Virus record (IMG/VR): IMGVR_UViG_3300028392_000043
Coordinates: 1-64,000 of that record
Direction: 5' to 3' (one strand)
From: a virus
Length of the DNA stretch: 64,000 nucleotides
The translations under genes were made by a program, and so were the position numbers. Under the pieces are notes generated by a model. The model did no database searches. It saw only the letters and a program-made list of their open reading frames with translations, and was not told the DNA's origin. Positions 1 through 64,000 of this stretch are shown here, piece by piece. Position 1 is the stretch's first letter. Each line of letters opens with the position of its first letter.

Positions 1-1
1 T

Positions 2-1888
2 CCAACGCTTAAAGACCATTTTCATGTTATTGATCATCAAGATGTTAAGCGTGCTTTACATCGTGACCAAATTTCGTTTATTAAGTCAAAACCTATTTCA
101 AAGTCGTTGGAGTATAGTGTAGTTATGAATTCTGTAAATAAAAAATATGACGGTCGTGACTTGTCGCATTTGTCCACCAAAGACAGAATCAAAAATAACC
201 CTCAATATATAGCACCTATTGCTGGCGGAGCTGCTCTTACCGGTATGTCGATACGAAATTATCATAAAGCCAATGTTGCTTTTTTAGACAGCCACAACAA
301 AATGTTGGATTATGGAGGGCATGCTTTATCAGAACACCTTGATCCAAATAATAAAATTACAGCTTCTGCTTTTAAAGATCAAGAAATTGCTGCGTGGGAG
401 CACGGGAAAAAATTAGTAAAAAGAGGCAATAAATATCTTGCTGGTTCTGCTGCGCTGATGACTGCTGGTATGGCAAATAATGTTAGAGTTGCAAACAAAC
501 GACATAAACTTTATGAGCAAAAGAATGGACATCCACCAGAAATCAAAAAATCTATGAATCAATCCCGTTTTGGCGGCGCTAGTGCTGTTGCTAAGGGTCA
601 CGCAGGGGATAAGTATGACAAAGAGCTTGCTGAAAATCGTGCAAAGATTAGCACTACTCACACTATTAATCGCAATGCTTTTCGCCAGGGCGTTAAAGGT
701 GGGTTGATTGTAGGGGTTCCTACTACTGCCGCTGCTACTTATGGTGCAGTTAAGGGCAAGCAGAAACTTTCTGAAATTAAGAAAGCATCTATGGGCGCCG
801 CAAGGGTGTTTGAGGGCGCAGCTAATGATATTCGTCGTGCTGTCCCTGTCGGTCATGGTACTGGTGGTATGGGCGACCCTGAGGTGCGTCGTAGTATTCG
901 CGAGCATGCTGCGCGTGAGATGCAACGCGGTTTGTCTAGAGGTAAAGAAGTTGCTGTTCGTGCTAAAAGTGAATTGGCTGATACACGTCCTCCTGCGTCT
1001 AAGAGGGGCACAGACATTGCTTTGAGGGGTAAGAATAGTCTTGTTAGTTTGCGTCAGAGTGTAAAGCCTAAGCCTGTTAAGGCTAGCCAAGAACTTTTGC
1101 CTATTAAGCAAGGTACTTCGGCACCTAAGGTTGAAGAGCCACTTCGTTCAGAAAAGGCTAGTCCTAAGCATTCATTTGTTGTTCCGCCTAAGCCTGCCGC
1201 AACTGGCGCTGCTCCACACGCTGCACCTCCTGCTGGCCCGCATCGTTTTGATGAAGGCGTTAAGACTAAGAGTTATGTTCCTCATGCTTTGGCTGCTGCT
1301 GGCGTGGGTACTACGGCTGGTGTGGCTATTACTGATCCTCAAAAGCGCAAGAATTGGGCTAGTGGGGCTAAGAGCCAGATTCATGAGTTGACTAAGGCTG
1401 AGAACTATGATGCTTCTGGCAATCCTCGTCAGAGTCCAACTATTTCTGGTAATACTGCGTTGGGTCTTGCAGGTGTTGGTACTGCTGCTTTGGGCGCTCG
1501 TACTTTGGGTCGCGCAGGTAATTTGCCTCATACTGCGGCGCGTAATGCTAATCTTCAGACTAACAATTTGCTGCAGCAACAAGGTTTGAATGCTAATAAG
1601 GAGGCTGCTCGTCAGGCTGCTGAGGCTAAGGCAGCTAAGGCTAAAACTCCTTGGGGCAAGTCGCGTGCCAATAAGCAAGTAGATCGTGCTATTTATCATG
1701 AGTCTCGCCAGAATGAGCGTTTGATTGCTCAAGAGGGGAAGACTACTGCTGCGCATGATTTGGCGCATGCTGTTAAGCCACGTATGAAGATGATGCGTAA
1801 TGGTGGTTTGGCTATGGTTGCTGGCGGCACTGCTTTGGCTGCGGGTGCTTTACATAATGCTGGTAAGAATCGTGAGGTTCCTCAGTAA
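2..1888 (+). CDS. Gly/Ala-rich internal head protein, 5' end outside window
   Basis: No family recognised. The reading frame is open from base 2, with the T-ended codons typical of this genome, so the gene begins before the window and at least 628 residues are present. A TTG at 107 or ATG at 125 could be internal starts but are not needed. The protein alternates basic stretches with six Gly/Ala-rich hydrophobic segments, for example IAPIAGGAALTGM near the start, LAGSAALMTAGMA, and LAMVAGGTALAAGAL at the C-terminus. A central Pro/Lys-rich linker lies around bases 1060-1260. It overlaps the next gene by one base (TAATG). Position just before the portal and likeness to four other proteins of this module suggest a virion protein, perhaps carried inside the head and ejected with DNA; this is inference. 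Confidence 0.6.
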   Translation, partial: PTLKDHFHVIDHQDVKRALHRDQISFIKSKPISKSLEYSVVMNSVNKKYDGRDLSHLSTKDRIKNNPQYIAPIAGGAALTGMSIRNYHKANVAFLDSHNKMLDYGGHALSEHLDPNNKITASAFKDQEIAAWEHGKKLVKRGNKYLAGSAALMTAGMANNVRVANKRHKLYEQKNGHPPEIKKSMNQSRFGGASAVAKGHAGDKYDKELAENRAKISTTHTINRNAFRQGVKGGLIVGVPTTAAATYGAVKGKQKLSEIKKASMGAARVFEGAANDIRRAVPVGHGTGGMGDPEVRRSIREHAAREMQRGLSRGKEVAVRAKSELADTRPPASKRGTDIALRGKNSLVSLRQSVKPKPVKASQELLPIKQGTSAPKVEEPLRSEKASPKHSFVVPPKPAATGAAPHAAPPAGPHRFDEGVKTKSYVPHALAAAGVGTTAGVAITDPQKRKNWASGAKSQIHELTKAENYDASGNPRQSPTISGNTALGLAGVGTAALGARTLGRAGNLPHTAARNANLQTNNLLQQQGLNANKEAARQAAEAKAAKAKTPWGKSRANKQVDRAIYHESRQNERLIAQEGKTTAAHDLAHAVKPRMKMMRNGGLAMVAGGTALAAGALHNAGKNREVPQ

Positions 1889-2541
1889 TGACTATTTCGC
1901 AGTCTCGTTTTGGTAGCCAAGCGGAGGTTGGTCGTTCGCCTAATCGTAAGAATGCCAAGGATCAGCATCATTGGGGTGCTGCTGTTGGTTTAGGTGTTGC
2001 TGGTACTGGTTATGGTGCCACTCGCGCTGCGAGTGTATTGAGTAATAGTGCTGGCGCTTCTAAAGCTAAGGCTAATCAGTCTCGTGCTGGTATTCGTATT
2101 AGTCAGGGCGACGCTAATCTTGCTAGGAATCTTCAAGCAGTTGAGCAGGCTAAGTTGGCTAAGTTACGTGGTCGCAATAAAGGCCAAGCGATGTGGATTG
2201 TTGATGGTCAGGGTCGTAGGGTTAATGTTCCGGCTACTGCAGATAGTGCTTTTATGCATGGTGTTATTAATGATGTGGTTCGGGAAAGCAATAAGCATGC
2301 GCAGACTGCTAGCAGGCATGATTTGGCAACTAAAAAGTCTCGTGATGAGGCGCGTGCTCATGCTCAAAATTATGCTCGTATGAATCGTTACAGTAAGTTG
2401 GCTTCTCGTGGCGGAAAGATTGCTATTGGTACTGGCTTGCTGGGCGCGGCTGGTGCTTTGGCTCAAACTGAACATGCTCGTGGTACAGTTGGCTACAAGC
2501 GACCTACACGCGCACAATTAAGGGGACGTAATGTCAGATGA
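1888..2541 (+). CDS. Gly/Ala-rich basic protein of the head module
   Basis: 217 residues, family not recognised. It has the same construction as the preceding gene: a short polar N-terminus, a first hydrophobic Gly/Ala segment at about residues 30-52 (GAAVGLGVAGTGYGATRAAS), a long basic helical middle, and a second segment near residues 175-195 (IAIGTGLLGAAGALAQ) followed by a very basic tail. Its start codon overlaps the stop of the upstream gene and its end overlaps the portal start by 11 bases, so the three are probably translated together. It may be an internal or ejected virion protein. A membrane location is possible but not shown. Confidence 0.6.
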   Translation: MTISQSRFGSQAEVGRSPNRKNAKDQHHWGAAVGLGVAGTGYGATRAASVLSNSAGASKAKANQSRAGIRISQGDANLARNLQAVEQAKLAKLRGRNKGQAMWIVDGQGRRVNVPATADSAFMHGVINDVVRESNKHAQTASRHDLATKKSRDEARAHAQNYARMNRYSKLASRGGKIAIGTGLLGAAGALAQTEHARGTVGYKRPTRAQLRGRNVR

Positions 2542-4102
2542 TGTACGTTTGGCGGCTAGACAAACTGATGGCTTAAATGCCACGCCTGCTGATATTCAGG
2601 CTTTAGAAGAATTAAAGAATGCTTCGCCGTTTCTGGAACTGGGTACTACTGGTCTTAAGCGTGCTGGTGGCTATATTGATGAACAGTTTCTTCCGCAGTT
2701 GCGTGGGCGTAAGGCTGTTCAAGTCTTTAAGGAAATGGCTGAGAATGACCCTTTGGTTGGGTCTTTGTGGTTCACTATAGATCGTTTGATTCGTAATGTT
2801 GAATGGCGTGTTGAGCCTGCCAGTAAGTCTAAAGAAGATACTGATAATGCAAAGCTTGTTGAAACTTGTATGGATGACATGTCTCATACTTGGGATGATT
2901 TTATTTCTGAGGTTTTGTCTTGTGTGATTTATGGCTGGTCTTGGCATGAGATTGTGTACAAGCGTCGTGTTGGTCCGTGGGAGCGCGATTCTTCTAAGCG
3001 CTCTAAGTACACTGATGGTTTGATTGGCTGGCGTAAGATGCCAATTCGCGCACAGGAAACTTTGTTGCGTTGGGCGTTTGATGATACTGGTGATGTTTCT
3101 GCGATGATTCAGTTGGCTCCTCCTCGTTATGAAACTAAGGTTTTGCCTATTGAGCGTTCGTTACTGTTTCGTTATCGTCATCAAAAAGGTAATCCTGAGG
3201 GTATGTCTATGCTTCGTCAGGCTTATCGTCCTTGGTACATGAAGAAGCGCCTTGAAGAATATGAGGCTGTTGGTATTGAGCGTGACCTTGCTGGTTTGCC
3301 TGTTGTTAAGGTGCCGGCAGAGTTTTTGCGGGCTAAGCCTGGCTCTCAGCAGGCTCAAACTGTTGAGGCGTTTAAGCGTATGGTTAAGTCTGTGCGTCGT
3401 GATGAGCAAGAGGGCATTGTGTTTCCTATGGCTTATGATCAGGACACTAAGCAACCTTTGTATTCGTTTGAACTTATGGGCGGTGGCGGTGCTCGTGCTT
3501 TCAATACTGATGCAATTATTCAGCGTTATGAGCAGCGAATTTTGATGTCTGTTTTGGCTGATTTTATTATGGTTGGTCATGAGGGTGGTGGCTCTTACAG
3601 TTTGCATACTGATAAGACTGGTATTTTTCGTACTTCGCTTAACTCTATTGCTGGTTCTATTGCAGATACTTTGAACCGTTATGCTATTCCTCGGTTGTTT
3701 TCTGTTAATGGTATGAAGCCTGCTGAGTTGCCTAAGATTGTGCCTGGTGATGTTGATAGTCCAGATATTGCGCAGTTGGCTCAGTTTATGTCCGCTATGT
3801 CTAGCACTGGTGTCACATGGTTCCCAGACCCAACTATGGAGAACTTTATTCGAGATGCTGCTCGTTTGCCTAAACTTAATGAAGAGGATGAAGATCGTCG
3901 TCGTCAAATGCAGATGCGTACGGAGGCTACGCAATACGCACAAGCTAACATTGCGTATGTTCAGGCTAAGCAACAGTTGGCTCAAACTTTGATGGGTCAG
4001 CAACAACAGCAAGCGCAGCCTGGTCAGCCTGGTCAACAGGATAGTCAACAGAATGCTAGTCAACAAGAAAGTCAACAACAAAATCCTCAGCAGGGGCAGT
4101 AA
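2531..4102 (+). CDS. portal protein
   Basis: 523 residues. It resembles the portal family that includes Mu gp29 (DUF935-like): residues about 55-140 carry the typical stretch describing one round of membrane-independent alpha/beta core (NDPLVGSLWFTIDRLIRNVEW, then SEVLSCVIYGWSWHEIVYKR), and later LFRYRHQKGNPEGMSMLRQAY. Length fits a portal. Twelve copies would form the dodecameric ring at the capsid vertex through which DNA is packaged and ejected. The last 50 residues are almost pure Gln with Ser, Pro and Gly, an unusual disordered tail. A good Shine-Dalgarno (AGGGGA) precedes the ATG, inside the end of the upstream gene. It sits upstream of protease, scaffold and capsid genes as expected. 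Confidence 0.85.
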   Translation: MSDDVRLAARQTDGLNATPADIQALEELKNASPFLELGTTGLKRAGGYIDEQFLPQLRGRKAVQVFKEMAENDPLVGSLWFTIDRLIRNVEWRVEPASKSKEDTDNAKLVETCMDDMSHTWDDFISEVLSCVIYGWSWHEIVYKRRVGPWERDSSKRSKYTDGLIGWRKMPIRAQETLLRWAFDDTGDVSAMIQLAPPRYETKVLPIERSLLFRYRHQKGNPEGMSMLRQAYRPWYMKKRLEEYEAVGIERDLAGLPVVKVPAEFLRAKPGSQQAQTVEAFKRMVKSVRRDEQEGIVFPMAYDQDTKQPLYSFELMGGGGARAFNTDAIIQRYEQRILMSVLADFIMVGHEGGGSYSLHTDKTGIFRTSLNSIAGSIADTLNRYAIPRLFSVNGMKPAELPKIVPGDVDSPDIAQLAQFMSAMSSTGVTWFPDPTMENFIRDAARLPKLNEEDEDRRRQMQMRTEATQYAQANIAYVQAKQQLAQTLMGQQQQQAQPGQPGQQDSQQNASQQESQQQNPQQGQ

Positions 4103-4356
4103 TGAATTTGGTTCTTGAACATAGGGCGCAAATGACTATTGCGGGTGCTTGTGCGCACATTGCGCAGGAGAATAATGCTGATGCTGCAAAACTTGTTAAT
4201 TTGTTTGTGTCTGATGTTATGGAAGAGAATGGCGTTAAGTTTGATGAGGCTTTAGAGATGCTGGCTCGTGCTGGCATTGCTGTTTCTATGATGGCTGCTG
4301 AACCTAATGTTGAGGAAACTTTTAGGCGTATTACTTTGGCGCTAAGTGGGTTGTGA
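4102..4356 (+). CDS. small helical protein downstream of portal
   Basis: 84 residues, not recognised. It looks entirely alpha-helical and slightly acidic, with a Cys at residue 13, and has no membrane segment. The ATG overlaps the portal stop (TAATG) and its stop overlaps the next start (TGATG), so it is translationally coupled on both sides. A structural or chaperone role in head assembly is possible from position only. Confidence 0.6.
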   Translation: MNLVLEHRAQMTIAGACAHIAQENNADAAKLVNLFVSDVMEENGVKFDEALEMLARAGIAVSMMAAEPNVEETFRRITLALSGL

Positions 4357-5543
4357 TGAAGAAAGAGTCAAAGAATAGATTACATGGCGTTGAGGCTGCT
4401 GCTGTTGGTGGCAGTCTTACTGGCGTGGGCGCTAACATCAATTACCGCGCTGAGCGTACTTTGAGGGAGTCTGGCAAGAAGGGTTTGTGGGATGCTACTA
4501 AGGCCCGTGAGTTAGGTTCTCATCATGCCAAGTTTGTTGGTTCAAAGTTTGGTGCTCGTGGTTTGCAGGTCACAGGTATTCCTTTGGCTTTGGTTGGCGC
4601 TAAGCATGCTGTCACTGGTGAGGATACTCGTCGTTTGGACATTCACCATGATGTGGTTAAGCCTGTTGCTCGTAATGCTGTTATGGCTGACCAGTTGAAG
4701 CGTGGGGAAAAGACTTTGAGTAAGAGTGATGCGCCGGAGTATGAAGACAAGATTCTTAATTCTAAGCGTCGCGCTAAGAACTTTTCTCGTGTTGCTGGCA
4801 CTTTGGGTCTTGCTGCTTTGGGTACTCGTGCACCTGAGATTGCTAATTATGCTGTTAAGAAAACTCCTAAGTTGGCGGCTAATAAGCATATTTCTACTTT
4901 GATTTCACATGAGCCTAAAGCGACTAAAGCTTCTAACGCATTGGGTATTGGCTCTATTGGTGTTGGTTCTTTGGGTGCTTTTAATAATGCTCATATGCAA
5001 AACTTAGAAGTTAAGCAGGGTAAGCAGCGTAGGGCTTCGTCTTCTATTATTAAGCGCGATGACAAGTTTTTGGCTACTCATCGTGATCGTATTAGTCCAA
5101 AGGCTGAAGAGGGCTATAAGTATTTAAAACACGGCGCTAATAGTCGCACGTTTGATGCCGCTGCTGCTGGAGCGTTAGGTACTGGCGCTATTGCTTATTC
5201 TGTCAGGGATTTGCGTCATAAGAATAAGGCTGGTGCGGCGCTAGGTACTCTTGCTGGTGCTATTACTCTTAAAGAAGCGCATGATAATGCTCGGGCTGCT
5301 AGGGCTTGGAATGCTAAGGCTAATAAGATTAAGGCTAAGGCTTATGAGCGCGAGGCTGTTGGTGAGTGGGGTAAGGGCCGTCATGTTGCTGTTGCTAAGT
5401 CTTTGTGGGATGTTGAAAAGGCATCTTTGGCTTTGGTGCCTAGCGTTCCTAAGGGTTTGATGCGTAAGCCTGCTATTAGAGCAGGTCATTTGATGAGAAC
5501 GCGTAGTGGTAAGGTTGTTTCTGTTAATGGGTCGATTGGTTAA
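4356..5543 (+). CDS. Gly/Ala-rich basic protein of the head module
   Basis: 395 residues from the ATG that overlaps the upstream stop; a GTG one codon earlier is also possible. Family unknown. Five or six Gly/Ala-rich hydrophobic segments are separated by Lys/Arg-rich helices, for example VEAAAVGGSLTGVGANI, VAGTLGLAALGTRA, LGIGSIGVGSLGAF and AAAAGALGTGAIAYS. The pattern matches the genes at 2-1888, 1888-2541, 13366-14697 and 19915-20526, so these are probably related in function. Candidate roles are internal head proteins ejected with the genome, or membrane-inserting proteins that help DNA entry. Neither is demonstrated. Confidence 0.6.
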   Translation: MKKESKNRLHGVEAAAVGGSLTGVGANINYRAERTLRESGKKGLWDATKARELGSHHAKFVGSKFGARGLQVTGIPLALVGAKHAVTGEDTRRLDIHHDVVKPVARNAVMADQLKRGEKTLSKSDAPEYEDKILNSKRRAKNFSRVAGTLGLAALGTRAPEIANYAVKKTPKLAANKHISTLISHEPKATKASNALGIGSIGVGSLGAFNNAHMQNLEVKQGKQRRASSSIIKRDDKFLATHRDRISPKAEEGYKYLKHGANSRTFDAAAAGALGTGAIAYSVRDLRHKNKAGAALGTLAGAITLKEAHDNARAARAWNAKANKIKAKAYEREAVGEWGKGRHVAVAKSLWDVEKASLALVPSVPKGLMRKPAIRAGHLMRTRSGKVVSVNGSIG

Positions 5544-5554
5544 GGGGTTTTGTT

Positions 5555-8500
5555 GTGTCGTTGCTTGATGCGGTTCGTAAGGCTGTAGAGGAAGACCCTA
5601 TTGGCGGTTCGATTCTTATTGATGAAATCGTTTATTCGGTTTTGGCTGATGAGGCTGAGCAGGTTCGCCCTGCGGTTGAAAAGATGCTGTCTGTGTTTAT
5701 GGCAGAGCGTGTTGGTGTTGCTAAGCGTGCGTTAGGTCGTGCATATGTTGAGACTATGGCTAATGGTGAGTATCCTGACCCTGAAGTTCAAAAGAATGCT
5801 GAATGGATTGCGGGCATCGAGCGTTTTATTGCTTCAGATATTTCTAAAGCTGATGATCGTACTTTTGATGAGCGTCTTCATCCTCGTGGCAGTGGTGGCC
5901 GCTTTAGTGTCAAAGCACCTCCTGCGGCTGAGGTAAAAGCAGGCGCATACGTTGGTTATGCCGCTGCGCAGCATAAGTCTAAGCATAGTGCGTCTACTCA
6001 AACGCACGTTATGCATGATGGTAAGAAAAACGTTTATGCTGAAGGTATTCATCCGGATACGCAAGAACTTGTTGACCAGCATCAGTATCAGTGGGATGCA
6101 GCTAATCAGCAGGCTAATAGCATTATGGAAAGTTTTGGTCGTGATGCGGGAAAGATTAACCTTCGTATTACTGTTCAAAATAAGCATAATGACAAGTTGC
6201 GTGACATTGTTGTTCCTGGCTCTGAGGCTAAGGGTGGTCTACCGTCTGATAGCGCTTGGTCTATTAATGATGATTACAAGTCTATGAGTGTTGATGCGGC
6301 TAATTTGGATAACCCTACTGACCAAATTCTTATTGATAATAAGGTTAATGCTTATAATGTGATGGGTAATGCAGGCGGTCCAGCTTTGGCTGAATTGGGC
6401 ACTATTGATTCTTCTCGTTACACAAAACTTGGTCAGACTATGGATCGCGGTTACATGCGTTCTCAAGACAAGTCTAAGATGGGCACTTTCTTTGACCGGT
6501 TGCATGCAGGTGGTGGCATTCTTCGTGAAACTCCTGGTATGGAAAAGTATGGGCGTTTTGCGCAGTTTGTTGGTCAGACTGGTCCTGAGGCTGAAAAGTA
6601 TTTGGGGCCTTATGCTCAGCAGGCTGCGTATCGTTACCGCGGTACTGAGAAAGAACCTGATTTAGATTTGGTTAGTCAGTTTAATAGTGTCACTATGAAT
6701 GCTGTTAATGCTGTGGCTACTAACCCTAATAATACTTTGGCTATGAATCATCTTGAAAATGAAGTTTCAGGTCAGGGTGAAAAAGACGTTGTTGCTACGT
6801 CGGCTGTTTATGAAATGAATCATTTGAAGCGCACTCGTGGTGGCGAGTATACGCCAGATGAGTTGGCACTAAATGTTCGTGCTGATGTGGCGGCTCGTCA
6901 TTTGTTGAATACGTTACCGTCGGACCCTTTTGTTGCTGATTTGTCTCGCGCAGCGGGTAATGTGTTGCCGTCGCAGGGTGTCATTATTGATGCTGATGGC
7001 GATGTTGTTAGTCAGTCTGTTGGTTTTTCTGATGACCATTATTTGCCTTTTGATTTGAAGAATCTTAAGTCTTTGCGTGGCGGCCAGTATGTGCGTACTC
7101 GTCAGCAGGGTGGTTTGACTGCGGAGGATGTTTATGCGTCTATTCGTACGGGTGCGCGTATGGCTACTGTTGTTTCCAGCAGTGGTGTGTTTTCTTTAGA
7201 GTTTGACCCTAATTTCCGTGGCGCTCGCGCTAACTCTGATAAGGCTCGACAGATGGTTGACCGCTATGTCAGTATTCTTGATGCGGTTCAAAACTCTAAT
7301 TTGTACACTCAAGATATTGATCAGCGTGAAAAAGAACGTCTTCGCGGTATGGCTAACTCTATGGGCTCTACGCCAAAAGAACGCAAAGATTTGTTTGAGC
7401 ATTATGTTGACCAAGCTCGTACTGCTGGTGCGACGCTTAATGAGCAAGATTTGCAGATGCTTCATGAGGATGCCATTAAGCAGGTGGATTCTGAGGGCTT
7501 TAAGTACAAGAATGAGCGTTACAATCGTCGTGTTAATGAAGTGTTTGATGAGTTGGCTGAGCAGAAGCGTGCAGCCCGTGTTTCTCGTCTTAATCTAAAT
7601 TCAAAAGGTTATGACGCTGCTTTGCAAACTTTGCAACAGCAGTTCCCTTATTTTATTCGTTCTGTTAAGTATCAGCCTTTGACTGCTGATAAGAATGGTC
7701 AGCGTGGATTCTTGCAGTCGCTTGGTCAGTCTGGTGCTGCGGGAGCGCGTCAAAAGTTGGGCGCTAAGGATCAGGGTTATGTTAATGCTGGTGCCGGTGA
7801 TTTACGGCCTAATGTTGGTTACAAAGAGCCTAAGGAAGAAAAGACTGAGGCTGGTGCAGCGCCTAAGGAAGAAAAAGTTAGTGCAACACCTTCTGCTGGT
7901 GCAACACCTGAGACTAAAGCTAAGCCTGTTCCTAAGGCTAAGTTTTTGGGTGATTTGGAAGCATTTACTGCTGTCGCGGATAAAGAAGCATCTAAAGATG
8001 TTGAAGAGTTGGCGTCTATGTTCCGCAGTCATGACCCAACAATTCAAGGTATCCCAGGCACTACAGAGTGGTCTGTAGCAAAGGGTGCTTTTGAAACTAC
8101 TGGTGATAAACGTTTGGCTGCTAAGTATCTTTTGGCTGCTTCAAATAATGGAGAGCACGATGCTTTAGTTAAGGCTTACAAATCAGACCCTGCTGTTGTA
8201 GGCGCGGTTTTGTCTGATGAAAAAGCAGTGAAAGAGGCTTTGGCTGCTTTGTATGGTTCTGCTTGGAAGGGCGAATCTGAAGCCAGTTTTGGTATGTCGC
8301 TTGAGGATTTGCAAAACAATGTGCATTATGTGGCAGATAAAATTAACGATTCTGCTTCGTTAAAGTCTCCTTACGCACCTGCGGCTCATGGTCCTGCTGG
8401 TCTATTTTATTCAGGCGATAAGCCTCAGGAGATGGCTGAGTTGGCGTCTGTTAATGACAAGGCTGGTCTTAAAGCGATGATTAATGCTAATCCTGCGGTT

Positions 8501-9028
8501 GCCGAGATTGCGTCAGACCTTGATGGTTTGGATAACACTCAAATGAGTAAATTGGTCGCTGAGCGCGTTGCTGTGCTTAAAAAAGCTAAGGATGCTCGTA
8601 TTGGTGAGTTGTTTAGTTCTGAGGCCGCTATTGATCCGGATAAGGCTGCTGACAAGGCTTTGTCTAAAGCAGGCATTACTCCTGATGAATGGAAAGATGC
8701 GATGGGGTCTAGCACTAGTTCTCATTTTGGTACATTCCAACAGTTCTTGCCTGAAACTATTGACCAGCGTGCGCAAGCTACACAAGCTGCTTGGGGTGCT
8801 ATCTATACGTCTCAGTTGATGGATAAGTTAGAGGAGTTGAAAGCATCTTCTGCTGAGGCAGGTGGTGTTGAGGCCCCAAAAGCGGAGCCCCCAGCGGGGG
8901 AGTTAGCGAAAAGCCAGCAGGGGTACTCGTCCCGACAGGTGCTCATCGCGAAGAATCATTGGCTGGCCCAAGAGGTGGCAGTGAGGCGCGAGGCGGGTCT
9001 ACCACTGGTGCCGATACGGCAAAAGTAG
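5555..9028 (+). CDS. very large minor head protein (frame-0 product)
   Basis: 1157 residues from a GTG start with a good AAGGGG ribosome site. The N-terminal about 105 residues are helical and resemble the region that precedes the HPR-type linker in phage minor head proteins. At residue 109 stands HPRGSGGRF, a motif repeated twice in the gene at 9847. The rest is soluble, mixed alpha/beta and not recognised; a Lys/Glu/Pro/Ala-rich linker follows near residues 755-800. Close to the 3' end a slippery heptamer CCCAAAA (8875-8881) and a GC hairpin could shift ribosomes into the -1 frame and append the AAA+ ATPase encoded next; the full fusion would be 1424 residues. Without shifting, the protein ends in a 48-residue extension rich in charged residues. 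Confidence 0.75.
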   Translation: MSLLDAVRKAVEEDPIGGSILIDEIVYSVLADEAEQVRPAVEKMLSVFMAERVGVAKRALGRAYVETMANGEYPDPEVQKNAEWIAGIERFIASDISKADDRTFDERLHPRGSGGRFSVKAPPAAEVKAGAYVGYAAAQHKSKHSASTQTHVMHDGKKNVYAEGIHPDTQELVDQHQYQWDAANQQANSIMESFGRDAGKINLRITVQNKHNDKLRDIVVPGSEAKGGLPSDSAWSINDDYKSMSVDAANLDNPTDQILIDNKVNAYNVMGNAGGPALAELGTIDSSRYTKLGQTMDRGYMRSQDKSKMGTFFDRLHAGGGILRETPGMEKYGRFAQFVGQTGPEAEKYLGPYAQQAAYRYRGTEKEPDLDLVSQFNSVTMNAVNAVATNPNNTLAMNHLENEVSGQGEKDVVATSAVYEMNHLKRTRGGEYTPDELALNVRADVAARHLLNTLPSDPFVADLSRAAGNVLPSQGVIIDADGDVVSQSVGFSDDHYLPFDLKNLKSLRGGQYVRTRQQGGLTAEDVYASIRTGARMATVVSSSGVFSLEFDPNFRGARANSDKARQMVDRYVSILDAVQNSNLYTQDIDQREKERLRGMANSMGSTPKERKDLFEHYVDQARTAGATLNEQDLQMLHEDAIKQVDSEGFKYKNERYNRRVNEVFDELAEQKRAARVSRLNLNSKGYDAALQTLQQQFPYFIRSVKYQPLTADKNGQRGFLQSLGQSGAAGARQKLGAKDQGYVNAGAGDLRPNVGYKEPKEEKTEAGAAPKEEKVSATPSAGATPETKAKPVPKAKFLGDLEAFTAVADKEASKDVEELASMFRSHDPTIQGIPGTTEWSVAKGAFETTGDKRLAAKYLLAASNNGEHDALVKAYKSDPAVVGAVLSDEKAVKEALAALYGSAWKGESEASFGMSLEDLQNNVHYVADKINDSASLKSPYAPAAHGPAGLFYSGDKPQEMAELASVNDKAGLKAMINANPAVAEIASDLDGLDNTQMSKLVAERVAVLKKAKDARIGELFSSEAAIDPDKAADKALSKAGITPDEWKDAMGSSTSSHFGTFQQFLPETIDQRAQATQAAWGAIYTSQLMDKLEELKASSAEAGGVEAPKAEPPAGELAKSQQGYSSRQVLIAKNHWLAQEVAVRREAGLPLVPIRQK
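8875..8900 (+). promoter_or_regulatory. predicted -1 programmed ribosomal frameshift site
   Basis: C CCA AAA at 8875-8881 lies in the frame of the 5555 gene as codons CCA AAA, so tandem slippage gives CCC AAA in the -1 frame. Six bases later CCCCC (8888-8892) and GGGGG (8896-8900) can form a 5-bp all-GC hairpin with an AGC loop. The -1 frame is open from 8872 through the AAA+ ATPase stop at 9828. The residues encoded between the shift and the ATPase are Gly/Ser/Pro-rich, as expected of a linker. Heptamer, spacing and stem are seen directly; the function is inferred. Confidence 0.7.
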
Positions 9029-9828
9029 AGCGTATTAGTTCTGACCTTCATTCAATGATTGGTATGAATGAAGTGGCTAATGAAGTGGATAGTCTTGTTG
9101 CTACTGGTTTGATGAATCAGAAGCGCGAAGAAGCTGGCTTGCCTGTGTCTAATAACGCTAAGCATTTGGTGTTTGTTGGTGAGCCTGGTACTGGTAAAAC
9201 GACTGTGGCTAAAAAGTTGGCAAAGTTGTATAACGCGGCTGGTTTGTTGCCAAAGGATACTGTTGTTGAGACTGACCGTAGTAAATTGGTTGGTAAGTAT
9301 GGCAATAACATTTCTGATCGTGTTCGTAAAGAGTTTGAGTCTGCTCGTGGCGGTGTTTTGTTTGTTGATGAGGCTTACACTCTTGCGGATGATGCTTTTG
9401 GTAAAGAAGCTGCTACTCAGTTGATGAAACTTATGGAGGAACATAAGGATGATACTGTGGTTATTGTTGCTGGTTATCCGGGTGAGATGGGTAAGTTTAT
9501 GGCGCTTAATCCTGGTATGAAGTCTCGTTTTTCTAAGACTGTTAATTTTCCTAACTATTCTCATAAGGAGCAGGTACAGATTCTTGAGCAACGTATGGCT
9601 AGGCATAAGGATGTGGTTGATAGTCCACAGACTGCTAAGGCTTTGAATGAGGCTGTTCGTGTGGCATCTGCTGAAGGTGGTAATGGCCGTGCTATGGAGC
9701 GTTTGCATGCCAGACTTGAAGAGGCAAGAAATGTGCGTTTGAGTCGTAAGCCTGATTTGTCTACTGAAGATTTGTCTGTGTTTACTGTTGATGATGTAAA
9801 CTCGGCTATCGGGGCTTCTAGCTCTTAG
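8959..9828 (+). CDS. CbxX/CfqX-type AAA+ ATPase, likely made as a frameshift fusion
   Basis: The frame encodes one AAA+ module of the CbxX/CfqX group, the group that contains Rubisco activase CbbX and the N-terminal ATPase of type VII secretion EccA. Counting from the TTG at 8959, Walker A GEPGTGKTT lies at about residue 74, Walker B VLFVDEA at about 133, a sensor strand VVIVAGY follows, then an arginine-finger-like KSRF and a C-terminal lid with EGGNGRAMERL. The TTG has no evident ribosome site, and an ATG at 9055 has none either, while the frame is open upstream to 8872 just past a slippery site. The enzyme is therefore probably produced as the C-terminal part of the large head protein. It could remodel or unfold head or ejected proteins; the substrate is unknown. 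Confidence 0.85.
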   Translation: MAGPRGGSEARGGSTTGADTAKVERISSDLHSMIGMNEVANEVDSLVATGLMNQKREEAGLPVSNNAKHLVFVGEPGTGKTTVAKKLAKLYNAAGLLPKDTVVETDRSKLVGKYGNNISDRVRKEFESARGGVLFVDEAYTLADDAFGKEAATQLMKLMEEHKDDTVVIVAGYPGEMGKFMALNPGMKSRFSKTVNFPNYSHKEQVQILEQRMARHKDVVDSPQTAKALNEAVRVASAEGGNGRAMERLHARLEEARNVRLSRKPDLSTEDLSVFTVDDVNSAIGASSS

Positions 9829-9846
9829 CATTGAAAGTAGGGGATT

Positions 9847-12303
9847 GTGAATCGTTGGTGGGCCAATCCGGAGTTATCTGCAGAGATTTTAAAGTCTGTT
9901 GATGATTCGGATGTTGTCAATGGTGTTGGTGTGGCTGTTTTGGGTTATCACGGGCTTGCTATGGGTGTTTTAAAGCCTTTAGTTACTCAGACACTAGTTG
10001 ATACTCATACTGTGCGTAAGGCGCTTTTACAGGTTGATTTACAGCCTATTGCTAAGGCTTTGTCTGAGGCAACTAAACCTGTTATGGGTGATGCTTCTGA
10101 ACGTTATGGCAAATTGTTGGCTGATGCTATTCATGAGAAAGCCGTGGCTTCTACTGAGCGTTTATTGCATACGTGGACAAATAACGGAATGCCTTGGCCT
10201 AACGCTATTGAACGTGCTGCTGAGGTGCATGGTGTTCCTGTTGAGCGTCTGGGGCGTTATGCGTCTGTTATGAAAGCGGCTACTGTTAATCCGCATATTC
10301 GTGCTGATTATGCTGATCGCGAGTTGATGACTTATGCATCTGTTATGGGTAGTCGTGAGTCTTTGATTTCTTCTGAGTTAATTTCTAAGCAAAAGTCTGA
10401 GTTTGAAGAGTTGCACCCTAGGGCTTCTGATGGTCGTTTTACTGATAAGAGTGAAGTTCTTGATTTGCGTGCCAAGTTGAATAAGATGAAAAAGTTTAAG
10501 GCTGCTCGTGAGGTTGGTTCGCAAGTCAAGCGTGGTACTTTTGATTTTGCTAGGTCTAAGACCGCTGGTGAGTCTCGAACTAAGATTGCGCCTCGTACTA
10601 AAGTGGAGCCTAAAAAAATGGAGGTGCAAACTACTGGCGATACTTTTAAAACTAGTTTTAGGCATTCTTTTCGCAAGCCTGATTTTAAACTAAACGACCC
10701 TAGTGGCGATTGCCCTACGGTTCCAACGTTTTTTGTTAATGGTGACGTGTATATTCCTGTTAATGCTTCTTTACTTAATCAAATTAAAAAGCAGAGTAAT
10801 CTTTTTACTGCGTGGGATGTTAAGAATCATGATGGTAATGGTGAACTTGAGGCTTTTGGCAAAGATGGCTTTAGTGACTATGTTGACATACGTGGTTTAA
10901 AAAATATTGTTAATGAAGGCACTGTTCTTCTAAAATGTAGTTACACGCCTGTTCACAAGAATCGTGCTGATGTTTTGACTAATTCTAGCGGTAATCCGCA
11001 TACTGATGATTTTAAGTGGAGTACTGTTGCACCTAAAGCTACATTTAGACTTGTTACTGGTGGCCCAGAGCCTCGCAGTTTAATGTCTTTGATTAATGCC
11101 GGCAAGCATAAGTTGCACAGTTATTCTGACGATTTTGAAGACGATTTTGTACCTAATACTGATGATTTTAAAGTTTATGAAATCGCTTTGGTTAATGATG
11201 ATCCTGATTTGTGGGAAGAAGATATTAGTAAAAATTTGTCAGATGAGGAGCGTGAGGTTTTTAACGTAGAACATCCTCGTGCTGTTAATGGTCAGTTTAC
11301 TGATAAGAATGTTACGTCTCTTAAGGCTAAGTTGGATAAGCGCAATAAGATGGCTCGCCAGCGTGAGATTGGGCAAAAAGCTAAGCAGGGTAATTTTGAT
11401 TTTAAAGAGTCGCGTCAGAATCAAGCTGATGTTCGTCAGAAGGTTTCTGCTTTGCGCCAAGAGCCAGTTTTTGCTGAAACTAAATTTAAGCAAAGTTTTA
11501 AAACTAATTTTAAAATGTTTTATAGGGATGAAACACATGACCCTATTAAGTTTGGTGACAGTTGGGCTGTGATTGTTCCTTACGGTATGTCTCCTATGCC
11601 TGATTTGTGGCCATGGTTAAATGAAAAAGCATTTAGCGAGCGTTCGTATAAAAAAGAAACTCACCCTAAAGGTCCTACAGAAATAGTTTCAGGAAATCTT
11701 GAGGATGATAGAACTGCTTTAAAAGTGTTTAAAAATACTCATGGCAGCAGTTTGTTAATACCTAGAGAACAACGCACGTCTCCCGGTAGGGCTTTGTCAC
11801 CAGTTGTTGGAAATATTATTAATCATGCTGATCGCAGAGAGCCTGAAAAAATTATTAAAGTTACAGGTACTGGTGGTAATAGCGAAGATACTGGTGAGTG
11901 GTCTTTTGAAACACCTGAGCAGGCGCTTGAAGCGGCTAATAATAGTAAGCAGCGTTTTAGTCTAAGTAATTCATTTTTAATGTGGCAACCGGAAGCTTTG
12001 ATTAATGAAAACGGCGAATATGATGCTATTTTGGCTGGGTACAACCCAGAAGAGAAATATCAACTTATTGTAGGTAGTTATAGTGACCTTTGGGAAGCGC
12101 ATTATATTGCTAACGAAAATCCTGAAGAGTTTGCTGAAAGAGTAAAAATTGTGCCTTCTGATAAGGACGTAAGTAATTTGCAGGAGTTTTTATCACTTAG
12201 TGATAGCGATGAGATTATTGATGAAGTTAATTCGGCTATTCGCGATAAGGGTACTAACCCGCCAATAGAATTGTATGAAATTAAAGTTATGCCACCTTGG
12301 TAG
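9847..12303 (+). CDS. minor head protein with tandem duplication and two HPR motifs
   Basis: 818 residues from GTG. The first 180 residues are helical and resemble the head-morphogenesis type N-terminus. Two long related segments follow, each opening with HPR-x3-G-x-F-TDK (residues 190 and 476), then a basic helix with KxKFK or KRNKMAR, a GxFDF motif, and FKTSFRHSF or FKQSFKTNF. They are therefore an internal duplication with a period of about 286 residues. The C-terminal part of each copy is a mixed alpha/beta domain of unknown function. The same HPR motif occurs in the gene at 5555, so these proteins share a linker or processing element. Related phage proteins combine such elements with toxin or ADP-ribosyltransferase domains, but no catalytic motif is recognised here. 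Confidence 0.65.
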   Translation: MNRWWANPELSAEILKSVDDSDVVNGVGVAVLGYHGLAMGVLKPLVTQTLVDTHTVRKALLQVDLQPIAKALSEATKPVMGDASERYGKLLADAIHEKAVASTERLLHTWTNNGMPWPNAIERAAEVHGVPVERLGRYASVMKAATVNPHIRADYADRELMTYASVMGSRESLISSELISKQKSEFEELHPRASDGRFTDKSEVLDLRAKLNKMKKFKAAREVGSQVKRGTFDFARSKTAGESRTKIAPRTKVEPKKMEVQTTGDTFKTSFRHSFRKPDFKLNDPSGDCPTVPTFFVNGDVYIPVNASLLNQIKKQSNLFTAWDVKNHDGNGELEAFGKDGFSDYVDIRGLKNIVNEGTVLLKCSYTPVHKNRADVLTNSSGNPHTDDFKWSTVAPKATFRLVTGGPEPRSLMSLINAGKHKLHSYSDDFEDDFVPNTDDFKVYEIALVNDDPDLWEEDISKNLSDEEREVFNVEHPRAVNGQFTDKNVTSLKAKLDKRNKMARQREIGQKAKQGNFDFKESRQNQADVRQKVSALRQEPVFAETKFKQSFKTNFKMFYRDETHDPIKFGDSWAVIVPYGMSPMPDLWPWLNEKAFSERSYKKETHPKGPTEIVSGNLEDDRTALKVFKNTHGSSLLIPREQRTSPGRALSPVVGNIINHADRREPEKIIKVTGTGGNSEDTGEWSFETPEQALEAANNSKQRFSLSNSFLMWQPEALINENGEYDAILAGYNPEEKYQLIVGSYSDLWEAHYIANENPEEFAERVKIVPSDKDVSNLQEFLSLSDSDEIIDEVNSAIRDKGTNPPIELYEIKVMPPW

Positions 12304-12350
12304 ACTTTAGCTGTAAGATAAGATAAACGTAATAAGAATTTGGAGAATCA

Positions 12351-13064
12351 ATGGATTCGTTAGAGATTGTTAAGTCGCTTCATAAGGTTGATCCTGGCTT
12401 TGTTGATTTGTGCAAAACTTTGTTTGGCGATGCTGTTTATCCTGAGGCCATTTGGGAGTATTTGTACACTCCTGAGGGTATTTCTAAGATGGGTCCAGAG
12501 CCTTCAGAGCTAAATACTTCTTCTAGTAATAAGCGTGGCCGTCTTGTTCCACAGGAGCGTACTCCGCAGGTGCCTCGCGTTAAGGTTCCACCTAAGCATT
12601 CTCATAAGGGCGAGCAGGTTGATAATACTGACGCTATGAGTAAGTCTGATGATGATTTTGACATTACGTGGGCTGGTGAGTTTGCTAAGTCTGATGAGGA
12701 TAAGCGTCAAGTTTTTGGTTGGGCTTCTATTGTTGAGGTTGATGGTCGCCCGGTTGTTGATCGTCAGGGCGATTGGATTACTCCTGAAGAGATTGAGAAG
12801 GCTGCATACCAGTATGTTCTTAATTCTCGTAAAGCAGGTCATCAGCATAAGCGTGATGGCGACCAGCCGTTTCATGCCGGTGACATGATTGAGTCTTTTG
12901 TTATGACACCTGAAAAGGTTGAAAAGATGGGTTTGCCTGACGATACTCCTATTGGTTGGTGGGTTGGCTACAAGATTCATGATGAGGATGCTTGGCAGAA
13001 AGTTAAGAAGGGCGAAGTTACTGGCTTTTCTATTCATGGTCGCGGTAAGCGTAAAGAAGTCTAA
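12351..13064 (+). CDS. prohead protease, XkdF type (peptidase S78_2)
   Basis: 237 residues. Residues about 110-235 match the XkdF-like serine protease family: KRQVFGWASIVEVDGRPVVD, then DRQGDWITPEEIEKAAYQ, a His-rich AGHQHKRDG, the diagnostic stretch AGDMIESFVMTPEKVEKMGL, GWWVGYKIHDE, and the terminal GFSIHG. The His in the AGHQH region and the Ser of GFSIHG are the likely catalytic residues. The N-terminal 100 residues are a variable, Pro/Lys-rich region. The enzyme would mature the prohead by cleaving scaffold and capsid proteins. It has its own GGAG ribosome site and lies upstream of scaffold and capsid genes, as is usual. Confidence 0.85.
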   Translation: MDSLEIVKSLHKVDPGFVDLCKTLFGDAVYPEAIWEYLYTPEGISKMGPEPSELNTSSSNKRGRLVPQERTPQVPRVKVPPKHSHKGEQVDNTDAMSKSDDDFDITWAGEFAKSDEDKRQVFGWASIVEVDGRPVVDRQGDWITPEEIEKAAYQYVLNSRKAGHQHKRDGDQPFHAGDMIESFVMTPEKVEKMGLPDDTPIGWWVGYKIHDEDAWQKVKKGEVTGFSIHGRGKRKEV

Positions 13065-13066
13065 AA

Positions 13067-13366
13067 ATGTCTATCAGTAGAGCTTTTGTTGAAAGTAACA
13101 TTTCTAAAGGGTCAAATGTTAGGGAGTTTCCGTATCTTCCTGAGAACATTAGGGATTGGCAAAATAATGCTGTGCCTATTCGTCGTAATCCTGTGTCTCC
13201 TTTGCAAATGATTGCTTCGGCAAATGTTATGGCTGTTGGTAGTAATTTGGGTAATCAGTCTGGTATGACTAAACGTCAGTTGCGTCGTTTGGCTCGTGGT
13301 TTGAATATTTATGAGGGTGGTCGCGCAACAGTGTATTCGCCTCTTGGTCAAGGTACGATGGTGTAA
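13067..13366 (+). CDS. small conserved-looking head-module protein
   Basis: 99 residues, not recognised. The middle carries DWQNNAVPIRRNPVSPLQMI, followed by a basic helix MTKRQLRRLARGLNIYEGG. No membrane segment is visible. It starts two bases after the protease stop and its stop overlaps the next start (TAATG), so it belongs to the head operon. Function unknown. Confidence 0.6.
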   Translation: MSISRAFVESNISKGSNVREFPYLPENIRDWQNNAVPIRRNPVSPLQMIASANVMAVGSNLGNQSGMTKRQLRRLARGLNIYEGGRATVYSPLGQGTMV

Positions 13367-14697
13367 TGGCTGCTGATTCTTCTAATCATAAAAATCATGC
13401 GCACGAGCTGGGCGCTGGTCTTGTTGGGTCTACTATTGCTGAGGGCGCTGCTGTTGCGGAGTCGGCTAAAAAGTATCGTAATCTTAAGGCTAAAGGTTTT
13501 CAGGCTACGCCTGAAGAAATGGGCGCTATTGCGCGTAAGATTGGTGCTAAGAACGCAGCAATTGCTGGTCTTGGTTTGCAGGGCGTAAATATGGCTATTG
13601 GTGCGGGTGCTGCGCACCACTTGTTGAAGAAACCTAAAGGAAGTGCAATGAATACTGGTCAGTCTGCTGTAAATAAGTCGCAGGGTTCTGTGAGCCGTAA
13701 TGGTCATGGTAAAAACTTGAATGATAAAAAGAATGGCATTGTTGCTTCTAACACTATTGCTAGTGGTGCTATTGGGGCTGGTTCTGCAGGCTATTTGGGC
13801 CACATGCTAGGTGATGGCGGTTTTGAGCGTAGTTTAACTGGCGTTAAGGAAGATAAGGCCACTAAGCCTAAGCGCGAGATGGTTCGTGGTTCTCGTAGTT
13901 CTAATCGCGAGTATGAAAAGATGATGCGGGCTAATGGCTTGATGCAGAAAAAAACTTTGGCTGAGCATGGCAAGAGGGCTAAGGCGCTTGCTGGTAAGAA
14001 TAAATGGGCTGTTGGCGGCGCGGTTGCTGGTGGCGCTTTGGGTGCTGTTGATGGTGCTATTCGTGGTCAAGAGTATGTAAATGCTGCTCACCGTTCGGGC
14101 ATTCAAAAGTCTTTGGTGGAAGTTTCTAAAGGATTGCCTAGTTCAGTAAACACAGCAACAATGATGTCTAGCCATACCTCTGACAGAATCATGGCTAACG
14201 CTTATGGAAAAAACGTTTCTTCTCGTGTTTCAGCTGTTAGAAATCAAGCTGGTAAAGATACTGGGCCTTTGTCTGGCCTTAGAGCTGAGCAGGAAGCAAA
14301 GCGCATCAGAGATGCTAAAAAAACCGGTATTGATTTACGCAGTGAGTCCCGCAGGGCGTTGGACAAACCAAGCAAACGCGCTAGTTCATTTAAAGAGTCG
14401 GGTGTTGGCAAGGCCTATCGCCGTTTTGATCCTGAGGCTGATCGTCAGCGTCGCTTAGGTCTTTATTCTGGCGCTGCTGCAGGTACTGGCGTTGTATTGG
14501 GTCGTGAGGCTGCACGAAATTACACAGTTAGCGGTCTTGATTCTGCTAGCCGCGCTAAGGATGGTTTGGGAATTAAGTTGAAGCCTGGTTTGACCAAGCG
14601 TGGTTTGGGTTTGACTGCTGCAGCGTTGGGCGCCAGTGTTGTTAGTGCTGGGTCTTACAAGCGTGGTGTTAGTGCTCGTAATCAGCCGTGGACATAA
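13366..14697 (+). CDS. Gly/Ala-rich basic protein of the head module
   Basis: 443 residues, family unknown. It contains six Gly/Ala-rich hydrophobic stretches bounded by Lys/Arg: LGAGLVGSTIAEGAAVA near residue 10, IAGLGLQGVNMAIGAGAA, IASGAIGAGSAGYLGHML, WAVGGAVAGGALGAVDGAI, SGAAAGTGVVLG and LTAAALGASVVSAGSY at the C-terminus. The pattern is the same as in four other proteins of this module. Its place between protease and scaffold genes implies it is packaged in or attached to the prohead. Insertion into a membrane during DNA ejection is one reading; tight helix packing inside the capsid is another. Confidence 0.6.
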   Translation: MAADSSNHKNHAHELGAGLVGSTIAEGAAVAESAKKYRNLKAKGFQATPEEMGAIARKIGAKNAAIAGLGLQGVNMAIGAGAAHHLLKKPKGSAMNTGQSAVNKSQGSVSRNGHGKNLNDKKNGIVASNTIASGAIGAGSAGYLGHMLGDGGFERSLTGVKEDKATKPKREMVRGSRSSNREYEKMMRANGLMQKKTLAEHGKRAKALAGKNKWAVGGAVAGGALGAVDGAIRGQEYVNAAHRSGIQKSLVEVSKGLPSSVNTATMMSSHTSDRIMANAYGKNVSSRVSAVRNQAGKDTGPLSGLRAEQEAKRIRDAKKTGIDLRSESRRALDKPSKRASSFKESGVGKAYRRFDPEADRQRRLGLYSGAAAGTGVVLGREAARNYTVSGLDSASRAKDGLGIKLKPGLTKRGLGLTAAALGASVVSAGSYKRGVSARNQPWT

Positions 14698-14750
14698 AAG
14701 TTGTTAAGTCTAATGCGAGCAATCATTTTTTGTAAGAAGATTGGAGTACT

Positions 14751-15761
14751 ATGAATCAAAATGTAAAGCGTCTTTTTGACATTGAGATAGATGAGGTGTC
14801 TGTCGTGGACCGTCCTGCTAATCAGCATGGCCTTATTGCTTTCGCTAAAAACGACGATAGCGCTGAAGAGATTCCTGCTGCTTTGTTTGATGAAACTGGC
14901 GAGGAAGTTCCTGCTGAAATTCTTGAGCATGGTGATGTTGTTTTTGATGCTGAAGGCAACGAGTATGTTTACGTCGAAGATGAAATTGAAGATGATTCTG
15001 ATGACGATGTTGAAAAAAATATGTTCTCAGGTTTTGCAGAAAAGTTTGCTGCAACAAAGATGGGACAAAAGGCTCTCCCGCACATGATTAATGCTGCGGA
15101 GAAATCTGGCACTGCATACCGTGGTGCTACAAGTTCTGAAGCTGGTCAGTCGCTTGTTCGTGGTGCGAAGAAGACGTCTGGTTGGGTGAAAGAAAATCCA
15201 GGCAAAAGTCTTGCCGTTGTTGGTGCCACCGGTGCCGCTGGTGGATACGCCTTGTCTAAGGCAGAAATGAGTGATCATATGAGTCTAGGTGACTCGGTTC
15301 TTGAGGAACTAAGTAAGGCGGTCACCGAGCGTGATCGCGAAGAAATTATCGCTAAGGCGATGGATGAAGTTGAAATCGCGAAGGCTCAGGCTGCTGAAGC
15401 ATTTGAATATGCTGCAGCAATTGAGGATGCCCGTATCGAAGATGCTTTCATCTCTAAGGCAGCGGAGTACAATCTTCCGGTTGCTCCTGAGGTATTTGGC
15501 CCTATTTTGAAGTCAATCGCTGAGGCTTTGACTGATGAAGAGCTAGAACTTGTCGATGAACTTTTCTCTGCTATCGGTGATGCGTTGTACAACGAAATCG
15601 GGTATGTTGGAGATACAGACAATGCTTCGGTACTTGATACTGTAAATGGACTTGCTAGCGAGTTTGTTGGTAAGGCTGATGTGTCTTACGAGCAGGCTTT
15701 TACTGCAATGTTTGAATCTAATCCAAGCGCATATGACGCTTACCTAGCAGAAGGACGATAA
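14751..15761 (+). CDS. capsid scaffolding/assembly protein
   Basis: 336 residues, acidic. The N-terminus has the motif IEIDEVSVVDRPANQHG, common in scaffolds and scaffold-protease proteins that accompany XkdF-type proteases. A strongly acidic stretch (EDEIEDDSDDDVEK) follows. Residues about 85-170 contain a basic, Gly/Ala-containing segment (SLAVVGATGAAGGYALSKAE) like those of the Gly/Ala-rich head proteins. The C-terminal half is a long alpha-helical, Glu/Ala-rich region typical of scaffolds. It stands directly upstream of the decoration-like and major capsid genes. A GGAG ribosome site precedes the ATG after a 53-base gap. Confidence 0.7.
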   Translation: MNQNVKRLFDIEIDEVSVVDRPANQHGLIAFAKNDDSAEEIPAALFDETGEEVPAEILEHGDVVFDAEGNEYVYVEDEIEDDSDDDVEKNMFSGFAEKFAATKMGQKALPHMINAAEKSGTAYRGATSSEAGQSLVRGAKKTSGWVKENPGKSLAVVGATGAAGGYALSKAEMSDHMSLGDSVLEELSKAVTERDREEIIAKAMDEVEIAKAQAAEAFEYAAAIEDARIEDAFISKAAEYNLPVAPEVFGPILKSIAEALTDEELELVDELFSAIGDALYNEIGYVGDTDNASVLDTVNGLASEFVGKADVSYEQAFTAMFESNPSAYDAYLAEGR

Positions 15762-15764
15762 GTC

Positions 15765-16706
15765 ATGGCTTACGAAGAGTCCCTTAAATCCATTTCCCTC
15801 GCTGCTGACGCTTCGATTGCTGGTTACACCGGTGTATCTAACGTTGGTCTTGGTGGATTCCCATCTAGCAAGTCTTTGACTGCTACTGTTTCTTACGCAT
15901 CGTCAGTGAACACTTTCACCACTCCAACACCTCATGGTTTTTCTTTTGGTGACACGATTGTTGTTACTGGTGCTACTGCTGCAGGAAATAATGGTACTTT
16001 CACTATTACAGGTATTGCTTCGGCAACTACTTTTACTGTTGCTAACGCTACCCCTGGTGTTACACAGTCTACTGCAGGTATCACTGTAACTCGTAACATT
16101 AGCACTGCTGGTAATCAGTACCGCTTTGTTAAAGTGACTGGTTCTAAGACTGCTGGTCTTTGTACTTCTGCATCAGATTACTCAATTGGTGTTTTGCAGA
16201 ATAAGCCACAGGTTGTGGGCGCTGCTGCTCAGGTTGGCTTCATTGGTGTTTCGTTTGTAGTTTCAGGCGATACAGGTATTACTGCAGGCGCAAAAGTAAC
16301 TTCAGATTCATTAGGTGCTGCTACTAGGTTCCTTGGTGGTTACACTAACGCTCTAAGTTACTCACAGGGTTCAACTTCTAGCACCTTCTCTTCACCAACT
16401 GTCACTATGACTCTTGGTGCTGCAGGAACTGGTACCACTACTGACGTAACGTCACATGGCGTACAGGTTGGCGACATCGTTAACATTTCGTATGCTACAA
16501 CTGCTGCTAACAACGGTACTTTTGTTGTAACTGCTGTTGGTGCTACTACAATCTCTTACATTAACGCTGCAGGTGCTGCTGAAGCTGGTCGTGCTTCTTC
16601 AGCTACCAAGGTTAACGTTATTCGTAATCAGGTTATTGCTGGTACCGCACTTGCTTCTTCGTCTACCGCAGGCGAGCTTATCCCCGTGCTTCTGGCCGCA
16701 CGATAG
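15765..16706 (+). CDS. head decoration-like protein carrying two inserted beta modules
   Basis: 313 residues, Thr/Ala/Gly-rich, no charged helices. The scaffold of the protein (NQYRFVKVTGSKTAGLC, then GVSFVVSGDTGITAGAKV) resembles the DUF2190-type capsid decoration proteins usually found just before the major capsid gene. Two copies of a roughly 70-residue beta module are inserted, at about residues 40-115 and 205-285. Each has the pattern HG-x3-GD-x-[IV], then an NNGTF strand and a T-x-[IV] strand. Such modules recur in other virion proteins of this window. It is predicted to sit on the capsid surface. Codon use shifts to more C-ended codons, as in the capsid and major tail genes. Confidence 0.65.
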   Translation: MAYEESLKSISLAADASIAGYTGVSNVGLGGFPSSKSLTATVSYASSVNTFTTPTPHGFSFGDTIVVTGATAAGNNGTFTITGIASATTFTVANATPGVTQSTAGITVTRNISTAGNQYRFVKVTGSKTAGLCTSASDYSIGVLQNKPQVVGAAAQVGFIGVSFVVSGDTGITAGAKVTSDSLGAATRFLGGYTNALSYSQGSTSSTFSSPTVTMTLGAAGTGTTTDVTSHGVQVGDIVNISYATTAANNGTFVVTAVGATTISYINAAGAAEAGRASSATKVNVIRNQVIAGTALASSSTAGELIPVLLAAR

Positions 16707-16723
16707 AAATAGGAGACTAACTC

Positions 16724-17731
16724 ATGCCAAGTCCATCCCAGTCCGATCTGCATGTTAATGTGCCGTTGACCAATGTGTCGATTGCCTACATGCAGTCTGC
16801 AGATGCATACATTGCTGACAAGGTTTTCCCTAAGGTTCCTGTCAAGAAGCAATCTGACCTTTATTGGAAGTACAGCAAGAGCGATTGGCGTCGTACTGAC
16901 GTTGCTCGTCGTGCTCCTTCTACAGAGTCACCTGGCGTTGGTTGGAATACAACCACCGACCAGTACTTTGCTCATGTCTACGCTGTTCACAAGGACATTG
17001 ATGACCAGCTACGCGCTAATGCTGATAGTAACTTTGTGCTTGACCGCGATAGCACCGAGTTCATCACTAATCAGCTTCTTTTGAAGCGTGACGTTGACTG
17101 GGCTGCTAAGTACTTCACTACTGGCGTTTGGGACAATGACCTTGTTGTTGGTGCTTCTGCTAACACTAATGGTTTCACTGCTCCGGCTGCTAAGTGGTCT
17201 GATGCTGGTTCTGACCCTATTGGTGACGTTGCTCGTGCGGTTATTGCTTTCCGTAAGAACACTGGTTTTGCGCCTAACATCATGGTTATTGGTGCGGATG
17301 TTATGACTGCTCTCAAGCAACATCCAGACATCATTGACCGTATCAAGTACACTCAGCGCGGTATCGTGACTGAAGACTTGATTGCTACTATGTTTGGTGT
17401 TAACGAGTTGTACACGTCGTACGCTTCACAGGCTACTGGTCCACAGATTCCAGATGCTAAGACTCAGGATGCTGCTGCTTCATACAGTTTCATTAATGAT
17501 TCTAAGTCTGCTCTGTTGTGCTACGCTCCTTCAGCACCTAGCTTGATGACTCCATCTGCTGGTTACACGTTCACTTGGAACGGCTACCTCGGTGGTAACT
17601 CTGAAGGTATTAAGATTAAGCGTTTCCGTATGGAGCATATTGCTTCTGATCGTATCGAGGCAGAAATGACTTACGATATGAAGACGGTTGCTACTGACCT
17701 TGGTGCTTTCTTCACGGGCGTGGTTGCATAA
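16724..17731 (+). CDS. major capsid protein, HK97 fold
   Basis: 335 residues. Typical features are an N-terminal arm (VSIAYMQSADAYIADKVFP), KKQSDLYWKYSKSDWRR, an alpha helix with RDVDWAAKYFTTGVW, the strand APNIMVIGADVMTALKQHPD, IDRIKYTQRGIVTEDLIATMF, and the C-terminal strand EGIKIKRFRMEHIASDRIEAE, which match the HK97-type capsid family common in actinophages. A strong ribosome site (AGGAG, 16711-16715) and C-ended codons suggest high expression. The order scaffold, decoration, capsid supports the call. Confidence 0.88.
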   Translation: MPSPSQSDLHVNVPLTNVSIAYMQSADAYIADKVFPKVPVKKQSDLYWKYSKSDWRRTDVARRAPSTESPGVGWNTTTDQYFAHVYAVHKDIDDQLRANADSNFVLDRDSTEFITNQLLLKRDVDWAAKYFTTGVWDNDLVVGASANTNGFTAPAAKWSDAGSDPIGDVARAVIAFRKNTGFAPNIMVIGADVMTALKQHPDIIDRIKYTQRGIVTEDLIATMFGVNELYTSYASQATGPQIPDAKTQDAAASYSFINDSKSALLCYAPSAPSLMTPSAGYTFTWNGYLGGNSEGIKIKRFRMEHIASDRIEAEMTYDMKTVATDLGAFFTGVVA

Positions 17732-17733
17732 TC

Positions 17734-18342
17734 ATGTATCGTCCTGCAACTGTTCTTCGCTTAGCTAAGGCTCTCACTATTGGTGGTGTGAATCGTGCTA
17801 AGGGATATATTCTTACTGATGCTGAAGTGTTGAGTATGAAGACGTTGCAGTCTCTTCTTGCGAAGCGGTGGGTGGTCCCTGTTCCGGGGCCATCCGCCGT
17901 TCGCTTGGCTACTGCACGCCAGCAGTCTCCTGATGGTGCTTTTGGGCCTACGGGCTTGTTGGATACTTCTTACATGACGGATAGTTCTGCTAATAACTCT
18001 GTTAAGTACACTCCAATACCTACTTATCTAAATCCTCAGGTTCTTCGGGATTATGCTAAGGATAATATTCCTTATGCTTTGACTGGTACTGCTGGTTCTG
18101 GTCAGGTTGTTTTGAATTGGTATGCGCCTAGCAATAGCCCTTCTGGTTTGACAGATTACAGTATTCAGTACAAGTTGTCTTCTGCTTCGTCTTGGACTAC
18201 TTTTACTCATACTGCTTCTACGGCTGTTACTGCAACTATTACTGGTTTAACTGCTAATACTTTGTATGATTTTCGTGTTGCTGCAATAATTAGTTCTACT
18301 ACAGGAACGTACTCTAATACGTTTACTATTGATCCTAGTTAG
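17734..18342 (+). CDS. head-associated protein with C-terminal fibronectin type III domain
   Basis: 202 residues. The N-terminal 85 residues are not recognised but begin with a small basic domain (YRPATVLRLAKALTIGG). The C-terminal about 90 residues form a fibronectin type III repeat: NIPYALTGTAGSGQVVLNW, LTDYSIQYKLSSASSWTTF, TATITGLTANTLYDFRVAA. Such domains on phage heads are thought to bind carbohydrates on the cell or in the environment. Two bases separate it from the capsid gene. Confidence 0.65.
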   Translation: MYRPATVLRLAKALTIGGVNRAKGYILTDAEVLSMKTLQSLLAKRWVVPVPGPSAVRLATARQQSPDGAFGPTGLLDTSYMTDSSANNSVKYTPIPTYLNPQVLRDYAKDNIPYALTGTAGSGQVVLNWYAPSNSPSGLTDYSIQYKLSSASSWTTFTHTASTAVTATITGLTANTLYDFRVAAIISSTTGTYSNTFTIDPS

Positions 18343-18350
18343 GGGTTAGT

Positions 18351-18650
18351 ATGACTGTGACTAAGGCTACTAACGGCAAAGTGCAGACGTCGATTAAGAA
18401 AGCAACTTCTACTACTTCTCGTGCTACTTCGGTGTCTCAGGAGGATGTTGCGGTGGCTGATAAAGAGGTTCAGCGGGTTGCTACTCGTAATGCGATTAAT
18501 GCTGATACTACTAAGGCTATTGTTTACAAAGCGGTTAAGCCTTTGGTTGTTGGTGCGCATACTTATGCTGCAGGGGACATTGTTCCTGAGGCATCTAGTT
18601 GGCTTCGTTTAGACTCATGGATTATGGCCCGGTGGGTTGAGGAAGTTTAA
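18351..18650 (+). CDS. small head surface protein, short paralogue of the next gene
   Basis: 99 residues. The N-terminus reads KVQTSIKKA. The C-terminal half has AVADKEVQRVATRNAIN, then KAVKPLVVGAHTYAAGDIVP and WIMARWVEEV. Both ends match the N- and C-terminal ends of the 421-residue protein encoded immediately downstream, so the two arose by duplication. Its one-base overlap with that gene suggests coupled translation. The function is unknown; the position after the capsid gene favours a head or head-completion protein. Confidence 0.6.
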   Translation: MTVTKATNGKVQTSIKKATSTTSRATSVSQEDVAVADKEVQRVATRNAINADTTKAIVYKAVKPLVVGAHTYAAGDIVPEASSWLRLDSWIMARWVEEV

Positions 18651-19915
18651 TGCCAATTACTAAAACTTCTGTTGGCAAGTTTCAGACTTCTATTCGTAAA
18701 GCTAATTCTATTGTTCCTAATTTTGTTTTTGGTACGAATGCTTTAGAAGTTACGCAAGTTGCTTCAAATAATTCGGGCATTAGAACCCCTAACCTTATTG
18801 CTGTTAGTCCTAGTACAACTTACACTTTTTCATATTATGTTAAGCCAGGGTCGGGTAACAGTAGTATTGATCTTGCTACTATTGTTCATGACGTAGATTC
18901 TGGTGGTTCCAATATTGTCACTCAGCATAATACGACTAATACTACTTATTATGCTAGTGATGGGTGGAAAAGAGTAGTTCATACTTTTACTACTCATGCA
19001 TCAGCCGCGTTTGTAAGACTTCATATTTGTTATAACACTTATCCTGTGAATTCACAGGCTGTGGCTGGATCAAAATTTGTTGTTGATGGAATTATGCTAG
19101 AACAATCTTCAACTGCTAATGTGTTTAAGCCTAACTTGGTACCAAATTCTTCTTTTGAAACTGATGCTTCTGGTTGGGAATTATTAAAATCTCCCGATAA
19201 TGTGTCGGCTACTTTGCAAACTTCGTCAACATATTCTTTGTATGGTAGTAATAGTTTAAAGCTTTCAGTTGGTTCGACTTTTACGCCTGCTACTTCATAC
19301 GTTTTTGCGGATATTACAAACACACTTGTTGCTGGAACATATGTTTTTAGCGCTTATGTTTATTCACCTGTAGCAACAACAGTTAAACTTCCTTTTAGAG
19401 ACAATGATGGTACTTCATATGATGGAGCAAGCGATTTTGTTGTTCCTGCAAACACTTGGACAAGAATATCTAAACCAGTAGTTCAAGTTGGCACTAATGT
19501 ACATTGGAGCATTGGTTTTGATGTTGGTCAAGTTGTGGCAAATTCTAATCTGTATATTGATGGGGTAAAGTTAGAAACCTCAAGCACTGTAAGTGCATAT
19601 AATTTGGTTCCAAATGAATCTTTTGAAACTAATACTACAGGTTGGGATGTCAATGCCCCTGGTGTTACGTTAACTTTACTTTCTTCTCCTGTGTCGTCAC
19701 AAGATGTTTGTGTGGCTAATAGAATGGCACAGCGTCTTGCTACTCGCAAAGTAATTATCGCGGATATTGATAAGACTAAGACTTATAAGGCTACAAGGCC
19801 TATGATTATTGGTAGTACTAGTTATGCTGTTGGGGATGTTGTTCCTGGCGCCGCTAATTGGACTCGTGTTGAGACTTGGATTAAAGCCCGTTGGATTGAG
19901 GAAGTGGATTTGTAA
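18650..19915 (+). CDS. head surface protein with inserted carbohydrate-binding-like domains
   Basis: 421 residues. Residues 1-20 and about 345-421 correspond to the short protein encoded just upstream (shared KxQTSIxKA start and a common end of the form KARWIEEV). Between them lies an insert of beta-sandwich domains of CBM4/9 type: one copy at about residues 25-163, a second that opens with VPNSSFETDASGW at about 163, and a third that opens with VPNESFETNTTGW at about 319 but stops after some 26 residues and is truncated. The first two copies share a YTFSYYVKPG or YVFSAYVYSP strand and an ILEQSS- or KLETSS-like ending. The protein probably decorates the head and binds glycans. Confidence 0.65.
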   Translation: MPITKTSVGKFQTSIRKANSIVPNFVFGTNALEVTQVASNNSGIRTPNLIAVSPSTTYTFSYYVKPGSGNSSIDLATIVHDVDSGGSNIVTQHNTTNTTYYASDGWKRVVHTFTTHASAAFVRLHICYNTYPVNSQAVAGSKFVVDGIMLEQSSTANVFKPNLVPNSSFETDASGWELLKSPDNVSATLQTSSTYSLYGSNSLKLSVGSTFTPATSYVFADITNTLVAGTYVFSAYVYSPVATTVKLPFRDNDGTSYDGASDFVVPANTWTRISKPVVQVGTNVHWSIGFDVGQVVANSNLYIDGVKLETSSTVSAYNLVPNESFETNTTGWDVNAPGVTLTLLSSPVSSQDVCVANRMAQRLATRKVIIADIDKTKTYKATRPMIIGSTSYAVGDVVPGAANWTRVETWIKARWIEEVDL

Positions 19916-20526
19916 TGTGCGCATCATGTGGTTGTGGTTGTAAGCATGGCATTGCAGCAAAGGGCTGTAATTGTAAATGTAAAACGTGTCGGGAGGCTCG
20001 TATGTCTGTAGAAAAGTCGTTTGCGATTGCTAAGGCTTATCGTGATCTTAATGAGTTTGCTAAGTCTGTTGAGTTGGCTCCTACTCATGTGGGTAGTATT
20101 TCTGCTGGTCAGCGTTATTGCGATAATGGGTCGTGTGCTACGTGTATTAGGCAGGCTAGTCGTGACAAGAATGCTCGTCAGACGGCTTTGCATGTGCGTA
20201 AGAGTGACGATAAAATTAACTCTACCCGTTTGGCTTTGGGTACGGTTCTTCCTGGTATGCATGGTGCTGTTGCGGGTAAGAAGGGTAAGAAGCTTCGCGC
20301 TGCTGGTAATGAAATTACCGGCGATGTTGTAGGTGGTGCTGCTGGTATTGGGGCGGCTTATGGTGTTGGTCGCGCTCTGCGTTCTGGAAAAATTAAGAAT
20401 CCTAAGACTGCTGCAGGGCTTGCTGCGGTTGGTGGCACTTTAGGTTTGGCTGGTGGTGTTGGTGGCGCTACGGTAGGCACTATGCGGGCTCATAAAAAGG
20501 GTTACTACAAGGATATTGAAAAGTAA
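19915..20526 (+). CDS. Cys-rich plus Gly/Ala-rich protein of the head module
   Basis: 203 residues. The first 27 residues hold nine cysteines, mostly in CxC or CxxC arrangement (CASCGCGCKHG, then GCNCKCKTC), and a further CxxC (CATC) lies at about residue 73; these could bind zinc. The C-terminal half has Gly/Ala-rich hydrophobic segments (VVGGAAGIGAAYGVGRAL, AAVGGTLGLAGGVGGATVGTM) flanked by Lys/Arg, as in four other head-module proteins. An internal ATG at 20002 would give a product lacking the Cys cluster. Function unknown. Confidence 0.55.
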   Translation: MCASCGCGCKHGIAAKGCNCKCKTCREARMSVEKSFAIAKAYRDLNEFAKSVELAPTHVGSISAGQRYCDNGSCATCIRQASRDKNARQTALHVRKSDDKINSTRLALGTVLPGMHGAVAGKKGKKLRAAGNEITGDVVGGAAGIGAAYGVGRALRSGKIKNPKTAAGLAAVGGTLGLAGGVGGATVGTMRAHKKGYYKDIEK

Positions 20527-20566
20527 GTATTTCATTAAGTTTTTGTTTATCAGTTAGGATTGTCCT

Positions 20567-21067
20567 ATGTCGTGGACGTATAGTGGTAATCCGGGTTCTT
20601 CTGATAAGGACAGTGTTCGGTTTTATGTAGGGGATACTGATTCTTCTTTTCCGTTGTTGACGGATGAGGAGGTTCAGTTTCTTTTAGATCAGTGGAATAC
20701 TGATTACAATGCTCCGCTTTATGTTGCTGCGGTTGCGGCTGAGGTTATTTCTGGTCGTTTTGCTCGTGAGGTTAGTGTTTCGGCTGATGGTGTTTCTGTT
20801 CAGTTGAGCGAGTTGCAGGAGCGTTACAATAATCTTGCTGTTTCTTTGCGTGACCAGTATAAGGCTTTGTATGGGTTCTTTGACCCTGTTACTGCGGCTA
20901 ATATTTTGAGTATTGAGTGGGATCCTGAGATTAAGCCTCTTGTGTTTGGTATTGGCTTTAATGATAATTATCTTGCTGGCCGTCAGAATTATGGTGATTT
21001 TCATCCTGGTCGTTCGACTGATTGGTGGAAGTCTGATGTTCAAAATGAACCGATTGTTTGGGGCTAA
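20567..21067 (+). CDS. head-tail connector (adaptor) protein
   Basis: 166 residues. It resembles adaptor proteins of the gp6/gp15 kind: the N-terminal DSVRFYVGDTDSSFPLLTDEEVQFLLDQ, then a helix LYVAAVAAEVISGRFAREVS and SELQERYNNLAVSLRDQYKALYG. Such proteins bind the portal and extend the channel. The C-terminal 50 residues are a longer tail ending in WG. It is the first of five closely packed connector and terminator genes. Confidence 0.7.
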   Translation: MSWTYSGNPGSSDKDSVRFYVGDTDSSFPLLTDEEVQFLLDQWNTDYNAPLYVAAVAAEVISGRFAREVSVSADGVSVQLSELQERYNNLAVSLRDQYKALYGFFDPVTAANILSIEWDPEIKPLVFGIGFNDNYLAGRQNYGDFHPGRSTDWWKSDVQNEPIVWG

Positions 21068-21069
21068 TT

Positions 21070-21381
21070 ATGGAATTAGTTGAGCTTGGTCGTGTTGCTA
21101 AGGGCTTGCCTTCTGCAATGAATAGGGCGCTTAAAGCTGGTAACGCTAGTGTTTTTGATAATGAAATGAAACAGGGTATGCTTCTGCAGCATTTGTCCGG
21201 TAAAGAAGCTTCGCGATTTTTGGCTTTGTCTAGAAAAACTACAAGTTTGCCAGAAAAAATTAAGCATGGTTCTGATTATGGTATTCATCGTGTTACTGGA
21301 GAGGCTGTAAGAGCTAGCGAAGGACGTGCGAAGAGTGCTGCGGCCGAGCGGCCTGGCAAGTTAAAAAGAGTACTTCCGTAA
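21070..21381 (+). CDS. small basic protein between connector genes
   Basis: 103 residues from the ATG at 21070, which has a GGGG ribosome site 7 bases upstream; an in-frame TTG at 21058 lies inside the preceding gene and is less likely. It is helical and basic, with a middle LLQHLSGKEASRFLALSRKT and a Lys/Arg-rich tail. Not recognised. Its stop overlaps the start of the next connector gene. Confidence 0.55.
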   Translation: MELVELGRVAKGLPSAMNRALKAGNASVFDNEMKQGMLLQHLSGKEASRFLALSRKTTSLPEKIKHGSDYGIHRVTGEAVRASEGRAKSAAAERPGKLKRVLP

Positions 21382-21848
21382 TGTACAAAATTAATACTAG
21401 TCTTGTGCATCGTTATGCTCAGCGTTATGCCGAAATGAATATGACTGCTACTTTGCGTATTGATCGTCCAGGTAAACCTTCTCTTAATACTACAACTGGT
21501 GATGCTACTGCTACTGTGCTTTCTACTATTTACACTGGCAAGGGTAGGGTTACTACGATTGCTGGGCCTGTGCAGTATCAGTTGGGTGAAGAGCCTCAGT
21601 ATTTTTCTAGTGGTGCGGTGTCTATTCCTTTGCTTGATGATGACGGGCAGCCTACTACTCCTCAGGTGAATGATGTGGTTGTTGTGGTTGCTCATCCTGA
21701 TGTGTTGATGGTTGGTCGTGCTTTTCGTGTTATGGATGTTCAGGCTTCTGGTCAGTTTGAGGCTGTGCGTAACATTTCTGTTACTGGTGTTCAGCGTTGG
21801 GAAGGTTGGACTCCGGAAACTAATATTCCTTCGGAGTGGTATGTATGA
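21381..21848 (+). CDS. head-closure (stopper) protein
   Basis: 155 residues, mostly beta. It resembles the DUF6093-like head-closure proteins of actinophages: MTATLRIDRPGKPSLNTTTG, GKGRVTTI, SGAVSIPLLDD, VNDVVVVVAHPDVLMVGRAF and a final RWEGW. In this family the protein seals the filled head and connects to the tail. It overlaps the next gene through ATGA. Confidence 0.65.
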   Translation: MYKINTSLVHRYAQRYAEMNMTATLRIDRPGKPSLNTTTGDATATVLSTIYTGKGRVTTIAGPVQYQLGEEPQYFSSGAVSIPLLDDDGQPTTPQVNDVVVVVAHPDVLMVGRAFRVMDVQASGQFEAVRNISVTGVQRWEGWTPETNIPSEWYV

Positions 21849-22123
21849 CGTTTAAGAATGTAACAGATAAGTTGCGTCAAATGCAGGTTGATGCTCAGAA
21901 GGTTCCTCAGGCTTTGCATAATAGTGCTCAGGAGATTGTGAAGTCTAAGCCTTTGGCTAATGTGTCTGCTGTGGTTCATAATACGTCTACGGGTACTGCT
22001 ATCACGTTTAAGCCTAATGTGGGGGTTAGGGTGGATTCTGCGGCTGTTTCAGAGCATGCTAGTAGTATTGCTAAGGAGTTGGCTCATAAGAGCACACAGG
22101 TCGCTAGAGGGGCTTTGAGATGA
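21845..22123 (+). CDS. neck/tail-completion protein, HK97 gp10-like
   Basis: 92 residues from the ATG at 21845, which overlaps the preceding stop (ATGA); an in-frame GTG three codons earlier is less likely. An N-terminal helix (VTDKLRQMQVDAQKVPQALH) is followed by beta strands and a C-terminal helix, as in the gp10-like family found between head closure and tail terminator. Assignment rests mainly on position and size. Confidence 0.5.
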   Translation: MTFKNVTDKLRQMQVDAQKVPQALHNSAQEIVKSKPLANVSAVVHNTSTGTAITFKPNVGVRVDSAAVSEHASSIAKELAHKSTQVARGALR

Positions 22124-22578
22124 TTGATCATGGCGCGTTAACTGACGCTATTATTGTTCAGTTGGTGGCTACTGGCGAGCTTGTTGGTGATGGTGTTGCT
22201 CCTGCTGATGGTGGCTGGGTTAAGGGTCAACCTAATCAGAGTGTTTTTGCTCCTTATACGGTGCTGGTTTCTACTGGCGCTAATGTGATGATTAATGACC
22301 TTGATGGTAATTTGGATTGGACTGTGAACTTTAATCTGAGGCATTTTGGTGGGTCTCGTAAGCAGTGTGATTGGATTGCTAATAAGACTCGTGTTGCTGT
22401 TGATGGCGGTCCTAATAATTTGCTTCATTCTACGTTTGGTAGCACTGAGGTTTTTAAGATTACTGCTATTCAATGGCAAAATTTAGGGTCTGTTACTCGT
22501 GTCGATACTGTGAATCCACCTTTTTGGCAGTGTTTTGATTCTGTCGGATTTGTTTGTTCGAGGAACAGTTTTTCTTAA
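22120..22578 (+). CDS. tail terminator protein
   Basis: 152 residues. It has the tail-terminator layout of an N-terminal helix (LTDAIIVQLVATGELVGDG), a segment around FAPYTVLVSTGA, a long strand DGNLDWTVNFNLRHFGGSRKQ, and a helix CDWIANKTRVAVDG. Such proteins cap the tail tube and fix its length. The gene is coupled to its upstream neighbour (ATGA) and lies just before the major tail gene. Confidence 0.65.
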   Translation: MIDHGALTDAIIVQLVATGELVGDGVAPADGGWVKGQPNQSVFAPYTVLVSTGANVMINDLDGNLDWTVNFNLRHFGGSRKQCDWIANKTRVAVDGGPNNLLHSTFGSTEVFKITAIQWQNLGSVTRVDTVNPPFWQCFDSVGFVCSRNSFS

Positions 22579-22627
22579 ACTTTGTAGTAGTATCGGATAT
22601 ACCGGTATTTAATCGTACGATTGGCTT

Positions 22628-22633
22628 AGGAGG
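22628..22633 (+). promoter_or_regulatory. strong ribosome binding site of the major tail gene
   Basis: AGGAGG lies 9 bases before the ATG at 22643. It is one of the best anti-16S matches in the window. It sits in one of the few gaps of the structural operon (22579-22642), as expected for a highly expressed virion protein. Confidence 0.6.
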
Positions 22634-22642
22634 CCTACCACT

Positions 22643-23644
22643 ATGGCAAGAATTATTCCGAACAATAATACGTGGATTGGGTTTATTCCTGTCACGTCTT
22701 TTGGTTCTGCTATTTCGGGTTACAACACTGCTTGGAACGCGTCACAAACTCAACCAAACATCACCGCTGCTGAAATAGCTACTGCTTACGATATGACTCC
22801 TTTTGTCATTTCTGTAACCGCACAGTCAACAGGTAACACTGTTCCTACACCTTCTTTGGACACTTTGTTTGAAGGTAACGTTCCCGGCACAGTTAATGCT
22901 TCGTTTACTGCAGATTTTTACCGCGATGATGCTTTATACACTGACCTTAACGGTACTGGCGCTAACGCTGTTGACTTTGCTTGGACTAAACTTCCACGCG
23001 GTCAAAAAGGTTACTTTGTAATCTCGCGTTTCAATGATCCAGGCAGTATTACTCAGGGTACTAACCAGTCACCTGCAGCAGGTAACATTGTTGAAATTTG
23101 GCCTGTAGTTGTAACTGCTCGTACTGCGGGTCCTGTTACATCTAACACTGTTCAGACTTTCACAATCACTGGTGCTGTTCCACAGGAACCAGCTGAAGGT
23201 GCAAACGTTATTGCTAGTGCTAGTGCTGTTCCATCTGCTGTTGTTAACCTTGTGGCTACTCGCTTGACTCAGACTGCATCTGCTTCTGTGGCTTCGATTA
23301 ACCTTGACTGGGATACACCTGCTTACACCGGTACTCTAACTGGTGGTGCTACTGAAGCTGCTACACCTTACATTGTGCAGGTTTCAACTTCAGCGACTGG
23401 TACGTTTACAACGATTACTCAGTTGACTGCGACTTCAATCGCTTCTGCAACTGGTTCATCATATGCTGATTCAAACTTCCAAGCTTTGAACACTACACCA
23501 ACTACTCCAGTAACTAGCGCTAACATTGCTATCACGACTTCACAGGGTACTTCAAAGACCTTGTACTTCCGTGTAGCAGCGCGTAACGCTAACGGTCCTG
23601 GTACTTACAGCAACGTCGTTTCTGTAGCAGCCGTTCACGGTTAA
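22643..23644 (+). CDS. major tail protein with C-terminal Ig/FN3-like domain
   Basis: 333 residues. The N-terminal two thirds are a beta-rich tail-tube protein (WIGFIPVTSFGSAISGYN, GTVNASFTADFYRDD, KLPRGQKGYFVISRF, VVTARTAGPVTSNTVQTFTI). From about residue 200 an Ig- or FN3-like domain follows (SINLDWDTPAYTG, TPYIVQVSTSATGTF, LYFRVAARNANGPGTYSN) that would project from the tube surface. Strong ribosome site, C-ended codons and the position before the tail chaperones support the call. A hairpin follows the stop. Confidence 0.8.
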   Translation: MARIIPNNNTWIGFIPVTSFGSAISGYNTAWNASQTQPNITAAEIATAYDMTPFVISVTAQSTGNTVPTPSLDTLFEGNVPGTVNASFTADFYRDDALYTDLNGTGANAVDFAWTKLPRGQKGYFVISRFNDPGSITQGTNQSPAAGNIVEIWPVVVTARTAGPVTSNTVQTFTITGAVPQEPAEGANVIASASAVPSAVVNLVATRLTQTASASVASINLDWDTPAYTGTLTGGATEAATPYIVQVSTSATGTFTTITQLTATSIASATGSSYADSNFQALNTTPTTPVTSANIAITTSQGTSKTLYFRVAARNANGPGTYSNVVSVAAVHG

Positions 23645-23652
23645 ACTAATTT

Positions 23653-23698
23653 AGTATAGGCGGAGGAGTTTTCCTCTCTTTTCTCCTTCGCCTATACT
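23653..23698 (+). terminator. hairpin terminator after the major tail gene
   Basis: Arms 23653-23668 and 23683-23698 pair over 16 bp with one G.T pair around a 14-base pyrimidine-rich loop, just after the major tail stop and before the chaperone gene. Only a short T stretch follows, so it may be a partial terminator that lowers expression of the downstream tail genes, or an RNA-stabilising hairpin. Confidence 0.6.
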
Positions 23699-23767
23699 TT
23701 ATACATGTCCGCATCTACACCTCGTAATAAGCGAAAGCTTAAACAGACCGAACGAAGGAAATATATC

Positions 23768-24154
23768 ATGGCTCGTAAAATTGCTACTCTTGAAGATCTA
23801 CTCAAGAAACCTGCTCGTACTAAAGAAATTGTTATTAACGTGCCTTCTGGCAAGTCGTCTACTACTGATTTTGTGGTAACTATTAAGGCGATTGGCTCTA
23901 GGGCTTATGACGATTTGTTATCTGCTCATCCACCAACTAATGAACAAAAGAAAGAAGGTACGTCGTATAACGTTGAAACGTTTGCGCCGGCTCTAATTTC
24001 TGCTTGTTCTGTTACTCCGCAGTTGAATGAAGAACAAGCTAATCAAATTTGGACTTCTAACGAGTGGTCTCGTGGTGAGTTGACTGAATTGTTTATTGGG
24101 TGTGTTGAGGTTAATTCTAAAGGCCTCGATGTCCCTTTCAACGAAGTCGGCTGA
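23768..24154 (+). CDS. tail assembly chaperone, frame-0 product (gpG-like)
   Basis: 128 residues from the ATG at 23768, which has a good AAGGA site; an in-frame ATG at 23705 has none. The protein has the usual chaperone composition: VINVPSGKSSTTDFVVTIKAIG, AYDDLLSAHPPT, FAPALISACSVTPQLNEEQA and ELTELFIGCVEVNSK. These proteins coat the tape measure protein during tail assembly. A slippery site near the end produces a longer form in the -1 frame, as in lambda G and GT. Confidence 0.8.
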   Translation: MARKIATLEDLLKKPARTKEIVINVPSGKSSTTDFVVTIKAIGSRAYDDLLSAHPPTNEQKKEGTSYNVETFAPALISACSVTPQLNEEQANQIWTSNEWSRGELTELFIGCVEVNSKGLDVPFNEVG

Positions 24155-24169
24155 GGTACGACCCGACTT
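24133..24169 (+). promoter_or_regulatory. -1 programmed frameshift site of the tail assembly chaperone
   Basis: C CCT TTC at 24133-24139 is in frame with the upstream chaperone, so slippage gives CCC TTT. Four bases later AAGTCGG (24144-24150) and CCGACTT (24163-24169) form a 7-bp hairpin whose loop contains the frame-0 stop TGA. The -1 frame is open from 24121 to 24495. Confidence 0.8.
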
Positions 24170-24495
24170 TCTATATGGAAGTCGCATGGTGCTCAGACCA
24201 TGGGCTTCCTCATTCTACGCTTCTTGATTGGAATGAGGATGACCGCGCTAAACTCGCAGCGTATTTGTTGGAGTCTGGTGAGAAGTGTCAAATGTGTGGA
24301 ACTGCTGGCTGGGAGTGGGAAGAAGATAGGCATGCTTATGAACCTATCACTCACCAATGTTGGGGTTGTTACATAAAGGATCGTGCTACGGACGAGAATG
24401 AGCGCTTGCCAGGCTCTACAATTACATTAGTACCTTCTTATGTTGCGGATGCTACTCGTAATAAAGAGGTAAAGAGGCCTGAGCGAAAGGATTAA
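24139..24495 (+). CDS. tail assembly chaperone, frameshift extension (gpGT-like)
   Basis: The -1 frame adds 118 residues to the first 124 of the chaperone, giving a 242-residue fusion. The sequence RYDPTFYMEVAWCSDHGLPHS and DWNEDDRAKLAAYLLE is typical of the second chaperone frame in actinophages. It then shows CQMCGTAGWEWEED and CWGCY, four cysteines in two CxxC pairs that could bind zinc. No ribosome site precedes the internal ATG at 24175, so the frame is likely reached only by frameshifting. It ends three bases before the tape measure start. Confidence 0.8.
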   Translation, partial: QRSRLRYDPTFYMEVAWCSDHGLPHSTLLDWNEDDRAKLAAYLLESGEKCQMCGTAGWEWEEDRHAYEPITHQCWGCYIKDRATDENERLPGSTITLVPSYVADATRNKEVKRPERKD

Positions 24496-24497
24496 CT

Positions 24498-27400
24498 GTG
24501 TTTAATGAAGATGTAACAGTTGATTTTAATGCCAATGTAGGCCCTTACACGTCTTCTCTTGGTCAAGCTTTGGCTATGACTAATCAGTTTAGTGCTGCTA
24601 ACGATATTGGCATTGCTAAACTTGGTAATCTTAATAAGATTTCGTTGGCTCTTGTTCAGTCAACGGCTATGTTTACTGGCGCTAATAAAATTGCTGTTCA
24701 GCAGGCTGCAGCGTATGAGCAAAAACTTTCTGGCATTAATACTATGGCTAAGATTGCCGGTAAGCAGTTTGATGATCTTGGCAAAGTAACTATGAAGTTT
24801 GCTCGCCAATTTCCTATTGGTATGGATAAAGCCATTGAAACTACTAAGGCTTTAGCAACTTCTGGTGTTGTGACCACTAAACAGGTTCAAAAACTCGGTA
24901 CTGAGTTTATTAAACTTCAAGCTGCTTCGGGCGAGTGGGGTTCTGGCATGACCCAGGACATGCTTCAGGTGACTCGTTCGTTTGGTAATTCTACTAATAT
25001 GATTAAAGGTTTTAGTGATTCTTTAGTCACTGTTACTACTAAATATGGCGCTTCGGCTTCTTCTGTTTTGGCTTTTTCTAAAGCTATTGCACCTATTGCT
25101 TCTGTTGTAGGCATTGGTCAGGCTTCTGTGTTTGGTTTGTCTACGGCTATGTCTCGCCTTGGCGAAGATGGTTATCGTTCTGCTAACGCATTTAACAAGG
25201 TCCTTTTGGATATGAACCGGTCTATTCGTACTGGTTCACCTGAAATTCGTGAGTATGCCAAAGTCTTAAACATGTCTTCAGATTCTTTAGGCAATTTGTT
25301 TAAGAGCGATCCTACTGAAATGATTTTGCGCTTTACTAGTGCTATTAATAAACAAGGCGCTCAGGCTGTCACTACGCTTGATAATTTGGGTCTTGATGGT
25401 GTTAATACTTTTAAGTCTTTGCAGGCTTTGTCTAAGACTGGTGATTTGCGTCAAATTGTTGGTGATGCTACTAGTGCTTATAATAATGGTTCTGCTAATG
25501 CTGGTGCACAGACTGCTTTGGGTGGCGTTAATGACCAGTTAACTAAAATGCAAGAAACTATGTCGCAGACTACTGCTGAGGCAGGTAAACCTTTCTTGTC
25601 ATTTTTGGGTAGCGTTTTGGGTGTTTCTAATGGAATTGCTAGTGGCGTACACGGGCTTGTTTCAGCTCTTGCAGGCCTTGGACCTTTACTTCCTGTGTTG
25701 TCTACTTTATGGACTATTTTAAAAGGTATTGCTGTTATTCAATTGGGCCGTCTTGGTCTTAATATGTTTAAGAATTCTAATTTTGGACAACAATTTTTTG
25801 CTGGTCGAGCACAGGCTTTAAACGGTGAGGCTTTTGGACCTAATGCTTTAACTACTGCTGGTGCGCGTGTGGGTCAGGGTTTTGGCACTATGTTTGGTGG
25901 TAAAGATGAGACTGGCGAACGTGTTAGCCGAATGAGTCGTTTAATGGGCAGCACTAAGTGGTTATCACAAGCGTATGTTAATGCTAACGCTAATCTTTAC
26001 AATGCTGATCCTAGTAATTCACGTATGCGTACTGATGCGGGTATGGCTCGCGCTAATAACAAACTTCATTTACAAAACAATCTTCCATTGATGTCTGCTG
26101 CTGAACAGGAAGCACATTATGGTAAAGATGCTAACAATGTGATTCGCCCAGCCACTTTATCAACCATGCCAGCCGGCGGAGTTCCTGGCGGTCAATACGG
26201 TTGGCGTGAAATTTCTGCTGCCAACAAAATGATGTATCAAGATATTAAAGCTACTTCTGGAAGTTTGGGTGCGTTTCGTGCTGCTGCTGGATATACTGCT
26301 AAAGGTGTTGCTGAGTTAGGTAAGGCTACGTTTAAGAATGCTGGTGCTTACTTGCGCCAAGGATCTATTACTGGGCTTGATGAGGCAGGCGGTACTATTC
26401 GCGGTGGTGCTCGTTTTGGCGCTTTAGGCAGCATGCTTTCGGGCATGGGTCCAATGCTTGGGATTATGGCCACTATGGCCGCTATTGGTTTCGTTAAAAA
26501 TGCGCAAAAAATTAGCGCAGAGCGTATGGCTGGTACTGGTTTTGGCGATGCTTATTCTGTTTATAATAATTTTGCAACTAAAGCAAATTTGCCTACTCAA
26601 AACGGTACTCTTTCTACTGGTATTGATAGTACGATGGACTGGGCAACTTATTACGCTAAGTCTGCAAAAACTGTTAGGCAAGCAATTACTTTAGGCCAAG
26701 ACGTTAATTTAAACGCACTACGACCAAATTACAAAACTTCTGCAGACATCAATATTGATGGTGATAATAAAAATCCAAATGATTTAGCGGCTTATGTACG
26801 CTTAATGGCTGGACCTAGAGCAAACCCTGAAGTTATTAGTCGTTTAATGCAAGATTTAACTGCTAAAACTAAAGACACTAATTTAACTGCTCAAGTTGGC
26901 ATAAAAGCTTTTGCTCCGTCGCAAGTTAATAATTCAACTTCTGGATTGTATCAAAGTGCTTTTCAGGCTGCTGGCGATTCAATGGGGCATACTGACGAAG
27001 CAACTTGGCGACAATCTGCGTATGGTGGAACAATTGGTCAGTTAATTAGGCAAGAAGCTACTACAAATATTAACAATACTCTTTTAAAATTTGGTTCCGG
27101 TACTCAAAAAATGGCTACCTTGCAGCAGGCTGCACAAGTTTTGCGCGGTGCTAGAGAATATGGTGTAAAAAATGGTGGCCTTGGCAATAATGGTTACGTT
27201 GTTACGCAAGGTATGGAAGCACTAAAAATTGTTAGCGAATTGCTTGGAGTAAAATATAACACAAGCAATGTAACCAATGCATTAGGTATGCAGCGAACTC
27301 TTAATAATGCGCAAGGTAACGACCCACTAAAGTTCTTTTTTCAATATTCTCAAGGTGGTTTAGAAGGCGTAAAAAACAACGAATTTTATAAATATTACAA

Positions 27401-30299
27401 AACTTTGATCGCTAAAGGCGGTGGAGATTTTGAAAATCCTGTTTATAAAAAAGGTAAGCGTATAGTTTCGCCTGAAGAAAAGTATTCTAAAAAAGCCAAT
27501 CAAGATATTGGTTCTGGCTTATTTGCTGCTGAGGATTACGCATGGTCAAAAAGTATGACTATTTTAGATATTTTTAGTAATCCAACAATGTTTAATGCCA
27601 TTAAAGATAAAGTTGTAAAACTTGCTATTAATGCTTCTATTGCGCAAAATGATGTTAGTGCGCAAAATGCTTTTTCTCAAGCTATTTCTACTACTGCTTT
27701 AAATAGCACAAAAAGTGGCATGGCTGCTGTTACTGAACTGTTACAGCAATTAAAAAATCCTAATCTTGCAGCAAGTAGTGCACAGGCCTCAGCTATTCTT
27801 AACGCCTACAATATGACTGCTTCTGTTCGTTCTGTTGAGCAAGCTGGTCAGAGCGGTCTTTCAAATATTAACCAAAATATTAAAACAGGTGTTACCGCTG
27901 CTAACACTGTATTGCCTACTGGTGCTACACAAGAACAGCAAAGTGTTTTGGGGCAAGAAAGAGCAACTGGTCAGCAGGCTGTTTCTCAAATGATGTCTTT
28001 TGCTAAGCAAATTGCTAATTTGAATCATGAGATGGCTAAGGGTGCTGAGGACATGGCTATCAATGTTACTCGTACTCAATTTAAGTTTAATCAAAGTATT
28101 TTGCGTGGTACTCAAGATTTTGCTAAAAGTTTTTATAATGTTTATGAGCGTGTTGGTGGTCAGCGTGTTGCTTCGACCGGTGCTTTGATTACTAATCTTA
28201 AAGAGCAAAGTACTCTTTTGAATCGTCAAATGAAAAATGTTACTAAGTTGAAAAAACTTGGTTTGTCTGATGATGCTATTCGTACTATGGATTTGATGAA
28301 TCCTGCTAATGCTCAGCAAACGGATCAGCTTGTTAATGATATGACACGTAATGTGTCTTTAATTAATCAAGCTAATAAAGAAGTCGCTAATCGTATGGAT
28401 TTATCCGGTCAGCATGAGACTAGCCCAAATAATACGGCTTATAAACGCGCTAAAGAAGACTTTGATTTGCAAATGAAATATATGAGCGAGGATTTTGAAA
28501 AAGCGGCTAAGCGTGCTTATAACGATTTGTTTAATTTTGGGGAAAACATTTCGGTTGCTGGCAGTGGTGTAACAAACAAATTGGCTAAGGCACTTTCTGG
28601 CATGCCTGATGTTGCTGGTAAAGCCGCTAAAGCTGCTGGTCAAGCTATTTTAGACGGTTTACAAACATCACTTAAAGGTTTAACTGGCAATGAGCAATTC
28701 AGTTTAGTTAATGGGTTTTTATCTGCTCCTAGAAAAGCACCAAATACTCCAACTGCTCCTGGTTCTGGTGGAAGCGGTTCTGCTGGTTTAACTGGTGGTA
28801 GTGGTGGCGGTGGCGGTGGTGGTGCAAGCGGTGTTATGGGTGCACCGGGTAAAATTACTAATCGTTTACCAAAAAATACTGGTGTAAGCGGTAATGGAAC
28901 TGCTGGCGATTATAAAGGCCAGATGGTTATGGATAAAGATGGTGTTTATCAAGTAAGTAATCCTATGAATAACGGTAAATATCAAAAAATTGTTAAAGAT
29001 AATGGCAAGACTAAGCGTGGAAAATTTCTTGATGCTGTATTTAGTGAAATTGGCCAAGACTATCGCCTTGGTGGCGGTCATGATTTAGATGATATCGGCG
29101 GATTTGATTGTTCTGGTCTTGTGGAGTTTGCAGCAAAGCATGCTGGAATAAATGCAGGTACAGGAACTGCAGCAACTTTGTATAATCAATACACCAAACA
29201 TATTATGCAAAAAGATGCTATTGCCGGGGATTTAGTGTTTTATAACAATAACCGTAGTCAAGCGGGTATGGATCACGTTGGTATTTATATTGGGCACGGA
29301 ATGATGATTGATGCTCCTGCTCCGTACAAAAAAGTTCGAGCCGAACCTGTTGTTTTTTCTGGTTCTGGTAAACCATTTTTTGGTCGCTTAAATGGTTTAC
29401 CTGTTGATGATTCTGATCTTGTTAAAGCTGCTACTGGTGGACATATTAAGGGTCCTGGTTCTAAGACTTCTGATTCTATTCCTGCTCGTCTTTCTGATGG
29501 TGAGTATGTTATTAAAGCGGATACTGTCGATAAGTACGGTGTAGATTTTTTCCACAATCTTAATGAGCAAAAGTTTAAAGATGGTGGCTCTGTAGGAAAC
29601 TGGTGGGATAATGACAATAATCCTATTGGCAAGAATAGTTTAAAGAAACTGATTGCTAGGGCTGGTTTTAAAGGTCATGAAGCAATGATGGCTTGGGCAA
29701 TTGCAATGGCGGAGTCTCATGGGTATACAAATCTTTTAAACAATACGGATAGCACTGGTGATTTGTCTTATGGTCTATGGCAAATTAATATGATTCATAA
29801 TCTGGGTCCTGAGCGACGTAAGAAGTATCATTTGTCTTCTAACAATGATTTATATGATCCTTTTACAAATGCAAAAATTGCTTATGATATTTCTAAGGGT
29901 GGTAAGTATTGGGCTGATTGGGGTTCTTACACTTTAGATCACCATTATTTAGATTTTTTAAATTACAAAAATGGTAATCCTGATAAAGCAGAAAAGTATA
30001 AGGATTTGAGCAGTAATGTTCCAATTATGACTGCTGGTCCCGCGCCAAAAGCCCATAATTGGTGGGATGATTGGATTCCTCATTTTAGTCGAGGTGGTTA
30101 TGTAGGAAATTCTGATGCTGTTAACTCTCGTATGTCTAGATTTGCCACAAATACTACTAACACTACAAGTCATAGCTATGATCACTCGACTCAAATTCAT
30201 GGTCAGATTACTGTTCAGGCTAATGACCCTAATGAGTTTATGCGTAAGATTAATGCTCAGCAACGTCGTCAGCGTTTATTATCACCGGTAGGTAACTAA
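24498..30299 (+). CDS. tape measure protein with NlpC/P60 and lysozyme-like domains
   Basis: 1933 residues from GTG with an AAAGGA site. Residues about 60-370 match the TP901-type tape measure core (FPIGMDKAIETTKALATSGV, FGLSTAMSRLGEDGYRSANA). Two hydrophobic segments follow near 380-420 and 645-665. A Gly/Ser linker precedes an NlpC/P60 endopeptidase domain with GFDCSGLVEFA (Cys1538), MDHVGIYIG (His1593) and a likely third residue His1600. Next is a lysozyme-like transglycosylase domain with AMAESHG (Glu1739) and GLWQIN. The protein fixes tail length and carries two cell-wall hydrolases for DNA entry. Confidence 0.85.
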   Translation: MFNEDVTVDFNANVGPYTSSLGQALAMTNQFSAANDIGIAKLGNLNKISLALVQSTAMFTGANKIAVQQAAAYEQKLSGINTMAKIAGKQFDDLGKVTMKFARQFPIGMDKAIETTKALATSGVVTTKQVQKLGTEFIKLQAASGEWGSGMTQDMLQVTRSFGNSTNMIKGFSDSLVTVTTKYGASASSVLAFSKAIAPIASVVGIGQASVFGLSTAMSRLGEDGYRSANAFNKVLLDMNRSIRTGSPEIREYAKVLNMSSDSLGNLFKSDPTEMILRFTSAINKQGAQAVTTLDNLGLDGVNTFKSLQALSKTGDLRQIVGDATSAYNNGSANAGAQTALGGVNDQLTKMQETMSQTTAEAGKPFLSFLGSVLGVSNGIASGVHGLVSALAGLGPLLPVLSTLWTILKGIAVIQLGRLGLNMFKNSNFGQQFFAGRAQALNGEAFGPNALTTAGARVGQGFGTMFGGKDETGERVSRMSRLMGSTKWLSQAYVNANANLYNADPSNSRMRTDAGMARANNKLHLQNNLPLMSAAEQEAHYGKDANNVIRPATLSTMPAGGVPGGQYGWREISAANKMMYQDIKATSGSLGAFRAAAGYTAKGVAELGKATFKNAGAYLRQGSITGLDEAGGTIRGGARFGALGSMLSGMGPMLGIMATMAAIGFVKNAQKISAERMAGTGFGDAYSVYNNFATKANLPTQNGTLSTGIDSTMDWATYYAKSAKTVRQAITLGQDVNLNALRPNYKTSADINIDGDNKNPNDLAAYVRLMAGPRANPEVISRLMQDLTAKTKDTNLTAQVGIKAFAPSQVNNSTSGLYQSAFQAAGDSMGHTDEATWRQSAYGGTIGQLIRQEATTNINNTLLKFGSGTQKMATLQQAAQVLRGAREYGVKNGGLGNNGYVVTQGMEALKIVSELLGVKYNTSNVTNALGMQRTLNNAQGNDPLKFFFQYSQGGLEGVKNNEFYKYYKTLIAKGGGDFENPVYKKGKRIVSPEEKYSKKANQDIGSGLFAAEDYAWSKSMTILDIFSNPTMFNAIKDKVVKLAINASIAQNDVSAQNAFSQAISTTALNSTKSGMAAVTELLQQLKNPNLAASSAQASAILNAYNMTASVRSVEQAGQSGLSNINQNIKTGVTAANTVLPTGATQEQQSVLGQERATGQQAVSQMMSFAKQIANLNHEMAKGAEDMAINVTRTQFKFNQSILRGTQDFAKSFYNVYERVGGQRVASTGALITNLKEQSTLLNRQMKNVTKLKKLGLSDDAIRTMDLMNPANAQQTDQLVNDMTRNVSLINQANKEVANRMDLSGQHETSPNNTAYKRAKEDFDLQMKYMSEDFEKAAKRAYNDLFNFGENISVAGSGVTNKLAKALSGMPDVAGKAAKAAGQAILDGLQTSLKGLTGNEQFSLVNGFLSAPRKAPNTPTAPGSGGSGSAGLTGGSGGGGGGGASGVMGAPGKITNRLPKNTGVSGNGTAGDYKGQMVMDKDGVYQVSNPMNNGKYQKIVKDNGKTKRGKFLDAVFSEIGQDYRLGGGHDLDDIGGFDCSGLVEFAAKHAGINAGTGTAATLYNQYTKHIMQKDAIAGDLVFYNNNRSQAGMDHVGIYIGHGMMIDAPAPYKKVRAEPVVFSGSGKPFFGRLNGLPVDDSDLVKAATGGHIKGPGSKTSDSIPARLSDGEYVIKADTVDKYGVDFFHNLNEQKFKDGGSVGNWWDNDNNPIGKNSLKKLIARAGFKGHEAMMAWAIAMAESHGYTNLLNNTDSTGDLSYGLWQINMIHNLGPERRKKYHLSSNNDLYDPFTNAKIAYDISKGGKYWADWGSYTLDHHYLDFLNYKNGNPDKAEKYKDLSSNVPIMTAGPAPKAHNWWDDWIPHFSRGGYVGNSDAVNSRMSRFATNTTNTTSHSYDHSTQIHGQITVQANDPNEFMRKINAQQRRQRLLSPVGN

Positions 30300-30817
30300 T
30301 GTTTTCTAGACCCGATTTTGTTACAACGCCTTATAGTGGCAATAATACTGATGTTAATGTTCGTATTTCGTTATCTAGCGACATGTATAACATCGATGGA
30401 ACAACTAACTATAGTGGGCAATGGTTGCTAGTTAACGATGGGCAAACTTATCGTATTGCTAAAGGTTCGTTTGAAAATTCTGCTGTGCAATTTAGGCGTG
30501 ATGAGGTTACTAACTCTTTTCTTGAAGGTAAATACACTATTAATGCTCTTCGCGAGAATGTTACGGAAACTTTAGCGGTTTATGTTCGCGGTACTACGCA
30601 TTATGAGATTATGTCTGCGGTTAAGTCTTTAACTGATGCTGTTTCTCAAATTCGTTTTTATATGGAAATTAATCTTGGTAATGTTGTTAAAGGCTGGAAT
30701 TGTTATGCTTCTGACTATACGGTAAATGTTACTCACGAGTTTTTGCACGCTAAACTAGCTTTAGTGACCGCACAAATTGTGCGTGATCCTGTGGAAACAA
30801 TAACTGAGGAAATTTAA
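30299..30817 (+). CDS. minor tail protein, distal-tail-like
   Basis: 172 residues, beta-rich. It starts right at the tape measure stop (TAATG) where the distal tail protein is usually encoded. Segments such as QWLLVNDGQTYRIAKGSF and RENVTETLAVYVRGTTHYEI suit a tail-tip ring protein. No specific family is recognised with certainty. Confidence 0.5.
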   Translation: MFSRPDFVTTPYSGNNTDVNVRISLSSDMYNIDGTTNYSGQWLLVNDGQTYRIAKGSFENSAVQFRRDEVTNSFLEGKYTINALRENVTETLAVYVRGTTHYEIMSAVKSLTDAVSQIRFYMEINLGNVVKGWNCYASDYTVNVTHEFLHAKLALVTAQIVRDPVETITEEI

Positions 30818-31230
30818 TGGGATATATTTCGTTATACGGTGACCAGTTAATGTTGGCTTCGTTACTTACTCCTGATGCTTCTGTTAGTGTTGGTACTTTT
30901 TATGTAGCTTTGTTGACTGATTTGCCTGACAAAAATTTAACGGATGCATCACAATTAAATGAACCTTTGGCGGCTTACAGTTATGTTCGCCAGTCTTACA
31001 ATTCTGGTTATGATAACTGGTCTTCATCTGTTGGTGTATTTTATAACACTAAAGACATTGTTTGGCCTACTCCTACTGGCGATTGGGGTCGCGTAGTTGG
31101 TTGGGCTCTTTGTGACAGTTTAGCTGCAGGTAACATTATTGCTATTGGTGTTTTGTCACCAGAGTCTACTATTTCAGCGTATTCTAATGTGTACATCCCG
31201 TCTAATTCGCTTCGACTAAAGTTGGTTTGA
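30817..31230 (+). CDS. minor tail protein of the actinophage tail-fibre-like family
   Basis: 137 residues. The pattern FYVALLTDLPD, then YVRQ, IVWPTPTGDWGRVVGWALCDS, GNIIAIGVL and IPSNSLRLKL is that of a compact beta protein often found among actinophage minor tail genes. It probably forms part of the tail tip. TAATG coupling to the upstream gene. Confidence 0.55.
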   Translation: MGYISLYGDQLMLASLLTPDASVSVGTFYVALLTDLPDKNLTDASQLNEPLAAYSYVRQSYNSGYDNWSSSVGVFYNTKDIVWPTPTGDWGRVVGWALCDSLAAGNIIAIGVLSPESTISAYSNVYIPSNSLRLKLV

Positions 31231-31231
31231 T

Positions 31232-32551
31232 GTGGCTTATGTTGTTGCGGTTGCGTATTATGATTTTTCTTCAGCAAAACCTGCTGTAAAAAGTTCTTAC
31301 GATTTTACTTTTGGCTCTTATCCTAATGCTGTTATTGGGCCTATTAATGTTGGCGATAATGTAACTATTCGGTCTGTTAATGATTCAAACAAATACATGT
31401 TTGGTTATGTTGATCATAGCGTTGGCACTACCAGCACTACTATTGTTTACACTATTCGTATCGATGGCTTATCGATAGATATCGCTAATGCAAGTTCAAT
31501 TAGTGATACTTACTGGAGTATTGATACTACTTTTTCTGTCGATAGCGCTTTACCTTCTGATGAGTCTTTGTCTGTAACAAATGCTGACGCTTCAATTACG
31601 GTTCATCCTAAGATTTATTTTCAGCCTAATTTAATTATGCAAAAGTCTGCAAAATTTGAAACTGACCCTTATTTTATTGTTGCTGGTTATCCTATTGCGG
31701 CTAGTTCTTTTGGGGTAAACATTTACTCTACTGCTTCATTAAATGCTCCTACTAAGTTAGTTAATGTTTTTAAGTATTCAGATGTTAATACACTTGCTAA
31801 TGATCGTTGGATACCTATTCTGGCGCAGTTTGATAAAACTGTTACTAACAATGTTACAAAGATTAAAAAATGGTTTCCGTGGAAATCTAACGGTTCGCAA
31901 GGAGCTTTGGTTGCTTCTGCTGACAATCCAACTTTGGTTAATGATGTACAGATAAATAATGGCACTGGTATACAAAACACTCAAACCAACGAGCACACAA
32001 TTAAGTTTAGTAATGGGCAATATCTTGTAACTACTAGCCAGCCACTTGTTCCAGGTAGCAACAATAGTTCAACTTTTTTTACAATGATGTCTGTAGTGTT
32101 TTTACAGCCGCCTACTAAAAGTACTTGGTATACCGTTATGGGTGCTGGTGGCACTAAATACACATCTAAAGACCCTTTAATAAATGTAAAATATTACAAA
32201 AATAGTGTTTTAAGGCTTTGTTTGGGTAGAACTATTATTTCAGAAATTCGTATTGATGCTTCTAGATTTAATTCTTTTAAGCCTATTATTATTGCGGTTA
32301 GTGTTTCTGCTACTGATGGTGTTGCGCAATTTGCTGTGTTGGATTCGCAATTGCATTATGAAAAAGTTTCTTTGCCTTACAAACATCCTTTTGATGCTAA
32401 TTTTTATTTAGGTGGTGCGCCTGTTTCTGATTTAAATATAGGTGCAAACATGTATGTTTTAGAGCATAATCAGTATTACGACCAATTATCTCAAGAGGAT
32501 TTAAGTGACAGAATGTTGTTGCTTAATCGAATTTATGGAGTTACTTTATGA
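31232..32551 (+). CDS. minor tail protein with lectin-like C-terminus
   Basis: 439 residues from GTG, beta-rich. The C-terminal about 180 residues look like a concanavalin/laminin-G type jelly roll (PIIIAVSVSATDGVAQFAVLD, FYLGGAPVSDLNIGANMYVL) ending with a helix QLSQEDLSDRMLLLNRIYG, a pattern of lectin-like domains in tail proteins. It may bind cell-surface glycans. ATGA overlap with the next gene. Confidence 0.55.
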   Translation: MAYVVAVAYYDFSSAKPAVKSSYDFTFGSYPNAVIGPINVGDNVTIRSVNDSNKYMFGYVDHSVGTTSTTIVYTIRIDGLSIDIANASSISDTYWSIDTTFSVDSALPSDESLSVTNADASITVHPKIYFQPNLIMQKSAKFETDPYFIVAGYPIAASSFGVNIYSTASLNAPTKLVNVFKYSDVNTLANDRWIPILAQFDKTVTNNVTKIKKWFPWKSNGSQGALVASADNPTLVNDVQINNGTGIQNTQTNEHTIKFSNGQYLVTTSQPLVPGSNNSSTFFTMMSVVFLQPPTKSTWYTVMGAGGTKYTSKDPLINVKYYKNSVLRLCLGRTIISEIRIDASRFNSFKPIIIAVSVSATDGVAQFAVLDSQLHYEKVSLPYKHPFDANFYLGGAPVSDLNIGANMYVLEHNQYYDQLSQEDLSDRMLLLNRIYGVTL

Positions 32552-35448
32552 AACGGCCTCAAGCAAATATTGTTTCTTTAACTGAATCTGGTTATTGGCG
32601 TGTAATTGTTGACCCTGTTCCGCAAACTGGTGGTAATAAAAGTAAAAAAGACGTAACTGTTTTTCGTGGTGGCGCCACTATGGTTTCTAGTCTTTCAACT
32701 ACAGATCCTTTTGGCCCAGCTACAGCAACTATCTCTTTTCCAGCCATTACAGTTTTTGATGCTTTGGGTACGGGTGATTTAGATTGGTGTGTTCCCGAAG
32801 CAAATGTTGACATTATGTGGATGTCTTCGCAGGTTGATGCTTCTTCGGCGACAGTTTGGGAACCTTCTACAGCGTATTTAACTAATCAGTTTGTTATTTA
32901 TAATGGCTTAAATTATAAGGCTTTAACAAACATTGATGCTTATGTTTACAGTGTTTGGAATCGCTTTGATGATTTTGTTGTTGGTGACATTGTTATTGAT
33001 AATGGGATTTATTATAAATGCATATTAAATCGCGCACACACTACTAATACTCCTCATCCTGTAGCAGATAAAACCCACTGGCAAGTTATTAATGTTACGC
33101 CAGATAAAGCTACGGATAAGTGGCTTTATTTTGAGGCTGCCGGTAAACCGTTGTATACGTGGGAAGGGTATTTTCTTGCTTTTGAGTTTGGCGAAGATGA
33201 TGCTGGTGGTACTTTAACTATTACGTGTAATGGTGCTATGCGCCAAATGGATAACTTTTTGGCAAAGCCAGAGTATTTAACGCATCCTATTTCTTACGAA
33301 AACGCTATTGCTAGGCAATTTGATTCAACGTTACATCCGTCTATTCGCCTTAAAAATATTAAACCTTTATCAGATACGCTTAATCAACTTGATTGGTGGG
33401 AAACCATTTACAGTGTTTCTGATTACAAAGATTTGTCTAATTTTTATCGCCCAGTAAATATTAAAGATAAGACTCGATGGACTGGTCTTTTAACACGCTC
33501 TACAGGTAATTTTGAACCTGTTTTAACTACCTACGTTCAAGGTTTACTTTCAACTATGCAAACTACAAGAGGTAGTTTTACAGTGTTGCTTGGTACTGAT
33601 CGTAGACCTTATTTTAAGCATCGTGAGCGTTTACATGCACCAGCAAATGAAACACTTGTTGTTGATTTATTGTGGCCAGGCGTTCAAGTTTCTATTTCTC
33701 AAGATTATTCACAAAGACTAAATGTTGTGTATGGTAATGGCCAGTCTTTGTCTGGGTATTCATATTCAAATATTAAAGTATCTGCTGATGGTTCTACAAC
33801 TTATTATGAGCCTTTTGCAGCTCGTCCACAGGTTTATCCTGCTTTAGATACTAATGTTAATTGGGATCCTAACAAAATGGCTAAAGAGGTTTCTTTGCAG
33901 TTTTATAGTGGCTTGGATACTGATGAAGCTACTGCTGTGGCTAGAAAACATTTAGAGATGTTTACCGAACCAGGTGTTACTGGTACTTTGACGCTTAAAA
34001 CCGACCCTTTAGTTAATGGTGTTCTTTTACCGCGACAAACAATTGTTGCTGGTATGTCATTGCAATTATTGGGGTTATTTGGTGACCCTAATGGTATGGT
34101 TTTTCATATTACTGAAACTTCATATTCTGAAGATAATACTGTTTCTATTACTTTTGATTCTAAATTCCGTGACCAGTTAACTGTTCAAGAGATTCGTAAG
34201 CGTGGTCGTGATTCTATGGTTGTTAATCGTGTTTTGGGTGTTGGTCGCTACGCGCCTAGTATCCCAGATTTGCTGTTTCCATGGACTTATGAAAAGCCTG
34301 TCTATTCTGGGTTTGTTCCACAAGCCTCTGGCGCTATGTGGAGCAATGCAGTTACTTATGGCAATATTCCTAATAATATTGCTTATCCTTGGACTAAATT
34401 AACTACTGCATATCCACCTAGCCAATCTGGGCATGAAAATATGTATGCCAAAATTGATGGGCCTTCCAGTATTAATAATGCTGACGCTAACTGGTCTGAC
34501 CCTGTTGTGGTTAATTTGGCTGTTACTGGTCAGGTTATTGCGTCCCAGTTTGTGGCATTAAAAGCTGATGGGTCTATTTATAAAGTTCCGTTCCATGTAT
34601 CTATTTGGTATCAAAACGTTGACGTACTAACAGGTATGCCTATTTTGCCAACTGCTAGCGGTGCTGATACTTTTTCTACAACTATCACAGATCACGCTTT
34701 AGTTACCAGCACTGCTACTGCTTCTGGCGGTGCGTATACTTTAACGTTTGTTACTCCTAGTGCTCATGGCTTAAAGGTTGGAGATAATGTTATTGTTATG
34801 CCTGACCCAGCACCAACTATTGATGGCTTATTAACTCCTACTTATTATATTGTTGATACTGTTGTGGGCACTAAAACGTTTACTGTTCACATAAGTACAT
34901 CTGCTATTACGTTGGCTGAAGCAAAGACATTAAAAAAGGGTGAGGCAACTTATGCTAAGCAGTTTGTTGGTTTGGCTAAGTATGTTGTTGGTAAAAAAGA
35001 CTCGGTAACTGGCTTGTCTTATCAACCTGGTCAATATTATCCATTTTTTGAAGGTGCTTGGGAAAATAATAGGCCAGACGGTACTGTTATTCAAGATCCT
35101 AATGTGGTGGCTAAAAGTCCACCTATTGCGGCTTGGGGTACTTATTATCAAAAAGCTGGGTATTGGCCTGCTTCTTCGCCTAGCCCTGAACGTAAAGATG
35201 CTACGGTTCCTACTGGTAAGTTTTGGGATGAAACTCCTTTTAGTTTTGATTTTAAGGGTACTTCGATTGTTAATGTTAGCCAGTATGAGGCTTTTAATCC
35301 TAAATTGCCTGATGCTGCGCGTGTAGCTGCTTATGTAATGTTTTATTGCGATGAGGAGTGGAGCGATTCGCAAGGTAAACTTATTCCTAGGACTGAGGAT
35401 GTTTATTTCTTGGGCCGTTTGTATCATCAGCCACCGACGGGACAGTAA
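32548..35448 (+). CDS. tail hub/baseplate protein with carbohydrate-binding-like insertions
   Basis: 966 residues. The central region (RQFDSTLHPSIRLKNIKPLS, LLGTDRRPYFKHRERLHAP, TAVARKHLEMFTEPG, LPRQTIVAG) resembles the hub protein that closes the tail tube. Near residues 108-170 are two short repeats of CBM5/12 character: WEPSTAYLTNQFVIYNGLNY and WNRFDDFVVGDIVIDNGIYY, each with an aromatic-rich Y-x-x-G-x-x-V pattern. A beta module related to that in the decoration-like protein lies at about 717-785 (AHGLKVGDNVIVM). It therefore combines tube closure with likely glycan binding. Confidence 0.65.
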   Translation: MKRPQANIVSLTESGYWRVIVDPVPQTGGNKSKKDVTVFRGGATMVSSLSTTDPFGPATATISFPAITVFDALGTGDLDWCVPEANVDIMWMSSQVDASSATVWEPSTAYLTNQFVIYNGLNYKALTNIDAYVYSVWNRFDDFVVGDIVIDNGIYYKCILNRAHTTNTPHPVADKTHWQVINVTPDKATDKWLYFEAAGKPLYTWEGYFLAFEFGEDDAGGTLTITCNGAMRQMDNFLAKPEYLTHPISYENAIARQFDSTLHPSIRLKNIKPLSDTLNQLDWWETIYSVSDYKDLSNFYRPVNIKDKTRWTGLLTRSTGNFEPVLTTYVQGLLSTMQTTRGSFTVLLGTDRRPYFKHRERLHAPANETLVVDLLWPGVQVSISQDYSQRLNVVYGNGQSLSGYSYSNIKVSADGSTTYYEPFAARPQVYPALDTNVNWDPNKMAKEVSLQFYSGLDTDEATAVARKHLEMFTEPGVTGTLTLKTDPLVNGVLLPRQTIVAGMSLQLLGLFGDPNGMVFHITETSYSEDNTVSITFDSKFRDQLTVQEIRKRGRDSMVVNRVLGVGRYAPSIPDLLFPWTYEKPVYSGFVPQASGAMWSNAVTYGNIPNNIAYPWTKLTTAYPPSQSGHENMYAKIDGPSSINNADANWSDPVVVNLAVTGQVIASQFVALKADGSIYKVPFHVSIWYQNVDVLTGMPILPTASGADTFSTTITDHALVTSTATASGGAYTLTFVTPSAHGLKVGDNVIVMPDPAPTIDGLLTPTYYIVDTVVGTKTFTVHISTSAITLAEAKTLKKGEATYAKQFVGLAKYVVGKKDSVTGLSYQPGQYYPFFEGAWENNRPDGTVIQDPNVVAKSPPIAAWGTYYQKAGYWPASSPSPERKDATVPTGKFWDETPFSFDFKGTSIVNVSQYEAFNPKLPDAARVAAYVMFYCDEEWSDSQGKLIPRTEDVYFLGRLYHQPPTGQ

Positions 35449-35912
35449 TGTTAGGTATTGCTACTAACGAGACTTTTAATCGTTTTATTAACTTGATTAA
35501 GTCAGATACTTGCTATTTGTCGTTACATTACGATTATCCTTCTAATGTTGATCCTACGGCTACTGAGATTATTTCGGGTGGTTATAAACGCCAACTTATT
35601 ACTTGGTCTTCTTCTGCTACATCTTTGGTTAATTCCAATACTTTAACTTTTACTGGTTTAACGTCTTGCACTATTAAGTATGTTGGCGTTTTTGATGCTT
35701 TAAATAAAGGCTATTTATTATTTAAGATTCCTTTGGATAGCCCTATTGTTATCATTAACTCTGATAATTATGTAATTAATGCTAATGATTTGTTTATTGC
35801 TTTTGGGTCTTCTGGGCAATTTACAAGCGCTGCTTTATCTAATGTTTACGGTGGAGCGCCTACTTCTACTTATGATGATTTCCAATATATTGATGCCGGA
35901 AATGTGTTCTAG
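35448..35912 (+). CDS. small tail-tip protein
   Basis: 154 residues, beta-rich with many Ser, Thr and Asn residues, not recognised (LITWSSSATSLVNSNTLTF, CTIKYVGVFDALNKGYLLFK). This arrangement is common in small proteins that attach fibres to the tail hub. TAATG coupling to the hub gene. Confidence 0.5.
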   Translation: MLGIATNETFNRFINLIKSDTCYLSLHYDYPSNVDPTATEIISGGYKRQLITWSSSATSLVNSNTLTFTGLTSCTIKYVGVFDALNKGYLLFKIPLDSPIVIINSDNYVINANDLFIAFGSSGQFTSAALSNVYGGAPTSTYDDFQYIDAGNVF

Positions 35913-35943
35913 TAGACTATGATTATGGTTTTGAGGAGTTTAG

Positions 35944-37149
35944 GTGGCAACTAAGATACAGGTCCGGCGTGGTTCTTCTTCGGAATGGTCTACAGCCAAT
36001 CCCGTTTTGGCTACAGGTGAAATTGGGTATGACACTACTGCTAATAAATTTAAAATTGGTGATGGCGTAAAAACTTGGAGCCTTCTTAGTTACACAGATG
36101 GTACAGTTAATAACGGTTATGCTTTTCCTTCAAAAGTAACACTGCCAGCATCTACTACTTCTTCAGCCAGTTTAAATGTAATTAATGGTACTGCACCCAC
36201 TAGTCCTGTTACTGGTGATTTGTGGGCATCCAGTGGATCGCTTTTGTATCAATCAAGTATTGGCTTATCTACAATTGCGTATTTAAGTAGCAATATTAGC
36301 GGAACTGCTGTAGGTATTTCGGGTACACAAACACAAAAATTTGTTTATGCTGCGCCAAATGCCTCAAATGGTGTTGCATCATTTAGAGCTTTGTTGGCGT
36401 CTGACATTCCAAGGTTAGACCAAGATACTACTGGATCAGCTGGTAACTTGTCTGGCACTCAGACTCAAAAGTTTGTATACGCTGCACCAAATGCAGCCGA
36501 TGGCACTGCCTCATTCCGCGCACTTGTTGCCTCAGACATTCCAACCTTGAACCAGAACACAACTGGCACTGCTGCAGGTATTACTGGGTCTTTGTATTAC
36601 GCAAACAATGGCGATTTTACAATGACAGAATCAGGACAAACAGCAGGTGTTGTTACTAGCACTAATGCGGCAGTTAAATATTTTGGTGTTGGTGCTAATC
36701 TTGCGGCTAATACTACTTACGAAATAGATATTTATTTGCCTTTAGTATTTACAACAACAGCAGGTTTACAGCCAAGGTTAAATACATCTCATACAAATAG
36801 TTTAACGCTTTATTCTGGTAGTTATACAATAACTTCAGATTATGTTTCTACTTCTGCTAGCGAAACAACTATGAGCGCTAATACAAGAGCAGTGCGTTAT
36901 TACTCTAATACTACAAATATCAGCACCAGCACTATGTCTGTAGCTGCACTATCTACTAGTACTTTTTATTCTTTTAAGATTTACATAAAAGGCATTATAA
37001 GAACAAATGCCGCGGGCACTTGGAATGTATTTTATAACCCTTCTACTGGTACAACAACGGGAACCACACTACGCGATGGAGCGTACATGAAATTTAATCC
37101 AGTTACTACAGGCACAGCATCTCCTACAAGTATTGGGTCGTTTTCATAA
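35944..37149 (+). CDS. tail fibre protein with Mtd-type N-terminal domain
   Basis: 401 residues from GTG with GAGGAG upstream. Residues 1-50 (IQVRRGSSSEWSTANPVLA, GEIGYDTTANKFKIGDGVKTW) are the N-terminal domain found in the Bordetella phage tropism determinant and many phage fibres. Residues about 125-210 hold two near repeats beginning SGTQTQKFVYAAPNA, each ending DIPxLxQxTTG. The C-terminal 190 residues are a Thr-rich beta domain, probably the distal part. No reverse transcriptase or template repeat is present, so diversification as in the Bordetella system is not suggested. Confidence 0.65.
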   Translation: MATKIQVRRGSSSEWSTANPVLATGEIGYDTTANKFKIGDGVKTWSLLSYTDGTVNNGYAFPSKVTLPASTTSSASLNVINGTAPTSPVTGDLWASSGSLLYQSSIGLSTIAYLSSNISGTAVGISGTQTQKFVYAAPNASNGVASFRALLASDIPRLDQDTTGSAGNLSGTQTQKFVYAAPNAADGTASFRALVASDIPTLNQNTTGTAAGITGSLYYANNGDFTMTESGQTAGVVTSTNAAVKYFGVGANLAANTTYEIDIYLPLVFTTTAGLQPRLNTSHTNSLTLYSGSYTITSDYVSTSASETTMSANTRAVRYYSNTTNISTSTMSVAALSTSTFYSFKIYIKGIIRTNAAGTWNVFYNPSTGTTTGTTLRDGAYMKFNPVTTGTASPTSIGSFS

Positions 37150-37174
37150 TGATTATTAATTGGAGTACAAATTA

Positions 37175-37522
37175 ATGGCTAATGCACATCCTTACCCTAT
37201 TGTTATTGATCAAGGTGGTACTTGGTCTCTTAGTTTGACGTACAAAATTAACAATGCTTTGGTTAATTTGACTGGTTTTACGGCATCTATGATGGTTCGT
37301 ACTAATTACACAGATACTACGCCTTTGCTGTCTTTGACTACTTCTAATGGCGGTATTGCTTTGGGTGGTGCTGCTGGGACTATTGTTATTACTGCTTCAG
37401 CGACTCAGACTGCTGCTATTCCGGCAGGTCAGGCTGTTTATGATATTGAACTTTATACAGGTAGTGAGGTTCGTAAGCTTCTTAGGGGTTCTGTGACTGT
37501 TAATGCTGAGGTTACTCGATGA
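37175..37522 (+). CDS. small Ig-like fibre-base protein
   Basis: 115 residues from the ATG at 37175, with GGAG 9 bases upstream. The pattern IVIDQGGTWSLSLTYK, NLTGFTASMMVRTNYTDTT, GGAAGTIVITASATQTA and AVYDIELYTGSEVRKLL is a compact beta domain common before collagen-like fibre genes. The gene at 54521-55123 has a similar but longer protein with an inserted module. The stop overlaps the next start (ATGA). Confidence 0.55.
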   Translation: MANAHPYPIVIDQGGTWSLSLTYKINNALVNLTGFTASMMVRTNYTDTTPLLSLTTSNGGIALGGAAGTIVITASATQTAAIPAGQAVYDIELYTGSEVRKLLRGSVTVNAEVTR

Positions 37523-38691
37523 GTGAGATTGTCGAAATAGGCAAAGATACGGTCAGTTTGACGGTTGTTGATAACAATGTGTCTCTTAATGTCACAACGT
37601 CTCAAATAAGCCTTGAAACGGCTTCTGTGGGCCCGCAGGGCATACCTGGGGCTAAAGGAGACACTGGTGCTGCAAGTACTGTAGCCGGCCCTACGGGACC
37701 TGCTGGTCCTGGTGTAGCTACTGGTGGTACAACAGGTCAAGCTTTGGTCAAGATTGATGGTACAAACTATAACACTCAATGGACAACTATTGTTAGTGGC
37801 GTTTCGAGTGTTGATGCTTTAACTGGCGCTGTAGATTTAACCGGTAAATACCTAACTCAGACTAATGCTGCGTCTACTTATGAGCCTAAGATCACTGCTG
37901 GGACCACAGCACAGTATTGGCGTGGAGATAAGACGTGGCAAACTTTTCCTACTATCCCTACCACTACATCTGCATTAACTAATGACTCAGGGTTTATTAC
38001 TTCTTCAGCTCTATCCCCATATTTAACCTCATCTACGGCATCTAGTACTTATGCACCTATAGCTCAAACTATGAATCTTGGAACTACCGCAGTTGCAATT
38101 AACCGAGCATCGGCTACAGGTCTTTCTTTGTCTGGTGTCAGTATTGATGGTAATGCCGGCACTGTAACAAATGGTGTTTATACATCGACAACTTCACTTC
38201 CAAATGTAACATCGGTTCGTGGCACAACAATCCCAGCTTCAGCAACTTTGCTAACAGATGCTAGCACAAGCTCGGCGTTGACTTCTTTTGGATCTAACGC
38301 TACTTTAACTGGCAAACTTATTGAAACAATATCAGCATTAACTGGTCCAGCTACCAATACAACTTTAACATTAGATACTTCCGCAGGAACTACCTTTACA
38401 GTAACTTTTGGCGCAGCAAACATTTCTGGGCTTTTATTTACTAATCTTCCTAGCTCTGGATCTACAACAATTACTCTTATTTTGAAGCAAGATGGCGTTG
38501 GCAGTAGGACTATTACTTGGTCTGGTACGCAAGTTAATGCATCTGCAGTAACTCCTAAATGGGCTGGTGGTACTGCACCTACTTTATCAACGGCCGCTAA
38601 CTCTGTTGATATTGTTACTTTGGTTATAAATAGAACTTCTGGCTCTACAGATAACATTTATGGATTCCTTGCAGGTAAGGCATTTGCTTAA
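37519..38691 (+). CDS. collagen-like tail fibre protein
   Basis: 390 residues. A short beta N-terminus is followed by a collagen-like stretch at about residues 38-66 (GPQGIPGAKGDTGAA, then GPTGPAGPG). Next come Thr/Ser-rich fibre repeats (GVSSVDALTGAVDLTGKYL) and a C-terminal beta domain. Such proteins form trimeric fibres. The C-terminal part from about residue 250 is probably the receptor-binding portion. Confidence 0.65.
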   Translation: MSEIVEIGKDTVSLTVVDNNVSLNVTTSQISLETASVGPQGIPGAKGDTGAASTVAGPTGPAGPGVATGGTTGQALVKIDGTNYNTQWTTIVSGVSSVDALTGAVDLTGKYLTQTNAASTYEPKITAGTTAQYWRGDKTWQTFPTIPTTTSALTNDSGFITSSALSPYLTSSTASSTYAPIAQTMNLGTTAVAINRASATGLSLSGVSIDGNAGTVTNGVYTSTTSLPNVTSVRGTTIPASATLLTDASTSSALTSFGSNATLTGKLIETISALTGPATNTTLTLDTSAGTTFTVTFGAANISGLLFTNLPSSGSTTITLILKQDGVGSRTITWSGTQVNASAVTPKWAGGTAPTLSTAANSVDIVTLVINRTSGSTDNIYGFLAGKAFA

Positions 38692-39542
38692 TGTCTAGAC
38701 GATTAATTAATACAATTCCAGCCACAACTACTCAATATGCAGTCCTAAGCACTGTTGGTTCTGGTACATGGACAGTACCTTCTACTCTTTCTGGCAATCT
38801 TGAAGTATATGTTATTGCTGGCGGCGGAAGAGGAGGTTACGCATACCTTAGAACTACACCAAGTTCTACCGCTGAAAGATTTGTAGGCGCTGGCGGTGGT
38901 GCTGGTGGCATTGTTTATCACTCTTCCTATTCTGCTACACCTGGCGGAACTATTTCTTACACAGTAGGCGCTGGCGGCGGTACTGGTGCAAAAGGCGGTA
39001 ACAGTATTTTTGGATCTATAACCGCAAATGGCGGTGGCACTGCAGATTCATCTCTTGGCGCTTCAATGAATGGTGGGTCTGGCGCAGGTGGTTACTATGA
39101 TCTTGCACCTTCTATAGGCACAACTCTTTTTTCACCAGGTACAGCTTCTGCTGGAACTGGAGGTACTGCTTCTTACGCAAGCGTAGGTGGAACAGCAACA
39201 GCAACATCTGGCTCTGGAGCAGGTGGTGGTGGCGCTAGTGCTGCGGGTACTGTAAGAAACGGCGGTGCTGGTCTTGCGCTAACTTGGGCTGATACAACTA
39301 ATACTAATCTTGGTACCTATGCTGGCGGTGGTGGTGCTGGTTCGCCATCTTCCACTGCCGGAAGCGCAGGAACTGGCGGCACTGGTGGCGGTGGAAACGG
39401 GGCGCTGGCGGGAACGGCTGGGTCTGCCGCAACTGCTTACGGTGGCGGTGGTGGCGGTGCTGGGTTACCAACTACTAACGGCTCAACTTTTGCTGGTGGT
39501 AGCGGTTATCAAGGCGTTATTGTTATTAAATATGTGGCTTAA
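38691..39542 (+). CDS. glycine-rich adhesin-like fibre tip
   Basis: 283 residues. After about 35 residues of N-terminal beta structure (GSGTWTVPSTLSGNLEVYV) the protein consists of strands alternating with Gly-rich runs (GGGAGG, GAGGGG, GGTGGGG) to the end, where it closes with GVIVIKYVA. Glycine-rich tips of this kind are known in T4-like gp38 adhesins and in the tail fibres of several marine phages, where the loops determine host specificity. Overlap of one base with the collagen-like fibre gene fits a complex of the two. Confidence 0.6.
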   Translation: MSRRLINTIPATTTQYAVLSTVGSGTWTVPSTLSGNLEVYVIAGGGRGGYAYLRTTPSSTAERFVGAGGGAGGIVYHSSYSATPGGTISYTVGAGGGTGAKGGNSIFGSITANGGGTADSSLGASMNGGSGAGGYYDLAPSIGTTLFSPGTASAGTGGTASYASVGGTATATSGSGAGGGGASAAGTVRNGGAGLALTWADTTNTNLGTYAGGGGAGSPSSTAGSAGTGGTGGGGNGALAGTAGSAATAYGGGGGGAGLPTTNGSTFAGGSGYQGVIVIKYVA

Positions 39543-39598
39543 TTTTTATTAAGTTTATGATAGGCTTTTTTTGACCATTTAACCTATAGGAGAAACAC

Positions 39599-39826
39599 AT
39601 GGCCACTAGTTACGACAACCTGCTAACACAGGAGCAAAAGAAAGCAATTCTTGAAAATCGTATTCAACAGTTTGCTGCAGATATTTATCAGACTGAATTG
39701 AATCGTGCGATTCATGTTCGTGCTGGTAATGAGGATGCTGTTGCTGGTTCTGATGAATCAATTGCTTTTTTAAAGACTGCTATTGATGTTCATCAAGAAG
39801 AATTGACTAAAACAGAATCTGAGTAA
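39599..39826 (+). CDS. small acidic coiled-coil protein ending the structural operon
   Basis: 75 residues, helical throughout and acidic (TQEQKKAILENRIQQFAADIY, then ESIAFLKTAIDVHQEELTK). A good AGGAG site lies upstream. It is the last gene before the terminator hairpin. Not recognised. Confidence 0.65.
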   Translation: MATSYDNLLTQEQKKAILENRIQQFAADIYQTELNRAIHVRAGNEDAVAGSDESIAFLKTAIDVHQEELTKTESE

Positions 39827-39841
39827 CCTGTTTTTGGGCAT

Positions 39842-39896
39842 AAAAAAAAGACCAAGTTGGGCACACCCCGAAGGGTGTGCCCAATTGGCTTTTTTG
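39842..39896. terminator. bidirectional terminator between converging halves
   Basis: Arms 39852-39868 and 39873-39888 pair over 16 bp with one bulged G around a 4-base loop. An A run lies on the left (39842-39849) and a T run on the right (39891-39895), so the element has a U-tract in either direction. It lies where the plus-strand structural operon meets the minus-strand genes. Confidence 0.9.
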
Positions 39897-40084
39897 CTAG
39901 ATGCCATGCTATTACTTACTGTCATCCCGACACGCATGTTATTCGGGGCTAGGTATAGGTTTGTTAACCTTTTTCCATCTAGCGATTTCCTTAATAAATA
40001 GCCAGCCAACCTTATAGCTGCACGGCAAACAGGTTGACGTTCATTTGCCCTTCATGAGATTCAAGCAAATCAGGCGTGCACTTG
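39889..40084. other. intergenic region without confident gene
   Basis: About 195 bases between the terminator and the last minus-strand gene. A 29-codon minus-strand frame from a TTG at 40028 exists but has no ribosome site. No tRNA, promoter or long inverted repeat was recognised. Confidence 0.4.
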
Positions 40085-40444
40085 TTAAGGAATTGTAACT
40101 GCAGGTGCAGTCATCTTAGGCGGTAAGCCTAAGTCTTTACCAACAGGATCACCAAGATACAAATCGCTTTCTGACATTCTTGGTGGTGTTGGGCGTTGTT
40201 GCGGTGCAGGCTGCGGTGCAGTTGCTTTTGCTGGTACTGGAACGGTTAATGGTCCAGCACCAATGTGACCTTCAGCAAACCAAATCGCTACTTGCCGTAT
40301 TGAATCAAATACGGTTAAGACACGAGTGAGGATGCCAGAGAGGTTCCCGAATTGGTTGAGGCGGTCAAGGTTTTTTGCTCCGTTGTTCTTTGCCCAGGAG
40401 AATCCAAAAATGGAGACTGCTGTCGCCATAATAAGTAAGCCCAT
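40085..40444 (-). CDS. small membrane-anchored, proline-rich protein
   Basis: 119 residues. A hydrophobic N-terminal segment (LLIMATAVSIFGFSWA) could be a membrane anchor or signal. It is followed by a helical part and, from about residue 68, a Pro/Ala-rich stretch (VPVPAKATAPQPAPQQRP). It overlaps the end of the upstream gene by 130 bases in the -1 frame, and neither ATG (40444 or 40429) has a clear ribosome site. It is the last gene of the minus-strand block and has no close neighbour of known role. A lysis or envelope function is possible only by analogy. Confidence 0.5.
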   Translation of the reverse strand: MGLLIMATAVSIFGFSWAKNNGAKNLDRLNQFGNLSGILTRVLTVFDSIRQVAIWFAEGHIGAGPLTVPVPAKATAPQPAPQQRPTPPRMSESDLYLGDPVGKDLGLPPKMTAPAVTIP

Positions 40445-41295
40445 TCGCTACCATCGCTTTCTATGTTGTCGTGTACGGTTTTCCAACCTCTGTAAAAAGC
40501 GTCTTGTGCTAATGTCCAGATTTTGGTTGATGTAGAGGATAAGAATTCTTCGATAACTGGTGGGCTAGCGTAAGCGTCTTCTATCCTTTGTTGAGCGTCT
40601 TGCTGCGAACTGCAATTACATTTGTTCCTGTAATCCTTTTCCGATTCACATTCGTCATAACACGGTGCACTATCAATACTGCACCAGCATTCGCCAAAAC
40701 TAAACATTTTTTCTTCTAATTCTTGATTGCAAATTTCTTTTTTAAGAACCTCAAAATGTTCAGTTTTTAGTGGCATGACTGTCCAAATAGGTACAACACC
40801 TAGAATCGAAATGCCTGCATTATTACCAATTTGTATGTAATTTCCATTTACATCGTAATCAAATCGTTCAATGTTGGATTCGTATTGTAGGTTGTCTAAA
40901 GCCCAGCGGTGTTCAGGCGCTGGGCCGTAGACGTACTGTAAAGCTACGCAAGGGTAATCAATATCAAACCATTCAACTAATTGCTTATAAGGCTGGTTAG
41001 TCTGTGGATCAATAACTGAATGCCATTGCACGGCTGATGGATAAAGGTACGGATTATTGTAATGGGTCCACAAGCATGAGTCTGCTTGACGGCCAAGCCA
41101 TCCAGAGCAACATTCTGAGTCAAAAATTTGACCTACATGAACGCCAACTCCAGATGCCCCACCGCCAAGCATTGCATACCAATTGGTGCTGTCGTTGGGT
41201 AACCATCTTTCATAACCGGTTAACCATTCAGCAATAAAAGGTGAATAAAAGTCTTCTAATGAAGGCCTTACATCACCTTTCATACCCCAAGGCAT
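40315..41295 (-). CDS. unknown Cys- and Trp-rich protein
   Basis: 326 residues, not recognised. It has unusually many Trp and Tyr residues and a Cys cluster at about residues 210-240 (GECWCSIDSAPCYDEC, then NKCNC) and a CC pair near residue 62, suggesting disulphides or metal binding. No membrane segment is visible. Its last 43 codons overlap the next gene. The gene lies 2 bases after the membrane protein gene at 41298, so the two are probably cotranslated. Confidence 0.55.
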   Translation of the reverse strand: MPWGMKGDVRPSLEDFYSPFIAEWLTGYERWLPNDSTNWYAMLGGGASGVGVHVGQIFDSECCSGWLGRQADSCLWTHYNNPYLYPSAVQWHSVIDPQTNQPYKQLVEWFDIDYPCVALQYVYGPAPEHRWALDNLQYESNIERFDYDVNGNYIQIGNNAGISILGVVPIWTVMPLKTEHFEVLKKEICNQELEEKMFSFGECWCSIDSAPCYDECESEKDYRNKCNCSSQQDAQQRIEDAYASPPVIEEFLSSTSTKIWTLAQDAFYRGWKTVHDNIESDGSEWAYLLWRQQSPFLDSPGQRTTEQKTLTASTNSGTSLASSLVS

Positions 41296-41297
41296 AA

Positions 41298-42272
41298 TTA
41301 CTTACGCTTTTTTGTTTGCGGACGCGCTGGGTAGTTACGCGGACCAGCCTTAACATTTGGGAAGTCTTTAGCAAGTGATCGCTCAGCCGCTACTAATTCT
41401 TCCGCTATAGCTGCGTGTGCAACTAGTTCAGCCTGTTCTGGTGTAACGTCACCCTCAACAGATACGGTTGCAATGTTTGCAACAATGTCGATGATAGATG
41501 TGCTTGCGGCAATTTTGTCAATGTTTTCACTGATTGCTTCTGCAATGATTTCGTCACGCTTGTAGAACAATGTAAATGCTGCGCTAAACATTGCAACAGA
41601 TACGATGAACAATACGGTAGCAACTCCACCTGATAGCGCTGAGGCTAGGATGGTGCCAACTACAGGTAGGCTTCCTAAGAATCCAACAATTGCGCCGTTT
41701 GTTAGTGCGTTACCGGCTAATCCAGTTCCAACCATTACTGATGTAAAGGTGGTTGAACGGATTGTGATTGGGTTGTTGAATGCGTGCTTAAAAAGGGTGC
41801 CAAGACCTGACAGGTTGCGGTAAGCAAAATTAGCAGCGTCGTAACGAATTTCTGTGAACTTAGCGTTCGCATCATGCATTAATTCGCCAGTAGGCGTGTG
41901 AATGCTTTTGACAAAGCTACTTACAATAGCGCCAATTTTGTCGATGCTGTTATGCATGACAATGGCTGCTGCTGTAATGGTATTTGTGATAAAGGAGATT
42001 GCTGTTCGAACTATCCCTGTTACCGACAAATAGCCTTGCTTAGTTGCCGTCAAACTAGCGACTAGTGAGCCGCTAACGTTTGCTGGCATTGCTGACCATG
42101 CACGTTTTGCAAAGTTTAGACCAGTAATTGTGGCGCCCTTTGCTGTTGTGCTTAACTTGATTGCTAGTGCCTTTAGGAAGGCAAGTTGGTTAGTCGCTTT
42201 GGACTGAACCTTGACTAGGACTGTCTTGTAGTCCAAGCCTGCGCCTGTCGGCGCTGCTGATGATGCAGACAT
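41298..42272 (-). CDS. multispanning membrane protein
   Basis: 324 residues. Hydrophobic segments lie at about residues 85-110 (ISFITNTITAAAIVMH) and 180-240 (NGAIVGFLGSLPVVGTIL, then VATVLFIVSVAMFSAAFTLF), so it is probably membrane-integrated. Both ends are basic or charged; the C-terminus ends PQTKKRK. Family unknown. It is transcribed toward the terminator with the two following genes. A role in lysis or superinfection exclusion is possible but unsupported. Confidence 0.55.
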   Translation of the reverse strand: MSASSAAPTGAGLDYKTVLVKVQSKATNQLAFLKALAIKLSTTAKGATITGLNFAKRAWSAMPANVSGSLVASLTATKQGYLSVTGIVRTAISFITNTITAAAIVMHNSIDKIGAIVSSFVKSIHTPTGELMHDANAKFTEIRYDAANFAYRNLSGLGTLFKHAFNNPITIRSTTFTSVMVGTGLAGNALTNGAIVGFLGSLPVVGTILASALSGGVATVLFIVSVAMFSAAFTLFYKRDEIIAEAISENIDKIAASTSIIDIVANIATVSVEGDVTPEQAELVAHAAIAEELVAAERSLAKDFPNVKAGPRNYPARPQTKKRK

Positions 42273-42345
42273 GTCTACACCCTTTCTCTTTGTGTATTCA
42301 CTTGTAGTGAATAGGGTAGGTACTTCTGTTTCCCTAACTCCCCTG

Positions 42346-42375
42346 GTTACTCAGTCGGGGAAGTGACTGAGTAAC
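42346..42375 (-). terminator. hairpin between HTH gene and membrane protein gene
   Basis: Arms 42346-42356 and 42365-42375 (11 bp) with an 8-base loop lie just after the HTH gene stop on the minus strand. No T run follows, so it may be an RNA-stability or weak terminator element. A second 7-bp hairpin lies at 42296-42312. Confidence 0.4.
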
Positions 42376-42390
42376 GAGGCAGTCAGTAAA

Positions 42391-42615
42391 CTAAATTACT
42401 TCAAGAACAATTAAAAGTTGTTCATAACTGATTCCTAGAACCGTGCACAGTGGCGGCATCATTTCGATGCTTGGCCTTGTTTCTAGTGTGAAGTAACGGT
42501 AAAGGTTTCCTCGGTTAATACCGAGATCTTCTGCTACTTCTTGTAGTGAGTGGTAGTCGAGCTCTTTCATTCGCTCGCGTAGCCACTTCATTCCGGTGGA
42601 TTGTTTTTTAGGCAT
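42391..42615 (-). CDS. XRE-type helix-turn-helix protein
   Basis: 74 residues from the ATG at 42615, which has GGAG 7 bases upstream; an ATG at 42633 is also in frame. It has the Cro/CI fold: MKWLRERMKELDYHSLQEVA, then EDLGINRGNLYRYFT as the helix-turn-helix, and a C-terminal helix (PPLCTVLGISYEQLLIVL). Probably a transcriptional regulator of phage genes. It is the second gene behind the promoter at 43175-43204, with an attenuator-like hairpin upstream. Confidence 0.75.
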   Translation of the reverse strand: MPKKQSTGMKWLRERMKELDYHSLQEVAEDLGINRGNLYRYFTLETRPSIEMMPPLCTVLGISYEQLLIVLEVI

Positions 42616-43000
42616 TAGCCATCTCCATTTCATCTGCGCATTCGATACATCCGCAGTTTTTAGTTAGTTTGTCGTATTCGGTAAACAGTTGACTAAATGC
42701 TGATGCAGCGTGGTTATTGTTACGCTCAATAACGCGTAATGCGTTACTTGTTGCTTCGGTTGTTGCATCAACTATTTGGCCGTTTATAGATTCCATAATG
42801 TTTTTTACTTCTGCATCAGCAACAGTTACTGGTAAGTAATTGTATAAATGCATTGTAATTACTTGGGCTATTGAGTCGAGTAACTCATGCCCTAGTAGTT
42901 CGCGTGTTCTGTCACTAAACACTTCTATGGTGTTTTTCTTTATTGTTTCGTTGTTTGCAAATTCACGTTTAAGCAAACTGCGTTGTATTTGGATACACAT
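42608..43000 (-). CDS. unknown helical protein with CxCxxC
   Basis: 130 residues, not recognised, mostly helical (ELLDSIAQVITMHLYNYLP). Near the C-terminus NCGCIEC could bind a metal. It is the first gene behind the promoter and leader terminator, with the ribosome site GGAG before AAAAACATG. It overlaps the HTH gene by 8 bases. Confidence 0.6.
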   Translation of the reverse strand: MCIQIQRSLLKREFANNETIKKNTIEVFSDRTRELLGHELLDSIAQVITMHLYNYLPVTVADAEVKNIMESINGQIVDATTEATSNALRVIERNNNHAASAFSQLFTEYDKLTKNCGCIECADEMEMANA

Positions 43001-43017
43001 GTTTTTCTCCAGACATG

Positions 43018-43048
43018 AAAAAAGCCCCGACGCTGTTTGCGTCAGAGC
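43018..43048 (-). terminator. leader terminator before gene 42608-43000
   Basis: On the minus strand the arms 43039-43048 and 43024-43033 form a 10-bp stem with two G.U pairs and a 5-base loop, followed by six U (43018-43023). It lies between the promoter and the first start codon, in a leader of about 165 bases, so it would act as an attenuator or end a short leader RNA. Confidence 0.75.
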
Positions 43049-43168
43049 TAGTTACTTTTTTATTGTCTTAAGGTTTGTCCGGTCACATCCTATTGTGACT
43101 TAGGTTATCCTCCGAGACTTTTATCAGATTGAGTCACCCAGCAAAGCCATGGTTGTTCGCAACCTGAT
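43049..43168 (-). other. structured 5' leader RNA candidate
   Basis: This is the transcribed leader upstream of the terminator. On the minus strand it begins with GGTTG-CGAA-CAACC, a hairpin with a 4-base loop. A further 6-bp stem GTCACA/TGTGAC lies near 43082-43099. No known riboswitch was recognised. It may be a small RNA or a regulatory leader. Confidence 0.35.
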
Positions 43169-43174
43169 ACATCT

Positions 43175-43204
43175 ATTATACCACACATTTGCAACGTATT
43201 GCAA
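43175..43204 (-). promoter_or_regulatory. sigma70-type promoter P1
   Basis: On the minus strand -35 TTGCAA (43199-43204), an 18-base spacer and -10 TATAAT (43175-43180) occur. A second TTGCAA lies inside the spacer (43189-43194), a possible operator. The stretch GTGTGGTATAATAGA is shared with the promoter at 46866-46895. Confidence 0.8.
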
Positions 43205-43206
43205 CT

Positions 43207-43395
43207 TTATTTAAGAGTTTTTTCTAACTCTTTTAAAACATCTTTTTCATACCTAGATAAAGTTAATTTATCGCGATAATAGCCAGATGTTTCTGTGCGT
43301 GTAGATAGCCAGGCGCGAGCACCAGCAATGATAGCTGCTGATGAACCTAATGAAAGCAATGCGCCCATATCCCTAATGGTATCGATATGACTCAC
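43207..43395 (-). CDS. small protein with a hydrophobic central segment
   Basis: 62 residues. A hydrophobic stretch (GALLSLGSSAAIIAGARAW) is followed by a charged C-terminal helix (YYRDKLTLSRYEKDVLKELE). It may be a small membrane protein. The start lies 6 bases after the preceding stop. Not recognised. Confidence 0.5.
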   Translation of the reverse strand: MSHIDTIRDMGALLSLGSSAAIIAGARAWLSTRTETSGYYRDKLTLSRYEKDVLKELEKTLK

Positions 43396-43401
43396 TTGTT
43401 G

Positions 43402-43662
43402 TCAAATCTCTTCATGATAGCCGCTGGCCTTACGGGCATCAGCCTCAATACCATCAAGATCACTAATATGGTTACGCTCGCACTGCTTATTTTCGTACTT
43501 GTACTTATACATAGCGCGTTCTTCTTGCAACCACTGGATTTCATTGTCTTGATTATTAACAATGCGTGTCAGTTTTTTGTTTTCTTCAAAACGGTAAAGA
43601 CAACCAATAATGGCGCCGCTAAGAATAAAACCAACTAACTCACAAAAATAACTTACATTCAT
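43402..43662 (-). CDS. small membrane-anchored coiled-coil protein
   Basis: 86 residues. The N-terminus carries a transmembrane stretch (VGFILSGAIIGCLYRF), then a long charged coiled coil (NNQDNEIQWLQEERAMYKYK). This architecture is seen in Rz-like spanins, but no lysis cassette is evident here, so the resemblance is only architectural. ATGA overlap with the gene upstream. Confidence 0.5.
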   Translation of the reverse strand: MNVSYFCELVGFILSGAIIGCLYRFEENKKLTRIVNNQDNEIQWLQEERAMYKYKYENKQCERNHISDLDGIEADARKASGYHEEI

Positions 43663-43838
43663 GACTTACCTTTCTCGTGCTTTTCTAGGTACGCTTTACA
43701 TAATTCAGCAAAACGTACATTTACCGGTTTACTTTCATCTTCTAAATAAGCCAAAAGTTCTTGGTTATCCATCAGAAGTTTGATTAAGTCAGTTTGAGAC
43801 TTTTTAAGCGAATTAACTGCTTTGAGTTTATTGAGCAT
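43659..43838 (-). CDS. small helical protein
   Basis: 59 residues with a start at 43838. Translation gives an N-terminal helix (LNKLKAVNSLKKSQTDLIKL), then NQELLAYLEDES and FAELCKAYLEKHEKGKS. Its stop overlaps the next start (ATGA) and its start overlaps the stop of the preceding gene, with AGGTG upstream. The tight coupling and the neat codon frame support a real gene. Function unknown. Confidence 0.6.
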   Translation of the reverse strand: MLNKLKAVNSLKKSQTDLIKLLMDNQELLAYLEDESKPVNVRFAELCKAYLEKHEKGKS

Positions 43839-44589
43839 TTGCGTTTAGCACCTTATAGTTGATTTTTTTATTATGGGGAGTATTAGTAAATGCCGCAAAC
43901 GGAACGTGTACTCCATCGCTAGCATGACAAAATAACGCGTCGTCTATCTTTTCTTCTGGCGTGTATGGGTTATCTGTTTCAATTATGTGATAACGATGTA
44001 ATTCGCAAAAACATAAGTTTGTACGTATATGATCTATTGCATTTTTTTTTGTAACAAATACGCCCCAAAATTTTGCTTTAAAAAAACCAGCATTTTTTGG
44101 TATATCAAAAGCCAAATAAAGTTTTGGCGATACAACAGCATCAACGTCTAAAATGTCATTTAAAGTATTGACCGTAGGGCATGGATAATCTAAATCACAT
44201 TCTTCGCAAACACCATCATCATTCGCATGCAACAAATCAAGTTTATCTACATGTAAATAAATATCCTCAATAATTTTTTGTAATTGAGAATTACATCGTA
44301 CTTTTTTCTCAGCACGCTCTTGATGCTTTAACCTATTTTTTTCTTTAATTTTTTCTTTATCATCTTTGCGCTTATCTTTTAAAAAGATATGGCGAAGCAT
44401 TGCTTCTTCGCCACTATCGGCCATAGCCTCAACATAAGCGTTAGATGCATAAGTACCTAGCGTGCTTTCAACTAGTGCGCGAGTTTCTTCGTTTACTAAT
44501 TTTTGTGTCTCAGTTTTTTTAACTAACTGTTTTGCAATTTCTTTATACTCTTCGCTAGATAGCAAAGTTATTTTTCTTGGCTCAGTCAT
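43828..44589 (-). CDS. unknown protein with CxxC pair
   Basis: 253 residues, not recognised. Residues about 75-105 are highly charged Lys/Glu (KDDKEKIKEKNRLKHQERAE), likely a coiled coil. At about 127-135 CEECDLDYPC could bind a metal. A mixed alpha/beta region follows, with CFCELHRYH. It overlaps both neighbours slightly, so it belongs to the compact minus-strand operon. Confidence 0.55.
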   Translation of the reverse strand: MTEPRKITLLSSEEYKEIAKQLVKKTETQKLVNEETRALVESTLGTYASNAYVEAMADSGEEAMLRHIFLKDKRKDDKEKIKEKNRLKHQERAEKKVRCNSQLQKIIEDIYLHVDKLDLLHANDDGVCEECDLDYPCPTVNTLNDILDVDAVVSPKLYLAFDIPKNAGFFKAKFWGVFVTKKNAIDHIRTNLCFCELHRYHIIETDNPYTPEEKIDDALFCHASDGVHVPFAAFTNTPHNKKINYKVLNANAQ

Positions 44590-44858
44590 AACACTGCCCC
44601 TTTCATATGCTGCTCTTTCATAATGTAAAGCTTCGTGTCCAACTCGGCTAATTTTTGTTCAAGCAAAGCCCTTAATTTACGCGCTTCATTAAACGTAAGT
44701 GCAATTGAACTGATTTGTACATTATTGTGCTCAACCCATTTTTTAATATCAATGGTAATAAAACCATCAATAAAACCGTCTGGATCGTACATTGCTTGCT
44801 GGTTAACAGCTTTAATGCTAGTAATACCAGCATCTTGTAAAATCTCTAACTTTTTCAT
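44586..44858 (-). CDS. small unknown protein
   Basis: 90 residues. Helical with one beta stretch (GFIDGFITIDIKKWVEHN), then a helix LTFNEARKLRALLEQKLAEL. Not recognised. Start overlaps the upstream stop; stop overlaps the next start. Confidence 0.5.
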   Translation of the reverse strand: MKKLEILQDAGITSIKAVNQQAMYDPDGFIDGFITIDIKKWVEHNNVQISSIALTFNEARKLRALLEQKLAELDTKLYIMKEQHMKGAVL

Positions 44859-45409
44859 TAGATACCTTTCACTATAGGTGATTTAATTTTGTGCGAGCAG
44901 GCATTGCATTCATAACCCCAAGGATGCATTTTTATTGATTCGTCATATGTTAGACCAGTCAATTCAGTACCCGTACCCATGCCAATAACAAAACATGCTT
45001 GGCATACTGCAACATTGTCAATGTAATACACTTGGTATTCATTAGGCATGTCCTTAAAAGCAGGCGAACTAGTGATTACGCCAACTAGTGATGAGAAAGC
45101 GTCTAACACTATTCTTGCTAGTAAATCGTGTGAATCTACCGGCTCTACTTCTGGAAGTGTGTGATCAGGACATTTGCAGCAATCTACGCAAAGGTAGTCG
45201 CCATCTTTGATGGTGTGCTGGCATGCCCACTCATCAACTCGTACAACGTTGCAGTCTTTACATAATGGTGGTGTAACCATTGCTTTCTCCTTTTTTGCAT
45301 CTTGGGATTGTTCTTTTAATTCAGTCTTGATTAGGTGGAACACGATTACTAAAACAATTGGTAGCAGGATAATTACTGCTGCGCGAAATAGGTAGGTTGC
45401 GATAACCAT
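44858..45409 (-). CDS. membrane-anchored zinc-ribbon protein
   Basis: 183 residues. An N-terminal transmembrane segment (AAVIILLPIVLVIVFHLI) is followed by three Cys clusters: CKDCNVVRVDEWAC, CVDCCKC, and a later pair CQAC with YECNAC near the C-terminus, giving zinc-ribbon-like sites. The gene at 46406-46780 has the same plan with a short transmembrane segment, CxxC pairs and a similar C-terminal pattern, so they are probable paralogues. Function unknown. Confidence 0.55.
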   Translation of the reverse strand: MVIATYLFRAAVIILLPIVLVIVFHLIKTELKEQSQDAKKEKAMVTPPLCKDCNVVRVDEWACQHTIKDGDYLCVDCCKCPDHTLPEVEPVDSHDLLARIVLDAFSSLVGVITSSPAFKDMPNEYQVYYIDNVAVCQACFVIGMGTGTELTGLTYDESIKMHPWGYECNACSHKIKSPIVKGI

Positions 45410-45410
45410 G

Positions 45411-45650
45411 TTAGTTACCTACTTTGCATAGTTCACAAAAGTCGCTGTTGTGGCGCTGTCCACGCATGTGGGCAACAGTTTCTTCCTCGCGCAGTTTTTG
45501 TTGCTGGGCAGAAATCTGACCCATACCAGTTAGGATAGCCATAATGGTACCTGCTGCAGTGTTTGCTACTTTTTTGGTAGTTGCTTTAGCATCTATTTTT
45601 GGTTGGTTAACTTTTGAATTACTTGTCTTGCCGGTTTTTGCTTCAGACAT
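45411..45650 (-). CDS. small Lys/Thr-rich protein with Cys pair
   Basis: 79 residues. The N-terminal half is basic and low complexity (KTGKTSNSKVNQPKIDAKAT), then a hydrophobic-leaning stretch NTAAGTIMAILTGMGQIS and a C-terminal CELC. A good AGGAG precedes the start. Not recognised. Confidence 0.5.
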   Translation of the reverse strand: MSEAKTGKTSNSKVNQPKIDAKATTKKVANTAAGTIMAILTGMGQISAQQQKLREEETVAHMRGQRHNSDFCELCKVGN

Positions 45651-45676
45651 GATGTCTCCTTTTATGACCTGTCACT

Positions 45677-45702
45677 TCAGTACCGGTAGGTCAGTTCCGG
45701 TA
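45677..45702. repeat. direct repeat in intergenic region
   Basis: TCAGTACCGGTA and TCAGTTCCGGTA are 12-base copies with one mismatch, separated by GG, in the 78-base gap upstream of gene 45411. An inverted repeat ACGCC/GGCGT with a GCGA loop lies next to it on the minus strand. It may be an operator for the downstream gene. Confidence 0.4.
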
Positions 45703-45727
45703 GACGCCTCGCGGCGTTTCGACTTAT

Positions 45728-45949
45728 CTAACTTGGGCCGGCAAATATGTGGCTCATTCGTTCTTGATGAAACATTTGTTCTGCTGTTATTGTCACGTCT
45801 GTAATTTCTTCAACAACGTGAATAAAATCTCCAGGCAAACCTTCAGCAAGAATGTGCTGCCGAGCGTCAAGCAATTCTTGTAATGTATTTTCGTCGCAAA
45901 CAATAACTACTCTTTTGCCTTGCAAAGGTGTAAATTTGTATTCTTCCAT
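45728..45949 (-). CDS. small unknown protein
   Basis: 73 residues, compact alpha/beta: GKRVVIVCDENTLQELLDAR, then PGDFIHVVEEITDVTIT. Such a composition suits a small soluble enzyme or binding protein; no family recognised. Confidence 0.5.
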   Translation of the reverse strand: MEEYKFTPLQGKRVVIVCDENTLQELLDARQHILAEGLPGDFIHVVEEITDVTITAEQMFHQERMSHIFAGPS

Positions 45950-45952
45950 TTT

Positions 45953-46111
45953 TTATACCTCGGTTTCCCAGACGTTGCTAACAATCTCATCGTCTTTCAA
46001 TTCGTCACGACCCCAATCCCTAGTTAGTTCTAAGGCCGCGTTTGCATCTTTGGCTTTAACTTCAACTTCCCAGACCGTAGTTTGAGTAAGCCTTACAATG
46101 TGTTTAGGCAT
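45953..46111 (-). CDS. very small unknown protein
   Basis: 52 residues from the ATG at 46111, which overlaps the preceding stop. A strand VWEVEVKAKDANAALELTRD is followed by an acidic helix. The plan, a beta strand followed by an Ala-rich helix and acidic end, resembles the 48-residue gene at 49152-49298. Function unknown; the frame and tight spacing suggest a real gene. Confidence 0.5.
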   Translation of the reverse strand: MPKHIVRLTQTTVWEVEVKAKDANAALELTRDWGRDELKDDEIVSNVWETEV

Positions 46112-46409
46112 ATTTTACCGCAATTCGTAAAGCTCGATTGCGCTTATCCATTGCAACCAACTTTTTGGATAAATAAGCCATAAACAATAATGTTTCATGC
46201 GCAGTCCAATCATTTGGACCAAACTGTTCATGCATTCTGTTCATGGCTCGACCTGATTCAAAAAAAGCCACATCAAGGATTTGGCATGTATTTGCATCTG
46301 ACAAACGACTTTCCAGATCCAAAAGTATAAGGTCTGCTGATTCTTCCCAGTCGTCTGTCAGTTGAACTGGCCAAACAAAACTGTCAGCGATTTCTTCGTC
46401 TTTTGTCAT
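46104..46409 (-). CDS. small unknown helical protein
   Basis: 101 residues. Acidic N-terminus and helical rest (DLILLDLESRLSDANTCQIL, then LLFMAYLSKKLVAMDKRN). Not recognised. It overlaps the upstream zinc-ribbon gene by four bases and the downstream gene by eight. Confidence 0.5.
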   Translation of the reverse strand: MTKDEEIADSFVWPVQLTDDWEESADLILLDLESRLSDANTCQILDVAFFESGRAMNRMHEQFGPNDWTAHETLLFMAYLSKKLVAMDKRNRALRIAVKYA

Positions 46410-46780
46410 GAGTTGCTCCTAGCAGGTGGGGTGTAAACGTTTTCACAGCTACAGCACGTGAACCCGTCTGGATAGGCTTGCATTGTGGATTCTGTACTTA
46501 ATGGAATGATTTGCTTATCTTTGCGTACACCGCAGGTTAAGCAAAATGGATAACCGCGAACTTGAAAAGCACGGTATGTCCATTGATTTGTTGATGTAAT
46601 GTGCGAGTAGTCTTTGCACATCTCGCATTGACTATTGATAAGAAACCCTAATTCGTACTGGTTTCCACAATCTACACATTCTTCGTGCTTTTTTGTTGTG
46701 CCTAAGTATTTGTTGCCTAGCTTTACGTATAAGGCGCAAAGCAAAACAATCATAATAATTGGCGTTATTACGTTTGCCAT
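46406..46780 (-). CDS. membrane-anchored zinc-ribbon protein
   Basis: 124 residues from the ATG at 46780, with CAGGAG before AAAAACATG; a longer in-frame reading upstream lacks a ribosome site and crosses the promoter. An N-terminal transmembrane stretch (NVITPIIMIVLLCALYVKLG) is followed by four CxxC pairs (CVDC, CEMC, CLTC, and CCSC). It is paralogous to 44858-45409. It is the first gene behind promoter P2 and its leader terminator. Confidence 0.65.
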   Translation of the reverse strand: MANVITPIIMIVLLCALYVKLGNKYLGTTKKHEECVDCGNQYELGFLINSQCEMCKDYSHITSTNQWTYRAFQVRGYPFCLTCGVRKDKQIIPLSTESTMQAYPDGFTCCSCENVYTPPARSNS

Positions 46781-46798
46781 GTTTTTCTCCTGTAATGC

Positions 46799-46829
46799 AA
46801 AAACCCCCAAAACACGGTATTTTGGGGGT
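46799..46829 (-). terminator. leader terminator before gene 46406-46780
   Basis: On the minus strand ACCCCCAAAA (46820-46829) pairs with TTTTGGGGGT (46803-46812) over 10 bp and is followed by five U (46799-46803). It lies between promoter P2 and the first gene and is an attenuator candidate. An upstream hairpin at 46832-46859 (11 of 12 bp) precedes it. Confidence 0.8.
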
Positions 46830-46865
46830 ATATTCAGGCAGCACAAATGCCGCTTGAATACTTCT

Positions 46866-46895
46866 ATTATACCACACTTTGTGACCTTTACGCAA
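46866..46895 (-). promoter_or_regulatory. sigma70-type promoter P2
   Basis: On the minus strand -35 TTGCGT (46890-46895), 18-base spacer and -10 TATAAT (46866-46871). The element GTGTGGTATAATAGA matches P1 exactly over 15 bases. Both lie upstream of a leader with a terminator hairpin. Confidence 0.8.
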
Positions 46896-46957
46896 CACAT
46901 AATGTTTAAAAAATAACGATAGGCTAATAAACACAGAAAGGCTGGTCTCTTTCTGCA

Positions 46958-46996
46958 GTAGGAAGGGCAGTTTTGCCGTGTTTCTGCCCTTCCTAC
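46958..46996 (-). terminator. strong hairpin after DUF932 gene
   Basis: 13-bp perfect stem (46958-46970 and 46984-46996), 9 bases after the stop of the DUF932 gene on the minus strand. No T run follows immediately. It probably ends the upstream operon before promoter P2. Confidence 0.6.
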
Positions 46997-47005
46997 GCTC
47001 AAATG

Positions 47006-47962
47006 TTACAGTTTAGCCAAGATACGATGCGCTTCACGCTTAGGCGATTCTAAACGAGCCAAAGTACGGCTAATCCTTGTTTCTGTTGTTTGTGCGCGAT
47101 TGGTATGATCACACATCTCAATAGCAGCCTGTAAAATACCCCATTTAGTGCCAGAAATACCCGCACAAGTAGGACCTTCATACAACTTGCGTAACTGCGC
47201 ACGTCGCTCAGTCACATTTTCACGAACTCTTTGTTTCATGTCGGTTGAGTACGGCAACCACTGATCCATAAAGTCTTCAAGCATGTAATCTGTAGCATTT
47301 TGGCTAGCAAATTCTTGAGCCATACGTTCCCAATGCTTAAAAGCGTCCAAGCTAGCCTGAATGTGGTCACGCGCCTCTTCAGTCTTGGTAGCCCAGTTAC
47401 TTGTATGACGAATAGTAAACGATGTTTTGTTACTGTCCATCTGACGTTCAGCAATTGCTTGGGTATTAGCGCAAACAACCCTAACTGCAGTAGGACCAAG
47501 CTTCAAACCACCTTGACCGTCATGCCTTGAGATAAATACAAGATACGGATAAGTTTCAGACGGGTCATTCTTTACATGAATAGGCTCATCTAAATACATA
47601 GTGGCAATAATCTGCCTACCGCCATCTAAACTAATAAGTGTCTCATACTTTAGATTGCTAGTTCCATCGATTCTCCCACCCAAGACATAATCGATAAGAT
47701 TACCAAACTCAGAATTTCCAATAACAGCGTACGAATTCTTTTCAATAGAGAGATTAGCGCCTGTATCATTACGGATAATCCGTTGCCAACCGGGGATAAC
47801 ATTGCTTTCTTCATCAAATATCTCCTTTGTTTCGACTTCCCAGGTTAATCCTGCTTGCTTGCGTGCTTCTTCAAATGAGCCTGGCCAATCGCCAATAACA
47901 TTACCTAGGTTATGCCAAGCTGGTTTGCGGACAAACATTCCGCTATCAAATAAATGTGCCAT
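47006..47962 (-). CDS. DUF932 family protein
   Basis: 318 residues. It matches the phage/plasmid DUF932 family (TIGR03299-like): FVRKPAWHNLGNVI, then YAVIGNSEFGNLIDYVL, GRQIIATMYLDEPI, FISRHDGQGGLKLGPTAVRVV, CANTQAIAE, and FTIRHTSNWATKTEEARDHI. The biochemical role of the family is not known; some members are found beside recombination genes. It starts 8 bases after the next upstream gene. Confidence 0.8.
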   Translation of the reverse strand: MAHLFDSGMFVRKPAWHNLGNVIGDWPGSFEEARKQAGLTWEVETKEIFDEESNVIPGWQRIIRNDTGANLSIEKNSYAVIGNSEFGNLIDYVLGGRIDGTSNLKYETLISLDGGRQIIATMYLDEPIHVKNDPSETYPYLVFISRHDGQGGLKLGPTAVRVVCANTQAIAERQMDSNKTSFTIRHTSNWATKTEEARDHIQASLDAFKHWERMAQEFASQNATDYMLEDFMDQWLPYSTDMKQRVRENVTERRAQLRKLYEGPTCAGISGTKWGILQAAIEMCDHTNRAQTTETRISRTLARLESPKREAHRILAKL

Positions 47963-47970
47963 GTTATCTC

Positions 47971-48210
47971 CTAAAGACTAATCATGTATGTGTAATCAAG
48001 ACCTGCTTTAATAATTAGGTCGTTTGCATATCTTTCAGCATCAGACCATGCGGTCTCAGTGTCAAAAGTTTTAATTTTGGTGATTTTGATTTCATCAGGC
48101 TCACCAGTTGTTGTTTCTATGGAATACTTACCAGTCACTCCTTCTTTTGGCTCATGGTAAACATTAATAACTAAATCGCCTATAGATCTAGTTGCTATCC
48201 TTGCTCTCAT
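47971..48210 (-). CDS. small unknown protein
   Basis: 79 residues, mostly beta with a C-terminal helix (TAWSDAERYANDLIIKAGLD). Not recognised. It overlaps the HNH endonuclease gene by 23 bases. Confidence 0.5.
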   Translation of the reverse strand: MRARIATRSIGDLVINVYHEPKEGVTGKYSIETTTGEPDEIKITKIKTFDTETAWSDAERYANDLIIKAGLDYTYMISL

Positions 48211-48529
48211 TTTCTACTCCTTCATATTCACCTTCAGGAGTTAAAGTAACCCACATACGGTGAATAAGATTTAGTGGGGTTTCGTGTGGTGTTTCCCAAG
48301 AATGGACCATAAACCCATTTTCGTAAGATTTCTTGGGATTTAGATGAACACTTTTTGTGCCCAAGTTATGGCATTCATGATGAAGTGCCACAATGTTATC
48401 TAATGTGTCTTTACCGCCTTGTGACCGGAGTTTGCGGTGATGAGCTGCCCAACTTTCAGGCAAGTCACCACCGCAAAACTCACACATACCTTTACAACGT
48501 TTATAAAGAGTACGACGGTCAATAGTCAT
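48188..48529 (-). CDS. HNH endonuclease
   Basis: 113 residues. Classical HNH: CEFCGG at residues 16-21 (zinc), AHHRKLRSQGGKDTLDNIVA with the catalytic His pair at 30-31 and Asn44, then HHECHN at 50-55, which completes the zinc site. The C-terminal 55 residues are extra. Possible roles are homing, packaging-related cleavage or host DNA degradation; the short single-domain type and location away from the terminase do not decide among them. Confidence 0.8.
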   Translation of the reverse strand: MTIDRRTLYKRCKGMCEFCGGDLPESWAAHHRKLRSQGGKDTLDNIVALHHECHNLGTKSVHLNPKKSYENGFMVHSWETPHETPLNLIHRMWVTLTPEGEYEGVENESKDSN

Positions 48530-48873
48530 TAAGTACGTAGCCCACTTGCTCTATTCTCGGAATCAATTGAATACGACATAATTTTAGCCGCTTCAACGTT
48601 TGATTTAAGAATAGATAGATGCATAACTAATGATTTTGTATTGGCTTCCGCTAACTTTGCGTATAACCGCTGGTCAGCGCTTTCAAGAAAAGCTTTGTTT
48701 TCTTTTTCAAAAACAGTGCCAGAAGCAGTTAAACCTGCTTTTGCCAAAGCCCCTTTATATTCTTGCTCAGCCAATACCTCTTCCTGCAAAGATTCTTTGT
48801 ACTCTTTGAGTATGCGGTCTTGATCTTCAGTAACTTTTTCCAAGTCACTAACAATACTGGCTTGCCGTATCAT
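48529..48873 (-). CDS. coiled-coil protein
   Basis: 114 residues, a long helix (IVSDLEKVTEDQDRILKEYK) with heptad-like spacing. No family recognised. Overlaps the HNH gene and the gene upstream by a few bases. Confidence 0.5.
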   Translation of the reverse strand: MIRQASIVSDLEKVTEDQDRILKEYKESLQEEVLAEQEYKGALAKAGLTASGTVFEKENKAFLESADQRLYAKLAEANTKSLVMHLSILKSNVEAAKIMSYSIDSENRASGLRT

Positions 48874-49139
48874 TTTTTCTTACCTAACTCCTTTGCAAGT
48901 TTGGCAATAATGGCAATCAAATCATCTACGATTTCTTCGTAAATTGCTTTTTTAGGTTCTTGTGTGTGAATTTTGTCCCACTCAGAATAATGATTGTATT
49001 GATAATCATGCTTTTTATTGTATTTTTTAACCCAGCGTTTCATATCTTTATCTTGTTCAGATAACCAATTGTCATAATATGATGAATCAAGTTTTTCTTC
49101 ATCATTGTTTGGCTCTGGATTTGAAGTGTCATCTTCCAT
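48870..49139 (-). CDS. small charged protein
   Basis: 89 residues, acidic N-terminus, then a Tyr/Lys-rich middle (RWVKKYNKKHDYQYNHYSEW) and an amphipathic helix (IVDDLIAIIAKLAKELGKKK). Not recognised. Confidence 0.5.
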   Translation of the reverse strand: MEDDTSNPEPNNDEEKLDSSYYDNWLSEQDKDMKRWVKKYNKKHDYQYNHYSEWDKIHTQEPKKAIYEEIVDDLIAIIAKLAKELGKKK

Positions 49140-49151
49140 GGTGTTTTTCCT

Positions 49152-49298
49152 TTACTTTACTCGGTCTATTCTGACATCAGAGCATACATTGGAAAGCTCT
49201 TTATAAGCAAGTACCTCAGCATGTTCTTTGTTTTCTGCGGTAATAGTAACGGTGACTTCTGCCACCACTTCATATACCTCATTATTTTCTTGCGACAT
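49152..49298 (-). CDS. very small unknown protein
   Basis: 48 residues. The ATG at 49298 is preceded by AGGAGAGGAA. A Val/Thr-rich strand (YEVVAEVTVTITAENKEHAE) is followed by a helix and a basic end. The plan resembles the 52-residue gene at 45953. This is the first gene of the minus-strand block, transcribed divergently from the operon at 49371. Confidence 0.55.
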   Translation of the reverse strand: MSQENNEVYEVVAEVTVTITAENKEHAEVLAYKELSNVCSDVRIDRVK

Positions 49299-49313
49299 TT
49301 CCTCTCCTATTTC

Positions 49314-49341
49314 TTGACAGGCTTCCTATAAGTAGTATGCT
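49314..49341 (+). promoter_or_regulatory. sigma70-type promoter of the 49371 operon
   Basis: TTGACA (49314-49319), a 16-base spacer and TATGCT (49336-49341) stand about 30 bases before the ATG at 49371. The -35 hexamer is consensus. The divergent gene starts within 20 bases, so a promoter on the other strand probably overlaps. Confidence 0.75.
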
Positions 49342-49370
49342 ATTGCATAACACCGACAGAAAGGGTAAGC

Positions 49371-49595
49371 ATGGCGCTCAGCCTTGACGCACCAGAAGTA
49401 AAGAAAGACAAAATCTGTTCTTTACAAAAACTCCGCAACAAACTAGATGCAGAGGATCAAGCCGTACTAGACAGTTGGCTTGAAAACAAAGTAACTCCAT
49501 ATCGTATCTACATGGCACTCAAAAGAGAAGGCCATGCCATCGGTAGGCAAGTAGTCTACGAACACACGAACGGATGTTGTATCTGTGGCTCTTAA
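49371..49595 (+). CDS. small helix-turn-helix-like protein
   Basis: 74 residues. DAEDQAVLDSWLENKVTPYR and IYMALKREGHAIGRQVVYEH fit a winged or HTH-type DNA-binding fold common in small actinophage proteins, ending in CCICGS, which may bind a metal. It starts the short plus-strand operon behind a strong promoter, overlapping the phosphoesterase gene by 11 bases. A regulatory role is inferred. Confidence 0.6.
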   Translation: MALSLDAPEVKKDKICSLQKLRNKLDAEDQAVLDSWLENKVTPYRIYMALKREGHAIGRQVVYEHTNGCCICGS

Positions 49596-50772
49596 AGACT
49601 TTACAGAAATGGGCCCTAGCAGCCCTGATCCTCGTGGTAAACACCCAAACATTCCTAAAGGTTGGGAACCACGTCTAGAGTACGATGATGCTCAAGGTGG
49701 CTATCTTGTTACTAGGCCTCGTGAGGTTAAACAAGATGACCCTAGTTCTTTAGAAATTTTTGACCAATTCAATGTAAATCCAGAAAAGTGGAAAATTACT
49801 AATTTGCGCAGGTCTACTTGGCAAACTTATAGTGGAGAATGGCTTGAATCCTTTAAGGCTACATTTGTGCCTGTAACTATGGTCAGTGAAGCTTTAAGGC
49901 TAGATGCAGACCAGTTAATTGAAGAAGTTAAACGCCATAAACCAACCAAGCGTACAGCCCCTACAGGCGACTTTACAGCCGTTTTTGCTGTAGGTGACAC
50001 TCAGATAGGTAAAGTCGATGGTGGTGGCTCAGAAACCATCCTAAACAACATGCTGACCCGTTTTGACGCATCTAAAGAACGCCTAGCTGATATGCGTAGA
50101 TTAGGTTACGGAATCGGTGAAATAGTCGCACCTTGGCTGGGTGACTGTATTGAAGGTAACCAAAGCCAAAATGGTAACGCTGCAGCAGCCGGACGCATAG
50201 ATTTAACTATCACAGAGCAATACCGTGTATTACGGCGCACAATGATGTATCAAATCAGAATTCTTGCCCCTCTGGTGGAAAAATTGGTAATTCCCGTAAT
50301 TCCCGGCAACCACGATGAAGCAGAACGACGAGGCGGTATAGTCAGGTCCTACACAGACTCATGGGCCATTGAAGCAGGTGTAGCGGTAGCAGACGCTTGC
50401 GCAGCTAACCCAGACGTTTACGGCAACGTGTCATTCATCTTTCCAAAACCAGACGAATTAACAGTCACAATGGAAACAAGTGGCACAATCCTAGCAATGG
50501 CACACGGACACCAATTTGGTAGAGATCCAATCAAATGGTGGCAAGAGCAATCACACGGTCGCCAGCCAGTAGGTGAAGCACACATACTCTTAGGCGCACA
50601 CTTACACCACCACAAAATGCAAGACAGTGGTAAAGATAGAGTCTTTATTCAGGTTCCTGCGCTTGATGGTGGGTCTAATTGGTTCCGCCATCGCCGCGGG
50701 GAAGATGCTAAAGCAGGTCTGCTAACCTTTGTAACATCAAACGGCGCATGGCATGAAATGAGCATCCTGTAA
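49585..50772 (+). CDS. calcineurin-like metallophosphoesterase
   Basis: 395 residues from GTG (an ATG eight codons later is possible). The metallophosphatase signature is visible: GDTQ at about residue 138, WLGDCIEG near 185, the block PGNHDEAERR near 242, GHQFGRD near 306 and GAHLHHH near 336. The N-terminal 130 residues are a separate domain with HPNIPKGWEP. Similar genes occur in actinophages, where they may act as nucleases or phosphatases in DNA metabolism; the substrate is not known. The coding strand is A/C-rich, unlike the other plus-strand genes. Confidence 0.85.
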   Translation: MALKDFTEMGPSSPDPRGKHPNIPKGWEPRLEYDDAQGGYLVTRPREVKQDDPSSLEIFDQFNVNPEKWKITNLRRSTWQTYSGEWLESFKATFVPVTMVSEALRLDADQLIEEVKRHKPTKRTAPTGDFTAVFAVGDTQIGKVDGGGSETILNNMLTRFDASKERLADMRRLGYGIGEIVAPWLGDCIEGNQSQNGNAAAAGRIDLTITEQYRVLRRTMMYQIRILAPLVEKLVIPVIPGNHDEAERRGGIVRSYTDSWAIEAGVAVADACAANPDVYGNVSFIFPKPDELTVTMETSGTILAMAHGHQFGRDPIKWWQEQSHGRQPVGEAHILLGAHLHHHKMQDSGKDRVFIQVPALDGGSNWFRHRRGEDAKAGLLTFVTSNGAWHEMSIL

Positions 50773-51029
50773 TGGACAAAACAATTATTGAAGAAGCATG
50801 GGCATTAGTAAATGGTGACCGACAAAACGACTACGGCACTGCGTTAAAAAACATGAGTAGAACAGCCAAAATCTGGTCAGGCATCCTAGACATCGATGTA
50901 ACACCAGAACAAGTAGCCCTATGCATGGCTGGCGTAAAACTAGCCAGATCGCAACAAACCTACAAAAGAGACAATGTAGTAGATGCGGTTGGATATCTTC
51001 TCGTTTACGACAATGTGAGCCTAAAATGA
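50772..51029 (+). CDS. DUF6378 family protein
   Basis: 85 residues with the family pattern IEEAWALVNGDRQNDYGTAL, VTPEQVALCMAGVKLARSQ and YKRDNVVDAVGYLLVYDN. The family is widespread in phages and resembles parts of nucleotide-metabolism proteins, but its reaction is unproven. The stop of the phosphoesterase overlaps its start. Confidence 0.8.
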   Translation: MDKTIIEEAWALVNGDRQNDYGTALKNMSRTAKIWSGILDIDVTPEQVALCMAGVKLARSQQTYKRDNVVDAVGYLLVYDNVSLK

Positions 51030-51229
51030 AACGCCAGATCGTCGTCAAGCTATTTGGCGATGAGATTGTAAATATTCTCATTGACGAAAGCGATGACGAT
51101 GCTATTGAAGAGGCTGAAGACTCTTCAGAGAATCTGGGGTCTATTACTTCTGCAGATTTATCTAAAGGCGAAGGCTCTATTGGTTTTAATACGCCGTGGA
51201 GTGTTGAGTATTGGGATGAAGATGAGTAA
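51026..51229 (+). CDS. small acidic protein
   Basis: 67 residues from the ATG at 51026, overlapping the preceding stop (ATGA). A strand KRQIVVKLFGDEIVNILID is followed by an acidic stretch and a C-terminal EYWDEDE. Not recognised. It converges with the gene at 51186-51401, overlapping 44 bases. Confidence 0.55.
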   Translation: MKRQIVVKLFGDEIVNILIDESDDDAIEEAEDSSENLGSITSADLSKGEGSIGFNTPWSVEYWDEDE

Positions 51230-51401
51230 GTTTGTGATTTGCCCAGTCTTCTTTTTGTAACTCGTAATTATCAGTTATGGTGTTAGATTTCCATCCACAT
51301 CGACAGCCTGATGATTTTATTACTGTCAGTACTTCATTAATGTTTTGTATTTGTATTGCTTGTTCGTAGCGGCATTTTTTTGCGCCTTGCTTTTTGCTCA
51401 T
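51186..51401 (-). CDS. small Cys/His-containing protein
   Basis: 71 residues with CRCGWKSNTI and NHKLTHLHPN, which together look like a possible single zinc-binding site. The start overlaps the fibre gene stop (TAATG). It runs into the end of the plus-strand operon. Function unknown. Confidence 0.5.
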   Translation of the reverse strand: MSKKQGAKKCRYEQAIQIQNINEVLTVIKSSGCRCGWKSNTITDNYELQKEDWANHKLTHLHPNTQHSTAY

Positions 51402-52087
51402 TATGCTGCTTCGTAAGTTCCACTAAAAATAATTACGTCAGCAGCAGTTTTTGTGTAAGTAGTGCTATTTAAACCTATTCTTGCTAAATATGTACCACTA
51501 GCCAAAATAAGTTGAGGCTGAAATGTTGTTGTGCTCACTGGTGCAATGGCTAAAACAGTTACAGAAGAAACGCCGGTTAAGTTACCTCTTCCAGTGCCAA
51601 TCCAGTTACTATCTAAAGAAGTGACTGGCAAACTTAGCGTAAGATTACCGCTACCTACTGTTGCTGTTGTAAAAGTCCAACTACCTTTAAAAAATACTGT
51701 TTTTCCAATTTGAATCCATCGGGCTAGTGGAACAGTTGCGCCTGTAGACCATCCTGTGCCAGTTACGGCTGGGTTGTAGTCATTCCAGGCTGCGTGATCT
51801 GCAGCTATTGTTGTACCAGAAATGCCACCTATAGTTGAGGCGCTATCTAGCGTTGCGGTTGCTGCGGTTGCTGTTAAGTTCGCAACGTTAATGGTTGCAG
51901 TACCATCGTTATAATCTGCTAAGTTACTTATTTCTAGCGGTGAAGCAACCCATTTATTGTCTAAATAAACCAATGCATCGTTTAAGTTTGGGTTTCCAAC
52001 ACTAACATTTGAAATGTCGTTTAGTTCATGAACATGACCACTACCTGATGAAGAGGATGTGACTTTTCCTTTATTTACTAAATCCAT
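51401..52087 (-). CDS. tail fibre tip protein of the second receptor-binding set
   Basis: 228 residues, Thr/Ser/Gly-rich. An N-terminal fibre-type stretch (VNKGKVTSSSSGSGHVHELN, then VYLDNKWVASPLEIS) leads to a C-terminal beta domain with WSTGATVPLARWIQIGKTVF, a pattern common at the distal end of actinophage fibres. Coding order is 54521, 53607, 52087, 51401. Confidence 0.6.
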   Translation of the reverse strand: MDLVNKGKVTSSSSGSGHVHELNDISNVSVGNPNLNDALVYLDNKWVASPLEISNLADYNDGTATINVANLTATAATATLDSASTIGGISGTTIAADHAAWNDYNPAVTGTGWSTGATVPLARWIQIGKTVFFKGSWTFTTATVGSGNLTLSLPVTSLDSNWIGTGRGNLTGVSSVTVLAIAPVSTTTFQPQLILASGTYLARIGLNSTTYTKTAADVIIFSGTYEAA

Positions 52088-53607
52088 TAGATTACTGTAA
52101 ACCTTAACTGGCCGTTTACTGTTGAACTACCACCTAAGTCACGATCAAACATCATGTAGTAGCTTGCGCTGCTAAGATTACCTGGGTCTATTCCACCAAT
52201 GGTAATACCTTTGTATGTGCCTGCTTTTAGTAATGCAATCCATTCAGTTGGTAGTGTTACCCAAATTGCTTCGTTTTTGCTAAAAGCATTTGTTAAGTAT
52301 TGCCACCAACCGGATTTGTCTGCTGGTGTTGCAGCTGTGTAACTAGCGGACGTGCTTATGGTGTTAGATGATGAGTGGGTAGTGTATTTATGTAACGTTA
52401 TGTTAATAAAACCAAATGATGGGCCTATTGTGGTGCTTCGTTTAAAGTAAACTTCTGCTTGTGACCACGTACCTTCTGTAGGTATTCCAGAAAGAGCATT
52501 TGCGCCGTAATAGAAATAACTATAGTAAACGCCTGGCTGCGCACCGTATGATGTTCCATCACCATGATAATAATTTCCAGTTGAAGTCCAAGACGTAGAG
52601 TTGTAATAACTTTGAAATTGCGTATAAACCTGTTTAGGGCTTACCGGGAATATACCATTAACAAAAGTATCGGTAGTAAATGTTGTTGGTAAACCGTTAG
52701 GTGAAGCAACGCCGCCTACATTTGCTTGTAAAACAATAGTGTAGGTGGAGTTAATTGTTAAACCAGTAATTGTTGCACCTGATGCAACCCCACTTGCGTA
52801 AACATTTCCGCTATTAAAATCTACAATGTTGTAACTTGTTGCGCCTGCATATGTGCCAGTCCAAGTTATTGTTGCGCCAACATCAGATTTATCGGCAATA
52901 ACTGGCGCAAATGTTGGTGCGGGTAATTGATCTAAGTTAACTGTAATTGTTTGGGCTACCGAACCGGTTTCTACAGTTGATGTTGTAGTGTTATAAACAT
53001 TGCCAAAAACACTTAAAGTAAAGTCGCTTGATGCTGCAGGCGTAGGAGCAGTATACGTAAATGTTCCAGATGTTGTGGTTCCGCTGGAAATAATTTTTGC
53101 TGCGTCAACATCATATAAAGTCCAGCTTGTGGCATTAGGTACATTAAAAGAAAAGTTTATGGTGTTGTATGACGGTGTTCCAAGCGTATATGTAAATGAA
53201 TCAACATAAATTGTTGTTGGATATACTTGTACCCAACGTGATTGTGGTGTTTTAAAGATCACTTCACCTTGGGTGCTTGCTGATGCAGAAAATGCTGTAC
53301 CTGTTGGTGTTGCTGTAAAAGCGGTTGTACTGGTAACTGTAGCTACTGTGTAGTTGGTGTTAAGTGAACTTGGTGATGCGCCCACAACGCTAATTATGTC
53401 GCCTAAAGCAAAAGAATGACCACTGGTAACAAATGATGCTGAACTTGGTGAACTTGTTACTGTTATGGCTGTGGTTTTTGCTTTGTTAAAGTTTCTCCAC
53501 GCTTTTTGCGCTGGAACAAAATTAGTATCATCAATGCAAGTAGATAATACTTTTACGTTACTAAAAGCATGTGCTGCATTATTAGTGGATGTTTTAGGTG
53601 TTGCCAT
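52087..53607 (-). CDS. large FN3-type fibre protein of the second set
   Basis: 506 residues from the ATG at 53607, which overlaps the preceding stop; an in-frame upstream ATG is less likely. Residues about 50-125 hold the recurrent beta module (TSGHSFALGDIISVVGASPS). Two FN3- or Ig-like domains follow (TINFSFNVPNATSWTLYDVD, VGATITWTGTYAGATSYNIV), and a C-terminal jelly-roll-like domain ends GQLRFTVI. Probably a distal fibre protein that binds host glycans. Confidence 0.6.
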   Translation of the reverse strand: MATPKTSTNNAAHAFSNVKVLSTCIDDTNFVPAQKAWRNFNKAKTTAITVTSSPSSASFVTSGHSFALGDIISVVGASPSSLNTNYTVATVTSTTAFTATPTGTAFSASASTQGEVIFKTPQSRWVQVYPTTIYVDSFTYTLGTPSYNTINFSFNVPNATSWTLYDVDAAKIISSGTTTSGTFTYTAPTPAASSDFTLSVFGNVYNTTTSTVETGSVAQTITVNLDQLPAPTFAPVIADKSDVGATITWTGTYAGATSYNIVDFNSGNVYASGVASGATITGLTINSTYTIVLQANVGGVASPNGLPTTFTTDTFVNGIFPVSPKQVYTQFQSYYNSTSWTSTGNYYHGDGTSYGAQPGVYYSYFYYGANALSGIPTEGTWSQAEVYFKRSTTIGPSFGFINITLHKYTTHSSSNTISTSASYTAATPADKSGWWQYLTNAFSKNEAIWVTLPTEWIALLKAGTYKGITIGGIDPGNLSSASYYMMFDRDLGGSSTVNGQLRFTVI

Positions 53608-54524
53608 TAGTATTGAACCCACAATGAAGCGTAAGGATATGTGCCAGATGTTGGTGGAGTTGAGTTAGAAATATTTACGGTTGATAAAACAGATGATGTT
53701 CCTGTAGTACCATCCCACAAATAAACATACATTGTGTTTGTGTTTTGCTGTAAATAAATAGTTCCATTAGTAATTAAACCTGATGTGTTTACTGACGTAT
53801 ATAGTTGCGCAGTTACTGCAGTAGCGTCGGCGTAAGACTGCACACCGGTTGATCCATAGATTCCAGTAAGGCCAAATGTCCATGATGTGTAAGTACCTGA
53901 ACCCACAGTGTTTGCAACGTTTACTGTTATGGCTGTGGTAGATGATGCTGTAATAATTCCTTCGACATAATTTGAAGTATCAACAATTACGCGTACTCGC
54001 TGACCAACAACATAAGCATGAGTGGTTGTACTAAAACTCCAAGTTTTAGAACCTGTGCCAATTGCGTTTGATGTGGTAGATGTTACACCTGAGTAGCCTG
54101 CACCTGCTGGCCCTGTAGAACCACCGCCAAAGTTACCGTTACCTGGCGATGCTGGCCATGCGCCTGAAGCTTTAACATAAATGTTTTTATTTGTGTAATC
54201 TAAATACACATCGCCATTATTGCTAGTAGTTGGTGCTGGTGGGCTAGAAGTTGGTGCACCGCTACCTACGTAAACAGATGTGCCTGTGTCACCTTTAACG
54301 CCTTGTGGAATACTAAAGTTCCAGATGGCTGCATTAGTTGTACTGCCAGTCGCAGCCGTAACGGTAGCGCTTGATCCTGCACTACCGGTGGTTACGGTAC
54401 CAATAGTGACTGTTGCTGCCACACCATCTGCGCCTGTAGCACCTGTAGGGCCTACACCACGCAATACGCCTGTTCTAACTTGTACTGTGCCGCCTGATGC
54501 TAAGCGTACTGTGTTGCTACTCAT
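53607..54524 (-). CDS. collagen-like fibre protein of the second set
   Basis: 305 residues. After a short N-terminal strand, GPTGATGADG starts a collagen-like region, followed by a beta stretch ending FSIPQGVKGDTGTSVYVGSG, a linker with LDYTNKNIYVKASGAW, and a beta module (STTTHAYVVGQRVRVIVDTS). The equivalent in the first set is the gene at 37519-38691. Confidence 0.6.
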   Translation of the reverse strand: MSSNTVRLASGGTVQVRTGVLRGVGPTGATGADGVAATVTIGTVTTGSAGSSATVTAATGSTTNAAIWNFSIPQGVKGDTGTSVYVGSGAPTSSPPAPTTSNNGDVYLDYTNKNIYVKASGAWPASPGNGNFGGGSTGPAGAGYSGVTSTTSNAIGTGSKTWSFSTTTHAYVVGQRVRVIVDTSNYVEGIITASSTTAITVNVANTVGSGTYTSWTFGLTGIYGSTGVQSYADATAVTAQLYTSVNTSGLITNGTIYLQQNTNTMYVYLWDGTTGTSSVLSTVNISNSTPPTSGTYPYASLWVQY

Positions 54525-55123
54525 AATGACTCCATAATAGTTGTTCTGGTGTTGACGATAAAAAGACCTGAAACTAATTTTACTTGTGGGTTTGCAATTG
54601 GGCTAGATACGCCATCTACAGTGGCATAAACATCAATTTGATAAGTTCCAGGGTTTAAAGTTTTAGTTATTGATTTAGGTGCGCTAAGTTGCAAAACACC
54701 AGCGGTACCAGCAATTGTAATAGATGCTTGTGTTGCTGGAGTATTTGATGATTTGAATGAAATTATTGTGTTATTTGCGCTATCTTTAATGTCTGCTCGG
54801 CAACTTTCAAACGTAGCCGTTACTGTTCCGTTAACTGCAGAAGCATTGGTGTATTGAAAAGATGTACCAGCAACGATACTGGTGATTGCAAAAATTCCGT
54901 TATTTGCTGTTACACCGCCAGAAATAGTGACATAATCACCGACCAAAAAAGCATGTCCAGTGCATGTTGCTGTTACTGTTCCGCTTGATACTGAAAGAGT
55001 TGCTGATTTTGCAAAAGAAGCTCGCACTGGCATAGCCGAACCCGTACTGTCTGCCCATAGTAATTGACACGCAAAGTCTTCACCTGCGTCCAAATCTATT
55101 TCAACATAATCGCGGTTGGCCAT
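54521..55123 (-). CDS. Ig-like fibre-base protein with inserted module
   Basis: 200 residues. The outer parts (MANRDYVEIDLDAGEDFACQ, then RADIKDSANNTIISFK and LNPGTYQIDVYATVDG) resemble the 115-residue protein at 37175-37522. Between them sits a beta module with GHAFLVGDYVTISGGVTANN, as in the capsid decoration-like protein. It probably links the fibre to the tail. Confidence 0.6.
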   Translation of the reverse strand: MANRDYVEIDLDAGEDFACQLLWADSTGSAMPVRASFAKSATLSVSSGTVTATCTGHAFLVGDYVTISGGVTANNGIFAITSIVAGTSFQYTNASAVNGTVTATFESCRADIKDSANNTIISFKSSNTPATQASITIAGTAGVLQLSAPKSITKTLNPGTYQIDVYATVDGVSSPIANPQVKLVSGLFIVNTRTTIMESL

Positions 55124-55623
55124 TAGTATTCTCCTTGATCAATCATTGTTGGTAATTCTGCTACACGCCGAAGTGCAGCAACATACTCTTCAGATGTACC
55201 TGCAACAACAATAGTGTTATTAGTTATTGTACTAGTAGGCATGTTATCTAAGCCTAAGACTTTGGCTCTTGCTTGAATAATTTTTAACGCTGTTTCTACG
55301 GCTTGCCTATCTCCAGAGATGGCATCTTGCCATACTGCGCTCTGTAATTCGTCTAAACGGTCTACTTCCATAGCCAAAAGTGAGCGTTTGTGGCCCGCAT
55401 CTACTAAATCTGCGGCTTCTTTTAAGGTATCTGCAATTAGCGTATTTGCTTTGCGTTCAGATATACCTAAATATTCAGCAATTGACCATAGTGAGCGTCC
55501 TGATCTGCGCATCTCTAAAGCTTTGCGAGCCATTTCGTTGCGTTCATCTTGAATTATTGCCATGGTATTAACTTTTTTGGCTTTAGCAACGGCTTTAGTT
55601 GGTGATGCTTTTTTTACAGTCAT
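55123..55623 (-). CDS. terminase-small-subunit-like HTH protein
   Basis: 166 residues. A helix-turn-helix (KALEMRRSGRSLWSIAEYL, GISERKANTLIADTLKEA) is followed by a helical domain (LLAMEVDRLDELQSAVWQDA, then ETALKIIQARAKVLGLD), the layout of many phage small terminases and related DNA-binding proteins. The large subunit is not present in the window, so the assignment is from domain form only. It lies between the WhiB gene and the second fibre set. Confidence 0.55.
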   Translation of the reverse strand: MTVKKASPTKAVAKAKKVNTMAIIQDERNEMARKALEMRRSGRSLWSIAEYLGISERKANTLIADTLKEAADLVDAGHKRSLLAMEVDRLDELQSAVWQDAISGDRQAVETALKIIQARAKVLGLDNMPTSTITNNTIVVAGTSEEYVAALRRVAELPTMIDQGEY

Positions 55624-56051
55624 TTCTTTCTTCTCCTAGGCGCTACAAATGTTTTATCATCATAATCATCCATGGCTTTCTTTACATCATTTTTATTTTT
55701 AGCCAAAGCCGCTCTGCGTTCAAATGCCGTAAAGCCGCCCCAAACACCATAAGGTTCATTTGTTTTTAAAGCAGTAATTAAACAATCACGTTGCACTTCA
55801 CATAATTTGCAAATAGATTTAGCATAATTTATTTGCTGTGATGACATTGGTAAATCGGAGTGACCGTAAAAAATTTCTGATGGCATACCAAAACAGTATG
55901 CGTCATCCTGCCAATACTTTTTGGCCGTATAGCGCCAGGCAGGTGGAATCGATGACGTCTTGTGGTTTTTTGCATTTTTGGCAACATTCGTAGTATCTGG
56001 GATGCTTTGAGGCAAGCCATCTTTCAACGGCTTGTTTGTCCGCGTTTCCAT
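55620..56051 (-). CDS. WhiB-like Fe-S regulator
   Basis: 143 residues. The WhiB signature is present: Cys53, then Cys81-x2-Cys84-x5-Cys90, which bind a 4Fe-4S cluster, and the GVWGG turn at 102-106, followed by ERRAALAKNK and a basic tail for DNA contact. Phage WhiB proteins modulate host gene expression and are typical of actinophages. Its first 50 residues are encoded inside the resolvase gene, overlapping 149 bases, with no other start that would keep Cys53. Confidence 0.8.
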   Translation of the reverse strand: METRTNKPLKDGLPQSIPDTTNVAKNAKNHKTSSIPPAWRYTAKKYWQDDAYCFGMPSEIFYGHSDLPMSSQQINYAKSICKLCEVQRDCLITALKTNEPYGVWGGFTAFERRAALAKNKNDVKKAMDDYDDKTFVAPRRRKK

Positions 56052-56373
56052 ACCCTAATACCGCCTTTTTCCATGATGATGGTCCAATAAATGTTACTTC
56101 TGAGTCTACCTGTTGTGACGCCAAAGCCAAAGCCCCGGCTACCATACCAAGAGATATGCCTGTTCTAACATTACGACTAACGCCCTGAATAGGCTGTTCA
56201 ATAACTACCAGTTCAGGGCGCGTCGCCGTAATTTTGGTTTTTAACCATTCAGACATGGTTACTAAGTTTTTGATGTCATCTTTACTGGTCAAAATAAGTT
56301 CATCAAAAACCATGTGATTAGGGTGTGCAAACGCAATACGTCTGACGCCATAATCAACACCTGCTGAATTCAT
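55903..56373 (-). CDS. RuvC-like Holliday junction resolvase
   Basis: 156 residues. RNase H fold with Asp7 in GVDYGVRR, Glu59 in ELVVIEQP, and Asp139 with Asp142 in QDVIDSTCLAL, the acidic quartet of RuvC-type resolvases. GPSSWKKAVLGYGNADKQAV is the usual downstream region. It would resolve branched DNA before packaging. It overlaps the WhiB gene by 149 bases. Confidence 0.8.
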   Translation of the reverse strand: MNSAGVDYGVRRIAFAHPNHMVFDELILTSKDDIKNLVTMSEWLKTKITATRPELVVIEQPIQGVSRNVRTGISLGMVAGALALASQQVDSEVTFIGPSSWKKAVLGYGNADKQAVERWLASKHPRYYECCQKCKKPQDVIDSTCLALYGQKVLAG

Positions 56374-56382
56374 ATACCATTT

Positions 56383-56460
56383 CTACCAGTTTTGCTTGTT
56401 AATGTACAGAACGACACCAAGCAAGCCACCGATTAGCAGTAAAAATACCACTTCTCTCAT
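56383..56460 (-). CDS. 25-residue transmembrane peptide
   Basis: A short frame from the ATG at 56460 encodes a single hydrophobic segment (VVFLLLIGGLLGVVLYINK) ending in NW. It has AAGAGG upstream, and its start overlaps the preceding stop (ATGA), so it is likely translated. Small membrane peptides of this type occur in phages, with no assigned function here. Confidence 0.45.
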   Translation of the reverse strand: MREVVFLLLIGGLLGVVLYINKQNW

Positions 56461-56645
56461 CCTCTTTTTTCTCCTTCAATTGGTGGACCCCATGAATCCC
56501 ATGGGTTTTGTCGCCAAGCAATGCGACAAATTTTGTTATCAAAAACATTGATAAGAAGCTGACCACCTAAATTTATAGGCACATAGTATTGGTCGTCTAA
56601 ATTAACTACAAAAGTAGACATTGCATCGTCAATTGGATCAGTCAT
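56457..56645 (-). CDS. small unknown protein
   Basis: 62 residues from the ATG at 56645, with AAGGA upstream; an ATG at 56666 is also in frame. Beta-rich (TFVVNLDDQYYVPINLGGQL) with a Trp-rich C-terminus (AWRQNPWDSWGPP). Not recognised. Confidence 0.5.
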   Translation of the reverse strand: MTDPIDDAMSTFVVNLDDQYYVPINLGGQLLINVFDNKICRIAWRQNPWDSWGPPIEGEKRG

Positions 56646-56838
56646 CTTTATCCTTAATTTCTTCAATTTGTGTCAAGGCGTCACGGTATCCCATTACCAA
56701 AATATTGGCAAGTTTAAGACCGTTTAATGTACCTTCAAAAAAAGTACCTGTGTATGGTCCAGATTCATCAATATAACTGCTAATTTCTTGAGCAATTTTT
56801 TGCCTGAATTCTTCTTCAGTCATCGTCAGATTCGTCAT
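56638..56838 (-). CDS. small helical protein
   Basis: 66 residues. Helical, charged (EEEFRQKIAQEISSYIDES), then FEGTLNGLKLANILVMGYRD. Not recognised; overlaps both neighbours slightly. Confidence 0.5.
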   Translation of the reverse strand: MTNLTMTEEEFRQKIAQEISSYIDESGPYTGTFFEGTLNGLKLANILVMGYRDALTQIEEIKDKDD

Positions 56839-57025
56839 TAATAGCCTCCTCTATGGCTTCTGCACGGCATTCCCAGCAATTATTTGGGTATGCTCTACCT
56901 TTAGGATGATGGCGCCAACAACTGGCATTCATTTCATCATCATCAACAGTAATTTCTAACATGTGTGGTACCTCATTATCAACAACCAAACTTAACTTGT
57001 TTGGTCTATTAGCATAGGTTGTCAT
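56816..57025 (-). CDS. small Cys/His-containing protein
   Basis: 69 residues from the ATG at 57025, which overlaps the preceding stop (ATGA) with AAGGA upstream. A strand (KLSLVVDNEVPHMLEITVD) is followed by CWRHHPKGRAYPNNCWEC, a plausible zinc site, and an acidic tail. Function unknown. Confidence 0.5.
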   Translation of the reverse strand: MTTYANRPNKLSLVVDNEVPHMLEITVDDDEMNASCWRHHPKGRAYPNNCWECRAEAIEEAINDESDDD

Positions 57026-57792
57026 TTGTTTTCCTTCCATTGAGCAGTTGGGCAAGATTCTCTAAAATCGCAATAATTGTAAGAAGAACCTGTTTTAGCA
57101 ATACATGTTTCTAGCATTTCTGGTAACTCTTGCATTGCGATATGACCATGTAAAGATTCCATGAGCATTTCTAAGTTGTCATCTACTTCTTGCATTCGAG
57201 CTACGCGAAATTCTTTCCAAATTGCATGGTCACGATTTTCATACACGATTGAAAAATGACTAAGATCAAGTGCTTTCATGTAAGCATGTGTTTGCATAAG
57301 GTGTGGGAACAGTGGTGCGTTACGTTTTAGAATGTCGCGCCATTTATTACTATTGACTGTTTTTAATTCCCAACCAGAACCATCACTAATGATTCCGTCC
57401 ATTGCACCTTTTACAAGCCATGGTGAGTATTCAACTTGAACCTCAATGTCTGCTAGCCAGCCTTGCGAAAGCCCAGCTAACTGCCATCGATAATGGCCCC
57501 AAGTTCCCGCATTCATAACATCAAAACTGCCGTCAGATGGTGTTAATTTATTTTCACCCAAATAAGACAATAAATGCTTTCGTTGGCAAGAATCACCAAT
57601 TAGCGATGGGCGTATACGACCAGCACCACTTGTACGTGAGTTATCAAAAGAGTCATTATGCATGACTTCCTGTAGTCGGTCAAAGGCTTCTATAGTGATA
57701 ACAGATCCGCCTTCTCGCCATTTACTCATACCAAACGTAACTGGCATATCATTGTTTCCCATTACGCTTTTTAACAGATTAACCATACTCAT
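57022..57792 (-). CDS. PD-(D/E)XK exonuclease, Cas4/RecB-like
   Basis: 256 residues from the ATG at 57792 (overlapping the polymerase stop). Motifs: IGDSCQRKHLLSYL (Cys69), GTWGHYRWQ (His100), VKGAMDGIISDGSGWELKTV with Asp132, Glu142 and Lys144 as the PD-(D/E)XK core, QTHAYMKA, and C-terminal Cys230, Cys241, Cys247, which with Cys69 could hold a 4Fe-4S cluster as in Cas4 and AddB. It would process DNA ends in replication or recombination. Confidence 0.75.
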   Translation of the reverse strand: MSMVNLLKSVMGNNDMPVTFGMSKWREGGSVITIEAFDRLQEVMHNDSFDNSRTSGAGRIRPSLIGDSCQRKHLLSYLGENKLTPSDGSFDVMNAGTWGHYRWQLAGLSQGWLADIEVQVEYSPWLVKGAMDGIISDGSGWELKTVNSNKWRDILKRNAPLFPHLMQTHAYMKALDLSHFSIVYENRDHAIWKEFRVARMQEVDDNLEMLMESLHGHIAMQELPEMLETCIAKTGSSYNYCDFRESCPTAQWKENK

Positions 57793-60431
57793 GATTGCTC
57801 TCTTTCTAAGCCGATTAAAGCACCGGCATCGTGTAGTGCTGCGACGATACCGCCGCATGCGGATGGTGTGTGTCCAAGTCCAAGCGATTTAGCGCCTGTA
57901 ACTCTTCTTCCACTTACTTTTCGTGCAAAGTCATCAAGTGAAGTGTATGGTGCGTGTCTGACAATTTCATCAGCCGCTTTATCCCCTAAACCTTTAATTG
58001 AGGTTAACCCTTTACGAATTGCGTTCTTACTTATGTCAGCCGAATAACTTTCTTTTGACCTATTTACATGTGCTGTGCGTATTTGAACGCCCGCCTCTCT
58101 TGCAGCTTTTAGATAAAACGGTTCTTGTTTTGCGCCTGTGTAGGAATGTAGCATTCCAGCCCAAAACGCTGCTGGGTGATGTACTGCATAGTAACCTGTT
58201 ATGTATGCAAGCACACCGTATGCTGTGGCGTGGGCTTTGTTAAACCCATAACCAGCGTATGCTTCTAATGCTTCTTCTAACCATTTAAGGTCATGAATTG
58301 TCATTCCTTTTGCTAACGCTAGTTCGCGCACTCGCTTTAATAGTTCAGTTAGTTCATCGCGAGCGTTACCAACATCTGCGTTAGATGCCTTGATTACTTT
58401 GCGCATACGCTCAATTTCTTCTGAATCTAAACCAATGTTGCGCATAACACCAATCACTTGCTCTTGGTATAACAAAACCCCATAAGTTTCTTTTGTTTCA
58501 TCAGAAATAATTGCGTGCCGTTCTGGTACTGGTGATACGCGTTGGCGCCGAAGAATAAAATCCTCGGTGGCACCAGATTCCATTGTGGCTGGACGAAATA
58601 ATGCCATAGCAGCAATAACGTCTGCTATTTTTGTTGGCTTTAATCGACGTACACCATTGCGACTTGAACCACCTTCTAACTGAAATAGCCCAACCGTATT
58701 ACCTTTAGACATGGCGCTGTAAACGGCTTTATCGTTTAAAGGTATGTCTTCTGGCTCTACACCTGAATATTCACGCATAATACGTAATGCTGTTAATGTT
58801 TTAAGGCCAAGCAAATCAAGTTTGACTAGCCCTAAACGTTCAACATCATCTTTATCAAAAGCAGTAACCATAGTTTTGCTCGATGCTACATACTGCAGTG
58901 GTACTACTGATGCGGCTTCAGCGCTAGGTGCTACAAGCAAACCTGCTGCGTGTACGCCATAGCCAAGGAATGCTTTTTTGTTTGCTAATCCTTTTAGGCT
59001 ATTCCACTGATATGTAGTTAAAGGCAAGTCGGGGTCTTCGCCTAGTTTTCTGGCACGCATTTTCCAACGAACCATTAAGCTACCTTTCTGATCATTCTCA
59101 TCATCATCTAAGCCCATTTGTAGCCAAGTGCTGATGTTAACGACGTGAAAGTTTTCACGCAACCAATTAACTACTTCATCGCGACGGTCATGCTCAACAT
59201 CAATATCAATGTCTGGTGGTTTTGTGCGGTCTTTGGATAAAAATCGGTCAAAACGCAAACCCCAAATAATTGGATCAAATGAAGTAATACCTAATAACCA
59301 ACAAAGCAAAGATCCAGAAGCCGAACCACGAACATTATAATTAATTTTATGCTCGTCCATGTATTTACAAACTGAAGCCGTAAACATAAGATAGCCTGAA
59401 AAACCAGCGCTAGTAATAACATCTAATTCTTCATAAATACGTTCAAGATATGCTTTCTTTTTATTTGGCTTTATCTTTCCTGCATCAATTTTTTCATCAA
59501 GCACTTTAAGGCTTATTTCGGCTAATTCTTTTTCTGGATTACCCGATACGGTTGTGTCTGGTACTTTGAGTTTGAATGTATCTAGTTCAGGAATAACTAC
59601 ATTTGCTTTTGACAACAAATCTTCAAGGCCTTGCATACCAGCACTAAAAATTGCTGGCGCATGGTGCTCTTTCATCCATTGTGTATCAACCATGTGGTAA
59701 CCGTCACCTGGGAACAAAGCATCTTCTGGTTCTTCCGACCAAGATACCAACTCTTTCATAGTGTCATGTAGTTCACGGTCGCTTTCTTCAACATAATGCG
59801 AATCCTGTGTAATAATTACTGGTAGTCCATGCTTTTGAGCAATGCGCCATTGTAAGTTAGAGTGCAAGTCGCTGTCTTGTCCTTCAAGATAAATAGCATG
59901 GTTTTGTATTTCTACATAAAGCCCAGAACCAAACCATCCAGCCATGCTGAGTAATAAATTATTTGTAATTTGGTCAACGTTAGCGTTTGGAGTTTTTAGT
60001 GTTTCCGATAACACACCAAACCAGCACCCTGTCATTGCCGCAATACCATCTAATCTGCCATCCTCAGCGGCTTGCGCTAAATCAGCAAAATCTAATATTG
60101 GTTTGTATTTAAATTGCTGATGTGATTGCGTGACTAGTCCGGATAAATTACGGTAACCTTTTTCGGTAGTTGCTAACATACCTAAATGCATTGTGCTTGG
60201 TCGTTTGTGTTCACGGTTAAATGCAATGTATGCTTCAACGCCAGGTAATGGCTTTATGTCTGCTTTTTTACATGCCGTATAAAGTTGGGCTGAGCCGGCC
60301 ATTGTTCCGTGATCTGTTAAACCAAGTGCTGGATACTCTAACATTTTTGCTTTATTAACAATTGCATCAACGGTAGGTAAAGCATCTTTAGCTGAATAGC
60401 GACTGTGGGTGTGGGCACTCCAGTATTTCAT
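57789..60431 (-). CDS. dnaE: DNA polymerase III alpha subunit, C-family, shortened
   Basis: 880 residues from the ATG at 60431 with AAAGGA upstream; an ATG at 60455 is also in frame. PHP domain: SAHTHSRYS and LTDHG near the N-terminus. Polymerase core: the catalytic PDIDIDVEHDRRDEV at residues about 406-420 and FLGYGVHAAG. A HhH region lies at about residues 800-850 (TSIKGLGDKAADEIVRHAP). The OB and tau-binding parts of bacterial DnaE are absent, so the enzyme is shorter than the host form (about 1160 residues) and probably works with phage partners. Confidence 0.88.
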   Translation of the reverse strand: MKYWSAHTHSRYSAKDALPTVDAIVNKAKMLEYPALGLTDHGTMAGSAQLYTACKKADIKPLPGVEAYIAFNREHKRPSTMHLGMLATTEKGYRNLSGLVTQSHQQFKYKPILDFADLAQAAEDGRLDGIAAMTGCWFGVLSETLKTPNANVDQITNNLLLSMAGWFGSGLYVEIQNHAIYLEGQDSDLHSNLQWRIAQKHGLPVIITQDSHYVEESDRELHDTMKELVSWSEEPEDALFPGDGYHMVDTQWMKEHHAPAIFSAGMQGLEDLLSKANVVIPELDTFKLKVPDTTVSGNPEKELAEISLKVLDEKIDAGKIKPNKKKAYLERIYEELDVITSAGFSGYLMFTASVCKYMDEHKINYNVRGSASGSLLCWLLGITSFDPIIWGLRFDRFLSKDRTKPPDIDIDVEHDRRDEVVNWLRENFHVVNISTWLQMGLDDDENDQKGSLMVRWKMRARKLGEDPDLPLTTYQWNSLKGLANKKAFLGYGVHAAGLLVAPSAEAASVVPLQYVASSKTMVTAFDKDDVERLGLVKLDLLGLKTLTALRIMREYSGVEPEDIPLNDKAVYSAMSKGNTVGLFQLEGGSSRNGVRRLKPTKIADVIAAMALFRPATMESGATEDFILRRQRVSPVPERHAIISDETKETYGVLLYQEQVIGVMRNIGLDSEEIERMRKVIKASNADVGNARDELTELLKRVRELALAKGMTIHDLKWLEEALEAYAGYGFNKAHATAYGVLAYITGYYAVHHPAAFWAGMLHSYTGAKQEPFYLKAAREAGVQIRTAHVNRSKESYSADISKNAIRKGLTSIKGLGDKAADEIVRHAPYTSLDDFARKVSGRRVTGAKSLGLGHTPSACGGIVAALHDAGALIGLEREQS

Positions 60432-60453
60432 ATGTTTTTCCTTTTTTAAACGC

Positions 60454-60485
60454 AAAAGGAGCTGCCCAAATGGACAGCCCCTTTT
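60454..60485 (-). terminator. hairpin between ssDNA-binding-like and polymerase genes
   Basis: Arms of 13-14 bases separated by a short loop (60466-60472). On the minus strand every position pairs if two G.U pairs are allowed, while the plus strand has two mismatches, so the hairpin was probably kept for minus-strand RNA. Only four U follow within the stem. It may dampen or stabilise the operon before dnaE. Confidence 0.5.
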
Positions 60486-60494
60486 ACTTAGTGT

Positions 60495-61397
60495 TTAGAC
60501 GTTATGTGCAATTGCAAGTGCAATTAGTGCAGAACGTGTTGAACGTGGTGGAATAGACACCTTAGCGCTAGTCAAAAGTGTCTTTAAGCGAATGTCTGAA
60601 ATAGCAGCATACTTGTCTTCTTCTGTAGGCTCTGCTTCAACCACTGCTTCTTCGTAAGCATCAACAACATCATGCTCTTCTTCAGTAGTTACCACTTCTA
60701 CATGTGTGTCGGAAAGACTACGCACATAGTCTTCAACTTCACTACGAATAGAAGCAAACACTTCAACCAAATCATATGGCTCTGGTAGTTCAGCCGGCGC
60801 CTCGTTCTTGATTGGCTTAACGGTTAGTGTTGTGTTAAGGCCTTCACCACGAACGGTTAACGCCCATGGGTACTGTGTGCATGAGAAGTTTTCGTCCATC
60901 TCACGATAATTGTTAAACGCACGGAATAGGTCTTTTGCTCGCGCTGAACTCATCTTTAGGATGATGTGCCGACCTTCTTCCGTAAGAACGTTAACTGCAA
61001 CTTTGTCTTGTCCTTTAACACGACCGTCTGCTGGCGGGAATCGCAACGATGGAACGACTAGTTCCAACAATGGATCAGTACCACGTGGTGCATACTGGCG
61101 ACGCTTTTCACCAGTGTCAGGGTCTTCCACAATGATTTGGTCATTGACTGGAAATTCTTTACAACCGCCAGGTAACTGGAAGCCACCTCGAAGTCCTTCA
61201 AATGCCGCAACTTCACGGTAGATGTGCCAACCGTGGTCAACGCTCATGGTTTCTTTATCTGTCAAGAAACGAACGATTGTGGTACCGCGCTCTAGACGGT
61301 AGATAGGACGGAAAGTGCTATTGTCCTTTTGTGGCTGTGAGTATCCATCGATACCGGCCAGTAACAGGTCTTCGTCGATATTGTAATCAATCGGCAT
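60495..61397 (-). CDS. possible ssDNA-binding or replication accessory protein
   Basis: 300 residues, not securely recognised. Residues 1-215 look beta-rich (TIVRFLTDKETMSVDHGWHI, then LELVVPSLRFPPADG and VAVNVLTEEGRHIILKM), followed by an acidic stretch and a C-terminal SAP/HeH-like motif (IRLKTLLTSAKVSIPPRSTR). The place between polymerase and primase genes suits a single-stranded DNA-binding protein, but no defining motif was seen. Confidence 0.45.
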   Translation of the reverse strand: MPIDYNIDEDLLLAGIDGYSQPQKDNSTFRPIYRLERGTTIVRFLTDKETMSVDHGWHIYREVAAFEGLRGGFQLPGGCKEFPVNDQIIVEDPDTGEKRRQYAPRGTDPLLELVVPSLRFPPADGRVKGQDKVAVNVLTEEGRHIILKMSSARAKDLFRAFNNYREMDENFSCTQYPWALTVRGEGLNTTLTVKPIKNEAPAELPEPYDLVEVFASIRSEVEDYVRSLSDTHVEVVTTEEEHDVVDAYEEAVVEAEPTEEDKYAAISDIRLKTLLTSAKVSIPPRSTRSALIALAIAHNV

Positions 61398-61399
61398 AA

Positions 61400-61690
61400 C
61401 TAACTGATCTCCTTTGTTTTCTTTGCTTGTAACGCGGCTTCTCGCTTGGCGTCAATGATGGTTGCCAAATTTTCGGCAGTTTGGAAAGCAGTGCCAAGCG
61501 CAATTGCTTGCGCTCGTTCACTAGCTTCGTCGGATGTTTCTTCAGGCAATACAGCAATATTTGCTTCTGCAGTTGCCCATTGTGTTTGCCCATTTACCAA
61601 AAAGGTATGGGTAACTTTTACTGTGATTTTGTCGCCATCGCTTATCGGGATGGGTGTGTAGACGTCATCATCGTCATACTCGTTACTCAT
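61400..61690 (-). CDS. small protein of the replication operon
   Basis: 96 residues from the ATG at 61690 (an ATG at 61711 is also in frame). Acidic N-terminus (SNEYDDDDVYTPIPISDGDK), then a beta strand and a helix ending with KKTKEIS. Not recognised. Confidence 0.5.
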   Translation of the reverse strand: MSNEYDDDDVYTPIPISDGDKITVKVTHTFLVNGQTQWATAEANIAVLPEETSDEASERAQAIALGTAFQTAENLATIIDAKREAALQAKKTKEIS

Positions 61691-62096
61691 CGGTGCTTTC
61701 CTCCGTGTCAATGATTTCGCTGATTGATAGCCATGGCTTACGTGGCTTAATTGCGATTATCTTATTTGCTAAGTCAGCTTCTAAACCGCCATTAGTTACT
61801 ATACGGTTAAATGCTGTTTTGTCCAAAACTGGCTTAGTTACTTTTGAATACAATTCTGGTGCTTCTGCTTTTAGCACCGCTAGGTCAACATCAAAAGTTT
61901 CACTACGCATTACTTTGGCTTTGAAGTGACGGTTATCAACCTCAAAATCTATTTTTTCAAACAAGTCTGCTAGTTGAACTTGAATAAATTCAATCTCATG
62001 TTCAATTTCTACTTTCCTTGCTTTTAACTGTAAAAGCCTATAAAGGTCTTTTGTAAGATCTTCATCTGCTTTTTCTATTGTGTCTTGTTCAGACAT
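61683..62096 (-). CDS. coiled-coil protein of the replication operon
   Basis: 137 residues. N-terminal coiled coil (DLYRLLQLKARKVEIEHEIE), then a small alpha/beta domain with DKTAFNRIVTNGGLEAD and a repeated basic IIAIKPRKPW. Resembles phage proteins that accompany recombination or nuclease genes, but no motif decides. Function unknown. Confidence 0.45.
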   Translation of the reverse strand: MSEQDTIEKADEDLTKDLYRLLQLKARKVEIEHEIEFIQVQLADLFEKIDFEVDNRHFKAKVMRSETFDVDLAVLKAEAPELYSKVTKPVLDKTAFNRIVTNGGLEADLANKIIAIKPRKPWLSISEIIDTEESTDE

Positions 62097-62118
62097 TTTT
62101 TCCTCTTTTCAGTGTATT

Positions 62119-62376
62119 TTAATTTTTATCAACATAAGGCAAAATTTTAACTGCCTCGTCACGACGGTGTAGCCATTCTAATTCATGACATGGTGCCATT
62201 TCATAATTATATGGATCAAGAATCCCGCCGTTGCATTTTGGACAATAAGTCATAGCGCTGTGGTCTTGGATTTGCATTACGTGACGATGAGTCACTCCCA
62301 ATACCCAAAAGTATCTTAATGCGGTATTTACGGGGCTTAGCTGCAAATGCAGCCATTCTTTAATGTTGTTAAACAT
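62119..62376 (-). CDS. small Cys-containing protein
   Basis: 85 residues with CPKCNGGILDPYNYEMAPCH, a possible zinc site, and a helical N-terminus. Not recognised. It starts 8 bases after the primase gene stop and has a good ribosome site (AGGAG). Confidence 0.5.
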   Translation of the reverse strand: MFNNIKEWLHLQLSPVNTALRYFWVLGVTHRHVMQIQDHSAMTYCPKCNGGILDPYNYEMAPCHELEWLHRRDEAVKILPYVDKN

Positions 62377-62384
62377 TTCTCTCC

Positions 62385-63209
62385 TTAACTGTGTTTTTTG
62401 TATGTACTGTTTTGTAATAGGTTACGAATGCTTGTGATTCGTTCACCTACTTTTACTTCGCCAGGATCATTGCCACCCACTGTAGTCCAATGGTGTGACA
62501 AAACTGGTGAAATGTCATTTAACTGGTATTTTGCTCTTTGTGACGCACCCCAACCAGCATTATCATCATCAAAAGCAGTAATAACTACCTTTGGTGATAA
62601 ATCTGCAATCATTTGCACTTGTGGTGCATGTAACCCCGAACCAAAGCAACCTAAAACTGTCCAATGCTCTGGTATACCTGACTGATCTAAGGCCATAACG
62701 TCAGCAGCACCTTCAACCAAAACAATTACTCGTGATGGTTTGTATTCACCATAAAAAGTTGCTGATGTTCTTACACCGTATGGGTATTTGTATTTGGCTT
62801 TTTCATCTTCATGCCTTGTAACTACACCAATAAGTTGATTGTTTTGATTTCTTATTGGATAAGTTGGTGAACCATCAACATAACTAGTTCCACATCGATG
62901 TTTAGTTGCTGTTTCAACACCAAACCTTTTTACCCAGTAGGGGCTAGGGCTATGTGCATCAAATATGTCAAGCCAGGCTTCTGAGTAAATGCGTGCTGGT
63001 ACATCACCAGCAAGTACGCGAATAATGTCTTCAACAGTTGGTACATAACCTTCTGTTGTTCCATTAGCTTTACATGCGTGACAATACCAAACACCTTTAC
63101 CTACGTTAACTGATGCTGAAGCGTTACCGTCATCGTGTACAGGGCAACAAAACGACCGCTCTAATCCTCTTCCTGTCGTTAAAGCCTCGTCTAACGTTAT
63201 TCTTTTCAT
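62385..63209 (-). CDS. dnaG: DnaG-type primase
   Basis: 274 residues. CHC2 zinc finger near the N-terminus (Cys22-x2-His25 and Cys43-x2-Cys46) followed by the TOPRIM domain: VIVLVEGAADVMALD at about 160-175 and VVITAFDDDNAGW at about 205-218. It makes RNA primers for the phage polymerase. Shorter than bacterial DnaG (about 600 residues), lacking the helicase-interaction end, and adjacent to the DnaB gene. Confidence 0.85.
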   Translation of the reverse strand: MKRITLDEALTTGRGLERSFCCPVHDDGNASASVNVGKGVWYCHACKANGTTEGYVPTVEDIIRVLAGDVPARIYSEAWLDIFDAHSPSPYWVKRFGVETATKHRCGTSYVDGSPTYPIRNQNNQLIGVVTRHEDEKAKYKYPYGVRTSATFYGEYKPSRVIVLVEGAADVMALDQSGIPEHWTVLGCFGSGLHAPQVQMIADLSPKVVITAFDDDNAGWGASQRAKYQLNDISPVLSHHWTTVGGNDPGEVKVGERITSIRNLLQNSTYKKHS

Positions 63210-63215
63210 GTTTTC

Positions 63216-64000
63216 CTAACTTATTTGTATTTCGTCAGCTTCATCGTCAGCCATTCGCATTTCTGTTGCTTTTTCAGCACTAATGTCATTAAAGCGCCCA
63301 AACGTTGGGTCAAACTCTGTAAACCATCGAGCGCCCGACTCACCATGGCGATACTTAGTTAATGAATTAAGCAATACTCGTTTAGATATTCGCTTGAGTG
63401 TTATTAGTGCGTCTGCGTCTTGTCCAAGCGCATCAGATTGTGCTAAATGTTCAGCGCCTGGTGTTTTGTCTGAATTACCACCTGCACGGTTAATTTGCGC
63501 TGCAGCAATAATTGGAATGTTACGGTTAAGCGCTACTTCTTTTAGTTGGTTAGAAATAGCAGCCATGGCACGCCAATCTTCAATCGCTCTAGAGCCTGTG
63601 GTTGTATGCATCAAACCAACATAATCAACAATTACTAATGTGTTTTCATTAGCAACCGCTGAAATAACTGAGGCATCGCATCTACCTTTAGATGGATCAT
63701 AAATACTGATTGTTCCTTTATCTTCACTTGACCATTTTTCCAAAAGGTCACGGCGAGTATCTATGTCTATGTCTTGCCATGGATGTTTATAGTTTTGGAA
63801 TGCTACGCGGTGAATACGGTCCTGTACTGATTTGGCAGGCATTTCTAAACTAAAGTATGCGACATCCCAACCACCTTCGGCAGCAGCTACGGCATGTTGA
63901 ATCATTTTCCATGATTTACCAATACCTAGACGCGCTGCAACAAACCACAAATCTCCAGCCGCTATGCCACCTGTAAGGGTGTTTAACATACCAAATGGTA
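63216..64000 (-). CDS. dnaB: DnaB-type replicative helicase, 5' part outside window
   Basis: The frame continues past the right edge, so this is the C-terminal part. Visible are PFGMLNTLTGGIAAGDLW, Walker A as ARLGIGKSW, the Walker B region NTLVIVDYVGLMHTT, and the C-terminal SDALGQDADALITLKR region typical of DnaB. The N-terminal domain is not included. It would load with the primase encoded next. Confidence 0.85.
   Translation of the reverse strand, partial: PFGMLNTLTGGIAAGDLWFVAARLGIGKSWKMIQHAVAAAEGGWDVAYFSLEMPAKSVQDRIHRVAFQNYKHPWQDIDIDTRRDLLEKWSSEDKGTISIYDPSKGRCDASVISAVANENTLVIVDYVGLMHTTTGSRAIEDWRAMAAISNQLKEVALNRNIPIIAAAQINRAGGNSDKTPGAEHLAQSDALGQDADALITLKRISKRVLLNSLTKYRHGESGARWFTEFDPTFGRFNDISAEKATEMRMADDEADEIQIS

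Follow-up and report, generated by a model that had tools for sequence, protein, structure and literature searches.

Programmed frameshifting and CbxX ATPases are each already known. In phage structural genes, most known cases of frameshifting concern tail chaperones, together with a small number of major capsid proteins. Among bacterial genes, dnaX uses a Shine-Dalgarno (SD)-like element, a slippery heptamer of the X_XXY_YYZ type and a hairpin to generate long and short forms (tau/gamma) of an AAA+-bearing protein, and both geometries have been reported, in different bacteria (PMC5009743). A conserved frameshift at an A_AAA_AAR site is also present in chlD/bchI, the gene of an AAA+ family subunit of magnesium chelatase (PMC5009743). 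The same three elements as in dnaX recur in the viral locus described here, for which a long and a short form of an AAA+-bearing protein are likewise predicted.

Two overlapping frames and the signal between them

The window analyzed comprises the first 64,000 bases of a viral record of 105,652 bases and contains, at the locus of interest, the following features:

5555..9028, + strand: giant capsid-region protein, the unshifted 0-frame product; ORF with GTG start, 1157 aa
8857..8867, + strand: SD-like stimulator GGCAGGTGGTG, with an anti-SD duplex peak just 5' of the slippery site in 16/16 loci
8869..8871, + strand: TGA stop of the -1 frame, which sets the 5' limit of any shift
8875..8881, + strand: slippery heptamer C CCA AAA, in phase (GAG GCC CCA AAA GCG)
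8875..9028, + strand: dual-coded overlap, with a conserved 0-frame tail (..KNHWLAQEVAVRREAGLPLV..) and a -1 linker with an LVPTG motif
8881..9828, + strand: -1-frame (trans-frame) portion of the fusion, 315 aa following residue 1109
8888..8900, + strand: stimulatory hairpin CCCCC-AGC-GGGGG, after a 6-nt spacer (8882-8887)

The initial annotation had proposed a -1 frameshift at this junction, and its ORF coordinates and product lengths (1157 and 1424 aa) were reproduced exactly; all of its numbers were right. The first 1109 residues are common to both products, and the predicted length of the fusion is 1109 + 315 = 1424 aa. The -1 ORF is open from 8872 to 9828, that is, up to the end of the ATPase, as had been claimed, and it opens two codons / three bases 5' of the heptamer. 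It begins with the Gly/Ser/Pro-rich linker that had also been described, which is followed from about 9028 by the CbxX-type AAA+ ATPase. The heptamer lies exactly in frame in the 1157-codon ORF, the base after it is a G (8882) that is invariant among the shift sites, and the GC hairpin (stem CCCCC 8888-8892, loop AGC, GGGGG 8896-8900) does follow at the 6-base spacer. By itself the hairpin of the window is modest (z = -1.26 against shuffles), and its significance comes from the comparison among relatives, not from the window alone. The upstream SD-like element is a third component of the signal that was absent from the initial annotation; together with heptamer and hairpin it makes this a signal of the dnaX type.

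The overlap, which ends with the 0-frame stop TAG at 9026-9028, was noted earlier to be GC-rich, and its GC content is indeed 0.60-0.70 in 8850-9000 as compared to 0.34-0.56 around it. A substitution-phase test on the overlap involved few changes and was only suggestive. Since the unshifted C-terminal tail (..LPLV/LPFV..) is conserved across the frameshift clade, the short form is probably no mere by-product. In loci L012 and L013 the linker motif GxLVPTG occurs twice in the -1 frame from 7986 (EPKQGLLVPTGSKLP and EPKQGALVPTGSSLE), the two repeats differing from each other mostly synonymously; the window has a single copy.

The earlier identification of the ATPase as a CbxX-type AAA+ protein is borne out by a match to PF00004 (3e-16) and by EccA1 (2.5e-38) and CbbX (1.3e-35) as its nearest solved relatives. 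For AAA_lid_6 (PF17866), the score is 21.6 bits in the window, against a cut-off of 24.3, and 37.6 bits in L036, a distant relative. Walker A, Walker B and the arginine finger are intact in all ATPases compared, and the pore-loop aromatic is Tyr in nearly all of them and Phe in L064/L065; L050 has His.

Relatives, and a case of reversed geometry

Close copies (84% and 100%) were found in viral contigs, followed by more distant ones, and the most conserved 92 residues of the giant protein led to 80 viral loci with homologues. All members are uncultured bacterial viruses known from metagenomes. A separate downstream ORF for a CbxX-type ATPase is present in 19 loci, corresponding to 14 diverged lineages, and in all 19 it is in the -1 frame relative to the giant ORF, which it overlaps by 109-529 bases; neither a +1 nor a free-standing arrangement was encountered among them. 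The octamer CCCAAAAG is in phase in 19/19 of these loci, and an in-phase heptamer is found beyond them in L036 and L066. The distance from the opening of the -1 frame to the heptamer is 3-39 nt in most of the loci whose ATPase has an ORF of its own, and any shift is thereby confined to that stretch; in L052, L053, L061 and L062 it is 81-366 nt, and the shift point is therefore less sharply bounded. Each of the 18 shift sites tested has C_CCA_AAA in phase, and the other 20,295 in-frame positions of these ORFs have none.

The conservation of heptamer and hairpin, which the initial annotation had suggested checking in relatives, extends to all relatives with a separate ATPase ORF, each of which keeps the heptamer in phase, has its ATPase in the -1 frame and carries a hairpin at an unchanged distance. 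Averaged over the 14 lineages, the folding energy of 30-nt segments has its minimum (-13.1 kcal/mol) at +6 nt, compared to a baseline of about -6. The hairpins of different lineages are unrelated in sequence (CCCCC-AGC-GGGGG; GGCTCCAGTGG..; GATGGC-GAAAA-GCCATC; AGCGGCC-AACA-GGCCGCT), but their position is constant, with a spacing of 5-9 nt 3' of the heptamer, and it is thus structure and position that are kept, not sequence. Just 5' of the site, SD-like stretches (GGTGGTGA, GGGGAGGC and similar) are present in 16/16 loci, with a mean anti-SD pairing of -9.3 as compared to about -2 in flanking windows. The thresholds for SD-like element and hairpin were passed by 15/15 shift sites and by 24 of 2250 random in-frame sites (p about 1e-10 each).

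These data bear on two explanations that dispense with ribosomal frameshifting. The homopolymer run at the site (CCCC AAAA, CCCCC, GGGGG) might point to a sequencing or assembly indel, or the gene might have been broken by mutation; however, the -1 arrangement recurs in 19 loci from many independent metagenomes and peptides are conserved in both frames of the overlap, so that this reading, of negligible probability, is already refuted by the relatives. Transcriptional slippage would be expected to give the same products, but it usually needs long A or T runs, whereas the site has only four A, and both the SD element and a hairpin spacing fixed at 5-9 nt are characteristic of a ribosomal process, which makes slippage extremely unlikely.

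The distant relative L036, whose contig is complete (79 kb, terminal repeat of 127 bp), carries giant protein and ATPase in one frame, as a single ORF of 1241 aa. Its junction retains GCC CCA AAA G, the upstream SD-like GCGGAGGA and, at 6 bases, the hairpin GCCCCC-GATCA-GGGGGC, which belongs to the most stable 0.1% of windows in the part of the ORF examined. The CCA of the site is unique among 76 Pro codons, and its AAA is one of 2 among 83 Lys codons. Reading in the -1 frame (CCC AAA AGC TGA) meets a stop after one codon and is predicted to yield a protein without ATPase; a shift would thus end before the ATPase, so that two products would be retained while the frames exchange their roles. 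At the level of sequence, this inverted geometry, one example only, shows what appears to be selection on having both products. The giant protein of L036 falls in a clade otherwise without ATPase, and its ATPase clusters with those of the frameshift loci (support 88); the module may either have been transferred or have been lost elsewhere.

In the sister clade of 31 sequences the giant protein lacks the ATPase, and the site is absent in all except L078; a single branch (support 100) separates the site-bearing sequences from these 31. L078 has an in-phase CCCAAAAG at 2006 that contains its only AAA codon among 46 Lys codons, together with the SD-like GAGGAGGG and a hairpin of -17 kcal/mol; the site lies deep inside the ORF, 969 bases before its end, and the -1 frame is open for 69 codons. 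In L066 (11758-12345), SD, CCCAAAAG and hairpin are all present, and the -1 extension of about 193 codons is not an AAA protein and gave no match in Pfam; here the partner in the frameshift seems to be exchangeable, or else a relic. A match to GGGCCCC in L093 was judged to be due to chance. Neither homology to the giant protein nor an equivalent site was found for the CbxX proteins of Adler and of the human gut.

The ATPase might also be a separate protein, translated from a start within the overlap or through re-initiation downstream of the 0-frame stop, the heptamer being incidental. TTG 8959 is common to the window and L008, and L053 and L055 have a -1-frame GTG with fair SD energies (-7.5 and -6.2), which speaks for a start of its own. 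Yet this TTG, the sole start 5' of the domain in the window, has an SD energy of -1.0 kcal/mol, compared to -7.8 for the giant gene's own start and -6.4 kcal/mol for the next gene. In 9 of 15 loci there is no ATG, GTG or TTG 5' of the domain in its frame, and most others have weak sites; the first ATG of the ATPase is in most cases some 24 nt into the conserved first helix and has SD energies near 0 to -2, and those of neighbouring genes are mostly -5 to -9. No conserved start or ribosome site for the ATPase was found in the 15 loci, in agreement with the earlier statement that it lacks a good start. A separate start would also leave unexplained the conserved octamer, SD and hairpin as well as the single-frame fusion of L036, and we consider it very unlikely.

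Given the site, its phase, the stimulators, the co-inheritance with the ATPase and the two geometries, the frameshift is near certain on sequence grounds, and a dnaX-like programmed -1 frameshift very probably yields two products, of 1157 and 1424 aa. The SD-like stretch and the hairpin would pause the ribosome on C CCA AAA, where two tRNAs would re-pair as CCC AAA in the -1 frame. A fraction of the ribosomes would then continue into the ATPase to give the 1424-aa fusion, and the remaining ones would make the 1157-aa protein, which ends in a conserved C-terminal tail of its own, so that the ratio of the two forms would be set.

The giant protein and the possible role of its fusion

The function of the giant protein is approached here through its gene neighbourhood and its model, for which the following features are relevant:

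2531-4102: portal, upstream of the giant gene
6542..7822, + strand: core of the giant protein with the highest conservation (residues 330-756), modelled confidently
12351-13064: XkdF-type head protease, downstream of the giant gene
16724-17731: major capsid protein (phrog_1005, 7e-88)

The initial annotation had called it a giant head protein. Its location between portal and head protease agrees with this name, but the major capsid protein is another gene. Portal, protease and capsid protein of the window are homologous to those of YuA-like phages, in which a MuF-like 'head morphogenesis' gene occupies the giant gene's place. No MuF sequence domain was detected in the giant protein, and profile comparison with YuA-like head morphogenesis proteins gave no convincing match. 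From its gene position, the giant protein is likely a minor head, portal-vertex or ejected protein.

The core model (pLDDT 86.4, pTM 0.83) and the model of the whole protein had no fold match in the PDB, and a BFVD search returned one uncharacterised homologue and marginal matches, one of them labelled as a minor capsid protein. There was no match in Pfam and only a weak one, to an unknown family, in PHROG. No relatives were found in INPHARED phages with the proteins of the window, L038 or L118 as query, the match of the L082 protein there being limited to 26 residues of Streptomyces phages, nor were any found in PLSDB plasmids or GTDB species genomes.

The gene that follows in the window (9847-12303, 818 aa) encodes two copies of a segment starting HPR..(D/N)G(R/Q)FTDK, and the giant protein holds a similar HPRGSGGRF; this is possibly a shared virion-targeting element. 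Further downstream are a tape-measure-like protein of 1933 aa with NlpC/P60 and SLT lysozyme-like domains (24498-30299) and, beyond it, a 966-aa protein with a CBM_5_12 carbohydrate-binding module (32548-35448). G000 (1-105652) and IMGVR_UViG_3300027749_000047 each contain one phage region twice, as diverged copies (about 83-86% nt) separated by about 67-68.5 kb, and thus two joined sibling genomes, either as a real tandem or through an assembly join.

As to function, the procapsid would recruit the giant protein, probably to a place close to the portal, and the ratio of the two products would limit how many AAA+ domains each procapsid receives, in keeping with a single hexamer or a few of them. 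The limited fusion copies might then assemble their AAA+ domains as a hexameric unfoldase, for which a role in head assembly, maturation or protein ejection is proposed tentatively. Somewhat more doubtful is the full reading of an AAA+ unfolding motor built into the viral head or portal vertex, its stoichiometry fixed by ribosomal frameshifting. To our knowledge, a packaged AAA+ motor of that kind has not been described for tailed phages.

The main functional rival accepts the frameshift and regards the fusion as a virion-carried effector, the giant protein serving as packaging and injection carrier and the AAA+ domain acting in the new host. Giant multidomain proteins of capsid clusters (polyvalent, MuF) have been proposed as injected effectors (PMC5512222), and L066 has a non-ATPase -1 partner swapped in; however, no other effector-like domain was found, and the clade retains one and the same ATPase type, whereas effectors turn over rapidly, so that we hold an effector to be unlikely.

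The three-part signal, conserved over deep divergence, links an unclassified capsid-region family to a CbxX AAA+ motor and raises the testable question of a phage head gene's need for a sub-stoichiometric unfoldase. If the reading as an AAA+ motor is true, the need for both forms would be strong enough for a distant relative to keep them with the frameshift reversed. Since standard gene callers will miss the fusion, the annotation is corrected here.

Comparison with known systems

The two geometries of dnaX are paralleled by the window and L036. The dnaX heptamer is A_AAA_AAG, whereas it is C_CCA_AAA here; the ATPase of the window lies in the shifted part, and the gene is one of a viral capsid region, not of a clamp loader. 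The chlD/bchI case differs from the window in its A_AAA_AAR site and in concerning a metabolic enzyme. With T7 gene 10A/10B and the major head protein of Lactobacillus phage A2, the locus shares a -1 shift near the 3' end of a head-region gene that gives a minor extended form; there, it is the major capsid protein itself that is extended, and not by an ATPase, whereas here the capsid protein is a separate gene. Lambda gpG/gpGT is similar as a minor -1 fusion at a morphogenesis gene in a fixed ratio, but it precedes the tape-measure gene and makes a tail chaperone without ATPase, while the giant gene, between portal and protease, is not directly 5' of the tape-measure gene.

CbbX and ESX-1 EccA1, members of the CbxX/CfxQ AAA+ family, share the ATPase domain; they have their own gene starts and act on Rubisco or in type VII secretion. 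We know of no CbxX/CfxQ member that is joined to a viral protein by frameshifting. The MuF and polyvalent proteins of phages are likewise large proteins of the portal-protease interval, the lack of a detectable MuF domain setting the giant protein apart from the former. The survey of polyvalent proteins contains no mention of CbxX, AAA+ or frameshifts (PMC5512222), and nothing was found in the literature on a CbxX/AAA+ frameshift in phages. As far as the searches reached, the new elements are the joining of frameshifting with a CbxX ATPase on a capsid-region protein, the depth of its conservation and the reversed geometry.
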